64,000 nt of DNA from Entoloma clypeatum. Lineage: Eukaryota > Basidiomycota > Agaricomycetes > Agaricales > Entolomataceae. The translations under genes and the position numbers were made by a program. The first letter of the stretch is position 1; each line of letters opens with the position of its first letter. The stretch covers positions 4,588,001 to 4,652,000 of the forward strand of contig OY751487.1 in the NCBI GenBank assembly GCA_963565915.1, in the 5' to 3' direction. The notes beneath the pieces are model-generated. The model was not told where the DNA came from. It saw only the letters and a program-made list of their open reading frames with translations, and searched no databases. Positions 1 through 64,000 of this stretch are shown in pieces.

Positions 1-1805
1 GAAGGAGAACTTTGATAAGATTCCAAAGGAGAGGGAATGGGACCATGGTATTGAACTTACACCGGACGCACCAAAGGAACTAGGGGGAAATACCTATCCT
101 ATGACACAAAAGGAACAAGAGGAATTGGACGCATTCATTGACGAGGGTCTAGCAACAGGAAAGATCTGCCCGTCCAAATCCCCTTATGCCTCCCCTTGCT
201 TCTTCATCAACAAGAAGGATGGCTCCAAACGATTGGTACAAGATTACTGCATGGTCAATAAATTCACGGTCAAAGACAAGTTCCCACTCCCATGAATATT
301 CGATCTCTTGGACATGCTGAAAGATGCAGTCTACTTCAATAAGATGGACATCATGTGGGGCTATAACAATGTCCGGATTAAGGAGGGTGATGAATGGAAA
401 GCTGCCTTCCTCACCAGTCGAGGATTGTTTGAACCATTCATCATGTTTTTCGGTCTTTACAACTCCCCAAGAACGTTCTCTCGAATGATGGCTAGTCTAT
501 TTCGGGACCAGATCCACCGACATATCTGCATGATCTACATGGATGACATCGTGGTTATCAGTAAAACCAAGGAAGAACTCGCGCGAAACACCAAAGAAAA
601 CCTACAGATCATATCGGACAATGATTTGTTCCTAAAGGAGAAGAAGTGTTTATGGGAAGTAATGAAATGTCCTATATTGGGATATGTGGTTGGTAAGGTT
701 GGTGAGGGACGTTTCGAGATGGAAACTGGGAAGGTGGATACGATCTGAAACTGCCGAGCAGCCACATCAAAATGGAAGTTCAGAGGTTCCTTGGATTTGC
801 TAACTTCTATCAATGTTTTATTGAATGGTACTCAAACATTGCAAAACCTCTCACCACACTCACAAATGGTACAAAGATGCTTCACCTCATTCTGACAACC
901 GTGGAATTATCAGCTGAAGGATTAGCCAAGATCTATCAGGATCAGATATGGAAGCTTCATGGGATCCCCAAGAAGATCATCAGCGATAGGGGACTGCAGT
1001 TCGCCGCGAAGTTCATGGAGATACTCTGCCGCATGCTAGGGATCAAGAGGAACCTGTCCACCGCATACCACCCACAGACTGATGGACAGGCCGAGCGATT
1101 GCATCAGGAAACGGAAGTGTTCTTATGGAACTTTGTCAACCATCTACAGGATGATTGAGCTGAGTGGATCGCAATCACAGAGTTCCAGTACAATGACAAA
1201 AAACATCAGGCGACGAAGCACACCCCATTCTACCTCAACTACAGTTTACATCCTTCGAAGGGAGAACTCGTGTTAGAAGATACCAATCCGGCTGCCAACG
1301 ACTTCTTGAAAAAACTCAAACAGGCACGAGAAGAAGCCAATGCAGTGCTAAAACAGGCACAGGATCAGATGAAGAAGACAGTTGACACATGACGGAGTCT
1401 GTCTCGGGACTATCACATTGGAGACAAGGTGTGGCTGGAAGGGACTAACATCAGGACCGATCGCCCTTCAAAGAAACTTGATGCACTCCGACATGGACCA
1501 TTCAAAGTCCTGGAGAAGAAAGGAGCTAGCGGGTACCTTCTTGATCTCCAAAGACTTGGAAGATGATTCACCCTGTGTTCAACGAGACCCTGTTGTCACC
1601 ATATGAAACTCCGAAGTACGCCATCCAGAAAAAGAAACCAGCCCCTGATCCGATCATCGTTGAAGGACGAGAAGAGTACCATGTGTCTATGATCCTAGAT
1701 TCTCGAAAGTTCTGTGGAAAGATCCAGTACCTTGTCCAGTGGGAAGGATATGGCCCAGAAGAGAACACATGGGAACCTCGAACCAATGTTCATACTCCTC
1801 TTCGC
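1..1805 (+). pseudogene. pol: Ty3/gypsy pol remnant Z, internally deleted
   Basis: Reads as pol of a chromodomain-type Ty3/gypsy element. The RT segment begins near base 50 (WDHGIELTPDAP, then KKDGSKRLVQDY). The catalytic box reads YMDD near 535-546, and the stretch leading to RNase H (FLGFANFYQCFIEWYS) lies near 787-835. At about 885-905 the text jumps straight into integrase (AEGLAKIYQDQIWKLHGIP, then SDRG and DGQAER). RNase H, the HHCC finger and the first catalytic Asp are therefore missing. A chromodomain-like end (YLVQWEGYGPEENTWEP) lies at about 1729-1779. TGA stops at 293, 1156 and 1390 and frame changes near 750 and 1560 make it inactive. Its gag and protease lie outside the window. 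At about 1790-1805 it runs into gypsy A on the opposite strand. Confidence 0.85.
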
Positions 1806-2208
1806 CATTGATAACTATCGGGTTTGGTGCCTGCACCCTTTGTGATCTAAATAGTGGTTCCTTAAATAATCGGACCCATGACACATTGATAACCGGGTGG
1901 ATTTTCCACAACTTCGGCAATTTAAGTTCCACAGCGTGTGACGAAATGATTTTGGTTATGGTATAGGGTCCAATCCATTGTTCGGCAAGTTTCTTTAAGG
2001 GCCGGTTCAACTTCAGATCTTTAGTCGATAACCAAACTTTGTCGCCAACTTTGTAAACTGGTGCATCACCCCGTTTCCGGTTCGCATACCATTCCATCTC
2101 TTCTCATGCTTTTACTAGCGTCACTTCTGCCTCCTCATGGATTTTCTTCATTCGCTCTGCGAATTCTTTGGCCGGTTCTGATCTCTCTGCTCTCCGAGAT
2201 TCTACGCC
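1806..2208 (-). pseudogene. pol: Ty3/gypsy A: integrase C-terminal tail, fragment
   Basis: On the minus strand this encodes the end of a gypsy integrase: YKVGDKVWLSTKDL, then a KKLAEQWIGPYTI-type segment and HPVINVSWVRLFKEP. It reaches GEEEYE, where a chromodomain would normally start, and is cut there by the junction with remnant Z. The upstream part of the same gene resumes at 8441, because E1 is inserted between them (TSD ACGCC at 2204-2208 and ACCCC at 8441-8445, one mismatch). It is a dead fragment of the element described at 8441-9466. Confidence 0.8.
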
Positions 2209-2700
2209 TGTTAAGAACTGATTGACAAAACGTCGGAGCTACGTCAGACATGTCGGAAGGTCGGAAGGTCGGAGCGCGTGCAATGTAGGGGCAAGGACTT
2301 GGCTTCAACTTGTGTGTTGCGCCCTCGCTAATACGTTGGTGTCCTTATTTCGAAGGATCGGGGGATCGGAGGTCAGAGGTCAGAGGTCGGACTCAAGTTA
2401 AGAGTCGGAAAGAGGACGGGAGGTAAGATGTTGAATCTAAGTTGATATTCAAACTGAAGCTAATACATGATTCTACATAAGTTTAAATACTATGTCGGAG
2501 GATATGTGGCTTCGTTGGAGTCGGATAATGAGTGGCTGTCGGAGATTCTTAACATAAGTAAAATGGTCGGATGTAAGTAATGTACGTAGTAATGAGATTC
2601 ATAACAGTAAGTATGCATAATAAGTATTAGTCAAAAATGTCGGAGGTGTCGGAGGTGTTGGGATTGGTCGGAAATCGTCGGAATTGATCGGAATGTAACA
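2209..2700 (-). repeat. 3' LTR of E1 (492 bp)
   Basis: Begins TGTTAAGAAC and ends GGAATGTAACA, the same termini as 7949-8440. I count 16 copies of TCGGA on the + strand here and none of its complement TCCGA. These include tandem runs near 2252-2271 and 2639-2660. A 30-base block at 2295-2324 (contains GGCTTCAACTTGTG) is shared with the otherwise different LTRs of E2. Viewed on the + strand this LTR lies just upstream of the antisense gene at 2866 and could supply its promoter; that is inference. Confidence 0.92.
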
Positions 2701-2865
2701 GTATTTCCCCCTTAGGGGCCAAACCCATGAGGCCTAAGGACCTAGGTGGTCGGTGCGCGTGAAGTGTGTCATGTGATGCATTGGTTGAAAATACCGTCTG
2801 AGTGGTTCTTTCTTCTTGTTCCCCCATTCTCTTTTCATTTCAAACTCTTCCGAAAAAACCTCAAT

Positions 2866-3846
2866 ATGTCGGCAACCAATTTTCAAAAGGAGATGGAGGT
2901 GCTGCAGGCTAAGCTCGCGGAGGTGGAGGCGAAGAAGCGAGCAGCGGAGGAGGAGGCTGTGAGGAAGGCTGAGGAGGAGCAGAGAGCGGAGGAAGAGAGG
3001 GCTGTGGAGGTGGCACGGTTAGCGGAGGAGATGCATCGGGCATCGGAGCTGGCGGCTCAGAAGAGGGCCGATGAAGTGGCCACTGCGCAAGGCGCATCGA
3101 GCAAGGGGTTGGGGGGCCCCAGGCGGAGAAGACGAAGAAGAAGGTGACAAAGAAAAGCAAGGTAGAGGAGGTGACAGTGACGGTCAGAGAGGGGTCAGGA
3201 GTCGGGGTCGGGGTCGGCGCCTGTGATAGGTGCATTGTGAAGGGCGTCGAATGTGAACGTGATGAGTAAGTTCTTCTTTGGTTTGTCTCTTCTGTTTTAA
3301 CCTTTTGTTTTAGGAATAAGTCGTCCTGCAAGGGTTGTGTCAAGGACAAGAAGAAGTGCGAGGTCGGAGTGTCGGAGGGAAAGTCGGAGGTGAAGGAGGT
3401 GAAGAAAACGGTGAAGGAGGTGAAGAAAATGGTGAAGGTGATTAAGGGGAAGAAAAAGGCGTCGGAGATGCCGTTGGAGAGTGGGTCGGAGGACACCATC
3501 TTGGGTGTCCTCAAGATGATACTGGCGGAGACGAGGCAGGTGAGGCGACTGCTAACAGCAGTCGAAGACTCAGTGAACACCGAGTATCAACCCAAGTTGC
3601 CGGAGGTGTTGGAGGAAGGGTCGGAGTCGGAGATGGATACAGCGGAGGAGATGCACAAGTTGAGACTGGAGAAGAGGATCATGAGAAGGATTAGGAAGGA
3701 TCTTGTGAAATAGGAAGAGGTTGGAGTTGCCGGAGCTGTCGGATGATTCCGACATGTCGATTTCGGAGCCATCGGAGAAGGCGGAGTCGGAGGAGGAGTC
3801 GGACAAGGAGGAGGGTCCGTCAAACAAGAAACAATGTACTAAGTAG
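2866..3846 (+). pseudogene. Antisense accessory gene of E1: coiled-coil Zn2Cys6-type protein, frameshifted
   Basis: Runs opposite to gag-pol, between the end of pol and the 3' LTR. The start ATG at 2866 follows a pyrimidine-rich leader. The N-terminus is an Ala/Glu/Lys coiled coil. A one-base shift near the G6C4 tract at 3111-3120 moves the frame to the cysteine cluster: Cys codons at 3222, 3231, 3252, then 3327, 3336, 3357, giving C-x2-C-x6-C-x8-C-x2-C-x6-C. An intron at 3266-3313 (GTAAGT...TTTAG, 48 nt) lies in the x8 linker; without splicing a TAA at 3267 would stop translation. Exon 2 is Lys/Glu-rich and helical. A second shift near 3710-3724 leads to an acidic tail ending NKKQCTK and TAG at 3844, 27 bases from the pol stop. 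The homologue in E2 is intact. A DNA-binding role is inferred from the Cys spacing only. Confidence 0.75.
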
Positions 3847-3873
3847 ATAGAATAGTACTTGTTTTTTCTTGTT

Positions 3874-6705
3874 TCAGAGCGATGTGAGCGGACCCGGTTT
3901 GTCGGGATAAGCGGAGTGAAAGTCGGAGACAAGCTCGGGGGCATTTTCCAATTCATTGGCTGGTGGCCAAGAGAATTCTTCATCAGTGTTTTCATATCCT
4001 AACCAACGGACGAAATATAGTAGCTTGCAGCTACGTCGTCGGTCGATCTTTGAGTCGACTATTTCAGCGATCTCGTACTCAAGTTCTCCGTCAATGTCAA
4101 TCGGAGGAGGCGGAGGTTGGGTCCGATTTGGAATGGTGTTCGGAGTTGCGGGTTCAAGCATGGAGACATGGTAGATGGGGTGAACACCACGGAATGTGTC
4201 GGGGAGTTGGAGGGTAAAGGAGTGTGTGCCGGGTTGTGCAATGATCTCGTATGGTCCCAAGTACTTTTCTGAGAGTTTCTTGGATGGGCGTGTTGTGCGG
4301 AAGAACTGTGCTTTGACGAAAACCTGTTGTCTGACAGAAAATGTCGGAGGTGCGATCTGATTATTGTCGGAGGACTTCTGGTAATGTCGTTGAGCATCGG
4401 AGATGGTGGCTTTCAGTTCTTAGTGAAGTTTGTCTAAGTCGGTCACGAAGGATTGGGCTCGGGAAGAGGCGAGGTCTCGTTCCAGGTGAACAGTAATGTT
4501 TGGATGGTAACCCTTGTTAGCAAAGAAGGGAGATATGCCAGTGGTAGCACTAGGTGTGTTGTTGTACGCGAACTCCGCAATCGGAAGGAGAGCGGACCAG
4601 TTGTCCTGTTGGTAGTTGCAGAATATCCGCAAGGTCAGGTTTAGTTCCCAATCGGCCGGGGCGGAATCGGATGATGAGGTTGAACTGAGAAAGGTATTCT
4701 GACCATTGGACTTGTCAGCGTGAAAGAACTTTGGTGGTGGCAAAATACTTGAGATTTTTGTGGTCGGTAACGACGTCAATCAGAGTACCGGAGCCTTTGA
4801 GGTAATGGCGCCAAATTTTAAACGCTTCATAGATGGCAAGAAGTTCCTTATCGTGGGTGTCATAGTTTACTTTGGGGGCCGTAAAGGTGTGGAAATGGAA
4901 TGCGACGGGGTGGACTTCATTGTCGGAGGTGACAATTGACAAAATAGCCGCTAGGGCATAGTCAGATGCGTCGGTTTCGACAATTATTGGAGAGTCGGGA
5001 ATCCAGTGTGTCAGGCTCGGAGCGGTGGTAAATGCCTTTTTCAGGTCATTAAAAGCGGTTCGAGCATCGTTGGAGAACAGCCAAGTGGCATGTTTCCTGG
5101 TTAAACGAGTGAGTGGAATAGTGATATTGGAATAGAATGGAATAAAACATTGGTAAAAGTTTGCAAAACCTAAAAAGGACTGGACGTCCTTCACTCTGCG
5201 TGGTTCAGGCCAATCCTGAATAATCTTGACTTTTGCTTCCGCCATTTTGAGTCCATTGGGAGAAAGGATAAATCCAAGATATTCTACAGTTTTGGCAGAG
5301 AAGTCGCACTTGTCGGCGCGGGCGTAAAGACCATGTTGTCGGAGTCATTGGAGGACTTCTCAGACATGTTTTTTGTGTTCCTCGGGGTTGTCGGAGTAGA
5401 TCAGGATGTCATCAAGGTAAACGGTAACGCAGTTGTCCAGAAGGTCGGAGAAGATGTCGTTCATGAAACATTGGAAGGCTGCAGGTGCATTAGACAATCT
5501 GAATGGCATGACTAACCATTCAAATGATCTATAGCAAGTGCGGAATGCAGTTTTCCATTCATCACCTTCAGCGATGCGGACTAGGTGGTATGTGTGTCGG
5601 AGGTCTATGGTGGTATAAACATGTGCTTTTCCAGCAGTGGCTAAGAGGTCAGAGATGAGCGGAAGTGGGTATCGGTCCTTCTTTGTGATTTTGTTCAGGC
5701 CTCGGTAGTCGACGCATAGTCGGAGTGATCCATCTTTCTTTTGGACGAAGAGGATCGGAGCGCTGTGAGGTGAACTAGAAGGTTTGATGAAACCAATATT
5801 GAGATGCTCGTCGATGAAGTCTCGGAGGGATCCAAGTTCGGATTGCGAGAGTGAGTACATCGGACCAATCGGAGGGGAAGTACCTTCCTCCAAATTGATC
5901 TTGAGGTCGTACGGTCGGTGGGGTGCAAGGGTGTCGGCTTTTTTCTTACTGAATACATCAGCAAAATCATGGTATTCCTCGGATATGCCAGAGAGGTCAG
6001 GAGCGTTGTTGGGGACAGACATGGAATTGGCAGAGATGTCGGAGAGGTGAACACGGAAAGCGTATGCCCCAGGAGCTTTACAAGCATGGAGATATGCGGC
6101 TGCATTGACCATGGTAATCTGTGGCGGGTCGGAGGTGTTTGGAGTGAGCGGATCGGAGGTGCCCATCGGAGAGGGCGGACACTGCAGAGGTGGCGGAGCT
6201 GCCTCAGCAGTCGACGTCAGAGTCGGACTCGGAGTGTTGGGTAACATAGAATGGAATAAAATACTGCCCAATACCCAGTCAATCAACAGATTGTAGCGGG
6301 TGAGCCAGTTGTGTCCTAGAACCAAATTACAAGAGGAATCGAGGGTTGTCACATAAAATGCAACGGTCAGAAGTTCACCGGAAGGAAATTGGAGAGGAAG
6401 ATTGATAGATTGCATGATATAAGTATTTGAAGAACCATCAAAAAGTTTCAAAACCATAGGTGAAGGAATCGGAGTCGGAGATAAGTTTAAAGAAGAAATA
6501 AATCTGGTATCTGCGAAGCAATGTGTAGAACCAGAATCAATAAGAGTCTTTATCGGAAGAGAATTGGAAAAGGTCGGAGATATCAAATCAATACATAGAG
6601 AGTTCAGATTTGAGAGAGCGGACACATTGAGTCGGAGGGTTTCCAAAGGTGCACAAAAGAAGTCAATGCAATCCCCAGTATGTGCTGGAATCTGAGGACT
6701 GCTTA
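3874..6705 (-). pseudogene. pol: E1 pol: protease, RT and RNase H, integrase core deleted
   Basis: In sense order: the aspartic protease motif LIDSGSTHCFAD (near 6500-6550); RT with QKKDGSLRLCVDYRGLN and catalytic YLDD (near 5410); then KIIQDWPEPRRVKDVQSFLGF and RNase H residues ETDASDY, HDKELLA and TDHKNL (5245 to 4720). Near 4636, just after FRPGRLG, the text jumps into the C-terminal part of integrase ([16 protein letters not shown]). The HHCC finger and the DDE core are therefore missing, compared with E2. The tail has HPIYHVSMLEPATPN and a chromodomain (LLYFVRWLGY) ending at 3874. In-frame stops include TGA near 5372, 5360 and 4715 and TAA near 4420, each explained by C-to-T change at Arg or Gln codons. 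Confidence 0.87.
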
Positions 6706-6715
6706 CTATTTTTTT
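6706..6715 (-). promoter_or_regulatory. Predicted -1 ribosomal frameshift site, E1 gag/pol
   Basis: On the sense strand the last gag codons are AAA AAA followed by TAG, preceded by an A. This forms the heptamer A AAA AAA (6709-6715) directly before the gag stop (6706-6708). The pol frame is exactly -1 relative to gag across this site. E2 has the same heptamer and stop at 39753-39762. A7 is a known slippery sequence. I did not identify a downstream pseudoknot. Confidence 0.7.
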
Positions 6716-7902
6716 GACTCAGTCGTCTTCTCCAATTTGTCCTCAGCTTGGGCTGCACGGGCCTTTGCTTTGGTGTTAGAAGACAATTTCTTCGAGCAGT
6801 CGGAAGCCCGATGACCAACTTTGCCGCAAAACATGCATAAATTATTGTCAAATTGTCGTTGGTGTCCTTGGGGAGTTAATTTCCCATCTTTGCCAAGTTT
6901 GTCGGAGAGGGCAGATTTCGGAGAGGTGGATGACGATTTTTGTTGTTGTTGCAAGTTGGGTTTAGACGATGAGGAGTTGTTGTTGGAGGATGATGAAGTG
7001 GGGGTCTGTTTTTTGTCGGATTTGTCGGAGGAGCGCGATTTCTCACGTTGACATTCCCAGTAGCAAGCATCAATGTTATGGGCCATTACTTTCAACTCGG
7101 CGAGAGTCTTTGGTTTGGGAAAAGTCCCCAAAATGTCCTTGATGCGTTCCGCTAAACCGGTATAGTACCGATATCGGAGCGTGCCATCATCACACTGCGT
7201 GCGAGCAGAAAGACGTTTGAAGTCCATGTTGTAACATAGGATCTTCTGATTGTCGCGCATCCGAAGGTGATCCAGGCTATCCTCTGCTTCTCCGGTCGGA
7301 TTGATAGGTCCGAATTTGGATCGGAGGATGTGCACAAAGGCGGACCAGTCGTCCAACCAGACAGAGTCGTCGTCGGACTCTCCCAAGAGGGTGGGCTCAA
7401 ACCATTCGAGCGCGGTTCCTCAGAGGTACAACAGAGCGAAACTGACTTTGTTATCATCGTCGTCAAAGGCGGGGTTGTTTCGGAAATATAGTGTGCATTG
7501 TGTGAGGAAACTGGTGAGTTTCTGAGAGTCGGAACCGTCAAAAGTGTTGGGTTCCTTCGACTTCTTTTTCGGAGTTTTCGGAGTCTCTCTACATCGGAGC
7601 TCCTGCGTCATAAGCATAATTGCTTTGGCAAGGTTTGGAGTTTGCTCACGATGGAAAGGATTGTTATCGTCAAAAGGAGAGGTCGGAGATTTAAAAGGAC
7701 GGAATTCTTCAGGAATCGGAGGTCCTTGTGTCTGAGGTGTTCGGAGACGAGGTGTCGGAGATATGGGGTCAGGTTTGGGTGCAGATTCTTCTGCGGGAAT
7801 ATCTTGGAACATATGTAGAAATGTCACCCTGGTGTCCTGCAGGTTTGAAGCTTCCGCTGCGGCTGCTGCTGCGCAGGAGTTCTGAGTGGTGCGGGCTGCC
7901 AT
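6706..7902 (-). pseudogene. gag: E1 gag (capsid/nucleocapsid), one in-frame TGA
   Basis: Starts MAARTTQNS near the 5' LTR with a Pro/Thr-rich N-terminus. The retrotransposon gag core follows (PNTFDGSDSQKLTSFL, then WLDDWSAFVHILRSKFGP and YRYYTGLAERIKDIL), then a Ser/Asn/Gln-rich linker and one CCHC zinc knuckle (CMFCGKVGHRASDC, near 6795-6835). The frame is open except for a TGA at 7420, where the E2 protein has Arg in YFRGTALE; this is a CGA-to-TGA change. It ends TESKK at the slippery site. Gag forms the particle that packages element RNA. Confidence 0.87.
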
Positions 7903-7948
7903 AACTGGAATTTGAAATATGGATAAGCAAGTGGCAGTTTGAATATAC

Positions 7949-8440
7949 TGTTAAGAACTGATTGACAAAACATCGGAGCTACATCGGATGCGTCGGAAGG
8001 TCAGAAGGTCGGAGCGCGTGCAATGTAGGGGCAAGGACTTGGCTTCAACTTGTGTGTTGCGCCCTCGCTAATACGTTGGTGTCCTTATTTCGAAGGATCG
8101 GGGGATCGGAGGTCAGAGGTCAGAGGTCGGACTCAAGTTAAGAGTCGGAAAGAGGACGGGAGGTAAGATGTTGAATCTAAGTTGATATTCAAACTGAAGC
8201 TAATACATGATTCTACATAAGTTTAAATACTATGTCGGAGGATGTGTGGCTTCGTTGGAGTCGGATAATGAGTGGCTGTCGGAGATTCTTAACATAAGTA
8301 AAATGGTCGGATGTAAGTAATGTACGTAGTAACGAGATTCATAACAGTAAGTATGCATAATAAGTATTAGTCAAAAATGTCGGAGGTGTCGGAGGTGTCG
8401 GGATTGGTCGGAAATCATCGGAATTGATCGGAATGTAACA
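7949..8440 (-). repeat. 5' LTR of E1 (492 bp)
   Basis: Same length as 2209-2700, with transitions only between the two. Sense transcription would start here and run leftward. The internal region begins (minus strand) GTATATTCAAACTGCCAC. It does not start with TGG, so a conventional tRNA 3'-end primer site is not evident. E2 has the matching GTATATTTGAACTACCAC at the same place, so the site is conserved between the two elements. Confidence 0.92.
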
Positions 8441-9466
8441 ACCCCATCCTAGGGTTAAACCCATAATTTACATAGAACGGTGAAAACTGAGTTGCCATGT
8501 GAATTTTATTATTATAGGCAAACTCCGCGGTTGCCATCCATTCGGGCCAATCTGTTTGCTGATGGGAGATAAAGGATCTTAGATATTGTTCCAATTCCTG
8601 GTTGATGTGTTCCGTCTGTCCGTCTGTCTGCGGATGATACACCGTTGATAATTTAGTTGTAATCCCCAATTTTTTATTTAGTTCCTTCATAAATATTGCC
8701 GCAAACTGTGGTCCGCGATCTGATGTTAATGATTCTGGAAGTCCATGAAGTTTCCAGACTTCATCCCGATATAATTTAGCTAATCCTTCTGCTGAGACTT
8801 CATCACATGTTTTGATAAAGTGTGATTGCTCAGTGGATCTGCAAGCCACAACTAATACTGTGTTGTACCCCTGAGCTTCTGGGAGTTCTACAATAAAATC
8901 TGCTGTAACGTGTTTCCATGGTCCAGCATGTTCCGTGTTTGCTTTTAATTTACCGGCTAGCAGTTGAGGCACATTCTTTGATTGTTGGCATTTGTCACAA
9001 CCCTCAACGTAAGCTTTGACCATGTTTGTGATTCCAGGCCACCAATAATTACACGTAATTAATTCCAGGGTTTTCCATTGACCCGGATGTCCAGCGACTG
9101 AATTGTTGTGATGTAATTTAATAATCTCCACCCTGAGTTCCTGGTCCTTTGGAACGTGCACCTTTCCTCTGTGCGACCATGAACCCTGCTTCTCGTGCCA
9201 TTCCTCCGCTCATAATGTTTTTGTGTTTGTTTTCTTTAATTCTTCCACCGCTTTGAGCACTTGCTCATCAAACTCTTTTGCATCCCTGATGCATTTCAAT
9301 AGTTTAGTTTCTTCTCCATCAATAAGTAGATGTCCCCGATCCATTGCACGCAAGTGGAAATATTCGGGTTTCAATAGTGTTACATCCTCATTGTCATTTT
9401 GCACCCCCTTTCTATGGTCGACTCTTCTTGAAAGAGCGTCCACCTTTCCCATTGAAGTTCCTGGAC
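8441..9466 (-). pseudogene. pol: Ty3/gypsy A: RNase H-integrase linker and integrase core
   Basis: Continues the fragment at 1806-2208. From 9466 leftward: VDALSRRVDHRKG (end of the RNase H region), then one TGA near 9207. The integrase follows with an HHCC finger (HHNNSVAGHPG, then CDKCQQSK) and core motifs TADFIVELPEA, LTSDRGPQFAA and DGQTEHINQ, so all three DDE residues are present. It ends at the E1 insertion. At about 9463-9467 its 5' side is joined in frame to copia gag (see 9467-9752). The RT, protease and gag of this gypsy are absent. Confidence 0.85.
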
Positions 9467-10424
9467 GGATCGCTCCAAGGGCTGTGTCGTCGTCCCTAAT
9501 CCAGGCCTTTTCTTCCTTGCGGAAGCCAGGATGGTCAACAGTGGTAACCAGTACAGGGGGAGCAGCGGTGGTGGGACCGGGAGTGGAGACCGTAGTGGTG
9601 AAGTCGGCGATCACGGGACGAGTGATGTCGCCAGAGACGATGCGCCAGACTCCTTGATGGAGGAGGTAAGACTTCATTTTCTCGGCCCAGCTCTGGTAGT
9701 CGATGCCGTCAAAGGCGGTGATGATGTCGAGGGCAGAACGAGAGGTAGACATTGTAGATGAATCTAAAAAAGGGTTCCCAATCAGTGATGTGTTATGAAT
9801 ATGATTCAAGAAAACAATTAAATGATTCCTTATGACATATTCCCTTTAGGAATAGCGGTCACGGGGAAACCCTTTATATGTCAGAAGCGTATAAGGTGTG
9901 ATCAACGTTTCCACATGGAGTGTACTTAGGTCAATCCCCTTAGGGACATCTCATGACAGGTACTTGTCGTAATGACGTTCCCAGGTTCATATGTGAAGAA
10001 GTAAGACTCAGAACCTAGATCTTTCGATCGGTTCTTTGCCAACCAGGGTAGAGTGGGCAGGTACTCGCTGTTGCCAGCATTTCCCAAGTCCCTCTGCTAT
10101 CCGGGGCCCATAACCTGTTGAAGTTCCACCTGGGCGCTAGCCACAGGTGTACTGAGCAACATAGCTACAGTGGAAGTACTCTACGATACCGCTATGGTCA
10201 CTTACATGGTTTGGAGGGGCAAGGCTGGTGAGAGCGGTTGAGGCTGGTAAGAGCGATGGAGCTGGTTAAGAGTCAAGAGACAACTTGTTGATATTGACAG
10301 TTTCCTGTTCTTATATACCGTACTACTGTTTGTACCAACCAAACAAGTATGTAATGAAGATATGTAAAGGTCACGTGATGTAATCTAATCTAATCTAATC
10401 TACGTGATGGGAAAAGTTTCAACA
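9467..10424 (-). mobile_element. Truncated Ty1/copia fragment: 5' LTR, leader and gag start
   Basis: Closely resembles C1 and C2 in the reverse direction. LTR at 10117-10424 (308 bp, TGTTGAAG...GTTTCAACA on the + strand). Next comes the same leader with primer site GGTTATGGGCCC read on the minus strand, then gag from ATG at 9752 (MSTSRSALDIITAFDGIDYQ). Gag stops being copia after about 95 codons (ALGAIR) and continues without a break as gypsy A (PGTSMGKVDALSRR). Together they give an open frame from 9752 to about 8441 with a single TGA near 9207. The copia 3' part and 3' LTR are missing. The LTR outer edge lies in the post-pol ORF of gypsy D. Confidence 0.88.
10117..10424 (-). repeat. Copia 5' LTR (308 bp) of the truncated copy
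   Basis: Reverse orientation of the LTR found at 21256-21566. It contains the GATTA repeat run (10385-10403 on the complementary strand), the TATATA promoter-like box and terminal inverted bases TGTTGAA/TTCAACA. No matching target duplication can be checked because the other end of the element is deleted. Confidence 0.9.
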
Positions 10425-10709
10425 CCTTTGTCAATGTGTGGCCATCCTGCAGGACAGCGCCAAGGTCCGCTCAGAGAATGAGCGTGCCCATGTGTGTCAA
10501 TCTCATAGCCAACACAATCGGGTTTGTTGGTGAGGTCGATGGGGATTTGATATGAAGAGCCATGCCTGAGTGGGACAGACATGATCGTGCGTACGGTTTT
10601 TCTTCTGGAGCGCTTAGCAACTCCAAGGGATGGTTTCTTCCCTTTCATGTCAGTCTTGACGCTGGAAAGGCTTCGGTCGCTGGTTAAGGGCGACACAGAT
10701 TTGGCGGGG
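10425..10709 (-). pseudogene. Gypsy D post-pol ORF, C-terminal part
   Basis: Minus-strand coding text with a basic stretch (KRSRRKTVRTIM) and a conserved-looking end (YEIDTHGHAHSLSGPWRC, then PAGWPHID). It joins in frame to the segment at 16643-17141 if E3, one GAAGG target copy and a 56-bp tandem duplication are removed. It is cut at 10424 by the copia LTR. I do not recognise the protein. Confidence 0.6.
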
Positions 10710-10714
10710 GAAGG

Positions 10715-11138
10715 TGTAAGGGCAACCATCCGATTTCCTCAATCCGACACCTCCGACACCTCCGACCCATCCTCCGACCCTCCGACCATGTATTACTATA
10801 CTTTATGTTTCCTTTCGTTTCCATCTATCCTTCGACACCTCCGACCTCCGACACTTCCGACCCGTCCTCTGCGTCGGAGTGCATGTCGGAGCAATGATTT
10901 ATACCACCACATGCACACTTCCGATTTACATATTCCGTTCCCATCCCTACTCCTGATCTTTGTCGTATTTCAACATTCCTCTCCTCATTTCCAATTCTTG
11001 TCATCTATATAGCTGTCTAGCCTGCAAGGGAATCCTCAGAACTTTCTCTTTGGATTTCCCTTGCAAGGTACGCCTCGTATTGTACTTTGTAGAGTCTAAT
11101 TTAATTTTGGATTTCCCTTGCAAGTCGTCCGACATCGG
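10715..11138 (+). repeat. 5' LTR of E3, 3' end deleted
   Basis: Matches 16169-16592 base for base in length (424). Visible differences are transitions. Contains a cluster of TCCGAC repeats (10741-10786) and a TATATAG promoter-like box near 11011. The last 50 bases of U5 and any primer-binding site are missing, so this copy could not be reverse transcribed normally. Confidence 0.88.
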
Positions 11139-11220
11139 TACATCTGACACCCCTTCCAATCCCTCTTCCCACCATTCTGCCTACCACTCTGTAACTGGTG
11201 ACTCCGTATTGCCCATAGAA

Positions 11221-12390
11221 ATGGACGACCCCGAATGTCTTACTGCACTTGAACGCGAGTTCCAGGAACACCGCCAGACCCTCACCAACATTACCACTCA
11301 ACTCAAACAACTTATCTGTGCCGCTATTCCACCTGTTCCCATTCCCAACCCCAACCCGATTCCCCCTCCAGCGGAGGCCCCAGTTCCGGCCTTCCCGCCA
11401 GCCCTGATCGCACCTGCCAATCCAGGTGTGCGTCGGGCCAAACCTGCAACTCCGTCGGACTTCGACAGAGCACGTACCACTGGTTGGACTTTTCTTAATT
11501 CTTGCGAACTGTATATGGGACTGGTTCCAGAACAGTTTGCAGATGATCATGCTAGGATCTATTGGGCACTTTCCTTCATGAAGAGTGGACGTGCTGCACA
11601 CTTTGCCAACCATGTCATCCGACAAGAGCGTCGGACCGGAGCTCCGTGTCACCAGACCTGGGTGCAGTTCTGAACTGCGTTCATTGCGGAGTTCACTCCA
11701 AAAAACGAAGAACAAGATGCATGGCTCATTCTTGAGGGAGAAGCCTATTACCAAGGTAGTTGGGATGTGGAGGCTTACATTGACAACTTCAAGGATTATG
11801 TCAAAAAGGCTGGGTACACCGAAGGAACGAACATAGTACTTAAGTTCCGACATGGCCTCCGATCTGAAATTCAATCCGAAATTGCGACACTGACTTTCGG
11901 ACGACCTGCGGATGACAACCCGGATGCGTGGTATGCAGCCGCATGAGTCAATGATGATAATCAAATTGCCAATAAAGCTTTCAAGTCCACAGTTCTGACA
12001 CGCCCAAACCCTTTCCGCACTGCTCCGACCGCACCGAAGGCAGCGGCAGGATCTGTATTTCCCCGACCTTTCATCCCCTATATTCCATGTGCACCTCCAA
12101 CAGTCATTGCTCCGACTCCGACCGTCTGCAACCCCAATGCAATGGATATCAATGCCTCTCGCGTCAGGGGTAAGAACGCCAATGTATGCTTCAGATGTGG
12201 TAAAACTGGTCATTTCAGTCGCACATGTCTGCTCCGATTTGATGTCCGATTCATGACGTTGGACAAACAGGAGGAGTCCATGATGGACCAACTAGCTACT
12301 AAAAATGCAGTGATGTCTACCTCCAACATCGCTGAAGCGTCGGAGCAAGCGGAAGACAAACAAGAGGATTTTTCCCCCGACAACAAGTGA
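11221..12390 (+). pseudogene. gag: E3 gag with zinc knuckle
   Basis: ATG at 11221 (MDDPECLTALEREFQEHRQ), then a Pro-rich linker and a capsid region (FDRARTTGWTFLNSCELY, WVQF, AFIAEFTP, AWLILEGEAYYQGSWDVEAY). One CCHC knuckle (CFRCGKTGHFSRTC) lies near 12187-12228. The frame is unbroken except for TGA at 11671 and 11944, each where Arg (CGA) fits. It ends at 12388-12390. Pol follows in the -1 frame. I saw no canonical slippery heptamer here, unlike E1 and E2. Confidence 0.87.
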
Positions 12391-15300
12391 ATGGTGTGCC
12401 CTTGTTGTCCACTAGCAATTGTTATGCTTCCTTGTCTATAGATGAATCAGATTTTACTTCTTATGACTCGGCGCAGAATGAACCCTCAGTCACACCTACC
12501 CCGACTCTGAAAGTCGTCTGACCCCGACTCCGAAAATGGGAATGACAACTTCCGAAAAAATACATCCTGGCCTCCAACGGCTCCGACAATGCTATTGAAC
12601 TAGATGTTGTTCTGGAGACAACGGACACCAAGGATACCCTTTCACAAAAGGCTCTTCTCAATAGCGGAGTGACTGGCTCCTTCATTGACCGCTCCCTGGT
12701 AGAGAAACATTGACTCAGTACCCGAAGGCTACAACGTGCAATCCCTGTCTACAATGTCCACGGTACTCCGAATGACGCCGGAGCAATATTGGAGGTCCTG
12801 GACGTTATACTCCGATATCAGGATCACATAGAGCGGACCCAGCTCGCTGTAGTCCGCAAATTCGAGCAGGCACGCATCCGCACTTGTCGGATGGGTCCGA
12901 CGCCAGATGCTGGATTAGCGGAGGAAGCCCCGTGAGGCCCTTGGGTGGAAGACATAAGCGAGGACGAAGAACAATCATTGGATGAGCCATTGGAAGACAA
13001 TGTGGAGGAGGAAGATGAGTTCGAAGAGGGAGATCGCCTCTTCATTGGAGCCCTACCTCCGATGTCGGAATTCGTCCGAGCATCGTCAACTACCTCACAA
13101 CGCCTATCAGAGGTGTTCCTCCAAAATCAGAAACCCAAGTATTTTCGCGATTCTGTACCTAATCACTTACATGATTTTGAAGATGTATTTTCCAAGACCT
13201 CCTTCGACAATCTGCCAGAGGAACGTGTATGGGACCATGCCATTGAGCTGATCCCCGACGCAACTCCGATGGGTTGCAAGGTGTATCCGCTCACTCCGAA
13301 GAAACAGAAGGAACTCGATGCATTCTTGGAAGAAAATCTGGCCACTGGTCGGATCCGACCTTCAAAATCTCCGATGGCCTCTCCGGTCTTTTTCATCAAG
13401 AAGAAGGACGGTTCCCTCCGACTCGTTCAGGATTATTGATCGCTCAATTCCAAGACTATCAAAAACAAGTACCCTCTTCCGCTCATCTCCGAACTAGTCA
13501 ACAAACTCCAGAATGCTCAATACTTCACCAAGCTCGATATCCGATGGGGCTACAATAATGTCTGAATCAAGCCCGGAGATGAATGGAAAGCGGCCTTTTG
13601 GACAAATCAGGGACTCTTCAAACCCCTTGTAATGTTCTTCGGACTCACTAATAGTCCTTCAACCTTTCAGACTATGATGAACGATATCCTACAAGATCTT
13701 ATTACTGAAGGTGGTGTATGTGTTTATCTTGATGATATTCTCATCTTTACGTCGGACCTGTCGGAGCATCGGAGGATCACACGCATAGTATTAGAGCGGC
13801 TCTGACAACACGGATTGTATCTCAAACCGGAGAAGTGTGAATTTGAACAGACATGGATCGAATACCTTGGCCTTATTCTTGAGAAAGGACATGTGGAAAT
13901 GGACCCTGTCAAGGTAGCCGGAGTGTCAGAGTGGCCGACTCTGACTAACATGCGGGAGGTGCAGTCCTTTCTTGGATTCACTAACTTCTATCATCATTTC
14001 ATCCAAGGGTTCTCCGACATCGCACGTCCTCTGTTCCGACTCACAACCAAGGGCTGTGTATGGTCCTGGGGCGACAAGGAAGCGGGGGCCTTTGGAGGTC
14101 TGAAGTGGAGGATCACCTCCGCTCCGATACTTGTCCTCCCCGACCACAGCAAGGAGTGGCGAGTCGAAGCGGATAGCTCCGACTTTGCGACTGGAGCGGT
14201 ACTGTCCCAACCGTCGGAGGACGGTAAGTAGCACCCTGTCGCATTTTATTCCAAAAGCCTTAGCCCAGTGGAACGCAACTACGAAATTCACGACAAGGAG
14301 ATGCTGGCTGTAATCCGCGCGCTGGAGGAATGGTGACATTTCCTTGAAGGAGCGGAGAAGATGGTGGAAATTTGGACCGATCACAAAAACCTCGAATACT
14401 TCATGACCGCCCAGAAGCTCAATAGGCGACAAGTGCAGTGGTCTCTATACCTAGCACATTTTGATTTCAAGATGCACCATCGACCAGGCAAGTCGATGGG
14501 GAAGTCCAATGCACTGTCGCGTCGGGCGGACCATGGAGATGGCTCACGGGACAACGAGGACATAGTCCTACTCTGACCGGAGCTGTTTGCCATACGGGCC
14601 ACTCGGGGAGTAGCCACTCAAGGTGAGGAGCACGATGTCCTCCGGAAGGTCCGACAGGGCATCCGCAATGGCCTTCTAGAGGATAGCATAGCGGAGGTCA
14701 TCAAATTCCTTCCAACGGTCGGAGCTGCATCCGTCTGCGGAGCGGAATGGCGACAGTTGGAGGGTTTACTGTACTTCCGAGATCGCATTTATGTGCCCAA
14801 CAACCCACAGCTCTGCCAACGAATCATCGCGCAACACCATGACAATCCAGTGGTCGGACACCCAGGATGCTGGAAGACTCTAGAGTTGGTATCACGCACT
14901 TATTGGTGGCCCCACATGGCACGTTTAATTGGTCAGTATTGCAAAACTTGCGACCCCTGCCTCCGCACCAAGGTCCGACGCTCCGCACCCTCTGGTGAAC
15001 TCCATCCGCTCCCAGTCCCGTCGGAGCGATGGCAGGTAACTAGTGTTGATTTTATCACTGAACTACCAGAAGCCCATGGGTATGACGCTATCATGGTAGT
15101 AGTAGACTCAGTCGGGAAACACGGACACTTCATTCCGACGCACTCCGCTCTCTCCACCCTCGGATCCGCCAAATCTTATGTTCAACATGTTTGGAAGCTT
15201 CACAGTCTTCCGGAGGCCATTGTCTCTGATTGCGGACCACAATTCATTGCCAAGTTCACGCGGGAATTGTACAGGCTGTTAGGTATCAAGGTTGCTGCCT

Positions 15301-16157
15301 CGACGGCCTACTATCCGCAGTCGGACGGACAGATGGAACACGTGAACCAGGGATTGGAACAATACCTCCGACTGTTTGTCAATGAGCGACAGGACGATTG
15401 GGACGAATGGCTTCCGATGGCAGAGCTTTCGTACAATAACCATGACCACGCGTCCACGCACCAAACCCCCTTCTACATCGACACCGGACATCACCCACGT
15501 ATGGGCTTTGAGCTCTGACAAAGACCGTCAGAGATCGAGGCTGTAGAGGATTTCAGCAAGCGGATGAAGTCTGCATTGGAGGAAGCACAAGCAGCTTTGG
15601 GGAAGGCCAAAGACGACATGGCGCGGTACTACAACCAGCGTCGGACATCTACTCTGACCTTCCAACCAGGCGACAAGGTCTTTCTGGATTCCTCCGACCT
15701 CAAAACCACCCGACCAACCAAAAAGCTGGCTCATAGATATGTAGGCCCGTTTCCGGTTGTCCAACCTGTTGGAACACATGCGTACGAACTCAAACTCCCT
15801 CCTTCTATGTCTTGCATTCACCCCGTATTCCATGTTGTAAAACTGTCGCTGGCTCCGGAAGACCCCTTCCGACGAGATGCCCATATCCCTCCGCCTCCGA
15901 CTGCAGTCTGAGAAGAAATGGAACATGAAGTCGAAATGATCTTGGATAGTCGGCTTCAACGAGGCAAGCTGCAGTTCCTAGTCAAGTGGAAGGGGTACGG
16001 CTACGAGGAAAACTCATGGGAGATGGAGGAGGATGTCCACGCTCCGCGCCTGGTCCGGGAATTTTACTGCCGACACCCGGGAGCTCCGTGTCGAATCGCT
16101 GCAACAGCCTTCGAGTCCTGTACATTTCGCCTTGCGCATCGAGATGCCGTGCCTTAG
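12391..16157 (+). pseudogene. pol: E3 pol: protease, RT, RNase H, integrase, chromodomain
   Basis: All pol text lies in one frame. The protease site reads LLNSGVTGSFIDRSL (near 12654), with Asn where the catalytic Asp is expected. RT has KKDGSLRLVQDY and YLDD (near 13728-13739). RNase H has [21 protein letters not shown] and TDHKNLEYF. Integrase has an HHCC finger (HHDNPVVGHPG, CKTCDPC) and DDE motifs SVDFITELPEA, VSDCGPQF and DGQMEHVNQ. The chromodomain (LQFLVKWKGYGYEENSWE) ends near 16050. Stops: TGA at 12519, 12543, 12711, 12933, 13437, 13563, 13803, 14334, 14574, 15516 and 15909, and TAG at 14229. Neighbouring gypsy proteins have Arg at several of these (for example VRIK, LRQHGL, EWRHFL). 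No indel shifts the frame. Confidence 0.92.
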
Positions 16158-16168
16158 AAGGGGGGTAA

Positions 16169-16642
16169 TGTAAGGGCAACCATCCGATTTCCTCAATCCG
16201 ACACCTCCGACACCTCCGACCCATCCTCCGACCCTCCGACCATGTATTACTATACTTTATGTTTCCTTTCGTTTCCATCTATCCTTCGACACCTCCGACC
16301 TCCGACACTTCCGACCCGTCCTCTGCGTCGGAGTGCACGTCGGAGCAATGATTTATACCACCACATGCACACTTCCGATTTACATATTCCGTTCCCATCC
16401 CTACTCCTGATCTTTGTCGTATTTCAACATTCCTCTCCTCATTTCCAATTCTCATCGTCTATATAGCTGTTTAGCCTGCAAGGGAATCCTCAGAACTTTC
16501 TCTTTGGATTTCCCTTGCAAGGTACGCCTCGTATCGTACTTCATAGAGTCTAATTTAACTTTGGATTTCCCTTGCAAGTCGTCCGATGTCGGAGTCGCTT
16601 CGGAGCACTTTGGAGTTGTTGGATCGTAAGGTCACCCTTACA
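16169..16642 (+). repeat. 3' LTR of E3 (474 bp)
   Basis: TGTAAGGG...CCCTTACA, followed by target copy GAAGG. I count 11 TCCGA words, clustered at 16197-16241. TATATAG lies near 16459. Confidence 0.92.
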
Positions 16643-17141
16643 GAAGGGGTAGTCAGGGGGTTGGGGTTTCTGATGACGAGGGGGACTGGGTTAGGGATGG
16701 GGGTCGGTTCGGGGGGTTGGGGTTTCTGATGATGAGGGGGACTGGGTTAGGGATGGGGGTCGGTACAGGGGTGGGTTCGGGTATGGGGACCACCGGGGTG
16801 GGAGATCTTGGGGCGGGATTTATGAGTGCAAGGTCAGGGTAGTTGGAGCATGTGGGGAATAGTCTTTCAAAACGTCGGTAGACTCCTCTGTCTACTAAGA
16901 GATCGGCGTGATTGTCAATGAGGCGGGCGATAGAGGCGGAAGTGTTGTAATGGTACTCCCAGATAGCAATGAGTCCGTATAATGCGTTGACCAGGAACTG
17001 GTCTGTTTCATCTTCAAGTCTTCTGAGGATGTTGTTCTCATCTTCGGGGTTGGTGAATAGGTTTAGGAGTCGGGACCGTCTGGTGTGTCTGTCAGTGTTG
17101 AAGTGCACTTCTTTGGGGGAGGCGATGCGGAGGTTGGACAT
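16643..17141 (-). pseudogene. Gypsy D post-pol ORF, N-terminal part
   Basis: Begins ATG at 17141, 29 bases beyond the pol stop and in the same direction. It reads MSNLRIASPKEVHFNTDRH, then a helical segment (ILRRLEDETDQFLVNALYGL, IAIWEYHYNTSASIARLID), then a Pro-rich linker. A 56-bp tandem duplication (16661-16716 repeated at 16717-16772) shifts the frame and produces a stop at 16653. Without it the text runs on into 10425-10709 across the E3 insertion. I do not recognise the product. It could be an accessory protein, or a host-derived sequence picked up by the element. Confidence 0.65.
16661..16772. repeat. 56-bp tandem duplication in the gypsy D post-pol ORF
   Basis: The block starting TTGGGGTTTCTGATGA at 16661 repeats from 16717 with a few substitutions. 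56 is not a multiple of three, so the duplication breaks the reading frame. Confidence 0.85.
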
Positions 17142-17170
17142 GGTGATGAGAAGATGTGGATCGTTGGGGT

Positions 17171-19250
17171 TCAAAGGTGGTGGGTCTGTTTGTAAAGACC
17201 CAGTGTTTTCTGAGCTCTTTTTAAGTTGGATTCCGGTTCCCACGTGTTATCGCTTGATGGGTATCCCATCCACTTGACCAAATACTTGTACCCTCTGCCC
17301 TGTCGCTTATGGGTAAGGATCACTTCCACTTCATACTCGTGTTCTCCTTCAATCAGATCAGGAGGTGGGTTGTGGAAGTTCGGTCCATGTGTGTCGTTTT
17401 CCCAATAACGTGTTAACAAGGAGGCATGGAAAACGGGGTGGATCTTCCATTGTTCTGGAAGTTTCAGCTTGTACGTCAGGGGCCCGAGCACCTTGGAAAT
17501 GGTGAAGGGTCCTTCTCTTTTGGGTGCCAGCTTTCTGGAAGGGTATCTGATTCGGAGGTTCTTCCCTTCTAGCCATACCTGTTCTCCTTTTCCAAACGGA
17601 GTGAAGCCTCGTGTTGATCTTTCCGCCATTACCTGACGGGCCAGTTCATGTGCTGCCAGTGCTTCATCTCTTGCTTGTTTCAGCTCTTTTAGTCGTTCCT
17701 CTACGCTCGGCACATTTGTCTTGTCAAATGCCAATGGTATATCCCTCGGTTCGTATCCCATCATTAGATAGAATGGGGATCGCTTCGTTGTGGAGTGGGT
17801 CCTCTGATTGTGACAGAACTCCATTGTTGAGTTGTGATTGTGCCATGTTTCAGAATTGTTCGAACAGAACATCCAGAAATAGATCTCGAGTTCCTGATTT
17901 GCACATTCTGTTTCTCCATCGGTTTGGGGGTGATAAGCCGTGCTCATCATCAGTTTGATCACTAGGAGTCGTCCTAGTTCTCTGAAGACCTGAGAAGCGA
18001 ATTGTGGCCCTCTGTCAGACAGAATGGAGTCTGGGAGTCTGAATCTTTGGTATACGTGGTCCAAATAAAGTTTGGTGGTGAGGGTTGCATCGGTGGTTTT
18101 GGTACAAGGGATAGAAATTACCCCCTTCATAGAACCATGGTCTACTATGACCATGATACTGTCAAATCTGTTGCTCTCAGGTAGGTCCGTGATGAAGTCG
18201 ATCGTTGTCTGGGAGAATGGTCTGGCGTCCTTTTGTGCCTTGATCAGCATAAATCCAGGGTTCATGGGGTGTGTGTTGACTTTCATTTGTTGGCAGGTTG
18301 CACATCCTCCAACATAATTCATGATAAACACATACATTCCTGGCCACCAATAGTTCCATCTGACCAATTCCAAGGTTTTTAGATGTCCTGGATGTCCGCT
18401 TGGTAGGGAGTTGTGATATCGTTTCGTTATTTCCCGGCGCAGAGTCTCATCTGGCGGTACGTAACATCTGTCGCGGAAGAATAATATTCCGTCTTCTGTT
18501 CTCCATTCTGATAAATGGGATTTAATCCGTGGGGTCCCTGATTCTTTTAGGGCAGTGATGGCTTTTGAGAAGAGCTCATCATTCTCAGTTGCTTTTAGAA
18601 TATCTCCTTGTAGCTCAAGGTCCACTGTCTTGACAAAGATGTCCTCTGGTAAGACAATAATGTCTTCATTGTTGGTATCTTCTTCAGGTATGTGGTCCGG
18701 TCACCTTGACAAGGCATCCGACTGGATCATTTTTGCTCCTTGGGTGTGTACCAATTTTAGCTCAAATTCAGAGAGATACAATCTCCACCGTGCTTGTCGT
18801 CTGTTCAACTTCTGGGGTTCCCAGTAATATGTCAAGTTCTTGTGATCTGATAGAACAACCATTGGAAATGGTGATCCAAGGAGGTAGTGCCTCCAGGTTT
18901 CCAGTGATCGGATAATTCCCAAGAGTTCTCAATCTCATAGTTCCGTTCTGCCGCAGAGAACAAGTGCGATATATATCCGCAGGGGTGCCAGTCTCCATTC
19001 ACATCTTGTTGGCGCAGTATTGCTCCTGTCGCCCATTTGGATGCATCAGATTCTATGATGAATGGTTTGTCAGTGTTTGGCATTAACAATACTGGTGATT
19101 CTGCGAATTTGTCTTTTAATGTGTCAAATGCCGTTTGGCAGTCCTTATTCCATTCCCATTCCTGATCCTTTTTGGTCAGATCATTCAGGTTGGCAATGTC
19201 CAAGTAGTGTCCAATAAATCTTTGATAGTAGTTTACCAGCATGTAAACCA
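17171..19250 (-). pseudogene. pol: Ty3/gypsy D pol: RNase H, integrase, chromodomain
   Basis: Sense order from about 19250: LVNYYQRFIGHYLDIAN (end of RT), RNase H (IIESDASKWATGAIL, then a frameshift near 18910-18930, then [20 protein letters not shown]), a TGA near 18703 (DALSR-stop-PDH, Arg expected), then an open 480-codon stretch. The latter has an HHCC finger (YHNSLPSGHPGHLKTLE, CATCQQMK), integrase motifs TIDFITDLPES, LSDRGPQFAS and DGETECANQ, a tether (FGKGEQVWLEGKNL, HPVFHASLL) and a chromodomain (YKYLVKWMGYPSSDNTWEPE) ending at 17171. The 5' side (gag, protease, RT fingers/palm) is missing: at about 19243-19255 the text changes to the F-box/LRR gene. Confidence 0.88.
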
Positions 19251-19834
19251 ACTAGTGCATCATGAGACAATCCACCTTTTTCATTCATGGCAAAACCATG
19301 GAACATCGCGAGGTCTGGAAGCTCAGAGAGGAGCGTTGCCCATTCCATGGTGTTCGTTGCGACTGCACGAGTCCTGTGTTTGTCCTTTTCTCTGACTGCC
19401 GCCGCCGGTGGGGCTGCCATGTTACCTGCGGTGCCGCGTTTCTTACCGAGGTTGAGCCAAGTGAGGCCAGGAGCGCACTTGACCAAGCGGCGGACGTCCT
19501 CCGTTTCGTTCCATCCACAGAGCTCGATATGTTTGATGCTTTTTCCGGTACGTTTCAGGTATGCGAGAAAGGCACAGTCTGAGCTGTGGGCGGCGCTGCT
19601 GCCGGCAAACGAGCTGGAAAGCCAGAAGCCTTTGAGAGTCTCAAGGGGCCTCGGCTGGTCAGATGGGCATTGGAGCACCGCTATGGCACTCTCTTTGTTG
19701 GATTTGAGCTCTTGGAGGTGTGGAAGCGAGTTGGAGGGGAGAACAAGGCAAGGGGATTGGTTGGAGCTTGGGGTGATGTCGAGATGTAGGACTTGCAGGT
19801 TGAGATGGGCGAAGAGGAAGGCAGAGGCGGAGTC
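19251..19834 (-). pseudogene. F-box/LRR gene, 3' exon fragment
   Basis: Minus-strand coding text with leucine-rich spacing (NLQVLHLDIT, IKHIELCGWNETEDVRRLV, APGLTWLNLG, LSELPDLAMFHG). It continues in frame from 34383-34222 once the LINE at 19835-34221 is removed. The shared target sequence is AGAGGCGGAGTC here and AGCGGCGGAGTC there. No stop interrupts it until the junction with gypsy D near 19250. It is the most 3' piece of the gene whose 5' exons are at 42242-41479. Such F-box/LRR proteins are substrate adaptors of SCF ubiquitin ligases; that role is assigned from family only. Confidence 0.7.
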
Positions 19835-21255
19835 ACCACGCTAGTACTACGCAAGACAGACAAACCATCCTACTCAGTTGCCAAGGCCTACCACCCAATC
19901 GGTCTTCTAGACACCATCGGCAAGCTCCTCTCCATATTAGTTGCTGCTGACCTCTCGCACTTAGCTGAACGCAATGACATGCTCCCACCAGGTCAGTTCG
20001 GAGGCAGGCCAGGACGCTGCATGACAGATGCCATGCACTCCCTCGCTCATAAGGTCAAAGATGCCTGGAGGGCAGGTAAGGTCACAGCAGCCCTCTTCCT
20101 TGATGTCCAAGGAGCCTTCCCAAACACCGTCAAAGACCAGCTCATCCACAACATGAGGGCCCGAGGAGTACCAAGATGCTATACCAATCTTGCCGACCGA
20201 ATGCTCACGGGCAGAAAAACCTGTCTCAAGTTTGATGACTATACCTCCGCGCCCTTAGACGTAACCAACGGTACCACCCAGGGCTGCCCGCTCTCCATGC
20301 TCTTCTACGTGTTCTACAATGCCCCACTTATCCAAGTAGCCACTCGAAAAAATGAAACATCCCTAGGTTTTGTCGACGACTCCATGGTCCTCGCGGTTGC
20401 AGACACACTCGAAGATACACACACCATGATCAAAGATATGATGGAACGCCCAAATGGAGGGTTCGACTGGTCAACCTCACATAACTCTCCGTTCGAACTG
20501 TCCAAACTCGCCCTCATGAACTATCCTCGTACTCATCACGATGTAACACCCACTGACCTGACCCTCTCCAGACCCAACCCAGATGGCACGTCCACATCAC
20601 AAACTGTCAAGACCGTCCCCACATACAAGTACCTCGGCGTCATCCTCGACTCAAAACTACGCTGGAATGCCCACCACCACAAAGTAACCGCCAACGCGAT
20701 CTGGTGGACAAACCAGGTCTCCCGCCTTTCCAAAGTCTCAGGTGGAATGCCCACCCACCGAGTCTGCCAACTGTACAACACGGTGGCCGTCCCCGCCTTC
20801 ACATATGCCGTGGATGTCTGGTACACCAATGTCAGACCCTCCCCCTCCGGCAAGAAACGTCTCAGCTCGGTCGCCGTCGTTGACAAGCTAACTCCCGTCC
20901 AACGCAAAGCTGCCAAACTCGTCACAGGAGCCCTCTGCACTACCGCAGGTGACACACTTGATGCACATGCTAACCTTCTCCCAATAGACCTCCTCCTTGA
21001 CAAGATCCTCCACTGCACTACACTCTGCCTAGCCTCACTCCCGACCTCTCACCCCCTCCACCTCCCTACCCACAGAGCAGCCAGGAGATATGTCCGCAGA
21101 CACCGCTCCCCACTACACAACCTTCTCGATGGCATCGACTTCGACCCATCAGCAATCGAGCAGATCTCATCAACGCGGCGCCGGCCCAACCACACCCCCT
21201 CATTCTCAACACACATACCTGAAAACAAAACCCAAGCACTCGTGGCAGCCAAAAA
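19835..21255 (+). pseudogene. LINE A reverse transcriptase, partial
   Basis: Open from the 5' truncation to the C1 insertion. RT motifs in order: YHPIGLLDTIGKLLS, PGQFGGRPGRCMTDAM, ALFLDVQGAFPNTVK, GTTQGCPLSMLFY, the catalytic FVDDSMVLAV (near 20369-20398), and YKYLGVILDSKLRWNAHH in the thumb region. It ends LVAAKN and resumes at 27017 after C1. The missing upstream part would hold the endonuclease. The RT plus RNase H architecture suits Tad- or I-like LINEs of fungi. Confidence 0.88.
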
Positions 21256-21566
21256 TGTTGAAACTTTTCCATCACGTAGATTAGATTAGATTAGATTATA
21301 TCACGTGACCTTTACACATCTTCGATTACATACTTATTTGGTTGGTACAAACAGTAGTACGGTATATAAGACCAGGAAACTGTCAATATCAACAAGTTGT
21401 CTCTTGACTCTTAACCAGCTCCATCGCTCTCACCAGCCTCAACCGCTCTCACCAGCCTTACCCCCCTCCAAACCATGTAAGTGACTATAGCGGTATCGTA
21501 GAGTACTTCCACTGTAGCCGTGTTGCTCAGTACACCTGTGGCTAGCGCCCAGGTGGAACTTCAACA
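21256..21566 (+). repeat. 5' LTR of C1
   Basis: TGTTGAAAC...GGAACTTCAACA. It contains four GATTA units (21278-21297), CACGTGA, and a TATATAAG box at 21363-21370, a plausible core promoter for the element transcript. Confidence 0.95.
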
Positions 21567-21578
21567 GGTTATGGGCCC
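21567..21578 (+). promoter_or_regulatory. Predicted primer-binding site, half-tRNA type
   Basis: GGTTATGGGCCC lies directly after the LTR. It is complementary in form to the anticodon stem-loop of initiator tRNA-Met rather than to a tRNA 3' end. Drosophila copia is known to prime from a cleaved initiator tRNA-Met. The same bases follow the LTR of C2 (28269) and of the truncated copy (ending at 10116, minus strand). Confidence 0.65.
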
Positions 21579-21929
21579 CGGATAGCAGAGGGACTTGGGA
21601 AACGCTGGCAACAGCGAGTACCTGCCCACTCTACCCTGGTTGGCAAAGAACCGATCGAAAGATCTAGGTTCTGAGTCATACTTCTTCACACATGAACCTG
21701 GGAACGTCATTACGACAAGTACCTGTCATGAGACGTCCCTAAGGGGATTGACCTAGTACACTCCATGTGGAAACGTTGATCGCACCTTATACGTTTCTGA
21801 CATATAAAGGGTTTTCCCATGACCGCTATTCCTGAAGGGAATATGTCATAAGGAATCATTCAAATTGTTTTCTCGAATCATATTCATAACACATCACTGA
21901 TTGGGAACCCTTTTTAGATTCATCTACAA

Positions 21930-24900
21930 ATGTCTACCTCTCGCTCCGCCCTCGACTCCATCGCCATCTTCGACGGCATCGACTACCAGAGTTGGGCAGA
22001 AAAAATGAAGTCGTACCTTCTCCATCAAGGAGTCTGGCGCCTCGTATCCGGCGACATTGAGCGCCCCACTATCGAAGACTTCACCGTCACGGTCTCCACT
22101 CCTGCCTCTGCCACCGCGACGTCTGCAACCCAGCCTCCGGTCATCACCGTCACCGTCGACCAGCCCGCCTTCCACAAAGAAAGGAAGATCTGGATCAGGG
22201 ACGACGACATGGCCTTCGGCTCCATCCGCCTCAAGGTCTCCGAAGCCATCAGGAGGCACATCAAAGACGCCAAGACCTCGAAAGAAGCCTGGACAATACT
22301 GAAGGACGCATATTCAAAAGTCTCCCCCGCCACCATTTTTGGCGATTTCAAAGCTGCAGCCTCCTTCAAACTGTCTGGTCGGGACCCCGTGCCGGAAATC
22401 GAGCGCCTTGGATCACTCTTCGCTCGTCTCAGCGACTCGAACTTCGTCGTGCCTGATCTCATGCAGGCTATGATCTTGGCAAGTGCCATTCCTGACGCCT
22501 GGTCATCTCTCTCCACCGCCCTCTTTCAGGTCTACGACGCCGACGACTTCACATGGCAGGCGGTCGCCGACAGCATCGTCTCAGAGTACAGGCGCAAGTA
22601 CGCAATTGGGTCTACTCGGGCGTCCAACGAGCAGGCCCGGAAAATCTCCGGGACCAAGCGAAAGGGGCAAGACCCCAAATGGGAAAAGCAAACAGCGCCG
22701 AGTACCTCGCGTAACAATGCTGACGAGCAGCCTAACTCGACCGACCCAAGTACCGCTTCTGAAAAGAAGAAGGGAAAGGGACGCTGGCGCAACCAGAAGA
22801 AGCGCGCCAACAACGCAGAAAACGACTCCGACCAAGCTGAGGAAATGGTCGAGTTTATTGCACCAGCCATTGAGCAACCCCTTCGTCGTCCTGCTCCTTG
22901 TCCTCTTCCTCCTCGTCAACGTGCCCCTTGCCATCTCCCTCCTCATCATGCACCCGCCTTCACCACTATAACGGGCCGCGGGAAAACTACAAGTACCGCG
23001 CAGCCTGAGTCGGAGAAAATGCAGTCGCTCCTGCAACACATGAACCCTCCTCCTTCCCAGTACACCGGGCTTCCTTCTGGAAAGCCGTCAGTGTGGAAAA
23101 AGAACGAAAGGGTCCGAAAGCTCGCCCGAGATATCGGCGCACAACCTTCTGGATCAAACCTTCGTATCCTAGATACCATCATTCCTGACATCGACGAAAG
23201 GCCGGCTAAACAGCGTCGCGTAGCCCCGTCGATAGAAGAATCGCTGAAGATGATGGACATCGACCAGGAACGAATGGGGCCGGATGTGTTTGAGGACGAG
23301 ATAGAACTTGACGGTTCGTCAAAACCCTTTCTTAAACCTTACCAATTGCGGAAAGCTAACAATACCTCTCAACAGACGTATGACATAATAGCCAGTACCA
23401 GTACAGAATGCATAGATCACTTTAGCAGTGATTTACATAAGAAATATATTAAACATTTTGCTTCTTGTACACATTGTAAGGAAAAAGAACGCGCGCAATG
23501 GATATTAGATTCCGGCGCCTCTTTACACTTCACCTATGAGTTTAAGGACTTCGCATATTATAGACCTCTCACGGTCAAGTGATTCGTCCAAACTGCAGCT
23601 AAAGGGAAGAAACTGGAAATACTCGGAGTTGGGGCCGTCCCAGTACGGCACACCCTAAATGGGGAAATAAAAACCCATCTTCTCAGACCGGTGTTCTACA
23701 TCCCGGACATGGACACACGCCTATTGTCCCTAGGCGTCTTCCTTAACCATGGTTACAAAGTAGACGGGACTTGTGGAGAAATTAACATCTCCAAAGGGCT
23801 GAGCAAAATCCAGTTTTCGCCCCACATCCTTGGTCAAACCATTTACTGGTTAGACACTGAAATACGCTATGACCAGATCCATGCGATCTCGAGCGAAATC
23901 ACTGTTGAAACATGGCACAAGCGCCTTGGTCACCCAAATGATCAAGCACTCCGAAAGATTCCTACCAGTACCAAAGGGGTACCTGAAACACTAGTACGTG
24001 AGAAATCACAGGAAAGTTGCACAGGTTGCCTCAAAGGGAAAATGCCAAATCAGTCATATCCAAATTCGATAACAAGGGCAACAAAAACCTTTGATCTGAT
24101 CCATTCCGATCTTAAACAAATATCCACGGCATCATACCACAAATATAAATATTTCCTTACATTTTTGGACGATTTTTCATCCCACGTCTGGGTCGTCTTG
24201 CTTAGGAAGAAGTCGGATGCTGTCATGGCACTACGACAATTCCTTGCGATGATCCAGAATCAATTCGCCGCCACTCCTAAGAAATGGCGAGTTGATGGAG
24301 GTGGAGAATTCAACGAATACAAGGATGTACTTGCCGATCATGGAATTCTGATCGACGTCACGCTCCCGTATCAGCACCAGCAGAACGGTCGAGCAGAACG
24401 GATAAATCGAACCCTGTGGGAGAAATCTCAGGCCTTGCGCTTCGACACGTGCTTACCACCTATGTGGTGGGAATTCTGTTTGGAACATGCAGCTTTTCTC
24501 TACAACAGAACCCCCATGCAGCGTCTCGAATGGAATACCCCTTACTTCAGGGTGACCAATGAGATCCCCGATATGTCAAGCATCAGAGTCTTCGGATGTC
24601 AGGCATATGTGTATATCCCAAAAGAAAAACGTAGAAATTCCCTGGAGTCTAGATCTCGATTGATGATTTATCTCGGATCAAAGCCAGGGGTCAAAGGATA
24701 CCGTTTCATGGATCCTGAGACTAATACAATTGAAAACCCAGAACCGGCTGATGAGTTTGAGGATCTCATCCCTGGAAATGATGACAATGACAGTCATAAC
24801 GAAACACCTCACGACCCTGTTCCTACTGGACAGGATCACCCTGAATCAGACGATGACTTGCCGTCTAGCGAGCCCAACGATGAACCACGAGTACCCACTC

Positions 24901-26636
24901 TGGAACCCGAACAAGTACCAGATCGACCAATCAGGGAACGACGAGTTCGGAGAATGCCAGGTAGCATCTATGGGGAAGACACCCCTGCTTCTGATCTTGA
25001 AAAAATGGATTGAAGACATAGATTAGGCAGTCAAACAGCATGGATGAATGATCTCCTAATGGAGGCAATCTCTATCCAAGTGGGCATCATCGAAATGTCA
25101 CACAAAGATATATACTCTCTTCCAAACAAAGAAGATTGGTATGCGGCAGAATGAAAAGAGCTAGACATGCTCAAACGCCGCGGGGTGATCACGGAGTTAG
25201 TACCCCTACCTACAGGGAGGAAAGCTCTAAGGAACAAATGGGTTTACAACGAAAAATCCGACGGGCGTTTGAAAGCGCGCCTTGTTGCAAAAGGTTTCTC
25301 ACAGGTAGAAGGGATTGACTTCGATCAAATCTTCTCACCAGTAGTGAGATACGAGACAGTCCGATTGATTCTGGCATTGACAGCCCTTGAAGGGTGGTTC
25401 ATGACACTCTTGGACGTCTCAGCAGCCTTCCTCTATGGAACACTCCGTGAGGTAATTTACATGCGACAGCCTGAGGGCTACATAGTAAAAGGGAAAGAAA
25501 ACCTCGTGTACCGACTATACAAAGCCCTATACGGACTCAAGCAGGCCGCATTAGCCTGGTGGAGGGAACTCGATTCCTCCATGAAAAAGCTCGGCTTTGC
25601 CCGGCTTCACTCCGATGCGGGAGTTTTCATTCACACAAGTACCAAAGGGGAAACTGTGATCGCCGTCATTTATGTTGATGACTCTGCTTTTCTCGGCACA
25701 AACCGGGAATACACGCTGGAAAAGAAGAAGGCCTTCATGACAACATGGGAATGTAGGGATCTAGGCCATCTAGTCCCTGATGGGGAACCAAAAGAATTTC
25801 TCTCTATCCAAATAAGGCAACGTGGGCAGCGGATCTTCATTGATCAAGTACCCTACCTTGAGAAAATTCTCGCACGCATGGGGATGAGCGAATCTAATGC
25901 CACCCATACCCCACTCCCGACGGGCTACAAACCCATGAAGTCTGAAGATGAACCCAATGCGGAACTCAGATCCAAGTACCAATCCGTCATCGGGTCACTA
26001 TTGTACTTAATGATCGGGACAAGACCCGACATTTGTTTCGCCGTAATCAAAATGTCCCAATTCCCCGCAAACCCTACCAAACGCCATTTAGAAGTGGCAA
26101 GGGATATTTGCAGGTATTTGAAGGCGACAAAAAATTACGCGATCATGTACGATGGTGATTCTGGGAAAGGAATCTACGCATTTACAGACTCCGATTGGGC
26201 GTCAGACGAAAACACCAGGAAGTCCACCACTGGTTACTTCGTATCGCTGGCATCTGGAGCAGTAACATGGGTTTCATCGGCGCAAAAAACCATTGCCCTC
26301 TCTTCCACGGAAGCAGAATACATGGCGCTATCAGATTGCAGTCGCGCAGTGACATGGCTTAGAAGCATGCTTGCCGAACTTGGGATGCAGATCGGATCAG
26401 TCCCGATCTATGGAGATAACAATGGCTCCGTCTTTATCGCATCCAACCCTGTAACTGAAAAGCGGTCCAAGCACATTGACGTGCGATTCCACTTCGTCAG
26501 AGAAAAAGTATCCGAAGGCATCATTACGGTTGAATTTATCGAAGGAGTGAATAACCCTGCAGACCTTTTAACTAAGAATCTGGGAAAAATCCTCTTCAAC
26601 AAGTTTATCCCGTACTTTGGATTACTTAAAAACTAG
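21930..26636 (+). pseudogene. gag-pol: C1 gag-pol polyprotein, three TGA and an in-frame deletion
   Basis: ATG at 21930 (MSTSRSALDSIAIFDG). Gag core (YQSWAEKMKSYLLHQGVW, IRDDDMAFGSIRLKVSEA, YDADDFTWQAVADSIVSE) without a classic CCHC knuckle. Protease WILDSGASLHFT. Integrase HKRLGHPN...CTGCLKGK, with IHSDLKQ, VDGGGEF and GRAERINR giving DDE. RT DVSAAFLYGTLREVIYMRQP and YVDD. RNase H TDSDWASDENTRKSTTGYF to the end. Stops at 23580, 25011 and 25152 are TGA, where C2 has Arg codons (VKRFVQ-type, LDRRRR, AERKEL). After ETNTI, 28 residues present in C2 are missing. The order gag-PR-INT-RT-RH is diagnostic of Ty1/copia. Confidence 0.95.
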
Positions 26637-26705
26637 ACGAAGAAAGAGTACCTATATGGGAAAAAGTAAAGATGTATTTAGAAGTATGTACTAAATATGG
26701 GGGGG

Positions 26706-27016
26706 TGTTGAAACTTTTCCATCACGTAGATTAGATTAGATTAGATTATATCACGTGACCTTTACACATCTTCGATTACATACTTATTTGGTTGGTACAA
26801 ACAGTAGTACGGTATATAAGACCAGGAAACTGTCAATATCAACAAGTTGTCTCTTGACTCTTAACCAGCTCCATCGCTCTCACCAGCCTCAACCGCTCTC
26901 ACCAGCCTTACCCCCCTCCAAACCATGTAAGTGACTATAGCGGTATCGTAGAGTACTTCCACTGTAGCCGTGTTGCTCAGTACACCTGTGGCTAGCGCCC
27001 AGGTGGAACTTCAACA
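26706..27016 (+). repeat. 3' LTR of C1
   Basis: Appears identical to 21256-21566 over 311 bases. Preceded by the purine tract ATATGGGGGGG. Confidence 0.95.
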
Positions 27017-27957
27017 AAAAACCTCCATTGAGAGGCCCGTATCTCCATCTATTGTGATGGCTCAGGGTTTGAAGGCAGCATAGGTGCCTCTGCGGTAATG
27101 TATTCCGACTCAGCGGAGACCAAGCATCTGCAGTACCATCTCGGCCCATCCTCACACCACACGGTATATGAAGGCAAACTGGTAGGTCTCTCCCTAGCTC
27201 TCCATCTACTAACCACCCTTAGGACCCCCCTCCGCTCCGTCTCTGTCATCGGCACGGATAGCCAAGCCGCCATCCATGCCCTCAACAACCAACGCCCCCA
27301 CCCAGCCCACCACCTCCTTGACAAAATCCATGATGCCGCGGAGACTCTCCAAGCCTCGCAACACCGCCTGAGAGGCAAGCGCCCCAGGAACAGGCCCCCC
27401 AACCGCAATGCGGTTGACCTCCAGCTCCACTGGACCCCCGGACACAAAGACTTCGCACCGAATGAACGTGCCAATGAACTGGCCAAACAAGCGGCTCAGG
27501 GAACCTCGAGCAACCCACCCCTCCTCCCAACCTTCCTCCGGAGAAAACCCCTCCCATACAGCATAACCGCCCTACATCAAGACCACCTGACCATGCTCAA
27601 GAGCCGCTGGAAGAGCCGCTGGAAGGAATCCCCACGCTACCCATCCACTAGCCTCATCGACAAATCTCTCCCATCAAAGAAATACCTGACCCTCATCGCC
27701 AACCTAAACCGCCGCCAATCAGCCACCATCACCCAACTCCGCACAGGCCACTCACCACTCAACCAACACCTGTTCCGAATTTGCCGCTCCGAAACCCCTT
27801 TCTGCCCACACTGCCGAGGGATCACCCCAGAGACTGTCCGCCACTTCCTCATCATATGCCCACATTACCAACGAGAGCGTCATATCCTACGCCGCAAACT
27901 GAGACAAAAAGCTGAGTCCATTCCCTTCCTCCTCTCCGACCCCACTGCGCTTAAGCC
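27017..27957 (+). pseudogene. LINE A RNase H domain and C-terminal zinc motif
   Basis: Continues LINE A after C1. A TGA near 27031 (LH-stop-EARISIYCDGSG, Arg expected) is followed by an intact RNase H: ISIYCDGSGFEGSIG, VYEGKLVGLSLALHLL, GTDSQAAIHALN and HWTPGHKDFAPNERANELA, which supply the D-E-D-D residues. A C-terminal CCHC-like motif (CPHCRGITPETVRHFLIIC) ends the protein, as in Tad- and I-type LINEs. C2 interrupts it at ALKP; the text resumes at 33707 with ILDFIQSSNRF. Confidence 0.88.
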
Positions 27958-28268
27958 TGTTGAAACTTTTCCCATCACGTAGATTAGATTAGATTAGATT
28001 ACATCACGTGACCTTTACATATCTTCATTACATACTTGTTTGGTTGGTACAAACAGTAGTACGGTATATAAGACCAGGAAACTGTCAATATCAACAAGTT
28101 GTCTCTTGACTCTTAACCAGCTCCATCGCTCTCACCAGCCTCAACCGCTCTCACCAGCCTTACCCCCTCCCAAACCAAGTAAGTGACTATAGCGGTATCG
28201 TAGAGTACTTCCACTGTAGCCGTGTTGCTCAGTACACCTGTGGCTAGCGCCCAGGTGGAACTTCAACA
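27958..28268 (+). repeat. 5' LTR of C2
   Basis: TGTTGAAAC...ACTTCAACA with GATTA repeats and TATATAAG near 28065-28072. Followed by the GGTTATGGGCCC primer site. Confidence 0.95.
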
Positions 28269-28630
28269 GGTTATGGGCCCCGGATAGCAGAGGGACCTGG
28301 GAAACGCTGGCAACAGCGAGTACCTGCCCACTCTACCCTGGTTGGCAAAGAACCGATCGAAAGATCTAGGTTCTGAGTCATACTTCTTCACATATGAACC
28401 TGGGAACGTCATTACGACAAGTACCTGTCATGAGACGTCCCTAAGGGGATTGACCTAGTACACTCCATGTGGAAAACGTTGATCGCACCTTATACGATTC
28501 TGACATATAAAGGGTTTTCCCATGACCGCTATTCCTGAAGGGAATAAGTCATAAGGAATCATTCAATTGTTTTCTCAAATCATATTCATAACATATCACT
28601 GATTGGGAACCCTTTTTAGATTCATCTACA

Positions 28631-31600
28631 ATGTCTACCTCTCGCTCTGCTCTTGACACCATCGCCCCCTTTGACGGCATTGACTACCAAAGCTGGGCCG
28701 AAAAAATGAAGTCCTACCTCCTCCATCAAGGAGTCTGGCGCATCGTCTCTGGCGATATCCCCCGTCCCGAGATCGCCGACTTCACCACTACGGTCTCCAC
28801 TCCTGGTCCCACCGCCGCTGCTCCCCCTGTGCTGACTACCACGGTCGACCAGCCCGGCTTCCGCAAGGAAGAAAAAGCCTGGATCAGGGACGACGACGTA
28901 GCTCTCGGGGCGATACGCCTGAAAATCTCTGAGGCGATCAGACGTCACATCAAAGACAGTACCTCGGCGCTTGGCGCATGGAAAACGTTGAAAGACGCCT
29001 ACTCCAAGATATCCCTGGCGGTCATCTTCGGCGACTTTAAAGCCGCCGCCACCTACAAACTGTCTGGACGCGACCCCGTCCCTGAAATCGAACGCCTGGG
29101 CTCTCTCTTCGCCCGTCTCGCCGATTCAAATTTTGTCGTCCCCGATCTGATGCAGGCAATGATCTTGGCCAATGCGATTCCCGACGCCTGGTCATCACTC
29201 TCCACCGCTCTCTTCCAGGTATACGACGCCGATGACTTCACATGGCAGGCCGTCGCCGACAGCGTCATCTCGGAATACAGGCGCAAGTATTCGGTCGGGT
29301 CTACTCGTACGTCCAATGAGCAGGCCAAGAAAATTTCTGGGACAAAGCGAAAGGGGCAGGACCCCAAATGGGAAAAGCAGCAAAAGCCGAGTACCTCACA
29401 GAACGACGCTGACGAGCAGCCTAACTCGACCGACCATAGTACCGCTTCCGAAAAGAAGAAGGGAAAAGGACGCTGGCGCAATCAGAAGAAAAGCGCCAAC
29501 ACTGCGGACAACACGTCCGACCATGCGGAGGAAACGGTTGAGTTTGTTGCTCCAGCCATACACTTCCCTCCACCATCCTTTACTACCGTCACCGGGCGCG
29601 GAAAAACGATAAGTACCGCCCAGCCAGACTCTCAGCGGATGCAGTCGCTCCTTCAGCGAATGAACCCACCTCCATCCCAGTACACCGGGCTTCCTTCGGG
29701 CAAGCCGTCTGTGTGGAAGAAAAACGACCATGTTCGCAAACTCGCGCGCGGCATTGGTGCCCGCCCCTCAGGGTCAAACCTTCGCATTCTGGATACGATT
29801 ATCCCAGAAGAAGACGAAAGACCGTCCAAGCAGCGTCGAGTTACTCCGCCGCTGGACCAAACCCTGAGGATGATGGACATAGACCATCAAAGCGAGCGGA
29901 TGGGGCCGGACCAATTCGAAGACGGGCTCATTGAACTTGACGGTTCGTCATCTTCCTCTCCTGAATCTGACCAATTAAGGAAAGCTAATAACACCTCCTT
30001 GCAGACGTATAAAATATTAGCTAGTACTAGTGCAGAATGTATGGATCACATTGACAACGATCTATATAAAAAATACACAAAGCACTTTGCGTCATGTACA
30101 CACTGTAAGGAGAAAGAACGTGCACAATGGATCTTAGACTCCGGTGCCTCGTTACACTTTACCCATGAGTTCAAGGACTTCGCGTACTACAGGCCTCTTA
30201 AGGCTAAGCGATTTGTCCAAACAGCTGAAAACGGAAAGAAACTGGAAATTCTCGGAGTTGGGGCCGTTCCAGTACGGCATACCCTAAATGGGGAAGTAAA
30301 AACCCACCTTCTCCGACCTGTATTCTACATTCCGGACATGGACACGCGCCTATTGTCCCTAGGCGTCTTCCTTAATCACGGTTACAAAGTAGACGGAATG
30401 CGTGGAGAAATCAACATCTCCAAAGGACAGAACAAAATACAGTTCTCACCTCACATTCTCGGACAAACCATTTATTGGTTAGACACTGAAATACGCTATG
30501 ACCAAATCCACGCGATCTCTAGCGAAATCACTGTCGAAACCTGGCATAAACGCCTTGGCCACCCAAATGACCAAGCACTCAATAAGATTCCCACTAGTAC
30601 CAAAGGAGTACCCAAAACGTTAGTACGTGAGAAATCACAGGAAAGCTGCACGGGGTGTCTAAAAGGGAAAATGCCAAATCAATCTTATCCTAACTCGATG
30701 ACAAGGGCTGTCAAACCCTTTGATTTGATCCATTCGGATTTGAAGCAGATATCCACGGCATCGTACCATAAGTACAAATATTTCCTTACCTTTTTGGACG
30801 ATTTTTCATCCCATGTCTGGGTCGTCTTGCTTAGGAAGAAGTCAAGCGCCATCACGGCGCTGAAACAATTCCTTGCGATGATCCAGAATCAATTTGCCGC
30901 TACCCCTAAAAAGTGGCGGGTTGATGGAGGTGGAGAATTTGACGAATACAAGGATGTACTTGCCGATCATGGAATTCTGATCGATGTCACGCTCCCATAT
31001 CAGCACCAGCAGAATGGTAGAGCAGAAAGGATCAATCGAACACTATGGGAAAAATCTCAGGCATTGCGCTTCGATGCATGCTTACCGCCCATGTGGTGGG
31101 AATTCTGTTTGGAACACGCAGCATTTCTCTACAACAGAACCCCCATGCAGCGTCTTGAATGGGAAACCCCTTACTTCAGGGTGACCAATGAGATCCCCGA
31201 CATGTCTAGTGTCAGAGTATTTGGATGTCAGGCATATGTATATATCCCAAAGGAGAAACGTAGGAACTCCCTGGAATCAAGATCCCGATTGATGATTTAT
31301 CTCGGATCGAAACCAGGGGTCAAAGGATACCGCTTCATGGATCCTGAGACCAACACGATCTTCATGGGCGGGAAAGCTATCTTTGATGAAAGCAAGTACC
31401 CTAGATGCCACATTGACCCGTTGCCAGAAAACCACCCAGAAATGGAAAACCCAGAGCCGGCTGATGAGTTTGAGGATCTCATTCCCGGCAGCAATGATGA
31501 CGATAGTCACAACGAAACACCTCATATCCCAGTTCCCATTGAACAGGATCAACCTGAATCAGACAAGAGCCTGATGACGAACCGCGAGTACCCACTCCGG

Positions 31601-31705
31601 AACCCGAGCAAGTACCAGATCGACCGATCAGGGAACGACGAGTTCGGAAGATGCCAGGAAGCATCTATGGGGAAGACACTCCAGCGTCTGATCTTGAAAA
31701 ATTAG
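28631..31705 (+). CDS. gag-pol: C2 gag-protease-integrase (first part of polyprotein, frameshifted end)
   Basis: ATG at 28631, 1024 codons open. The gag core is as in C1. Protease WILDSGASLHFTHEF lies near codon 500. GAG-pre-integrase and zinc finger (HKRLGHPN, CTGCLKGKMPN), then the integrase triad in IHSDLKQ, VDGGGEF and GRAERINR. After ENPEPADEFEDLIPG the frame matches C1 up to about 31568. There 16 bases present in C1 are missing and the protein runs into an unrelated tail (REYPLRNPSKYQ...) and stops at 31705. In C1 the same region reads through (PRVPTLEPEQVPDRP), so this is a mutation, not a natural gene end. Confidence 0.93.
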   Translation: MSTSRSALDTIAPFDGIDYQSWAEKMKSYLLHQGVWRIVSGDIPRPEIADFTTTVSTPGPTAAAPPVLTTTVDQPGFRKEEKAWIRDDDVALGAIRLKISEAIRRHIKDSTSALGAWKTLKDAYSKISLAVIFGDFKAAATYKLSGRDPVPEIERLGSLFARLADSNFVVPDLMQAMILANAIPDAWSSLSTALFQVYDADDFTWQAVADSVISEYRRKYSVGSTRTSNEQAKKISGTKRKGQDPKWEKQQKPSTSQNDADEQPNSTDHSTASEKKKGKGRWRNQKKSANTADNTSDHAEETVEFVAPAIHFPPPSFTTVTGRGKTISTAQPDSQRMQSLLQRMNPPPSQYTGLPSGKPSVWKKNDHVRKLARGIGARPSGSNLRILDTIIPEEDERPSKQRRVTPPLDQTLRMMDIDHQSERMGPDQFEDGLIELDGSSSSSPESDQLRKANNTSLQTYKILASTSAECMDHIDNDLYKKYTKHFASCTHCKEKERAQWILDSGASLHFTHEFKDFAYYRPLKAKRFVQTAENGKKLEILGVGAVPVRHTLNGEVKTHLLRPVFYIPDMDTRLLSLGVFLNHGYKVDGMRGEINISKGQNKIQFSPHILGQTIYWLDTEIRYDQIHAISSEITVETWHKRLGHPNDQALNKIPTSTKGVPKTLVREKSQESCTGCLKGKMPNQSYPNSMTRAVKPFDLIHSDLKQISTASYHKYKYFLTFLDDFSSHVWVVLLRKKSSAITALKQFLAMIQNQFAATPKKWRVDGGGEFDEYKDVLADHGILIDVTLPYQHQQNGRAERINRTLWEKSQALRFDACLPPMWWEFCLEHAAFLYNRTPMQRLEWETPYFRVTNEIPDMSSVRVFGCQAYVYIPKEKRRNSLESRSRLMIYLGSKPGVKGYRFMDPETNTIFMGGKAIFDESKYPRCHIDPLPENHPEMENPEPADEFEDLIPGSNDDDSHNETPHIPVPIEQDQPESDKSLMTNREYPLRNPSKYQIDRSGNDEFGRCQEASMGKTLQRLILKN

Positions 31706-33333
31706 ATCGAAGACGGAGATTGGGCGGTCAAACGGCATGGATGAATGACCTCCTGATGGAAGCAATATCAGTCCAAGTTGGCATCGTTGAAATGTCCCAT
31801 AAAGACATATACCCTCTTCCAAATAAAGAAGACTGGTATGCGGCTGAACGTAAAGAGCTAGACATGCTCAAACGCCGCGGGGTGATCACGAAGCTAGTAC
31901 CCCTGCCTGCAGGGAGGAAAGCTCTAAGGAACAAATGGGTTTATAATGAAAAGTCCGACGGGCATCTGAAAGCACGCCTTGTCGCAAAAGGCTTTTCACA
32001 GGTAGAAGGGATCGACTTCGATCAAATCTTCTCACCAGTAGTGAGATACGAGACAGTCCGATTGATTCTGGCATTGACAGCCCTTGAAGGGTGGTTCATG
32101 ACACTCTTGGACGTCTCAGCAGCCTTCCTCTATGGAACACTCCGTGAGGTAATTTACATGCGACAGCCTGAGGGCTACATAGTAAAAGGGAAAGAACACC
32201 TCGTGTACCAACTATTCAAAGCTCTATATGGACTTAAGCAGGCCGCATTAGCCTGGTGGAGGGAACTTGATTCCTCCATGAAAAAGCTCGGCTTTGTCCG
32301 GCTTCACTCCGATGCGGGAGTATTTATTCACAAAAGTACCAACGGGGAAATTGTAATTGCCGTCATCTATGTCGACGACTCTGCTTTTCTCGGCACAAAC
32401 CGGGAATATACGCTAGAAAAGAAGAAGGCCTTCATGACAACATGGGAATGTAGGGACCTAGGTCACCTAGTGCCTGATGGGGAACCAAAGGAATTTCTCT
32501 CAATCCAAATAAGGCAACGTGGGAAGAGGATCTTCATTGATCAAGTACCTTACCTTGAGAAAATTCTGGCACGCATGGGGATGAGCGAATCTAATGCCAC
32601 CCATACCCCACTCCCTACGGGCTACAAACCCATGGCGTCCGAAGATGAACCCAATGCGGAACTCCGATCTAAGTACCAATCCGTCATCGGATCACTCCTA
32701 TATCTGATGATTGGAACGAGGCCTGACATCTGCTTTGCTGTAATCAAAATGTCCCAATTTTCCGCAAATCCCACCAAACGCCATTTAGAGGTGGCTAGGG
32801 ACATTTGCAGATATTTGAAGGCAACGAAAAATTACGCGATCATGTACGATGGGGACTCAGGGAAAGGGATCTATGCATTCACAGACTCCGACTGGGCGTC
32901 AGATGAAAACACGAGGAGGTCTACCACCGGCTTCTTCATATCACTGGCGTCTGGAGCGATAACATGGGTATCATTGGCGCAAAAGACCATCGCCCTCTCT
33001 TCTACAGAAGCAGAGTATATGGCGCTATCAGATTGCAGTCGCGCAGCAACATGGCTGAGAAGCATGCTTGCCGAACTTGGAATGCAGATCGGATCAGTAC
33101 CGATCTACGGAGATAACAACGGCTCCGTCTTTATCGCATCCAACCCTGTGACTGAGAAGCGATCCAAGCACATTGACGTGCGATTCCACTTCGTCAGAGA
33201 AAAAGTCTCCGAAGGAATTATTACGGTCGAATTCATCGAAGGAGTGAATAACCCTGCAGACCTTTTGACTAAGAATCTGGGGAAAATCCTCTTTTCCAAG
33301 TTTATCCCGTACTTCGGACTGATAAAGAACTAG
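31651..33333 (+). CDS. pol: C2 reverse transcriptase and RNase H (second part)
   Basis: Continuation of the polyprotein in the shifted frame, open for 560 codons from MPGSIYGEDTPASDLEKLD. RT: NKWVYNEKSDGHLKARLVAK, GIDFDQIFSPVVRYETVR, DVSAAFLYGTLREVIYM, LYGLKQAALAWWREL, and catalytic YVDD near 32371-32382. RNase H: FTDSDWASDENTRRSTTG, LSSTEAEYMALSDCSR, YGDNNGSVFIASNP and HIDVRFHFVREKV, ending ADLLTKNLGKILFSKF, the usual copia terminus. Catalytic residues all appear present. Confidence 0.94.
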   Translation: MPGSIYGEDTPASDLEKLDRRRRLGGQTAWMNDLLMEAISVQVGIVEMSHKDIYPLPNKEDWYAAERKELDMLKRRGVITKLVPLPAGRKALRNKWVYNEKSDGHLKARLVAKGFSQVEGIDFDQIFSPVVRYETVRLILALTALEGWFMTLLDVSAAFLYGTLREVIYMRQPEGYIVKGKEHLVYQLFKALYGLKQAALAWWRELDSSMKKLGFVRLHSDAGVFIHKSTNGEIVIAVIYVDDSAFLGTNREYTLEKKKAFMTTWECRDLGHLVPDGEPKEFLSIQIRQRGKRIFIDQVPYLEKILARMGMSESNATHTPLPTGYKPMASEDEPNAELRSKYQSVIGSLLYLMIGTRPDICFAVIKMSQFSANPTKRHLEVARDICRYLKATKNYAIMYDGDSGKGIYAFTDSDWASDENTRRSTTGFFISLASGAITWVSLAQKTIALSSTEAEYMALSDCSRAATWLRSMLAELGMQIGSVPIYGDNNGSVFIASNPVTEKRSKHIDVRFHFVREKVSEGIITVEFIEGVNNPADLLTKNLGKILFSKFIPYFGLIKN

Positions 33334-33409
33334 GCGAAACAAAAGTACCTATATATATATGTGGGAAAAAGTAAGATGTATTTAGAAGTATGTACTAAAT
33401 ATGGGGGGG

Positions 33410-33701
33410 TGTTGAAACTTTTCCCATCACGTAGATTAGATTAGATTAGATTACATCACGTGACCTTTACATATCTTCATTACATACTTGTTTGGTTGGT
33501 ACAAACAGTAGTACGGTATATAAGACCAGGAAACTGTCAATATCAACAAGTTGTCTCTTGACTCTTAACCAGCTCCATCGCTCTCACCAGCCTTACCCCC
33601 TCCCAAACCAAGTAAGTGACTATAGCGGTATCGTAGAGTACTTCCACTGTAGCCGTGTTGCTCAGTACACCTGTGGCTAGCGCCCAGGTGGAACTTCAAC
33701 A
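33410..33701 (+). repeat. 3' LTR of C2 (292 bp)
   Basis: As the 5' LTR but missing 19 bases in the CTCACCAGCCTCAACCG region, consistent with slippage between short repeats. Confidence 0.93.
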
Positions 33702-34221
33702 AAGCCAATCCTTGACTTCATCCAGTCTTCCAACCGCTTCACTAACCCCCCCCCCCCACAAATCCTCTGAACACGCCAATAGCAGACTCTCAAACCCCCA
33801 CCCTCCCTGGCCCCCGACCTTACCTATCGCCTTATACCCTCTAACCCCCTCCCCCTAGCCTGGTAGGCACTCGTCAAGCCCGCCTTTACCCCTCCCGCTC
33901 TGCGGGCCTGTAGCCGACACGACAGACACGTTATCTACTCGAACCCTGGCATTGTTCTCTCAGGAGTTAACAGGGGAGCACAGTCTAAAACGGTGGAGGA
34001 TACGCCGACCTGTTCATTCTCTGCTGCCCTGTCAGTGGGGGGACATGGTATTCCATGGCTCTTGTAGTCTTTTCCATCAAGCATGCCAAGACAGGTCGTG
34101 CATTGACTTAACACTGTCGCAATCCACTCACTCTCTTATCTACCTGTCCGCATGTAATGTGTACCATGGGAGCTTAGCTCCCTAGCACAATAAATTTGAC
34201 ACAAAAAAAAAAAAAAAAAAA
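33702..34221 (+). pseudogene. LINE A C-terminus, 3' UTR and poly-A tail
   Basis: ILDFIQSSNRFTN continues the LINE protein after target copy AAGCC; a C-rich run (33750-33758) follows. The remainder is non-coding 3' UTR ending GGGAGCTTAGCTCCCTAGC (a hairpin), AATAAA at 34190-34195 and about 20 A. Confidence 0.85.
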
Positions 34222-34383
34222 AGCGGCGGAGTCGAACCTGGTTGTTGGGGAGCAACAGAGGTTGGTCAGCGTTAGGCTCATGAGGTTGGGCCAACAACTT
34301 GAGAGCAGAAGTTCGTCGGCTGGAGGGCGGGATGCTGCTGCATTGGAAGTCATTGGTGGTGGGTTATAGACGATGTTGAGGGA
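34222..34383 (-). pseudogene. F-box/LRR gene, middle exon fragment
   Basis: Minus-strand text SLNIVYNPPPMTSNAAAS, then CWPNLMSLTLTNLCC and PTTRFDSA. It continues from exon 41586-41479 across an intron that now contains E2, and runs on into 19834-19251 after LINE A is removed. Acceptor CCTCAAG lies at 34384-34390. A leucine-rich repeat pattern is visible. No stop occurs in the fragment, so the gene was probably still open when the LINE arrived. Confidence 0.68.
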
Positions 34384-34412
34384 CTTGAGGGGTTATTGTG
34401 AGATTAGAAGAC

Positions 34413-34955
34413 TGTCACGTAGCGTGTTTCTCAACGTCGGAAAACATCAGATGAGTCGGAGCGGAGTAGTGGAGGAGCGGAATGCGGTAAGTGCGACGTT
34501 GGCAGAAAGGACCTGGCTTCAACTTGTGCATTGCGCCCCACTCTTTGACGTGGTCCTCGATTTCGGATTGGCGGATGTCGGATGAGCAGATGAGCGGAAG
34601 AGCGGAGGTGACGGAGAGAATGCTCAAAGGCAAGTAGAGACGGATGCGAATGAGGTATAACATATGATATTTGAACTGAGGTTCTACGACAGGTTTGTAC
34701 ACTATTTATAGTAGACTAGAATGATCAGCATTACTATAAGTGATGTGCAAATATCGGAGTTGACCATCGGAACATTCGGAGTACGGAGAGTAGCAAATGA
34801 AAAGTGAACAACATATGTCTACTTGTAAGTATGGTTGAGATGTTACGTAGTAGAAGTATATTCAATATAAATAGAATGTTGTTGGAGCGGATGTCGGAGC
34901 GGATGAAATGTCGGAGTCGTCGGATAAGTTGGATGTGAATCGTATGGTTATGACA
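34413..34955 (-). repeat. 3' LTR of E2 (543 bp)
   Basis: TGTCACGTAG...TTATGACA. I count 17 copies of GCGGA or TCGGA on the + strand. The block at 34509-34538 is shared with E1 LTRs (27 of 30 bases, transitions only). The 3' LTR lies directly upstream of the antisense gene. Confidence 0.93.
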
Positions 34956-35086
34956 GTATTTCCCTCTTAGGGCCGAACCCTGAGGCCCAGATGAGGTAAT
35001 CCACATGACCGTTGGTTGAAAAGCTTTGTGTGTGATCTTTCTCTCTTGTCACCCAACCACAACATCTATCCCGACGCCTATCCGTT
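34956..35086 (+). promoter_or_regulatory. Leader/promoter interval of the antisense gene in E2
   Basis: Sits between the LTR and the ATG at 35087. It shares GTATTTCCC, a following CTTAGGG-type segment and GTTGGTTGAAAA-like text with the equivalent interval of E1 (2701-2865). A pyrimidine-rich tract (TCTTTCTCTCTTGTC) precedes the start codon, typical of basidiomycete transcription start regions. On the other strand GAGGGAAATAC next to the LTR is the likely polypurine tract, so the interval would serve both transcripts. Confidence 0.5.
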
Positions 35087-36108
35087 ATGTCCACTGAGAA
35101 CTCACCCCTCGCCGCTCTTCGTGCTGAAAGGGAGCGCCAGAAGAAGGTCACCGAAGAGTTGGAGAGGAAGCTGCAGGAGGCAGAGGAGCACGCGAAGGAA
35201 GATGCAGAGCGCGCGGAGGCGAAGAGGGCGGCGAAAGAGCAGAGACGAGCAGAGAGGAAGGCAGAGAAGGCGAAGGCGAAGGAACCGGTTGCGGGTGCAG
35301 GTGCAGATGCAGATGCGGATGCGGATGCGGATGCGGATGCGGATGCGGAGGTGAAGAAGGTCCAGCTGCAGGGAGTTTTCAAGAATATGCCTGCGAGTTA
35401 CAAGCAGGGGAAGGAGGATTGCACCTCCTGCTTGAAAGTGGGGGACTTGTGTTTTTGGCCATCGGAGTGAGTTTTTCCTATTTCTTTATACGCTTCGTTA
35501 TTAACTTGTTCTTTAGGAATGACAATGCTTCGTTGTGCTGGCCGTGCCAGCGTTTAAAACGAAGCTGCAGAACGGGAGCGGAAGCGGAGTCGGAGGTGAA
35601 GCGGAGGATGACCAAGGCGGTGAGGGTCGGAAAGGCTAAGGTGGCAGGTGGTGCGACGAAGAACGCGAAGGCGGGATCGTCCAAGGGAGAGGGGACCGCG
35701 GAGGGATCGCGGATAGCCGCAGCGTCGGAGGAGCCAGAGTTCATGCCGGAGGGGTTTGGTCCACCAGAGGTGGTCATAGGCACGGAGGTGGTGAGAGGAC
35801 TTAGGAGCATGATAAGGGAGATGCGGCTGATAAAGGTGGAGTTGAAGGAACTGCGGGAGATCAAGGAGCTTTTGACGGTTATCGCGTGGAGGGAGGATTC
35901 GGAGGCTTCGGAGGAGGGATCCGACGAGGACGAGGATGCGGAGGAGTATGATAGGGTATTGGAGGAGTTGGCAAAGGAGGTAGAAGAAGAAGAAGAAAAA
36001 GAAGAAGAAACGAAGAAGCGGAAGCGGATGGAGGAAGCGGAAGAGGAGTCCGGATCGGAGTGGAATGAGGAGACGGAGGGGGTATCTAACAAAAAACAGC
36101 GAAAGTAG
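35087..36108 (+). CDS. Antisense accessory gene of E2: coiled-coil protein with Zn2Cys6-type cluster
   Basis: Exons 35087-35466 and 35517-36108, intron 50 nt (GTGAGT...CTTTAG), 323 codons, no stop. Residues 10-70 form a Glu/Lys/Ala-rich coiled coil; residues 70-87 are a Gly/Ala/Asp microsatellite repeat. Cys 112, 115, 122, 134, 137 and 144 give C-x2-C-x6-C-x11-C-x2-C-x6-C, the spacing of fungal Zn(II)2Cys6 DNA-binding domains, with basic QRLKRS in the second half. The C-terminal half has further helices and a long acidic tail ending in a basic KKQRK. The intron splits the linker of the cluster at codon GA|G, exactly as in E1. It converges on pol (stops 42 bases apart). DNA binding is inferred. 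A structural or Gag-interacting zinc protein is the main alternative. Confidence 0.82.
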
Positions 36109-36150
36109 TTTTGTTAGTATAAAATTTTGATAGATTTTCTTTTCTTTTTG

Positions 36151-39100
36151 TTACAAGCGCGATAAGGGGCCTGGCTTGGTTGGTTGAGCGGAGTGGAAGT
36201 CCGCTACCGTATCCGCTGCGTGTTCAAGCTCGGATGGGGGTAACCAAGAAAACTCTTCACTGGTGTCTTCATAACCTAACCAGCGGACGAGGTAAAGGAG
36301 TTTGCAGCGTCGTCTTTTATCGATCTTTGAGTCGATGATTTCCACAATTTCATATTTGGTTTCTCCGTCCATCTCGAGCGGAGGCGGAGGAGATTGTATC
36401 CGATTTGGAATCTCGTTAGGAGTTGCTGGTTCGAGCATGGATATGTGGAAGATGGGGTGTATAGCACGCATAGTGTCGGGTAGACGTAGTGTAAAGGAGT
36501 GCGTGCCGGGTTGGGCTATGATTTCAAATGGGCCAGCATATTTGTCGGATAACTTTTGGGTGGGTCGTGTGGTGCGGAAGAACTTGGCTTTAACAAAGAC
36601 TTCTTGTCCGACGCGGAGCGGAGGAGGCGGAGAACGTCGGACGTCTGCAGGGCCTTGATAACGTTGTTGTGCCTCTGCGACAGCAGTCTTTAGTTCTTGA
36701 TGTAATTCATCTAAGTCGACAATGTATTGTCGAGCTTTATCGGATGCTAGATCACGTTCCGCATGGAGTGTAATGTCGGGATGATAACCTTTGTTGGCGA
36801 AGAATGGTGATACACCTGTAGTGGCACTCGGAGTGTTGTTGTAAGCGAACTCCGCAAGCGGAAGCAAAGCGGACCAGTTGTCTTGCTGGTAGTTGCAGAA
36901 AATGCGGAGGTATTGTTCGAGTGTCTGGTTGGTGCGTTTGGTTTGACCATCGCCTTCAGGGTGATATCCAGAAGTGAAGTGAAGTCTCATGTCGAGGGCT
37001 TTTGCAAGAGAGCGGAAAAAGCGGGAGACGAATTCAGGTCCGCGATCGGATGTGACATTTTGCGGAACTCCGTGCTTGGAAAAGACATGAAGCACGAAAA
37101 GGTTTGCTAGGTCTTTGGATGTGCAATTAATGGTGGTAGGAATGAAGATGCCTTGTTTAGTGAGGCGGTCTACAATGACCAGAATCGCATCGGAGCCAGC
37201 GGATGTCGGAAGGGGTTCAATGAAGTCCATGGAAATAGAATGCCAGGGACGTTCAGGAATAGGGAGTTGTTTCAGCAGACCATGCATTCCAGGCCAAGTG
37301 TATTCTCGTTGGATAAGACTAATAGTCTTATTCTAACCAGGGTGTCCAGCGAGGATATGGTCATGCTTATTGCGGAGGATGCGGAGACGGAGGTCGGATG
37401 AGTCGGGAACATAGATACGTCCATTGTGGAGTAGATAACCTGCTTCATTCATGATCCAGCGTGGATTAGGATTGTCGAGGAAAGAGGTGTAAATGGGATC
37501 GGTCAGAAGAGCGGAGAGGATGTCGGAGCGGAGCTGATCCATATCCATGATGATTGTGGCACGGAGGACGGGCGTATATAACTCTGTCGCGCGAAGTGAA
37601 GTGGTGAGCTGTTCTTGTGTGAAGATGGGTTTGAAGTTGCTTGGGTTGACGGACGAATAGTCGCTATTTCCCTCTTTAGGGTAGACGTCCCATCGTCTAC
37701 TTAAAAGATCGGGCTTCGTACCTAAACGGCCAGGGCGGAAGCGGATGACGAGATTGAACTGGCAGAGGTATTCGGACCAACGAGCTTGTCGACGTGATAA
37801 AATCTTGGTAGTAGAAAAGTACTCAAGATTTTTGTGGTCCGTTATGACATCGATCGGAGCAGCGGAGCCTTCAAGGTAGTGACGCCAAACCTTGAATGCA
37901 TTGTGGATCACTAATAGTTCTTTGTCGTGGGTGTCATAGTTTAACTCAGGAGGTGTAAAGGTGCGGGAGTGGAAAGCGACCGGATGGATTTCGTCATTGG
38001 AGGTGCGGATGGAGAGGATCGCACCCAAATTGTAGTCGGAGGCATCGGTTTCGACGATAATAGGGCTGTCGGGAATCCAATGCGTAAGAACAGGTGCCGT
38101 GGTAAAGGCTTTCTTCAAAGTTTTGAAAGATTCGCGAGCGGAGTCGGAGAAATGCCATTGTGTGTTTTTGCGGGTGAGTCGAGTGAGCGGAACAGTGATT
38201 TCGGAGTAGTAAGGCATGAATCGTCGATAAAAATTGGCAAAACCTAAGAAAGACTGAATGTCTTTGACCTTCCTTGGTTCAGGCCAATCTTGGATAATTT
38301 TGACTTTCTTATCCGACATGCGGAGGCCTGTCGGAGAGAGGATAAAGCCAAGGTATTCAACAGTATCCGTAGAAAACTCGCATTTGTCTGCGCGTGCGTA
38401 TAAGCCATGTTGTCAGAGATGTCAGAGGACTTCGCAGACATGCTTCCGATGCTCGGAGGGAGAGTCGGAGTAGATGAGGATGTCGTCGAGATATATGGTA
38501 ACATACTTATCGAGCAGGTCATGGAAGATGTCGTTCATGAAGCGTTGGAAAACGGCTGGGGAGTTGGTGAGTCCAAATGGCATGACAAGCCATTCAAAAG
38601 ACCCGTAGCGCGTGCGGAAGGCGGTTTTCCATTCATCTCCTTCTGCTATGCGGACGAGGTGATAGGCGTGTTGGAGGTCGAGAGCCGTATAAACACTGGC
38701 TTTTCCAGCGGTCTGGAGAAGGTCGGATATGAGCGGAAGCGGATATTGGTCCTTCTTTGAGATTTTGTTAAGACCACGGAAATCGATGCAAAGATGAAGG
38801 GAGCCATCCTTTTTATGAACGAAAAGGACGGGAGCACTGTGCGGAGAGGAAGAGGGTCAGATGAATCCAATGGTGAGGTGTTCGTCAATGAATTCATGGA
38901 GGGCATTGAGTTCGGTTTGTGAAAGGGAGTAGATCGGACCGAACGGAGGAGCGGAACCCTCTTCAAGTTCGATCTTGAGGTCGTAGGGACGGTGGGGTGG
39001 AAGAGTGTCTGCTTTTCCTTTACTGAAGACGTCAGCATAGTCATGGTATTCTTCGGGTACATTTGTCAAGTCGGGGGTGTCGGAAGCGGATGCGGAGTGA

Positions 39101-39752
39101 GCGGAAACGGAGGGAGTCGAAAGGTGAAGTCGAAAGGATTGTGTACCAGGCAATTTGCATGCCCTCATAAATGCGGCTGCGTTAATGAGTGAAATCTGCG
39201 GAGCGGACTGCGGAGGTACGATCGGAGGTTCCGGAGGAGGAAGCGTAGCTGTCCTACCTTGGGAGGAGGTCGATGTCGATGTCGGAAACGGCTCTTTTTG
39301 CATCTGTGGATGGAAAGTGATACTGCCCAATACCCAGTCAATCATAGGATTGTGGCGGGTGAGCCAGTTGTATCCAAGAACCACGGAAGAAGCGGAGTCG
39401 AGCGGAGTAACATAAAAATCCTGTTCGAAAAATTCACCTGAAGGAAAACATATAGGTATTGTTACAACTTGAGTGATAAACGCGTTAGAAGAACCATCAA
39501 AAAGTTTTAGTTCTAAAGGCGGAATAGCGGAGGTCGGAAGATCATAAGCGGAGGAAAAGTTAATGTCAATAAAACAGTGGGTAGATCCTGAATCAATAAG
39601 TGCTGGGACAGAATCTGAAGAGAAAAAAGAAGATGAGATATTGATACGTAAAGAGTTCGGATCGGAGAGAGCGGACGCGTTAAGTCAGATGGGAGCGGAG
39701 GCACGGAGAGAGTCAACGCAGTCCTCAGACCGTGCTTCATGAGGACCACTGC
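36151..39752 (-). pseudogene. pol: E2 pol: protease, RT, RNase H, damaged integrase, chromodomain
   Basis: Protease ALIDSGSTHCFID (near 39585); RT with [16 protein letters not shown] and YLDD (near 38490); RNase H ETDASDYNLGAIL, HDKELLVI and TDHKNLEYF. Stops: TGA near 38868, 38421 and 38412 (Arg expected; E1 or relatives have K/R) and TAG at 37333 (HPG-stop-NK, Gln expected). In integrase, WPGM is followed at once by HGLLKQLPIPERPW, so the CxxC half of the HHCC finger is deleted. The third catalytic residue is lost: DGQTKRTNQ has Lys where gypsy integrases have Glu. The tether (KLSDKYAGPFEIIAQPGTH) and chromodomain (LLYLVRWLGYEDTSEEFSW) are intact. Confidence 0.9.
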
Positions 39753-39762
39753 CTATTTTTTT
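39753..39762 (-). promoter_or_regulatory. Predicted -1 ribosomal frameshift site, E2 gag/pol
   Basis: A AAA AAA on the sense strand (39756-39762) followed directly by the gag stop TAG (39753-39755). Pol continues in the -1 frame. Identical arrangement to E1 at 6706-6715. Confidence 0.72.
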
Positions 39763-40859
39763 GACTCGATCTCCTTACCTTTTTCCTTGGCTTGAGTGCC
39801 AACTTGGGCAGCTTTCCCTTTAGCCTTGGAAGCGGAGGAGGTGGACTTGGGACAGTCCTTGACAGCGTGTCCGATGCTACCGCAAAATAAGCAAAGGTTA
39901 TTATCGAAACAATGTTTGCGTTCTCGATACGTCAGTTTGCCGTCTTTGCCTAATTTACTGGAGAGGTCGGGTTTTGGAACGGATGTGGAAGCGGAAGCGG
40001 TAGCGGGAGCGGAGGGTTTGGTTGATGATGTTTGTGGAGTGGATTGGTTCGGAGCGGATTGTTTCTTGTCGGACTTGAGAGTGGGTTTATCGGTTCTGGA
40101 TTTCTCTCGTTGACGTTCCCAGTAGCGAGCGTCAATAGTATGAGCCGCGGATCATAGGTCTGGTAAAGACTTGATCTTGGGTTGTTGGGAGAGGATGTCC
40201 TTGATCTGATCTGGAAGTCCGACGTAGTAGCGGTGTCGGAGGGAGTTTTCATCCCAGTCAGTCTTGGTAGCAAGACGTTGGAATTCAACGTTGTACTTCA
40301 ATATCTTTTGATTTTCCTTCATCCGTAGGTTGTCCAACTGTTCTTCGGCTTCGCCCTGAGGGTCAATGGTACCAAACTCGGAGCGGAGAAGTCGGACGAA
40401 CTCGGGAAAAGAACCCCGCCAATTGGGTTCATCATCGTCAAGAATGAAGGGTTCAAAAAATTCGAGTGCTGTGCCTCGGAAGTAAGACATGGCAAAGTTG
40501 ACTTTGGAATGTTCTGAGTCGAAGTTGTCGTTGTCGGAGAAGTAAAGTTTGCATTGTAAAATGAATGCGGAGAGTTTGCGCGGATCGGATCCGTCAAAGG
40601 TATCCGGTTCGTTGGCAGAGGGTTCCGTTGGTGGGTTTAGTGGAGGACTGGCAGGAAGTGGTGGGAGCTGAGAGTCGGAAGAGGGCGGAGGAACGGATGG
40701 TCCGGGGGTAGGAGCGGATGATGATGCTGTGGTTCCTCGAGGGATAATGGTTACATTGTGTGTTCCTCGAAGAAAAGCAGAGCGTGGTGTGGAGGATGAA
40801 CGTTCTGCTGCTGCACGAGCAGTCCTAGTTGTTCGAACTGTATTATGGGTTTGAGACAT
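39753..40859 (-). pseudogene. gag: E2 gag, one in-frame TGA
   Basis: ATG at 40859 (MSQTHNTVRTTRTARA), Pro/Ser-rich N-terminus, capsid core (DTFDGSDPRKLSAFILQ, GSFPEFVRLLRSEFGTIDPQ, YYVGLPDQIKDIL), TGA at 40152 (DL-stop-SAAHTIDARYW, Arg expected), a long Thr/Ser/Pro linker and one zinc knuckle (CLFCGSIGHAVKDC). It ends IESKK at the slippery site. Clearly homologous to E1 gag. Confidence 0.88.
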
Positions 40860-40910
40860 GTGGGTAGAGGTTGTTGGGTAAATCAAAGAATGGTGGTAGT
40901 TCAAATATAC

Positions 40911-41453
40911 TGTCACGTAGCGTGTTTCTCAACGTCGGAAAATGTCGGACGAGTCAGAGCGGAGTAGCGGAGGAGCGGAATGCGGTAAGTGCGACGTTGG
41001 CAGAAAGGACCTGGCTTCAACTTGTGCGTTGCGCCCCACTCTTTGACGTGGTCCTCGATTTCGGATTGGCGGATGTCGGATGAGCAGATGAGCGGAAGAG
41101 CGGAGGTGACGGAGAGAATGCTCAAAGGCAAGTAGAGACGGATGCGAATGAGGTATAACATATGATATTTGAACTGAGGTTCTACGACAGGTTTGTACAC
41201 TATTTATAGTAGACTAGAATGATCAGCATTACTATAAGTGATGTGCAAATATCGGAGTTGACCATCGGAACATTCGGAGTACGGAGAGTAGCAAATGAAA
41301 AGTGAACAACATATGTCTACTTGTAAGTATGGTTGAGATGTTACGTAGTAGAAGTATATTCAATATAAATAGAATGTTGTTGGAGCGGATGTCGGAGCGG
41401 ATGAAATGTCGGAGTCGTCGGATAAGTTGGATGTGAATCGTATGGTTATGACA
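40911..41453 (-). repeat. 5' LTR of E2 (543 bp)
   Basis: Same length as 34413-34955; differences are transitions, mostly CG against TG/CA. The internal region begins GTATATTTGAACTACCAC on the minus strand, matching E1. Confidence 0.93.
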
Positions 41454-41478
41454 AAGACAACAAAAGCCATGTTCATAC

Positions 41479-42242
41479 CTTCAAGTTCGGGCAATGGTTA
41501 AGGATGCCTGAAACCCGTGCGAGGTTTGGCTGCTTGGTGGATCCATAGATGTGAGGGGTAGAATGCAGTACAATAGCCTCCATCTTCTGTAGCTACAGTA
41601 ACATACGGTATATGAGAGGCGGAACTCTGTTATTTGCAAGCAGACACTTACCACAACCGGCTTGCGGGGTCGTCGATTATCATCAACAGTAGGGGCTGTG
41701 GAGAACACCAGATTGTCGTTAATCTCAACCTCATGCAAGGAATGGCATTTCAGGAGAGTAGGCCAAACATTATCAATGGAGATCGGAGAATGGTTGCAGG
41801 ACCATGAGAAGGAGGACAGGGCGGACATCTTCGTTAGAGCTGAGACAAGATAACGTTCCTGTTTGTCATGCAGACCAAGCTCGTCATCGGTGGATTCGAG
41901 ATCGGTGTCCGACAATAGGATGCCTGGAGGAACAATCTCTGGATCTGTACTCCTCTCATCCATGATCTCGAGTTTCCTGACGTTCCTGGAAAGGGGGCGG
42001 TTCATGATCAAATGATTCCAGACGCTGATTGAGCTGACTCTGCAATGGATGGCACAATAATTGAAATGTTGAGGGAAGATGATGTCGTGCATCCTGTGAC
42101 AAGAGAGCGCGAAAGTGAGAGGATCAGCTTTTGATTCAACATGAAAGATGATAGAATCGAGGACTTTGGTCGGTTGACGTGTGATTGTGCGATGTGAAGG
42201 CGCAAGCCCAACAAAAGGTTTGACAATCGTGAGCAGGTGCAA
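41479..42242 (-). pseudogene. F-box/LRR protein gene, 5' exons
   Basis: Two minus-strand exons: 42242-41652 and 41586-41479, intron 65 nt (GTAAGT...CTACAG). The first encodes an F-box-like segment (KVLDSIIFHVESKADPLTF, ALSCHRMHDIIFPQHFNY) and then LRR-like text (SISVWNHLIMNRPLSRNVRK, SALTKMSALSSFSW, LKCHSLHEVEIN). The second (LARVSGILNHCPNLK) ends at donor GTATGAAC, in the intron now holding E2. Exons a, b and the 34383 exon all join in phase 0. No in-frame ATG precedes the F-box region after the upstream TAG; the position where a start is expected reads TTG here and in the copy at 58072. It is split over more than 22 kb, hence a pseudogene. Confidence 0.72.
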
Positions 42243-42568
42243 CGAGAGCTTGTGTAACTATGCTACAGAGGGTTTATATAGGTACTGACTATAGGCGGTA
42301 GGGGATGAGTCAGTACTGCGGAAGGCAGTGCGCATGAGTAAGGCAACTGCGGAAGGCTATGTACAATGAGTAAGCTGACTGTGGAAAGCGAGTCAGTGCA
42401 GGAGCGAAGTATACTAAAGGGGATGACGAAGTAAGGTAGTGAGTCAGACTGGGAATTGAAGGTTGTGAAAGTAGACATTAGACATAGTAAGTTCGTAAGA
42501 GGGCGCCGCGTTCGGATGATAGGTAAAAGATATGACGTGGTCCTCATACCGTAGAGTCTGTAACAGGT
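42243..42568 (-). promoter_or_regulatory. LTR-like promoter segment upstream of the F-box/LRR gene
   Basis: On the minus strand it begins TGTTACAGACTC and contains TATATAAACCCTCTGTAG (near 42258-42280) just before the F-box coding text. The whole segment reappears at 57749-58070, and a diverged version lies at about 58418-58600 directly upstream of gypsy F gag. It therefore looks like the U3 region of an LTR of the gypsy F family serving as promoter of a host-type gene. Transcription is not shown by sequence alone. Confidence 0.55.
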
Positions 42569-43042
42569 TTGTGGTCTTGGAAAGAGCCTGATCGTCACTG
42601 ACAGCAGCAGCCCACCATGAAAGAGTCATGATGACAAGTGCCATACCCAATGGACCACCTTCCAACAGCTCGCTCCAGTCACCGTCAACCGGAACCTCTC
42701 GACTGAGGGGATCACCTTCCCTCCACAATGGCTGCATCTCCACCCACCAGGATCACCACACAGCACCGAATTTGGCTGCATTGGATATGGTGGGTAGTCT
42801 CTCCACCAAGCGATGGTGTTTAAATTACCATGCAACCTCCTCAGGGCGCCCAGTCATCGGCAATTCCTGAGGGAGCATGCCATGACTCAATAAGAAAAAA
42901 GCATGGGAGAAGGTGACTGGAACTTACGCCCTTGTCTGGCTCCATAGACTTGAACCTGACCCAGATCTTGACCAGACTCAGCCAATGTGGGTGTTGAGAG
43001 ACACCATGGAAGTGTTTCAGCCATAACTTATACCACGAGGAC
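42569..43042 (-). pseudogene. Fragment of an unrecognised Agaricomycete-type gene
   Basis: Minus-strand text with intron-like gaps: WLSLVKIWVRFKSMEPDKG, a GTAAGT...CCTCAG interval, LVERLPTISNAAKFGAVW, then WWVEMQPLWREGDPLSREVP and LLEGGPLGMALVIMTLSWW. TAA and TGA stops interrupt it. The downstream side ends at the TGTTACAG boundary of the LTR-like segment. I do not know the function. The 3' end of LINE B must lie at its right edge, but no poly-A tract marks the boundary. Confidence 0.4.
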
Positions 43043-46000
43043 CTACGTACACATGAAGAACAAGCAGCGCAAAGCTCCGTCGAGCTGATAAGTCCTCGCG
43101 CCAGGACGGGGGAGTCTGTTATAAACAAACACGTTAGTATGTGCAATACAAGAGCACACCAACCTTGTGAAGTTGGCCGATGGCGGCGCTGGGGGGTGTC
43201 TGCACCCTACCCACCAAAGAAGCGCCTGTGCGGTTCTTACCCTTCGATCATGTTCGCTTGCCAGAGGGGCTGCACCCCTTTGTACCCAGCGTGCTACCAC
43301 ACGACTACCGCCAACGGTTGTGTTGGGCATTGGACGATCCCTAAAGGCAAAGGCCCCTGGGTTATCCATAATGAATTTCCCAAAGACGTCCCATGTGGGA
43401 GTGTTCCTCAAGAAGGTGGGCATGTCTGGGGGCCTGGTGGGGTGGTGCAGACATTTGTAGAAAATGTGGGCGAAGTCCTCGATGGACCCTGATCCACAGG
43501 CGCATTGTTCAATCTTGTCACCAATATTGAACCTAAGTCTATAGTGGCCAATTGGGGCATGGCTGGTGAGGCCACGGACCATTTGAGCTGTGAGAGATTT
43601 TAAGCCATGTGCCGCCCTTGAGGTGGGACGGTTTCATTCTTTTGGCCTGAGCGTGGTCTTGGTGTCTGACGCATGACCTCGGGAATTGGTAGTGATGGCC
43701 AACATACTTGGGGGACTGATACAGGTTGTTCCTGTCACCTAGCATGTCGTCCGTGAATTTTTTCGTGTTGAAATTGAGGGATCTGGAGGCCGACTCACCA
43801 CACTCAATGTGTATCGAGGAGGCGAGGTCGTGCACTGCACGATGGGGTTCGAAGCCATGGTCCGAGCAATCAGGGACATGATGGAAGAAGACCTTGGATT
43901 TCAGACCTGGTTCCTCAAACCAAGGGACCAAGTTACTGATGATAGCGAGTGCAGTTGCCTGCGAGGAGTGGAGGCCCGGGTCTGTGGCGCGCCGAATGGC
44001 GTTAACAGAGTTGGTGAAGATGTGGATTTCTTCCAGTTGAGAGAGTCCTCCTAGCAGAGTGACCAGGTTGGAGAACCCATGTCCTATTGCTAAGGTTTCA
44101 GTGTCGTCAGAGACTGTGAGGCCACCAGCTGCCCAGTCTTTGTTGATGGAGTACCCCATGTGCCAGGTTTTCCAAGCTGCAACAGCTTGATGGCCCGACA
44201 CAAGGGAGGGAACGGCCGCGTCGGTGACAATGATGGCGGATTTGTTAGAGCAGATGTTGGCATCGAACAACTTGTTAAGGGTGATGAGGCATAACTTCCT
44301 GGCGTGATGTCGTGGATGATGCGGTCAGTAAATCGGTTGAGGACCCGTTTTCCTGGCTCGTTGTAGTTATTGAAGGGTGATAAGGGGACAGTCACATTTG
44401 CATGGTATGCCCAGATATCAACGAGGGGGGATTGAAGATTATACATAAATTCCGGGGAGTACCATGGTCGCTTTGAGGGATCTTCCTCATCGCAGACCAT
44501 GACGGTCATGTGTCGTGGTGCAAGAGAGTGCATGTGGACACGGTTTCTGCAGGAGAGCTTCTTTAGGTGCAGATGCACCGGAGGCAAGCCGGCAAGGGAT
44601 TTGGCCGCCCCTGTGGGGGTGGTACGGAAGGCTCCCAGGATCCACAGGGCTGCGCGCCTCTGGACTCTGGAGATAGACTTGATGACACCCTTATTACAGG
44701 CGCCGTTGAAGTTCCATAGATTGGCACCATATAGAGCGATCGGTAGAATACACGATCAGTATAGGGTGCGTTTGTGTTTGGGTGTGAGTCCGCGGACTGA
44801 GTTCCCCAGAGATAGTAAGGCTCCTGTTGTGGAGAATGCCTTAGTGGCGTACCGTTTTGCATGCTCAGTGAAGAGAAGCTTGCGGTTGAAGAAGAACCCC
44901 AGGTACCTCCAGAAGGTCTTGGGGACAAGAGGGGAGTCGCCGGTGAAGGGCGCATATCCTAGGTCAACCGGGGGGTTATCGTCGCCATTCTTCCTGGAAA
45001 AATGGAACGCCTCCGATTTAGAGTGTTTGAGGACAAGCCCAAGGGCTGAAGTCAGCTCAAACAGACATTTGTATGCCTTTTTTAGTTTGGCAAGGTTTTC
45101 TTTCCACATCTCGGACTGGATTATGATGGTCCCGTCATCCACATAGGAAATGAGGCTAGCCTGCGATTGTTCGGCATGAAACACATACATCAGCGGGGCG
45201 AGGTATATGGATGATAGCACGGGGGAGAGGGCAGAGCCCTGACCTATGCCAATGTCCACGGAGAAAAGGTCTGAGAGGTCGTCCTCCCAGGTGTATTGAG
45301 TCTGTCTCCCTATTAGGTAGTTGGAGAAGAAGTCCACGACAGTGTCGGGGAACCCCATCCTATCTAATATGAGCGTGATGACCGAGTGGTTTAGAGAGGG
45401 AAAGTATTGTGCCAAGTCAATGGCAACAACACTGGTCTTGAGTTTCCTTGACCACCCCACACGAATGAGGTGGGTGAGGAATTGTCCGGCATCTTCAGTG
45501 GAGTTCTGTCGAACCCCTCCGAATTGTCCTGGGTGAAGCAGACCGTAGCGGGCGAGTTCCCATTGCAGTCTGTTAGCGATAGCTTTCTCAAATAGTTTGC
45601 CCAGGGTGTTTAGGAGCACAATGGGGCGAAACGCTTTGGGAACGTCATACACCGGCTTATTCAGTTTAGGAATAATGATGGTCATTGAGACTTTGAATGT
45701 GTCAGGCCAGAACCCTGCCAAGAGGCAAGCGTTCAGGATCCAGACGAACAGCTTCAAGATATGCTCATGTGCGATCAGGCACTTGAGGTGAGACCATGTA
45801 AGCTGATCGGGGCCAGGGGCAGACCAGCTGGAACAGCCGGCCAGGGCCTGGATGACCTCTTGCGATGAAAATGGAACCCAAGTCCTTTTGGGCTGAGGTT
45901 CGAGGGCACTGCGCAGCCTGTCAGGGTCGACAGGGCGCGTTTTGGCAGACTGAAAGGACTTGTGAAATGCCTCACAAGTCTCGGCGGTCGTGGAGCAGGG

Positions 46001-47194
46001 CTCGCCTTCAAAAATAATAGCCTCAGGAGAGGCATTCTTTCGTGGGCCGACCCATGACATAAGGTCCCAGGGACGCTTGTTTTTGTTGGAGACTTCGTCG
46101 ATTTTCTTGTCAAAGAAGTTCCGTTTGGCGGTGCGAATGATTTTGTGCATGTCGCGCCAGTCTTGGTCTGTCTTACCTGAGTTGGAGTAGGTGCACCACC
46201 CGGCCTTGCAGTCCTTATCCCACCAGCCCTTCAACTGGAATGAGTCCCGGGGAGAGCGAGAGAATTTGGTCCACTCAGCCAGGATGAGCTCCTGTACCTT
46301 CTGGGTAATACTAGTGATGTCCTCCCTGGAGGCCGTAGCCAGGATAGGGATGGAGGACATGGATTCTGTGAGTGCAGACAGGAAATGAGTTTCCTCTTCC
46401 GAGTCTGGGACTATATGGTAGTGTTCCTTCGCGTCAATGAGGGGGGATCTGAGGAGGGTGATGATCGAGCAGTGGTCCGACTCGTCTGGGCTCCCAAGTT
46501 TAATGATTGAGTCTTTGTCTGTGTTAGGGAGAAAAACCAGATCGATGATGGACGGGGCATTGTTATTCTTAGGGAAGTGGGTGAACCCAGTCCTATGATG
46601 AACAAGACCATGCGAGAATGCGAAGTCTGAGAGGAGAGACACATTATGGTTGTGGTGCACCACTTCGGGGTCCCATAACGGTGAGGGGCAATTAAAATCG
46701 CCACCTATGTACCAAATAGGAGGAAGGGATGTTCCAAGAGTGGCAAGGACACATATGGCTGTGTCCTGCATGTCCGAGTAGGCATTAATCAAGTTGATCT
46801 GTCCCTCAGGGATAGACATTGAAAGGAGGTTGACATCCCAGTGGCGGATAATGTCTGAGTGAAGTTTAGGTTTCATGGCGGAGCGCCGCCTGTGCACATA
46901 AACAATGGCGCGGGGTCGCAGATCCTCATCAAGATTAGATGGGTGGAGGACAGGCTCCGAGTGGTGGAGGCACATCCAGTCAGGGTGATTCGGCGGACCC
47001 ACAAGGGGCTCGCCATCTTTACTCATCATGGAGGCGACATGTCTTATGGTAGCCCATGGGGGCTCTTGCACGAAGATGATGTTGAGGTTATCTTTTTGTT
47101 GCTCTAACATCATGGACAAGAGAACACTCTTTCGGTAAACGTTCTGGGAGCGAATGTGCAAACCCTCATATTTATTCATAGTTGTACCTAACAT
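43043..47194 (-). pseudogene. LINE B ORF2: endonuclease, RT, RNase H
   Basis: ATG at 47194, open for 812 codons to a TGA at 44756 (TLY-stop-SCILP, Arg expected). The AP-endonuclease has IIFVQEPPW, WYIGGDFNCPSPLWD and GSPDESDHCSI. RT has WSAPGPDQLTWSHLKC, AFRPIVLLNTLGKLFEKAI, VVAIDLAQYFPSLNH, GIGQGSALSPVLSSIYLAPL and catalytic YVDDGTIII (near 45135). RNase H-like text follows at 44270-43600 after a frame change near 44275, then another near 43590, and a C-terminal CCHC motif (CACGSGSIEDFAHIFYKC). Architecture suits a fungal Tad-like LINE. ORF1 lies directly upstream. Confidence 0.9.
47188..47194 (-). promoter_or_regulatory. ORF1 stop / ORF2 start overlap of LINE B
   Basis: On the minus strand ATGTTAG contains the ORF2 start (ATG) and the ORF1 stop (TAG) within seven bases, in different frames. 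Some two-ORF LINEs translate ORF2 by termination-reinitiation at such overlaps. Whether that happens here is inference. Confidence 0.6.
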
Positions 47195-49386
47195 ATATCT
47201 AGGTCTGATTGAATGCGGTGATTGTCTCGGTCAGCTGGACGAGGACTGGGATTAGATTCAAAGAAGTGGGTGAAATCCGCACTTACGTTTGCTTCTTGGT
47301 AACGGCGCCAGATCCAATCAGGATTGAACCGGCTTTTCCAGTATTTGCATATGCGATCGTCTGCACGGTGGTTACCTTTGCAGTTGATGCAGCGACCTGC
47401 ATGTTCACATTCCTTCCCATCTGGGGTGGGGGGGACTGGGGGGTTTCCCTTGGCGTTCCCGCGGCAGCAGGAGGCAAGGGCGCGGTGAAATTCGACGGTG
47501 TGGGGTTCACCGCAGATGGGGCAGAGTTTGCTCTTGAGTGGGCAGATCCGAGCGTTGGACGGATGGCTGAATCGCCAGCAGTGGTTGCATTGAGGCACTC
47601 CAACGTGCTTCTCAGCGGGGTTTAGAACGAGTCGGTAGGGTCCATACATGAAGACCTTTCCGGCGAGGTTCTTGAGAACGAGACCCCCTCGGGAGTCTTC
47701 GATGTCGAACCAGATGGTCCCGGTGCTAGATGACGGGGAGTTTCTGGCAAGGCGGGGCTTCGAGTTCTCATAGTATGAGAAGTCGCGAGCAAAGGGGGCA
47801 GACGACATGATGTCGGCGACCTGGCTCTCCGAGAGGGGAACGAGGTGGCCGGACTTTGGGTCATGTTGCAGGGTGAGGCCGTAGTACGGGAAGTCGCAGA
47901 TTTTGAGGCTCAATTTGGAGGTGGGTACCTCTACTCGAAGCTCAGTGTCAGGGGCCGATTGAGCGCTAGCGGCGAGCTTGGACTCGAAAAGGTTTTGGAA
48001 AATTTTGAGGTCGTCCTCGTCGGGGACTTCGTCAGTCATCAGGGAGAGACCCCCTCAGTTCGACTCAACAGAAGTGATGTGGATTGTCCTTTTTGCGTTG
48101 CCCAGATGGCCGTTGATCTGGGTGAAGATGGTCTCCACTGCCCACAGGAAGGGGGGGGAGGTGTAAACGGAGACGGACTTACGGGACCGTCCTGACGTGG
48201 TGAACCGCTTCTGCTCCTTTCAGCGAGCCTGGGAAGCAGAGGGCGAGGAGGGCCTGATAGCAGCCGTGGCTTGCTGTAAGGCAATAGTGGTGGTGGCAGG
48301 AAACATTTTGGCCATAGGGACCAGGGTTTCCTGCTGCGACTCAGCAGCAGATTTGTGTTTTCTAGACGCAGTGGTCCAGGGTTGGGCTGCAGCTACGACG
48401 GCGGGTGGAGGAGCCCACGCTGAGCCTGCAAGGCCAGAGGGTTGTTGCTTCACCGGGGGCGGAGGGACAGGGTGGGATAGGAGCTTGGCCTTCTCACGAG
48501 CGAGGTGGCCAGACGCTCCAGCTGATGCAGACATGCGGGGTGTGGGTTTAGCTGTCTTCTTGAAGGAAGGTAGCTTCTTAGGGGGCGGCAGAGGTTTGGG
48601 ATCCTTCGCCGCGACAATGTTTTCAGGAGCAGACGTGAACACTGACACCCCAGGGATCTTGACGAGGCAATCAATTAAGATGCCCAGTCCAATGAGACAA
48701 ACGCCGGAGGGGTCATCCCCTGCAGCATATTTGGTGAGCGCTCCGACATCCGCAAGGGTGTGGATGAGGGAGGCTGTAGCGGTGCAGAGCTGGTCTGCAG
48801 TGGATTGGTCAACAGACCGGTGTTGGGATGCGGTCCAAGTGACAAAATCCCAAATGGAGGCAACGGAGGCGAGGGCGGCGTTGAAGTCAGACGACAATGT
48901 GTCTGCGGTGCCTTGCAGCATGCAGGGGCCCGCATGTTTGCTGTTGTAGCCTAGGGTTTCCGGCATGCTAGGGGCATCAATGGTCATAGGAACGTCGATG
49001 CGAGCAGCAGGGGCAGGGGAGGGGGGGCGATCCGCGTTGTTGGAGTCGTCTGAGGAGGGGGATGGAGGGCAAGGGGTGGCAGACCCAGCGGATCCCATGG
49101 AGATGTTGCTGTCTTTGGGAGAGGGAGGACAAGCGGAGGGTGCATTTTTCTTGTATCAGCCACCAGGGGGGCCGACAGGAGCAAGGGTGGGAGGCGGTGC
49201 AGCAGCGGCCATGGCGGCTACTGTGGACGCGGTGGAGTATGGACCTGTCATGGACGAGGCTCCCACAGGTACAGTGGGGGTCGCAGACCAGTCGGATTTC
49301 TGGGATGTGGACGACCTCGTTTGTGGAGGAGGTCTTGGGTTGTCAGAGGGGATCGCAGCCGATCTGGGGATCGGCTTTGGAGCCAT
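47188..49386 (-). pseudogene. LINE B ORF1, nucleic-acid-binding protein with zinc knuckles
   Basis: One unbroken frame from ATG at 49386 to TAG at 47188 except for TGA near 49156, 48220 and 48056. The N-terminal third is Pro/Ser/Ala-rich (low complexity). The C-terminal part (ATG near 48039) carries three Cys/His clusters (CNHCWRFSHPSNARIC, CPICGEPHTVEFH, CINCKGNHRADDRIC), the arrangement of LINE ORF1 proteins that coat element RNA. Since all breaks are TGA with no frameshift, deamination at CGA is the likeliest cause. The true start may lie further 5'. Confidence 0.85.
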
Positions 49387-49559
49387 GTTGGGGTGAGTCG
49401 AGTGTTTCGCCTAGGGGAGCGATAGCAAGAGGATCGGAGGGTATGATGGAGCGGGGGGGCTCAACAATGAGAGAGATTGCGACCAGGATGTGGCTGTGCA
49501 CATCGTGGTAACAAGTCAAGAAGCAGTGTCTCTCACACATCTTCAAGTTTGTCCAAGTC

Positions 49560-50534
49560 AAGGATGCACTCACCAAACGACAAGATGCAAAAGTCGAGGA
49601 AAGGATCAAGGAACAAATCCTTGTAATTGTCCTCGAGGTACTGCTCATAAGTGTTCCCTCCAAGGTCAGTTCTGTGATGAATACTACATAGGACGACTGT
49701 CAGTTTAGACTGAATAGGGCAGATGTCATGTCCACCTACGCCAAACCATTCAGCTTGCCACCAAGATGAGGAACTGGTCCCCCAGCAAGAATAGTGACAT
49801 TCCAGCCCGTCTGCCGAGAGATGGATGCCGCTGTTGCCTCTAAGGTTCTTGGGAGCGAATCAATTGCGCTGCCGCAAGATCATCGGTCGGATTAAAACGA
49901 TCGACCGAGAGGAAGTGGACATACACTTGGAGCTCTGTAACGTCATTATTTCCAGATAAGCCTTTTGCCTTCATGACATGGCTATGTTCTTCAACACATT
50001 TCTTCATGTCTTTGGGGGTGGCCTCGTACCACTCCTGTATCTTGATATTTGTGAAGGTGAAGAGTTTCTGACGCTTTGTTCCTTCGGCGACACTGGACTT
50101 GTATGCCTCCCAGGCTTCTGCGACTTTGGGTTTCAACTCTGACTCCCACAGCAAGTTCTGATATGCCTGCCATGGTTGCACAAGTTTCGGTGCTGCACTC
50201 AATTTGAGGATCTCTCGTTTCCCCATCCTGGATGTGGCTGCACATGTATGGTTGTTAAACCAGTTGCGCACTTGCTGCGTGAAGGAATGTTCAACGATGA
50301 CGAGCAGAAATGAGCTACACGTAGTATGTACCTCACCACATTTTGTGTTCGCGATGTGAGTAGCTTGCTCTGGGTCGTCTTTTGCCTCTGCTAAATGCTC
50401 ATTGGTGGGCTCCTGAGGCCACTTCGCCAGGAATTCTCGGGGTGACCCCCCTTTTCTTTGGTATCAAGGTAAGCAGGAAGTAATCCTTCATGCCATTTTT
50501 TCACGCTGGTGTCAAAAATTGAACGTCTAGTCAT
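49560..50534 (-). pseudogene. Unrecognised multi-exon gene, broken
   Basis: Minus strand. ATG at 50534 (MTRRSIFDTSVKKWHEGLLP), a frame change in the G run near 50448-50454, FLAKWPQEPTNEHLAEAKDD, a GTGAGG...ACGCAG intron (about 50274-50336), then VRNWFNNHTCAATSRMGKRE and PWQAYQNLLWESELKPKVAE, and after another shift near 49840 text such as SRQTGWNVTILAGGPVPHLG. Proteins of this general look are frequent beside transposons in Agaricomycetes, but I cannot name a function. Two or more frameshifts suggest it no longer works. Confidence 0.45.
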
Positions 50535-50750
50535 GGAGAGGCAACGGAAAGTCAATGGCAGATACTCGAAACTTGAGAACTAGAACCCAGAGAAGCACCC
50601 TCCGCCGGCGTGTTCTTATGAACTAAATTTTATTTTAAAAATGGCACTAATTATTTTATGGCTCCACACTGACAACACATGGCCACAGGGTCTAATTCAA
50701 AGCTATTTAAATTTGTCTTGGTCGATCTACGATCTTTCTCTTAGACCATC

Positions 50751-51757
50751 ATGGTATCGCGACTGTCTGATCCCTCGTCTACTATGCCCTCTCGTCTTCC
50801 TCCGCCTGTTTCATATGGTACCCACCCGAATTATGGAACCGAGTGGCCTCCACCTGTCCCCCATCATACCCGCCCAACAATTTCCCCTCTCCAACTTCCC
50901 CCTCTTGCCGGTGTCACTGTCACAGCCAGTGCCACGATTTCACGTGATGGGGCCTTATCGGCTCACGCGACTATAACCCCTCACCCCAGCAGAGCGTTGA
51001 TGGCTTCTCCACCATCCCCTTCTGACGACTCAATGCAACAGACTATCAACGAAGTCGCATGCCACCTAGGTGGTCTTTCCCTAGATAGATCACCCAGGAA
51101 GCCCCGCAGAATTATCATCATCGACAATGATGATGATTCACCTCTTCTGAGCCCCCGCCCCCGCCCCAAATCCAGGAAGGTCGAGGCCGCCGATTGAAAC
51201 CACGATGAACTTCCAAGTTCCCGCTCTGTTGTGATTGCGAAATTGATAGCCCAGCAGGATGGTCAAATGAAACACATGGATTCCCGCTGCTCATCAACAG
51301 CGCCACTTGCCACCTGAACAAGTGGACCCTCGATCAGATCTGGACCATCTGGTGCGATATTATTGGCCACATTGAATTTTACTAATGTTATTCTTCCATG
51401 TCAGAATCCCCCGGTGTGATTGCCGTATGGTCACCTGCATGGCACCCTCCACACATTACGTCTCTGCAATGGGTCAGAAAATGGTATGTTGTTATAGAGG
51501 GACGACGTACCAGTGTTTTTTTTAATTGGTGCATTCTTTTTCTTTCCATAATTGTGTTTATTGAAATGGTTACGTTTAGGGGTTATGTAAAACAGCTTGT
51601 AGATGGTGTTCCTGGGAACAGTCACAAGTCTTTCTCCGCCGAATCTGATGCATATGCATATTATAATGGACACAAGGCATCTGGCATGGTCAAGGTTCAT
51701 CTTGCCCCTGGAGATAATCCAGCAGATTTTGTGCTGATTGCAACTGCTATGCAGTAA
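50751..51757 (+). pseudogene. RNase H1 N-terminal-domain (caulimovirus VI-like) protein gene
   Basis: A first segment from 50751 is Pro/Ser-rich (MVSRLSDPSSTMPSRLPPP) and ends at a TGA at 51195. The second segment (51398-51757) carries the recognisable domain: VRKWYVVIEGRRTSVFFNW, a 51-nt intron (51529-51579, GTGCATT...GTTTAG), then GYVKQLVDGVPGNSHKSFSA. The Trp-Tyr-Val...Gly-Arg...Gly-Val/Ser-Val-Phe...Trp and VxGxPGNSxKSF pattern is that of the small dsRNA/RNA-DNA hybrid binding domain found at the N-terminus of RNase H1. No RNase H catalytic domain follows. Whether the two segments belong to one gene is uncertain. Confidence 0.6.
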
Positions 51758-52496
51758 TTAGATTCTTGTCTCACTTGTACATAAAGCTATTGTCTTGGCT
51801 GTATGTACCTATGCAGTAATTAGATTCTTGTCTCGTTTGTCATAAAAACTTTGTGTCCGTTTCTTCACGGATGCCATCAAATTTCCACATGTGTTGGGTT
51901 GCATTTGAGATCACTGCGCGAGGGCCCACATGTAGGAAAAGTAATAAAGCTAATTGAAGTTGCACCCTCATGTCATGTACAACTCAGAATAAGTAAAGCC
52001 CACATGTAATCTGAGTCGGGAAAAGGAAACCCAACCAATCATGATGAAGCTAAACGAAGCTATCATCATGTCATACCTGTGTAGTTCAATAGGACTCAGA
52101 GTAAGTAAAATAGTACTAGCATGTACTTGAGATAGTCTTGTTGAGATAAGTACATTTATTTTTCCAAACTTACGGGTGCCGGTAAAGCATTGGTTACAAT
52201 TGATCACAATTGATCACAATTGACTGAAGGTAGTAAGTAGTAGTCATTGGCCAGGGGTTTAAATTTGATAAACCCTTGAGTACTTGAACCATGAGGCATG
52301 ATTACTAGAAGAATCTGGTTAGTACATCGGATCTTTGCAACAAGTCCTCGCAATGATCACAACCTTGTGTTGGATGCATGGAAAGGGTTCGTTAAATTTA
52401 GATGACGCACCTAACCTCAAGATATCCCATGCCATTTAAATAACAGGAGTCCCATATTCCGAGTCAGAGGCCTCCGAGTCGAGAACTTTCACTGGT
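51758..52496. other. Intergenic, AT-rich
   Basis: No convincing coding text. Contains a short direct/palindromic repeat (TTGATCACAA near 52199-52220) and a duplicated phrase (TGCAGTAATTAGATTCTTGT at 51751 and 51811). May include the left end of the KDZ element; I could not identify its terminal inverted repeat. Confidence 0.5.
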
Positions 52497-55400
52497 ATGA
52501 TGCCTAAGGAACTGCCGACATGTGCGAAGCCGGTTTTTATCTTCACAAGACGGTCAATCATGCGACAGGAATTGGCAGCCTACAATGCCCACAGAGCCGC
52601 CAACGATGCCCAGATGGCTGCTGAGGCAGCAGGCTCATCGTCGACTCAGACTCCTGTTGCAGACACATCTAATCAGTCATGTGTTTCCATCAGCACTCTC
52701 AGGCCCACTGGCAGCCAACACAAGCGACGTGGCTACCAACGTCACATCGATGAACGCTGTGATGTGCAGGCGTCACCATCTGTGCAATCCGAGGACTCAC
52801 CGCAACTGCCAGGTGACGTCGATTATGATCTGTCACCACCACAACCGCTAGATAATGTCGATCCTGATTTGCCACCACCACCACCACCCCAGCCACAGAA
52901 GCCTGCGAAGCCGAAGAGAAAAAGAAAGAATATGACTTTGGTATATCCTCTCCATCCATTGTTCCATATCATCAACACTGATTTTGTCGGGTTCAGACAA
53001 AACTTAACAAATGGTTGAATTTCCGCCAAGGCACTCTCGACAAACTCTTAAGACACGACGGGCTCGGGAACTTCTTTGGCCAGACTCGGTGTCATTCTTG
53101 TGGGAAGGCAGATGGTGTCTACAAGTGTAGGAATTGTTTTGATGGGGGCCTCCTGCGTTGTCAGAGTTGCTTGGTTGATGGTCATAGGATACATCCCTTG
53201 CATCGTGTCGAGGTAAGTCAACTGTTTTCTTGTTATTGTGAGTTGCGTCGAGTGTTGGAACGGCTCCTTTTTCCAGAAAGCGACACTTCAATCTCTCAGG
53301 CTCGCTTTGTGTCTGCAGCCTTCGCCTGGGCCCCGCAAATTCTGCGTCGTCAATTTGTTGGGCTTTCACCATGTCTCTGTTGATTACTGCGACTGCGGGA
53401 CAAACAGCTTCACGTCCAATCAGATTCAACTCCTTCACACTGGCTGGTTTCCTGCCACATTCAATTGTCCCCAAACTGTCTTCATGTTCAACTGTCTTGA
53501 TGTCTATTATGAACTGTCATCACAAGGCAAAGTTTCCATTTACGATTATTATCAGACACTCCTTCACCTCACGGATAACCTGGGTCTTAAAAAACCATTA
53601 GTATGTGTCCAAGAGGCCAGTATTCATTTCAGAATTATACAGCACCGCTATCCCAAGTTTCACCGTGTTGTCGGCATCTGGCGCGGTCTTCTAATGCTGA
53701 AGCGAGCCGCCCGTGGTCAGGATCCTGCGGGGGTCAAAGCTACAGCTCAAGGAGAACTTGCCATAGAGTGCCCAGCATGTCCTCAGCCCAATCGCAACCT
53801 CCCACATGACTGGGACCCTGGATCGTAAGTACTTGTCCTCTTTCTGAGTTGAAAATTTAGCTGAAAGGTTTCTAGTTTCCTCAATACCCTCTTTCTTGCC
53901 CAAGATGGAAATTTCAAACTCAAGGGAAAGGACCATGGTATTAACGATCCAGAACTTGCACTGGGGTGGGCTTATTTCATCCACAAGGAGGAGTATCAAA
54001 AATTCCTCAAGGGCTATGTGGATCAACCAGAGGTACATGTTCAATTTTGTGTATTTTCTTTATCTGACACCAATTAAGATTAACACATGTCAATCCTCAC
54101 ATGACACAATTGAACACGCAGGCACCCAAAGTACACCTGGCTATCGTGTGTCCGGGACAGTTGCCATCATTTGCTCGTGGCATGGTCTCATCCATAAAAA
54201 TGGAGTCAGAGATTTGCAAAAGGGTGAATGCCAGTGCAACATGGACTTTATGCTTCTTTACTGCCTCATCGGCAACCTTATTATTCATATCATTGTCACC
54301 TACAATATTGCCTGCCAGTGGTTCAGAAATTTCGAATGTCGTACAGTATGTTGGAGTTCCGCCCATCAATGCAACTACAAGCTGGCCAGAAGATCGAGGT
54401 CACGATTCTGAGCTGGCATATCAATGGCCACGGACCCTCATGTCAGGCTAATTTCTATCTTGGTTATATGGAGGGGGTTGGTAGGACTTGTGGTGAGGAG
54501 ATTGAAACATCATGGGCCCAGACAAATGTTTTGGGTGCAAGTACACAGGAGATGGGTCCAACCTCATGCCATGAGACTCTGAACGACCATTGGGGTGGGT
54601 TGAACTTTTGGAAGGTTATTGGTTTTCGTGCATGTTTTTATTCCCCCCCCCCACAATATATTACTAATGGTATGCTGAACTAGGTCCCATGTTTTCCAAG
54701 CATTTCAATAATGTGTCTCTGCTGCGGGATAAACATGAGGACCTATTCACAAAGCTTACTGCTACATTTGCTAAAGAAACTGTCGTGAAGTGGGAAAAAA
54801 TGGTAGTTGAATGGCATGAAGACATGTCGCGGCCAAAATTGAAGCCAAACCCGTATGAAGAACCAGTCTCTGGTAGGTAAACATTCATGTTGTTACTAAT
54901 ATACTTTCTCATCCATTTTTTCGGTAGCAACAACAATGCAGGATGTTTGTTTAGAGCTCACGAGGCCGATGAAGCCGCCCATGGTTCACTACCCATCCAC
55001 AAGACAACCCTCATGTCATTCTCGATCATGGGTCTTGAGCTTGAGGAACAGCAGTGCATGTACTCACTTTTAGAATGTGTAGCAATCATGGCTTACTGAT
55101 TTCTGATTTTGAATTTTAAGGCGAGTACTGTCACTTGAAGTCGAGGAAACCAAGAACATTCGGACTTCAAAGCAGCAAGCGGACCTCCAGGATAAACGCA
55201 CCGTGCTCCTTCGTCACATCCAATGTTGGCGGGAGGTGCAGCTTGTTTATATGCCATCTATCGCCGTTCTTCTAGCTGAAGCTGAAGCCCTCACTCCCGA
55301 CCCTGATGCTGTTGTCACCGAGGTGGCAGAGGCTTTGCCTCTTCATCTTCCATCCTCACTTCCTGTACATCTGTGGGAATCATCAGGACTCACTGCCATT

Positions 55401-56312
55401 GTCAAGAAGGAATGCCACCTTTGCCTAGCCCAAGCCGACGATGCTCTTGCAGACGTGCATCGACAGCGGCAGATCATCTCCGGCTTATGGCAGTTCAAAA
55501 AATTGAATGTCGATGGCACCGGAAACAAGCTGAATACACAGATATGCACACATTACAACCGGTTCAACTTACGGACCCAACATTGTGTTCTCCGTTATCG
55601 GGTGGCCCAGAAAGCTCTCATTTGCCTCGATTCTGATGGGGACTGGAAGGAGCGCCTTCACGAATTGAAGGATATGGATGTGCATGGTCCTGGGAGAGAT
55701 GAGGAGGCTGAGAAAGACAAGCGGGCCAAGGGAAAGCTGAAGGCAGGGACAATGGGGAGTACAAGGGGAACATACGAAATGTCATGGATATGGCTTGTTC
55801 CGCGGGTAGTAACAGCACCGGACATGGACTCAACGGAGGAGGTTTTAGATGAAAGTATGTGCGTCAAGTGGGCAAAGTCTCGGGCTCGAAAACATTGTTG
55901 GGCTGAAGAAGTGATGTTGGTGAAGGAGGAGATGCGACATGTCGTAGCGTATTTTGAGTGGAAATCAGGGTGGTGGGAGAGCCAGGCTCTGCGTTGTGGT
56001 GGCGAGCATGCAGATGTCCTTCACGGAATTGCTGCCTATGCAAAAAAGCAGGCTTTTCTCTGCGAGCAAATGGCTGAACGTTGTGCATTGACCTGGCTAC
56101 CAGTGCTATGTGCTCAGGGTCTGTCTCCAGACTGGGGCTCTCGTTACTAGAAGGCTGGGGACCCAGGAACCACTGATCAGGCCATCGTGGATGACGAGGG
56201 AGACATCAATGATGATGAGACTATTGATGACGGTGGCGAAGTTTTGGATTTTGACAACGATGATGACACAGATGGCGGGTATTTACTTGATGACTTCGAA
56301 CTGGATGATTAG
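52497..56312 (+). pseudogene. KDZ (Kyakuja-Dileera-Zisupton) DNA transposase with CxC2 cluster
   Basis: Exons separated by short introns at 52941-52996, 53213-53252, 53825-53875, 54033-54078 and three more after 54600. In order: low-complexity start with a basic patch (KPKRKRKNM); CxC2 zinc cluster (CHSCGKADGVYKCRNCFDGG, LLRCQSCLVDGHRIHPLHRV); FFQKATLQSL; YPKFHRVVGIWRGLLMLKR; ECPACPQPNRNLPHDWD; DDE-type catalytic region with AQDGNFKLKG, LQKGECQCNMDF, TYNIACQWF and GEEIETSWAQTNVL; helical C-terminus (RKHCWAEEVMLVKEEMRHVV) and acidic tail to TAG at 56310. Odd points: in the family the second acidic residue lies in a YDIACQ-type motif, here Asn; a frame change occurs near 54345; a TAG lies at 56148. 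Probably inactive. Confidence 0.85.
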
Positions 56313-56342
56313 CCAACTTATTGAGAGATTGATCAGCCAATG

Positions 56343-56760
56343 ACATAATGACTATAGAATAACACAGAATGAAGTGGAATGATATTAATTACACAATCAT
56401 TTCTGATACAAAATGGAGCGGAATGATATCCAGTCATTCCTAATAATCCTGGTAAGTGTTATGATGAGTTATAATATAAAATGAAGTGTAATGATACCCA
56501 GTCATGCCTAATGATTCTGGTAAGTGTTATGATGTTTTATGATATGAAATGAAGGGAATGATATCCAGTCATTCCTAATGATTCTGGTACAATGATTTAT
56601 GATATAAAATGAAGCAAAATGATATCCTGTCATTTCTAATGATCCTGGTACTCAGCGTTTATGATGATTTATGATATGATATGAAGCAGAATGATATTTA
56701 TGATGGAGAATGATGCCAAGGTACCTTTGGAATATCATTAAAATATCATATCATAAAGAC
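56343..56760. repeat. AT-rich minisatellite, about 60-75-bp units
   Basis: Five or so imperfect copies of a unit containing GAATGATATCCAGTCATTCC, then TAATGATTCTGGTA and TGTTATGATG plus a TTATGATATRAAATGAAG segment. Each unit has an internal inverted motif (AATGATATCC / TCATT). 56761-56867 is non-coding, with no further repeat unit seen. Confidence 0.75.
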
Positions 56761-56867
56761 TACGGGACTATGCACCAAGCACTAATGGCAAGTGCTGTAA
56801 AACAATGATTAAAATGGTAGCTATCACTCGACCGTGTTATTAGTCCTCAATCTCTCAATCCATAGAC

Positions 56868-57253
56868 TGTTATTATCGCTCTTATCTTATCCTATTATCT
56901 AATCTCATCTTTATCTTATCTCCTTATCTTATCTCATCTTATCCTATCTCTTGATCTTATTCTATCTTATCTGAAACCTTTATCTTATCCTACCTCATGT
57001 TAGACACATGTTATTCTAGAACAGTCTTATTTACTGTGCATTACTGTGCACCTCATTTATGCCTCATGGTATTTACATATACAGTATAAGTAGCCTACTT
57101 TCCTTTGTATTCTGTAGCTTGTTCTCTTGAGATCCCATGTGGGTCAATAGTCAGCATCGCTCCTGTGTCTTGATGGCATCGTATCACCTCTTCTTGCGCG
57201 TTTTATGTTCGGGCCTGTGGATGTAGTCGTCAGACTCACATGTCGCCTCAACA
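56868..57253 (+). repeat. Solo LTR, gypsy G family (386 bp)
   Basis: TGTTATTATCGCTC...GCCTCAACA flanked by perfect 5-bp duplications TAGAC (56863-56867 and 57254-57258). Rich in CTTATCTTAT repeats. The orientation is that of the LTR at 62695. It interrupts the sequence leading into the hAT remnant. Confidence 0.93.
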
Positions 57254-57258
57254 TAGAC

Positions 57259-57748
57259 ACTGGATAGAGGAGCATTGGGAGACAAATTATATTGACCAAG
57301 CAACAGACACAATAAAAGATACTGTACATTCTATCATGACAGAATATCCTCTCCCCTACTAACTACACTGCATTGTAAGATGGGCAAATATCGTCAGCAT
57401 GGGGAGCTGTTGCATGCTTCAGATAGCTTTGGCCCTGGACCTAGCTGCCGTGCTACAGGCAGCATGGATGTTTGGAGAACGGCTTCGAAATATGGGCTTC
57501 AAGACATGTTACGGTTCGACACGGGAGCACGGGCACGGGCTTCACCTTCGACAGTCAATGAGGAGTATGACTTATGGATACCTTAAAGATATTTCCCCAC
57601 CAGGAACTGACATCGTGAATTTTTGGGATGTACGTGCCTTCTTGATCAAAACTCACATCATACTAACTACTGCATCCAGATGGAGGGAAAGCAAGACCCA
57701 TGCCAGTACCCCACATTGTATGCCATGGCTCTCAACTATCTCCCAATC
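57259..57748 (+). pseudogene. hAT transposase C-terminal fragment
   Basis: STVNEEYDLW, a frame change near 57585, then LKDISPPGTDIVNFWD, a 50-nt intron (57630-57679, with CTAAC branch-like site), then DPCQYPTLYAMALNYLPI. The last phrase matches the dimerisation region at the C-terminus of hAT transposases (YPTL-x-AL-x-x-LPI type). It is cut at 57749 by the LTR-like unit. The text before 57510 has no recognisable motif. Confidence 0.6.
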
Positions 57749-58691
57749 TGTTATGGACTCTACGGTATGAGGACCATGTCATATCTTTTACCTATCATCC
57801 GAACGCGGCGCCCTCTTACGAACTTACTATGTCTAATGTCTACTTTCACAACCTTCAATTCCCAGTCTGACTCACTACCTTACTTCGTCATCCCCTTTAG
57901 TATACTTCGCTCCTGCACTGACTCGCTTTCCACAGTCAGCTTACTCATTGTATATAGCCTTCCGCAGTTGCCTTACTCATGCGCACTGCCTTCCGCAGTA
58001 CTGACTCATCCCCTACCGCCTATAGTCAGTACCTATATAAACCCTCTGTAGCATAGTTACACAAGCTCTCGTTGCACCTGCTCACGATTGTCAAACCTTT
58101 TGTTGGGCTTGCGCCTTCACATCGCACAATCACACGTCAACCGACCAAAGTCCTCGATTCTATCATCTTTCATGTTGAATCAAAAGCTGATCCTCTCACT
58201 TTCGCACTCTCTTGTCACAGGATGCACGACATCATCTTCCCTCAACATTTCAATTATTGTGCCATCCATTGCAGAGTCAGCTCAATCAGCGTCTGGAATC
58301 ATTTGATCATGAACCGCCCCCTTTCCAGGAACGTCAGGAAACTCGAGATTACGCTTACCTTTTCACTTTTACTCATCGGCCCCCGCTTACACATATCATA
58401 TTATACTTTATTTCCTTTAGTATACTTCGCTCCCGCGCTGACTCGCTTTCCACAGCTGTCTGACTCATTCCGCAGTCAGCTTACTCATTAGTGCATAGCC
58501 TTCCGCAGTCGCCTTACTCATGCGCACTGCCTTCTGCAGTACTGACTCATCCGCTACCACCTATAGTCAGTACCTATATAAACCCTCTGTAGCATAGTTA
58601 GATTCCTTAGATTTAGCAATCACATTTCTCTTCGCCTTTCCACTTCCTGCATACTCTGCCCAAACCTTGGAACAGTTTGTTAAGCATAACA
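57749..58691 (+). repeat. Composite LTR-like unit of gypsy F containing an F-box gene fragment
   Basis: Starts TGTTATGGACTC and ends GCATAACA, giving a 7-bp inverted terminus (TGTTATG/CATAACA), and is followed by the gag of gypsy F. Inside are a promoter-like U3 with TATATAAACCCTCTGTAG (near 58034-58051), a copy of the F-box coding start (58072-58349, same as 42242-41965 on the other strand), then a second diverged U3 (about 58418-58600) with the same TATATAAACCC box. Whether all 943 bases form one LTR, or two pieces side by side, cannot be settled without other copies. Confidence 0.55.
58072..58349 (+). pseudogene. F-box gene 5' fragment (duplicate of 42242-41965)
   Basis: Encodes the same residues as the gene at 41479-42242 (FVGLAPSHRTITRQPTKVLD ... 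PLSRNVRKLEI) with almost no change, then diverges right after CTCGAGAT. The copy is inverted relative to the other one and about 15 kb away, and carries the same upstream LTR-like promoter. Confidence 0.8.
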
Positions 58692-58712
58692 AGTTGCTAA
58701 ATCTCATTAGGT

Positions 58713-60013
58713 TTGCCCAGAGTGAAGAGAGCAACTACCAGACAAGTCAAGACATTGCGCTTCTTTGAAGACTTCACCAGTAATCCATTCGCCACACCAG
58801 AAGCCCGACAGGAGGAGCTAAGTGCTCGAGACAGTATCGATTTTACACTCATCCAGCAGTACATTGAATCGGAGATCCGTCGCATCCTACAGCAGGTGCT
58901 TGATGAAGAACTAGACAACGACGAGCATCTCCCCCACGGCGAGATAGCAGAGAGCATCCATCTTGCTCGGCAACACCAGATTGCACGTTACAACGCCTGA
59001 CAGAACGAACTCGAAAGCTTTTACATTCAAGAAGGATCTCAGACAGGTTGGATCACAGAGATCAGAGAGTTTATCAGTGTCCAGACAACCGTTATCAGAA
59101 GATTGATTAGGACGCTCATATCGAGACGTCCCAGAGCCACATCATCACATCTTACTCGAAGCAGCAGATCTACGCCCACTTCACCACCGAAGAACAACAG
59201 ACCGAGTACAACCGTTGGGCACGAAATGAGAGACTTGACCCCTTCTCGGGACCAACAGACGCGCAGGAACAGAGATTTCTTAGAGATTTACAGAGATTTC
59301 TTAGAGATTTACAGAGGAAATACTCTGAACATTTTGCCACAGATTCTGCCGACGAGTCCCCTGACAAATTTACTTTTGACTCCGCGCAGTCAGATATCGA
59401 ACAGACGCCTAGAACAGGGACTCATTTTCAATCCCTACCTGTATCCTGAACCCCATCTTCATCCCAACAGCCCGACTCCTCTCCTCCTCCGCAGACTCTG
59501 GACATGGCAGAAGCTCCGGCAGTACAAACAATGGATACATCCAAGATCATCAAGGATCCTGGGATGTTCAAGGACAGACACACCTTTGATGAATGGTGGA
59601 AAGCCACCAAACTATACATCAGGTTCCAAAAGAGCCTCACAGATGATCAGAAGATTCTTGCGGTACTATCCCGTATGATGGAAGGGTCCAGCAGACAATG
59701 GGCCAGTAACAAGTTAGACGCTCTTGCTATTGACAACGAGAACATCACCTGGCTAGGTTTTTCCGATGATATCGCCACACGATTCTCCATCGCCAACAAG
59801 TCAGTCACTGCCAAAGCAAGACTCAAAGTCCTGAAACAAGAGAAATGCACCGTTGACGAATTCTTGGATGAATTTGAAGAGCTCTTGAAGCTGTCAAACC
59901 TTGGCAAAGAAACTGGAAAATACATCCTAGAGAAGAACGTCAACCGCAGAATCTCTGAACAAGCGGCTAGTGATGGCAAGACGTACTCCGATTACGCAAA
60001 GGAGATTCCAAAC
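58713..60013 (+). pseudogene. gag: Gypsy F gag, N-terminal and capsid part
   Basis: Coding text from about 58713 (VKRATTRQVKTLRFFEDF, then a TGA near 58998, Arg expected), shifting frame near 59110 to ETSQSHIITSYSKQQIYAHF. A 21-bp tandem duplication (AGAGATTTCTTAGAGATTTAC, 59271-59312) follows, then a TGA near 59449. From 59504 it is open: MAEAPAVQTMDTSKIIKDPG, HTFDEWWKATKLYIRFQ, ILAVLSRMMEGSSRQWAS, FLDEFEELLKLSNLG, typical Ty3/gypsy capsid. It is interrupted at 60014 by a copia solo LTR and resumes at 60323. Confidence 0.8.
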
Positions 60014-60322
60014 TGTTGAAACTTTTCCATCATGTAGATTAGATTAGATTAGATTACATCACGTGACCTTTACACATCTTCAATTACATACTTATTTGGT
60101 TGGTACAAACAGTAGTACGGTATATAAGACCAGGAAACTGTCAATATCAACAATTTGTCTCTTGACTCTTAACCAGCTCCATCGCTCTTACCAGCCTCAA
60201 CCGCTCTCACCAGCCCCACCCTTCTCAACCAAGTAAGTGACTAGAATGGTAGAGTAGAGTACTTCCACTGTAGCTGTGTTGCTCAGTACATCTGCGGCTA
60301 GCGCCCAGGTGGAACTTCAACA
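60014..60322 (+). repeat. Copia solo LTR (309 bp)
   Basis: TGTTGAAAC...CTTCAACA, same family as C1/C2, flanked by CAAAC (60009-60013) and GAAAC (60323-60327), one mismatch. Contains GATTA repeats and TATATAAG. The internal region was lost, presumably by LTR-LTR recombination. Confidence 0.92.
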
Positions 60323-60684
60323 GAAACAAGGGACGACAGATGGAAGGACACGCACTGGTCATCCGAGGTGGCGGTGACATGCATACAGGATTGGGTACCA
60401 CTTATGGTGGTCAGGGCAAGGCCATGGAGATCGACAAAGCAGGAGTAGCCCATTGCTACAGCTGTCAACGCTTCGGTCATCTGGCTAAAGACTGTAGCGC
60501 TCCAAAGAAGAAAGATGGTCACAAGTGTTTCAACTGCAACCAAGAAGGACATATTGCGCGCAATTGCCGCAAGCCAAAGAAGAACTCTGGAAGGGTTAGG
60601 AAGGTGTCTGAGGAAGATGCCGAGAATGATGAAACCACAATCTTAGAAGCCAATGAGAAGGATTTTCCCGAAGGGTCCGATTAA
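60323..60684 (+). pseudogene. gag: Gypsy F gag, nucleocapsid with two zinc knuckles
   Basis: RNKGRQMEGHALVIRGGGD, then two CCHC knuckles: CYSCQRFGHLAKDC and CFNCNQEGHIARNC (60455-60570), a basic linker and an acidic end (EANEKDFPEGSD) with TAA at 60682. The two knuckles distinguish it from E1, E2 and E3, which have one. Confidence 0.85.
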
Positions 60685-61139
60685 ACGATGCTAAGTCGCG
60701 ACCCTTATCTATTAAACGGACTTGCTTGCCTTGTATGACTGCAGACAATAGAACCTATGTCATCCCTGCCAAGCGAGCCGCTGCATCAACTAAGATTGTG
60801 AAGGGAGATAAACCTCCAAAAAGATGAGAGATCAGGCTGTTAGCTCAGCTCAAAACACGACAAGGACCAAAAGTCATCCGACCTGAGGTTGACAGTGGAT
60901 GTGAACGCACATCCATCCATCCCAGAATAGTACATGAACAGAACCTCGCCACGCGAGGAATACCGCCCATAGCAATTCTAAATGCGGATGGATCACCAAA
61001 TCAACAACAGAAAGCAAGCCAACTTGCCGAAGTCAAGCTGGATTTGGGAGCACATCAGGAAACCATGGAAGCAATGGTACTGGACATTAGGAAAATGGAC
61101 ATGCTCTTGGGACATGACTGGTTGGTACACCACAACCCC
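60685..61139 (+). pseudogene. pol: Gypsy F protease region, truncated
   Basis: RLLAQLKTRQGPKVIRPEVD, the active-site segment EVDSGCERTSIHPRIV, then LATRGIPPIAILNADGS and MDMLLGHDWLVHHNP, the usual gypsy protease-to-RT landmark (LGxDWLxxHNP). The coding text stops at 61139 where the gypsy G LTR starts. RT and integrase of F are not in the window. Confidence 0.7.
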
Positions 61140-61458
61140 TGTTATGATCGTATTTTCACTTTTCACTTTATCTTATCATATCTCGATCTTATCTTATCTA
61201 CATCATGTCATACATGAGGACATCTTATCATTAGCAATGCAACAGGATGCGAAGGATCCAGAGTCGCGCAGCATGATGCTGCCTCAACGCAGCCTCATGG
61301 TATTTACATATATAAGTAGGGTACTTTCACTTGTATTTGATAGCTTGTTCTCTTGAGATTCCCGCTGGGTCTCTTGGCAATACAGTTCTCTTATCACTCC
61401 TCCACTTCGTTCCTAAGTTTGGGCTCGTGACATTGTTTGACTTGGCATCGCCTCAACA
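61140..61458 (+). repeat. 5' LTR of gypsy G (319 bp)
   Basis: TGTTATGATCG...GCATCGCCTCAACA, related to the solo LTRs at 56868 and 62695 (shared CTTATCTTAT, CCTCATGGTATTTACATATATAAGTAG and TTGTTCTCTTGAGAT segments). The left flank is ACCCC. The partner LTR and second target copy would lie beyond base 64000. Confidence 0.75.
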
Positions 61459-62040
61459 GAAGAACACGCTCTTTCTACTCGCCCCCCCAAACACACACTT
61501 CCTACTCCATCATCACTATCCCCGCCGTTTCGCACTTTTGCGTTAAAAGTCGCACTTCGTTATTACACATGGACCCTAGCGTTAAGGGGGACCTCCCCGA
61601 CTTCAGGGATAAGAAGAGAAACACTTGGCACACCCATTATAACTAGCGTTGCCGTTCGAGACACACAGGGAAACATTGAGCCCATCCCATGTCGAGGTGA
61701 CCAAAGGCCGATGCATCTAACCTTTGGGGAAGTTGCTGGCACATGTGATGGTTTGGAAGAGAAAACTATACATGTCTAGTTTGCAAAAGGTGTTCCAATC
61801 CCCGACTCCTCAACATCTCGATTCAACCAGTCCAGTGTGCCTAGGGGTATTGACCATGTGGACTTCATCTTTCCCAGATCTTCCTCTAATCAGGCATCCC
61901 AACTGCCTGGGTAGACAGATCGTTCTTTGGGTTTTCTTTTCAGATTTTTTTTTCCACCTAAGCGTCAGAACAGGGTTGCGCGCCCAACGTAAGGTACTAT
62001 TGTTCAAACCAAAACACCTCCCCCTGCCAAAACAACATCA
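61459..62040 (+). other. Gypsy G leader, degenerate
   Basis: Non-coding or decayed stretch between the LTR and gag. Contains a pyrimidine-rich tract (61486-61530) and text with several stops. No open frame here resembles a known protein. Confidence 0.5.
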
Positions 62041-62694
62041 TGGACAAGCAAGACTTTCAGGATGAAGCCCCTGAACTCCCCAAACATCACGCTCCCCCCA
62101 TCACACCACCTCCTCCTCCTCCTCCTCACCAACCAGGCCGAAGAATCAAAATAGCTGCAGATCCCGGCAAATACAATGGATCCTGACCCCTGTTTTCGGG
62201 ATGGTGGGCAAAAATGCTCATGTGGATCCGAGTAAATCGAGATTTGCTACATGGGGATGACAAAATCTGTATCGCAGTCTGGTCCCGATTAGATGGACCA
62301 ATTGCAGGAACATATGGGGAAACATGACTCACCCAATGCATGGAATCAAACAATTGGCCAACGTACCGAAACTTGGTCTATGAGATCACCACGAGGTTTT
62401 GCCCTACCACCAAAGTGGAATGGGCCAGAGCAAAGATTGAGGGGTTCAAACAGAACTAGATGAAGACAGACAATTGGATCACACAGTTTGGAACACTGGC
62501 GATCAAAGGGAAAATTGAGGATCATCATGGAATTTCCTTACTGGAGAGAAATGCCCGGGACTCAATCATACAACAATTAGCAAGGAAGACGGCAGGACAC
62601 CATGCAGGAAACTCTTGAAGAAATCTCCAGGGACCTCAAAGACAAGGGAACCAATGGGGAAATCACCCTCAAAATCAGCAAGCACCGCGGCCAC
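62041..62694 (+). pseudogene. gag: Gypsy G gag, capsid part
   Basis: Begins near the ATG at 62040 with a Pro run (PPITPPPPPPPHQPGRR), then KIAADPGKYNGS, WWAKMLMWIRVNRDLLHGDD, WPTYRNLVYEITTRFC and RDSIIQQLARKTAG: a Ty3/gypsy or Tf1-like capsid. TGA near 62185 and 62324, TAG near 62458 and a frame change near 62595 break it. A solo LTR of its own family interrupts it at 62695. Confidence 0.75.
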
Positions 62695-63078
62695 TGTTAT
62701 GATCGCTCTTATCTTATCTTAATATCTAATCTCATCTTTATCTTATCTCTTTATCTTGTCTCTTTATCTTATCTCATCTTATCCTATCTCTTGATCTTAT
62801 CCTATCTTATCTGAAACCTTTATCTTATCCTACCTCATGTTAGACACATGTTATTCTAGAACAGTCTTATTTACTGTGCACCTCATTTATGCCTCATGGT
62901 ATTTACATATATAAGTAGCCTACTTTCCTTTGTATTCTGTAGCTTGTTCTCTTGAGATCCCATGTGGGTCAATAGTCAGCATTGCTCCTTTGTCTTGATG
63001 GTATCGTATCCCCTCTCCTTGCGCGTTTTATGTTCGGGCCTGTGGATGTAGTCATCAGACTCACATGTCGCCTCAACA
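62695..63078 (+). repeat. Solo LTR, gypsy G family (384 bp), nested in gypsy G gag
   Basis: TGTTATGATCGC...GCCTCAACA with perfect 5-bp duplications GCCAC (62690-62694 and 63079-63083). Very similar to 56868-57253. TATATAAGTAG near 62909 is the probable promoter. Confidence 0.94.
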
Positions 63079-63083
63079 GCCAC

Positions 63084-63480
63084 AAGGCCAGAATAATTTT
63101 GGAAGGCCCTTTGGACAACAACAAAATGGGGGGTGCTGTCCCCAGCAAAACGGTCAGCAGCAACAACGACGTGATCCGAAAGCGATGAACGTCGACAGAA
63201 ACCAGTGATGAGCTCCTGGTAATTGCTATAACTGTGGTGGACAGGGGCATTTTGCCCGAGATTGCAGGCAGCCGCAGTGCAGGGTACAACCGGCAATGAT
63301 TGAACAAATTGATGAGCACAAGGAGGAAGAAATTCTGAGGCAGATAACGGCAAGGCGTCAAGCGCGTCAAGCCACAAATGGACAAATGGGTGTGAATAGC
63401 GCGCCTGTGCTGAATTCCAATGGACAAGCTGCAGGGCAGCAGGGTTTTGTGAACATCAATCAGTAATTCTCCCACTGGCT
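63084..63480 (+). pseudogene. gag: Gypsy G gag, nucleocapsid part
   Basis: Gln/Gly-rich text (FGRPFGQQQNGGCCPQQNGQ), a TGA near 63206, one CCHC knuckle (CYNCGGQGHFARDC, near 63233-63274), then a Gln/Asn-rich tail ending near 63465. Continues the capsid part at 62041-62694 across the solo LTR. Confidence 0.78.
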
Positions 63481-64000
63481 CTGACAAATTGGTATGAACA
63501 ATTGCCTATAGACTCTTACATACATAAGGACACTGTAAAATCATGGTTTCAGAAACTTTTGGATGCAGCAGTTATGTACAATAAAATACTATTAGATAAA
63601 CCTAGGAGAGAAAAACCAAAAAAAGATGAATCGGACTTACAGTAGATACGCTTGTAAACTATATCATTGGGGAGTCCTTGGAAACAAGGCTTGGTTCGGC
63701 CCTTACGGATGAATGCTTAATTCCCTGTTCAGATGAATCAGATAACTTAAATAGGCAAATGGACTCTATGGGGGAACCATTTTTTATTTGATCCGCTTCT
63801 TTGGAAAAGGAGCTTATGATGAAAATCACACTGGAAACATTGCAGGACAAACACACCTTTGATGTCGATGCATTATTGGACTCAGGGGTGACAGGGATGT
63901 TCATTGATCTGGACTTCGCCAAGAGAAACAATATTAAATTAAGGGAACTACCTGCATCGGAAAGGTTACCAGTCCGGAAACCATGGGATCATGCCATAGA
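63481..64000 (+). pseudogene. pol: Gypsy G protease start, runs off window
   Basis: Interrupted coding text, then an open piece with the aspartic protease motif ALLDSGVTGMFIDLDFAKRN (near 63871-63930), followed by RKPWDHAI at the window edge. The comparable text in Z and E3 (WDHGIEL, WDHAIEL) leads into RT, so RT should follow just outside. Confidence 0.75.

Follow-up and report, generated by a model that had tools for sequence, protein, structure and literature searches.

A spliced antisense gene with a possible zinc cluster in chromodomain Ty3/gypsy elements of Entoloma clypeatum

The window analysed here, i.e., the whole stretch of 64,000 nucleotides from Entoloma clypeatum, carries a retrotransposon, termed E2 in the following, with gag-pol on the minus strand. 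Its two LTRs are 98.7% identical over a 545-bp match, which reaches 2 bp past the LTR and contains 7 mismatches. The end of pol matches the Pfam models rve (36.9 bits), SH3_Tf2-1 (59.6 bits) and chromodomain (30.9 bits), all above cut-off. By its pol-end domains, its LTRs and a 5-bp target site duplication (TSD), E2 is a chromodomain Ty3/gypsy element. In the space that separates pol from the 3' LTR we find a gene of two exons (35087-36108, plus strand) which runs opposite to gag-pol and whose joined coding sequence is open and encodes 323 amino acids. An earlier note on this DNA had described a spliced antisense gene of 323 codons at this place, with a defined cysteine spacing, and all of this agrees exactly with the window sequence. 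A spacer of 131 nt separates the ATG from the inner end of the 3' LTR, while the stop of the antisense gene (36108) and that of pol (36151-36153) are arranged tail to tail with 42 nt between them. The features of E2 are as follows.

34408-34412 and 41454-41458, no strand: TSD AAGAC, flanking both ends of E2
34413-34955, minus strand: 3' LTR of E2, 543 bp, TG...CA
34702-34710, minus strand: TATAAATAG in the LTR, in gag-pol direction
34866-34874, plus strand: TATAAATAG within the LTR, oriented like the antisense gene and 213 nt upstream of the ATG
35087-35466, plus strand: exon 1, codons 1-126 and two bases of codon 127, with the first cysteine triad
35420-35452, plus strand: first cysteine triad, residues 112-122, C-x2-C-x6-C
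35467-35516, plus strand: intron, 50 nt, GTGAGT...TTTAG, separating the two cysteine triads
35517-36108, plus strand: exon 2, with the second cysteine triad, a basic linker, a helix-like segment, an acidic tail and the stop
35536-35568, plus strand: second cysteine triad, residues 134-144, C-x2-C-x3-K-x2-C
35788-35886, plus strand: hydrophobic-heptad segment, residues ~218-250, conserved in part in the second family (E1, see below)
35887-36084, plus strand: acidic tail, from the sequence
36151-37332, minus strand: 3' part of pol with integrase core, SH3_Tf2-1 and chromodomain
40911-41453, minus strand: 5' LTR of E2, by repeat match

The predicted product starts with a charged segment that looks helical by eye, encoded in exon 1, and ends in SNKKQ. 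Six cysteines at residues 112, 115, 122, 134, 137 and 144 show the spacing C-x2-C-x6-C-x11-C-x2-C-x6-C. The heptad segment, likewise judged by eye, is a candidate dimerisation helix. Upstream of the gene, the copy of TATAAATAG at 34866-34874 resembles a TATA box and is a candidate for an antisense promoter.

Matches to the antisense gene lie at well over a hundred places in this one genome (60 Mb in 20 contigs searched). Genome-wide, at least 149 stretches match exon 1 and at least 153 match exon 2, where some places yield two stretches. From the loci of the best matches we collected 36 distinct full-length copies of the E2 family, a choice biased toward intact copies; five partial E2-family copies and one partial copy of the second family were left out of the samples. 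All sampled copies were retrieved via the antisense gene itself, and copies lacking the gene are outside the count. The spliced frame is intact in 31 of the 36 copies, and GT-AG splice sites are present in every one. The gene is present in many independent insertions; the outer 300-nt flanks all differ among the 36 copies. An LTR match adjoins the gene in every copy; it is nearly complete in 35 of them and limited to the last 100 bp in the other. The distance from LTR to ATG is 131 nt in 35 copies and 420 nt in one. An antisense-oriented TATAAATAG lies at most 300 nt upstream of the ATG in 36 out of 36 copies, most of which are young.

A related gene is carried by a second gypsy family, E1, one copy of which occupies 2208-8440 of the window.

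2208-2700, minus strand: 3' LTR of E1, repeat match with its partner at 7948-8440, 97.8% identical
2866-3846, plus strand: homologue of the antisense gene in E1, a broken copy, intron 3266-3313, both triads present

The homologue takes the same place in the element, contains six cysteines and is interrupted at the corresponding point by an intron, which is 48 nt long in most copies. The earlier note had named the lack of any homologue at this position in other gypsy copies as an argument against the gene; such homologues are found, both in further E2 copies and in the E1 family. The integrase regions of E1 and E2 share 71% amino acid identity over 252 residues. A better E1 copy of the antisense gene was found at another locus, L072. 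A DNA search for the E1 gene returned 185 candidates, of which 40 were scored, and all 40 matched. Our E1 sample (n = 22) consists of 20 of these 40 places, picked for a spread of identity, together with L072 and the window copy. The frame is intact in 17 of the 22 copies, and 21 use GT-AG splice sites, while one uses GC-AG. All 17 intact products show the pattern C-x2-C-x6-C-x8-C-x2-C-x6-C. The spliced products of the two families are 37% identical (one copy per family) and have in common the charged N-terminal segment, the cluster, a segment in the LLT region, the acidic tail and the ending SNKKQ.

Other gypsies of the genome lack the gene. A search of the whole window with the exon proteins gave matches at E1 and E2 only. 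In a gypsy at 10715-16586, which is without the gene, the pol similarity extends to 16088 and the LTR match begins at 16169, which leaves about 80 nt. Of 2087 SH3_Tf2-1 candidates, 150 were scored; at five loci taken from these (L073-L077), the integrase matches at 36-43% and the antisense gene is absent from the ~2 kb after pol; a sixth SH3_Tf2-1 locus (L078) adjoins a partial E2 copy. The antisense gene is therefore not a general feature of gypsies in this genome. It represents an accessory gene of a chromodomain Ty3/gypsy group, encoded opposite to gag-pol.

The nature of the cysteine cluster needs closer consideration. Zn2Cys6 clusters allow the spacing C-x2-C-x6-C-x(5-12)-C-x2-C-x(6-8)-C, and both families satisfy it, with a linker of 11 residues in E2 and 8 in E1. 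Pieces covering the cluster reach 15.4, 15.9 and 12.2 bits with the Pfam model Zn_clus (PF00172), below its gathering cut-off of 21 bits. The whole 323-residue protein matches no Pfam family, and the single halves of the cluster give no match to Zn_clus; taken by itself, the first half of the E2 cluster hits PSI_integrin instead, with 17.5 bits and likewise below cut-off (27). In the Zn_clus alignments, the second triad of E2 is placed on profile positions 2-15 or 3-15 and the first triad of E1 on positions 18-36. Since E2 aligns by its second half to the beginning of the profile and E1 by its first half to the end, the halves are perhaps swapped in order. Thus, the term "Zn2Cys6-type" used in the earlier note holds for the cysteine spacing and agrees with the sub-threshold Zn_clus pieces, while it is weakened by the missing Pfam match of the whole protein and the possible exchange of the halves.

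The distribution of basic residues also bears on the order of the halves. For comparison we used 11 canonical clusters from elsewhere in this genome: nine of 20 fetched stretches show the motif, and the clusters at loci L069 and L070 complete the set. These carry on average 3.5 basic residues in loop 1 and 1.5 in loop 2, whereas the loops of the antisense gene carry one basic residue and then three (E2) or four (E1), the reverse of the canonical arrangement. Profiles built from 11 first and 8 second halves score 3.0 for the swapped against -10.5 for the native order in the E2 window copy, 1.6 against -2.7 in the E2 majority sequence, and 4.1 against -3.0 in E1. Single halves separate the two orders weakly: for the second half alone, the swapped and native scores are 2.7 and 2.3 in the E2 majority sequence, nearly a tie, and -1.7 and 0.0 in E1, which favours the native order. 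Because the reference set is small, the order-swapped cluster is offered as a suggestion and no more: the first triad perhaps corresponds to the second half of a canonical Zn2Cys6 cluster, and the second triad perhaps to its first half. All 48 intact copies carry a lysine as the fourth residue of the second loop, the Gal4-like position. In a comparison with solved structures the best match is an unrelated GTPase (E = 0.91), and GAL4 follows in native order with E = 2.7. The product resembles Gal4-type Zn(II)2Cys6 proteins in its six cysteines with a permitted spacing, one basic loop whose fourth residue is lysine, the helix-like segment and the acidic tail. Unlike these, it stays below the Pfam cut-off, its halves are possibly reversed, its cluster is split by an intron, and it is encoded by a retrotransposon.

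Canonical Zn2Cys6 matches exist elsewhere in the genome. Among them are multi-copy Zn_clus ORFs at three loci (L069-L071), which have the canonical order and are not matched by the exons of the antisense gene; a truncated E1 element adjoins the one at L070. These multi-copy ORFs lie beside other conserved-looking ORFs, and at L069 and L070 a piece nearby looks, by eye, like the end of a Tc1/mariner-type transposase, possibly indicating a DNA transposon with cargo.

We next turn to selection, which was assessed in intact copies at codon columns with two codons that differ by one base. Variants shared by at least two copies come mostly from lineages that still replicated, while single-copy variants arose mostly after insertion. 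The neutral expectation was matched for base change and CpG context, and the restriction to intact copies drops nonsense changes equally from both classes. Shared variants in E1 amount to 15 nonsynonymous (N) and 49 synonymous (S) changes, with 40.9 N expected (z = -7.1); in E2 there are 11 N and 22 S, with 19.2 N expected (z = -3.2). Single-copy variants comprise 31 N and 18 S in E1 (31.1 N expected) and 36 N and 21 S in E2 (39.2 N expected). The resulting omega is 0.17 and 0.36 for shared variants of the two families, and 0.99 and 0.78, near neutral, for single-copy variants. The ratio of summed pairwise dN to summed dS is 0.21 and 0.32, and a looser choice of sites yields shared-site values of 0.30 and 0.50. 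In E1 the intron is more variable than the exons (0.101 versus 0.068), while both are about equal in E2 (0.020 versus 0.019). As shared variants are depleted of nonsynonymous changes and single-copy variants are nearly neutral, purifying selection acts during replication of the element. We read this as indicating that the element would need the antisense gene while it spreads, and that the host would not maintain it after insertion. Taken as a whole, the antisense gene is very probably a selected protein gene of the element.

The earlier note had pointed out that the antisense gene is open although pol of the same copy has stops and a damaged integrase. In the window copy, pol indeed contains in-frame stops, and damage to the integrase is consistent with an alignment that, for 27 of the 35 other copies, ends at one common point near its start. 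In a single copy, however, an open gene beside a damaged pol does not by itself indicate selection. At least 23 of the 36 E2 copies have no stop in the final 465 codons of pol and a shorter stretch is fully open in three more, while a few of the remaining copies are poorly anchored in the pol alignment. With its broken pol, the window copy is therefore an exception.

From these observations a regulatory role may be proposed. Antisense transcription would start from a promoter that lies within the 3' LTR or shortly inward of it, and splicing would follow. The genomic RNA of the element would hold the intron as reverse complement only, and the spliceosome would leave it in place; for this reason the intron should survive transposition and the gene should remain spliceable in every new copy. 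An intron kept through transposition in turn points to expression from an antisense mRNA and not from the transposition template. The product would be nuclear, dimerise through its helix, and bind DNA via the two-triad zinc cluster, which may be related to Zn2Cys6 and possibly order-swapped. Through its acidic tail the product would influence transcription, most likely of its own element, as a control of copy number or timing. HBZ, a spliced transcription regulator and basic zipper protein of a retrovirus, performs such a control for HTLV-1. The layout of cluster, helix-like segment and acidic tail resembles that of a fungal activator, the pattern of selection followed by decay suggests that the element uses the gene for self-control, and control of its own transcription appears as the most economical role. 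A nuclear regulator that is encoded by the retrotransposon and acts on transcription, most likely that of its own element, is on balance the explanation that we favour. If this is true, fungal gypsies run a regulatory loop like that of complex retroviruses, in which a zinc cluster replaces the basic zipper.

Antisense genes in LTR elements are known as such. In plants, Grande (gene23), RIRE2 and Retand (ORF4/TRP28) carry antisense ORFs between pol and the 3' LTR, and according to two articles (PMC7264820, PMC11963269) some of their products are nuclear and some are suspected DNA binders; the TRP28 proteins of Retand are described as probable DNA binders (PMC11963269). Like our gene, these ORFs lie opposite to gag-pol at the same location, are retained by the majority of copies and recur in several families. 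The hosts differ, being plants, Retand is not a chromovirus, and the words "zinc" and "intron" have no occurrence in the texts of PMC7264820 and PMC11963269. Boty-like retrotransposons of Botrytis cinerea, by the title of a 2011 paper and by PMC8365987 and PMC4227169, have an additional antisense gene, brtn, and a gag-pol with chromodomain; by this description brtn is likewise an antisense extra gene in a fungal LTR element, and the host is an ascomycete. HBZ of HTLV-1 is reported in PMC7264820 and PMC11963269 as a nuclear product whose antisense gene lies close to the 3' LTR, where an antisense promoter is located. It shares the antisense position near the 3' LTR with our gene and differs from it by the zinc triads and the retrotransposon found here.

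In an article on fungal LTR elements (PMC3248453), neither "antisense" nor "zinc" occurs in the text. By titles and abstract beginnings, the literature searched, which covers subscription papers to a small extent, contains no report of a zinc cluster in such an antisense gene. Searches of protein databases for relatives gave none with E <= 1e-3 among 456 candidates, none with E <= 10 among 135, and none with E <= 1 among 3937; the fungal content of these collections is uncertain, and little weight is placed on them with regard to distribution. Among viral contigs, 494 pattern matches included none related to the antisense gene. What appears new is an intron-split, possibly order-swapped zinc cluster together with the contrast in selection. 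The purpose of antisense genes in LTR retrotransposons is an open question according to the abstract of PMC7264820, and the present system makes it testable by a selection signature, a candidate DNA-binding cluster with candidate sites in the LTR, and a reporter-like intron, which would unambiguously report antisense transcription.

Such candidate sites are triplet arrays in the LTRs. The 3' LTR of E2 (34413-34955) contains 21 CGG and no CCG on the plus strand. An order-swapped Zn2Cys6-like factor could bind these one-way CGG arrays and regulate its own element as well as other array-bearing gypsies in trans; we regard this as a tentative reading, and a doubtful one. If true, it would provide a fungal counterpart of the HBZ circuit from a different fold. 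Across 34 aligned E2 LTRs, none of 38 non-CpG motif positions and 19 of 431 positions elsewhere show shared variants, which are small numbers. Triplet arrays are equally present in the LTRs of a gypsy family without the antisense gene, and therefore they do not point to the antisense protein.

Several other explanations have been considered. The gene may be real and selected, with a protein that serves as a chaperone or nuclear-import factor of Gag or of the pre-integration complex, or as an RNA-binding protein; its zinc triads would then form a structural fold or one that chaperones nucleic acid. Zinc knuckles of retrotransposons commonly bind RNA, the Zn_clus model gives no match above cut-off here, and the highly charged segments would suit a scaffold. 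Moreover, PMC7264820 links antisense ORF proteins to nuclear import of the pre-integration complex. The two triads, the basic second loop with its lysine, the helix-like segment and the acidic tail nevertheless resemble a fungal transcription factor and not a CCHC knuckle, and coding in antisense uncouples expression from Gag. We consider this explanation rather unlikely.

Alternatively, the antisense RNA itself might matter by silencing the element through double-stranded RNA, and the protein would be incidental. Silencing of this kind is proposed for antisense transcription in plants in PMC7264820, and an antisense-facing promoter would yield such RNA. A role of the RNA alone does not predict selection at the codon level and is disfavoured for this reason, as the shared-variant omega values given above indicate such selection and the protein is conserved between the families beyond composition. 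This makes it quite improbable. Hardly more credit can be given to a host transcription factor gene, or a fragment of one, captured once and carried along as functionless cargo. Retroelements are known to capture host genes, and the genome does contain canonical Zn2Cys6 matches; against this, the gene resides in two families with integrase regions 71% identical, its frame is intact in most of the sampled copies, and selection preceded insertion, the shared variants not being neutral.

The idea that the other strand codes, so that a selected env-like sense ORF would follow pol and the antisense ORF would be its shadow, meets the following data. In E2, minus-strand ORFs of 211 codons (35478-36113) and 198 codons (35554-36150) overlap exon 2, and in raw scores over exon 2 one minus frame exceeds the coding frame (162 versus 136). 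The minus frame that shares third positions with the antisense frame gives 0.32 and 0.52, compared with 0.30 and 0.50 in the coding frame; the sites that distinguish the two number just 8 of 138 and 2 of 60. As this matched minus frame is equally depleted of changes, N/S counts alone leave the strand unfixed. It is open over exon 2 in three out of three E2 and one out of three E1 copies inspected. Over the whole coding sequence, by contrast, it contains at least one stop in E2 and at least two in E1 copies, and the 198-codon ORF is without a methionine. When E1 and E2 translations were compared with shuffled sequence in nine pairs, the antisense frames reached a mean z of 5.2 in exon 1 and of 9.9 in exon 2, while the best other frame, on the minus strand, reached 3.4; one spliced E1/E2 pair gave z = 12.6. 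A sense ORF would also leave the conserved GT-AG sites in antisense direction unexplained. The shuffled controls, the conserved ATG and the splice sites thus support the antisense strand as the coding one, and we hold a sense gene to be very improbable. The codon-position and N/S pattern of the antisense frame is that of a protein gene in both families, and a chance or simple-repeat ORF is ruled out by the frame kept in most copies, the N/S pattern and the comparison with shuffled sequence.

Some further observations concern the composition of the elements and the remainder of the window. In the 34 E2 LTRs, CpG sites are about ten times more often variable in shared form than other sites (28 of 64 versus 19 of 469), an excess which is as expected because of methylation and deamination. 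The motif TCCG, mostly as TCCGA or TCCGC, is packed into several gypsy elements on the gag-pol sense strand. Counts on the sense and the other strand are 20 and 0 in the E2 LTR, 16 and 0 in the E1 LTR, 12 and 2 in the LTR (10715-11132) of the gypsy at 10715, and 101 and 21 in gag-pol of E2, where all three codon frames of the integrase ORF are used. Exceptions are a gypsy integrase piece at 17198-18379 (2 versus 3) and the interior of the element at 10715 (65 versus 48). Elsewhere the motif is balanced, with 34 versus 34 in 13.4 kb, and it is missing from a copia LTR. Genome-wide, TCCGACTCCGA occurs 884 times versus 39 for the reversed control. This strand bias suggests a cause at the level of RNA or cDNA.

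The window also contains an inverted pair of 605 bp (41965-42569 and 57745-58349), 99% identical and ~15 kb apart, and neighbouring copia-like elements that share LTRs (21256-33701). Between two copia LTRs lies an ORF of 316 codons (27032-27982), which by eye resembles the RNase H end of a non-LTR element.
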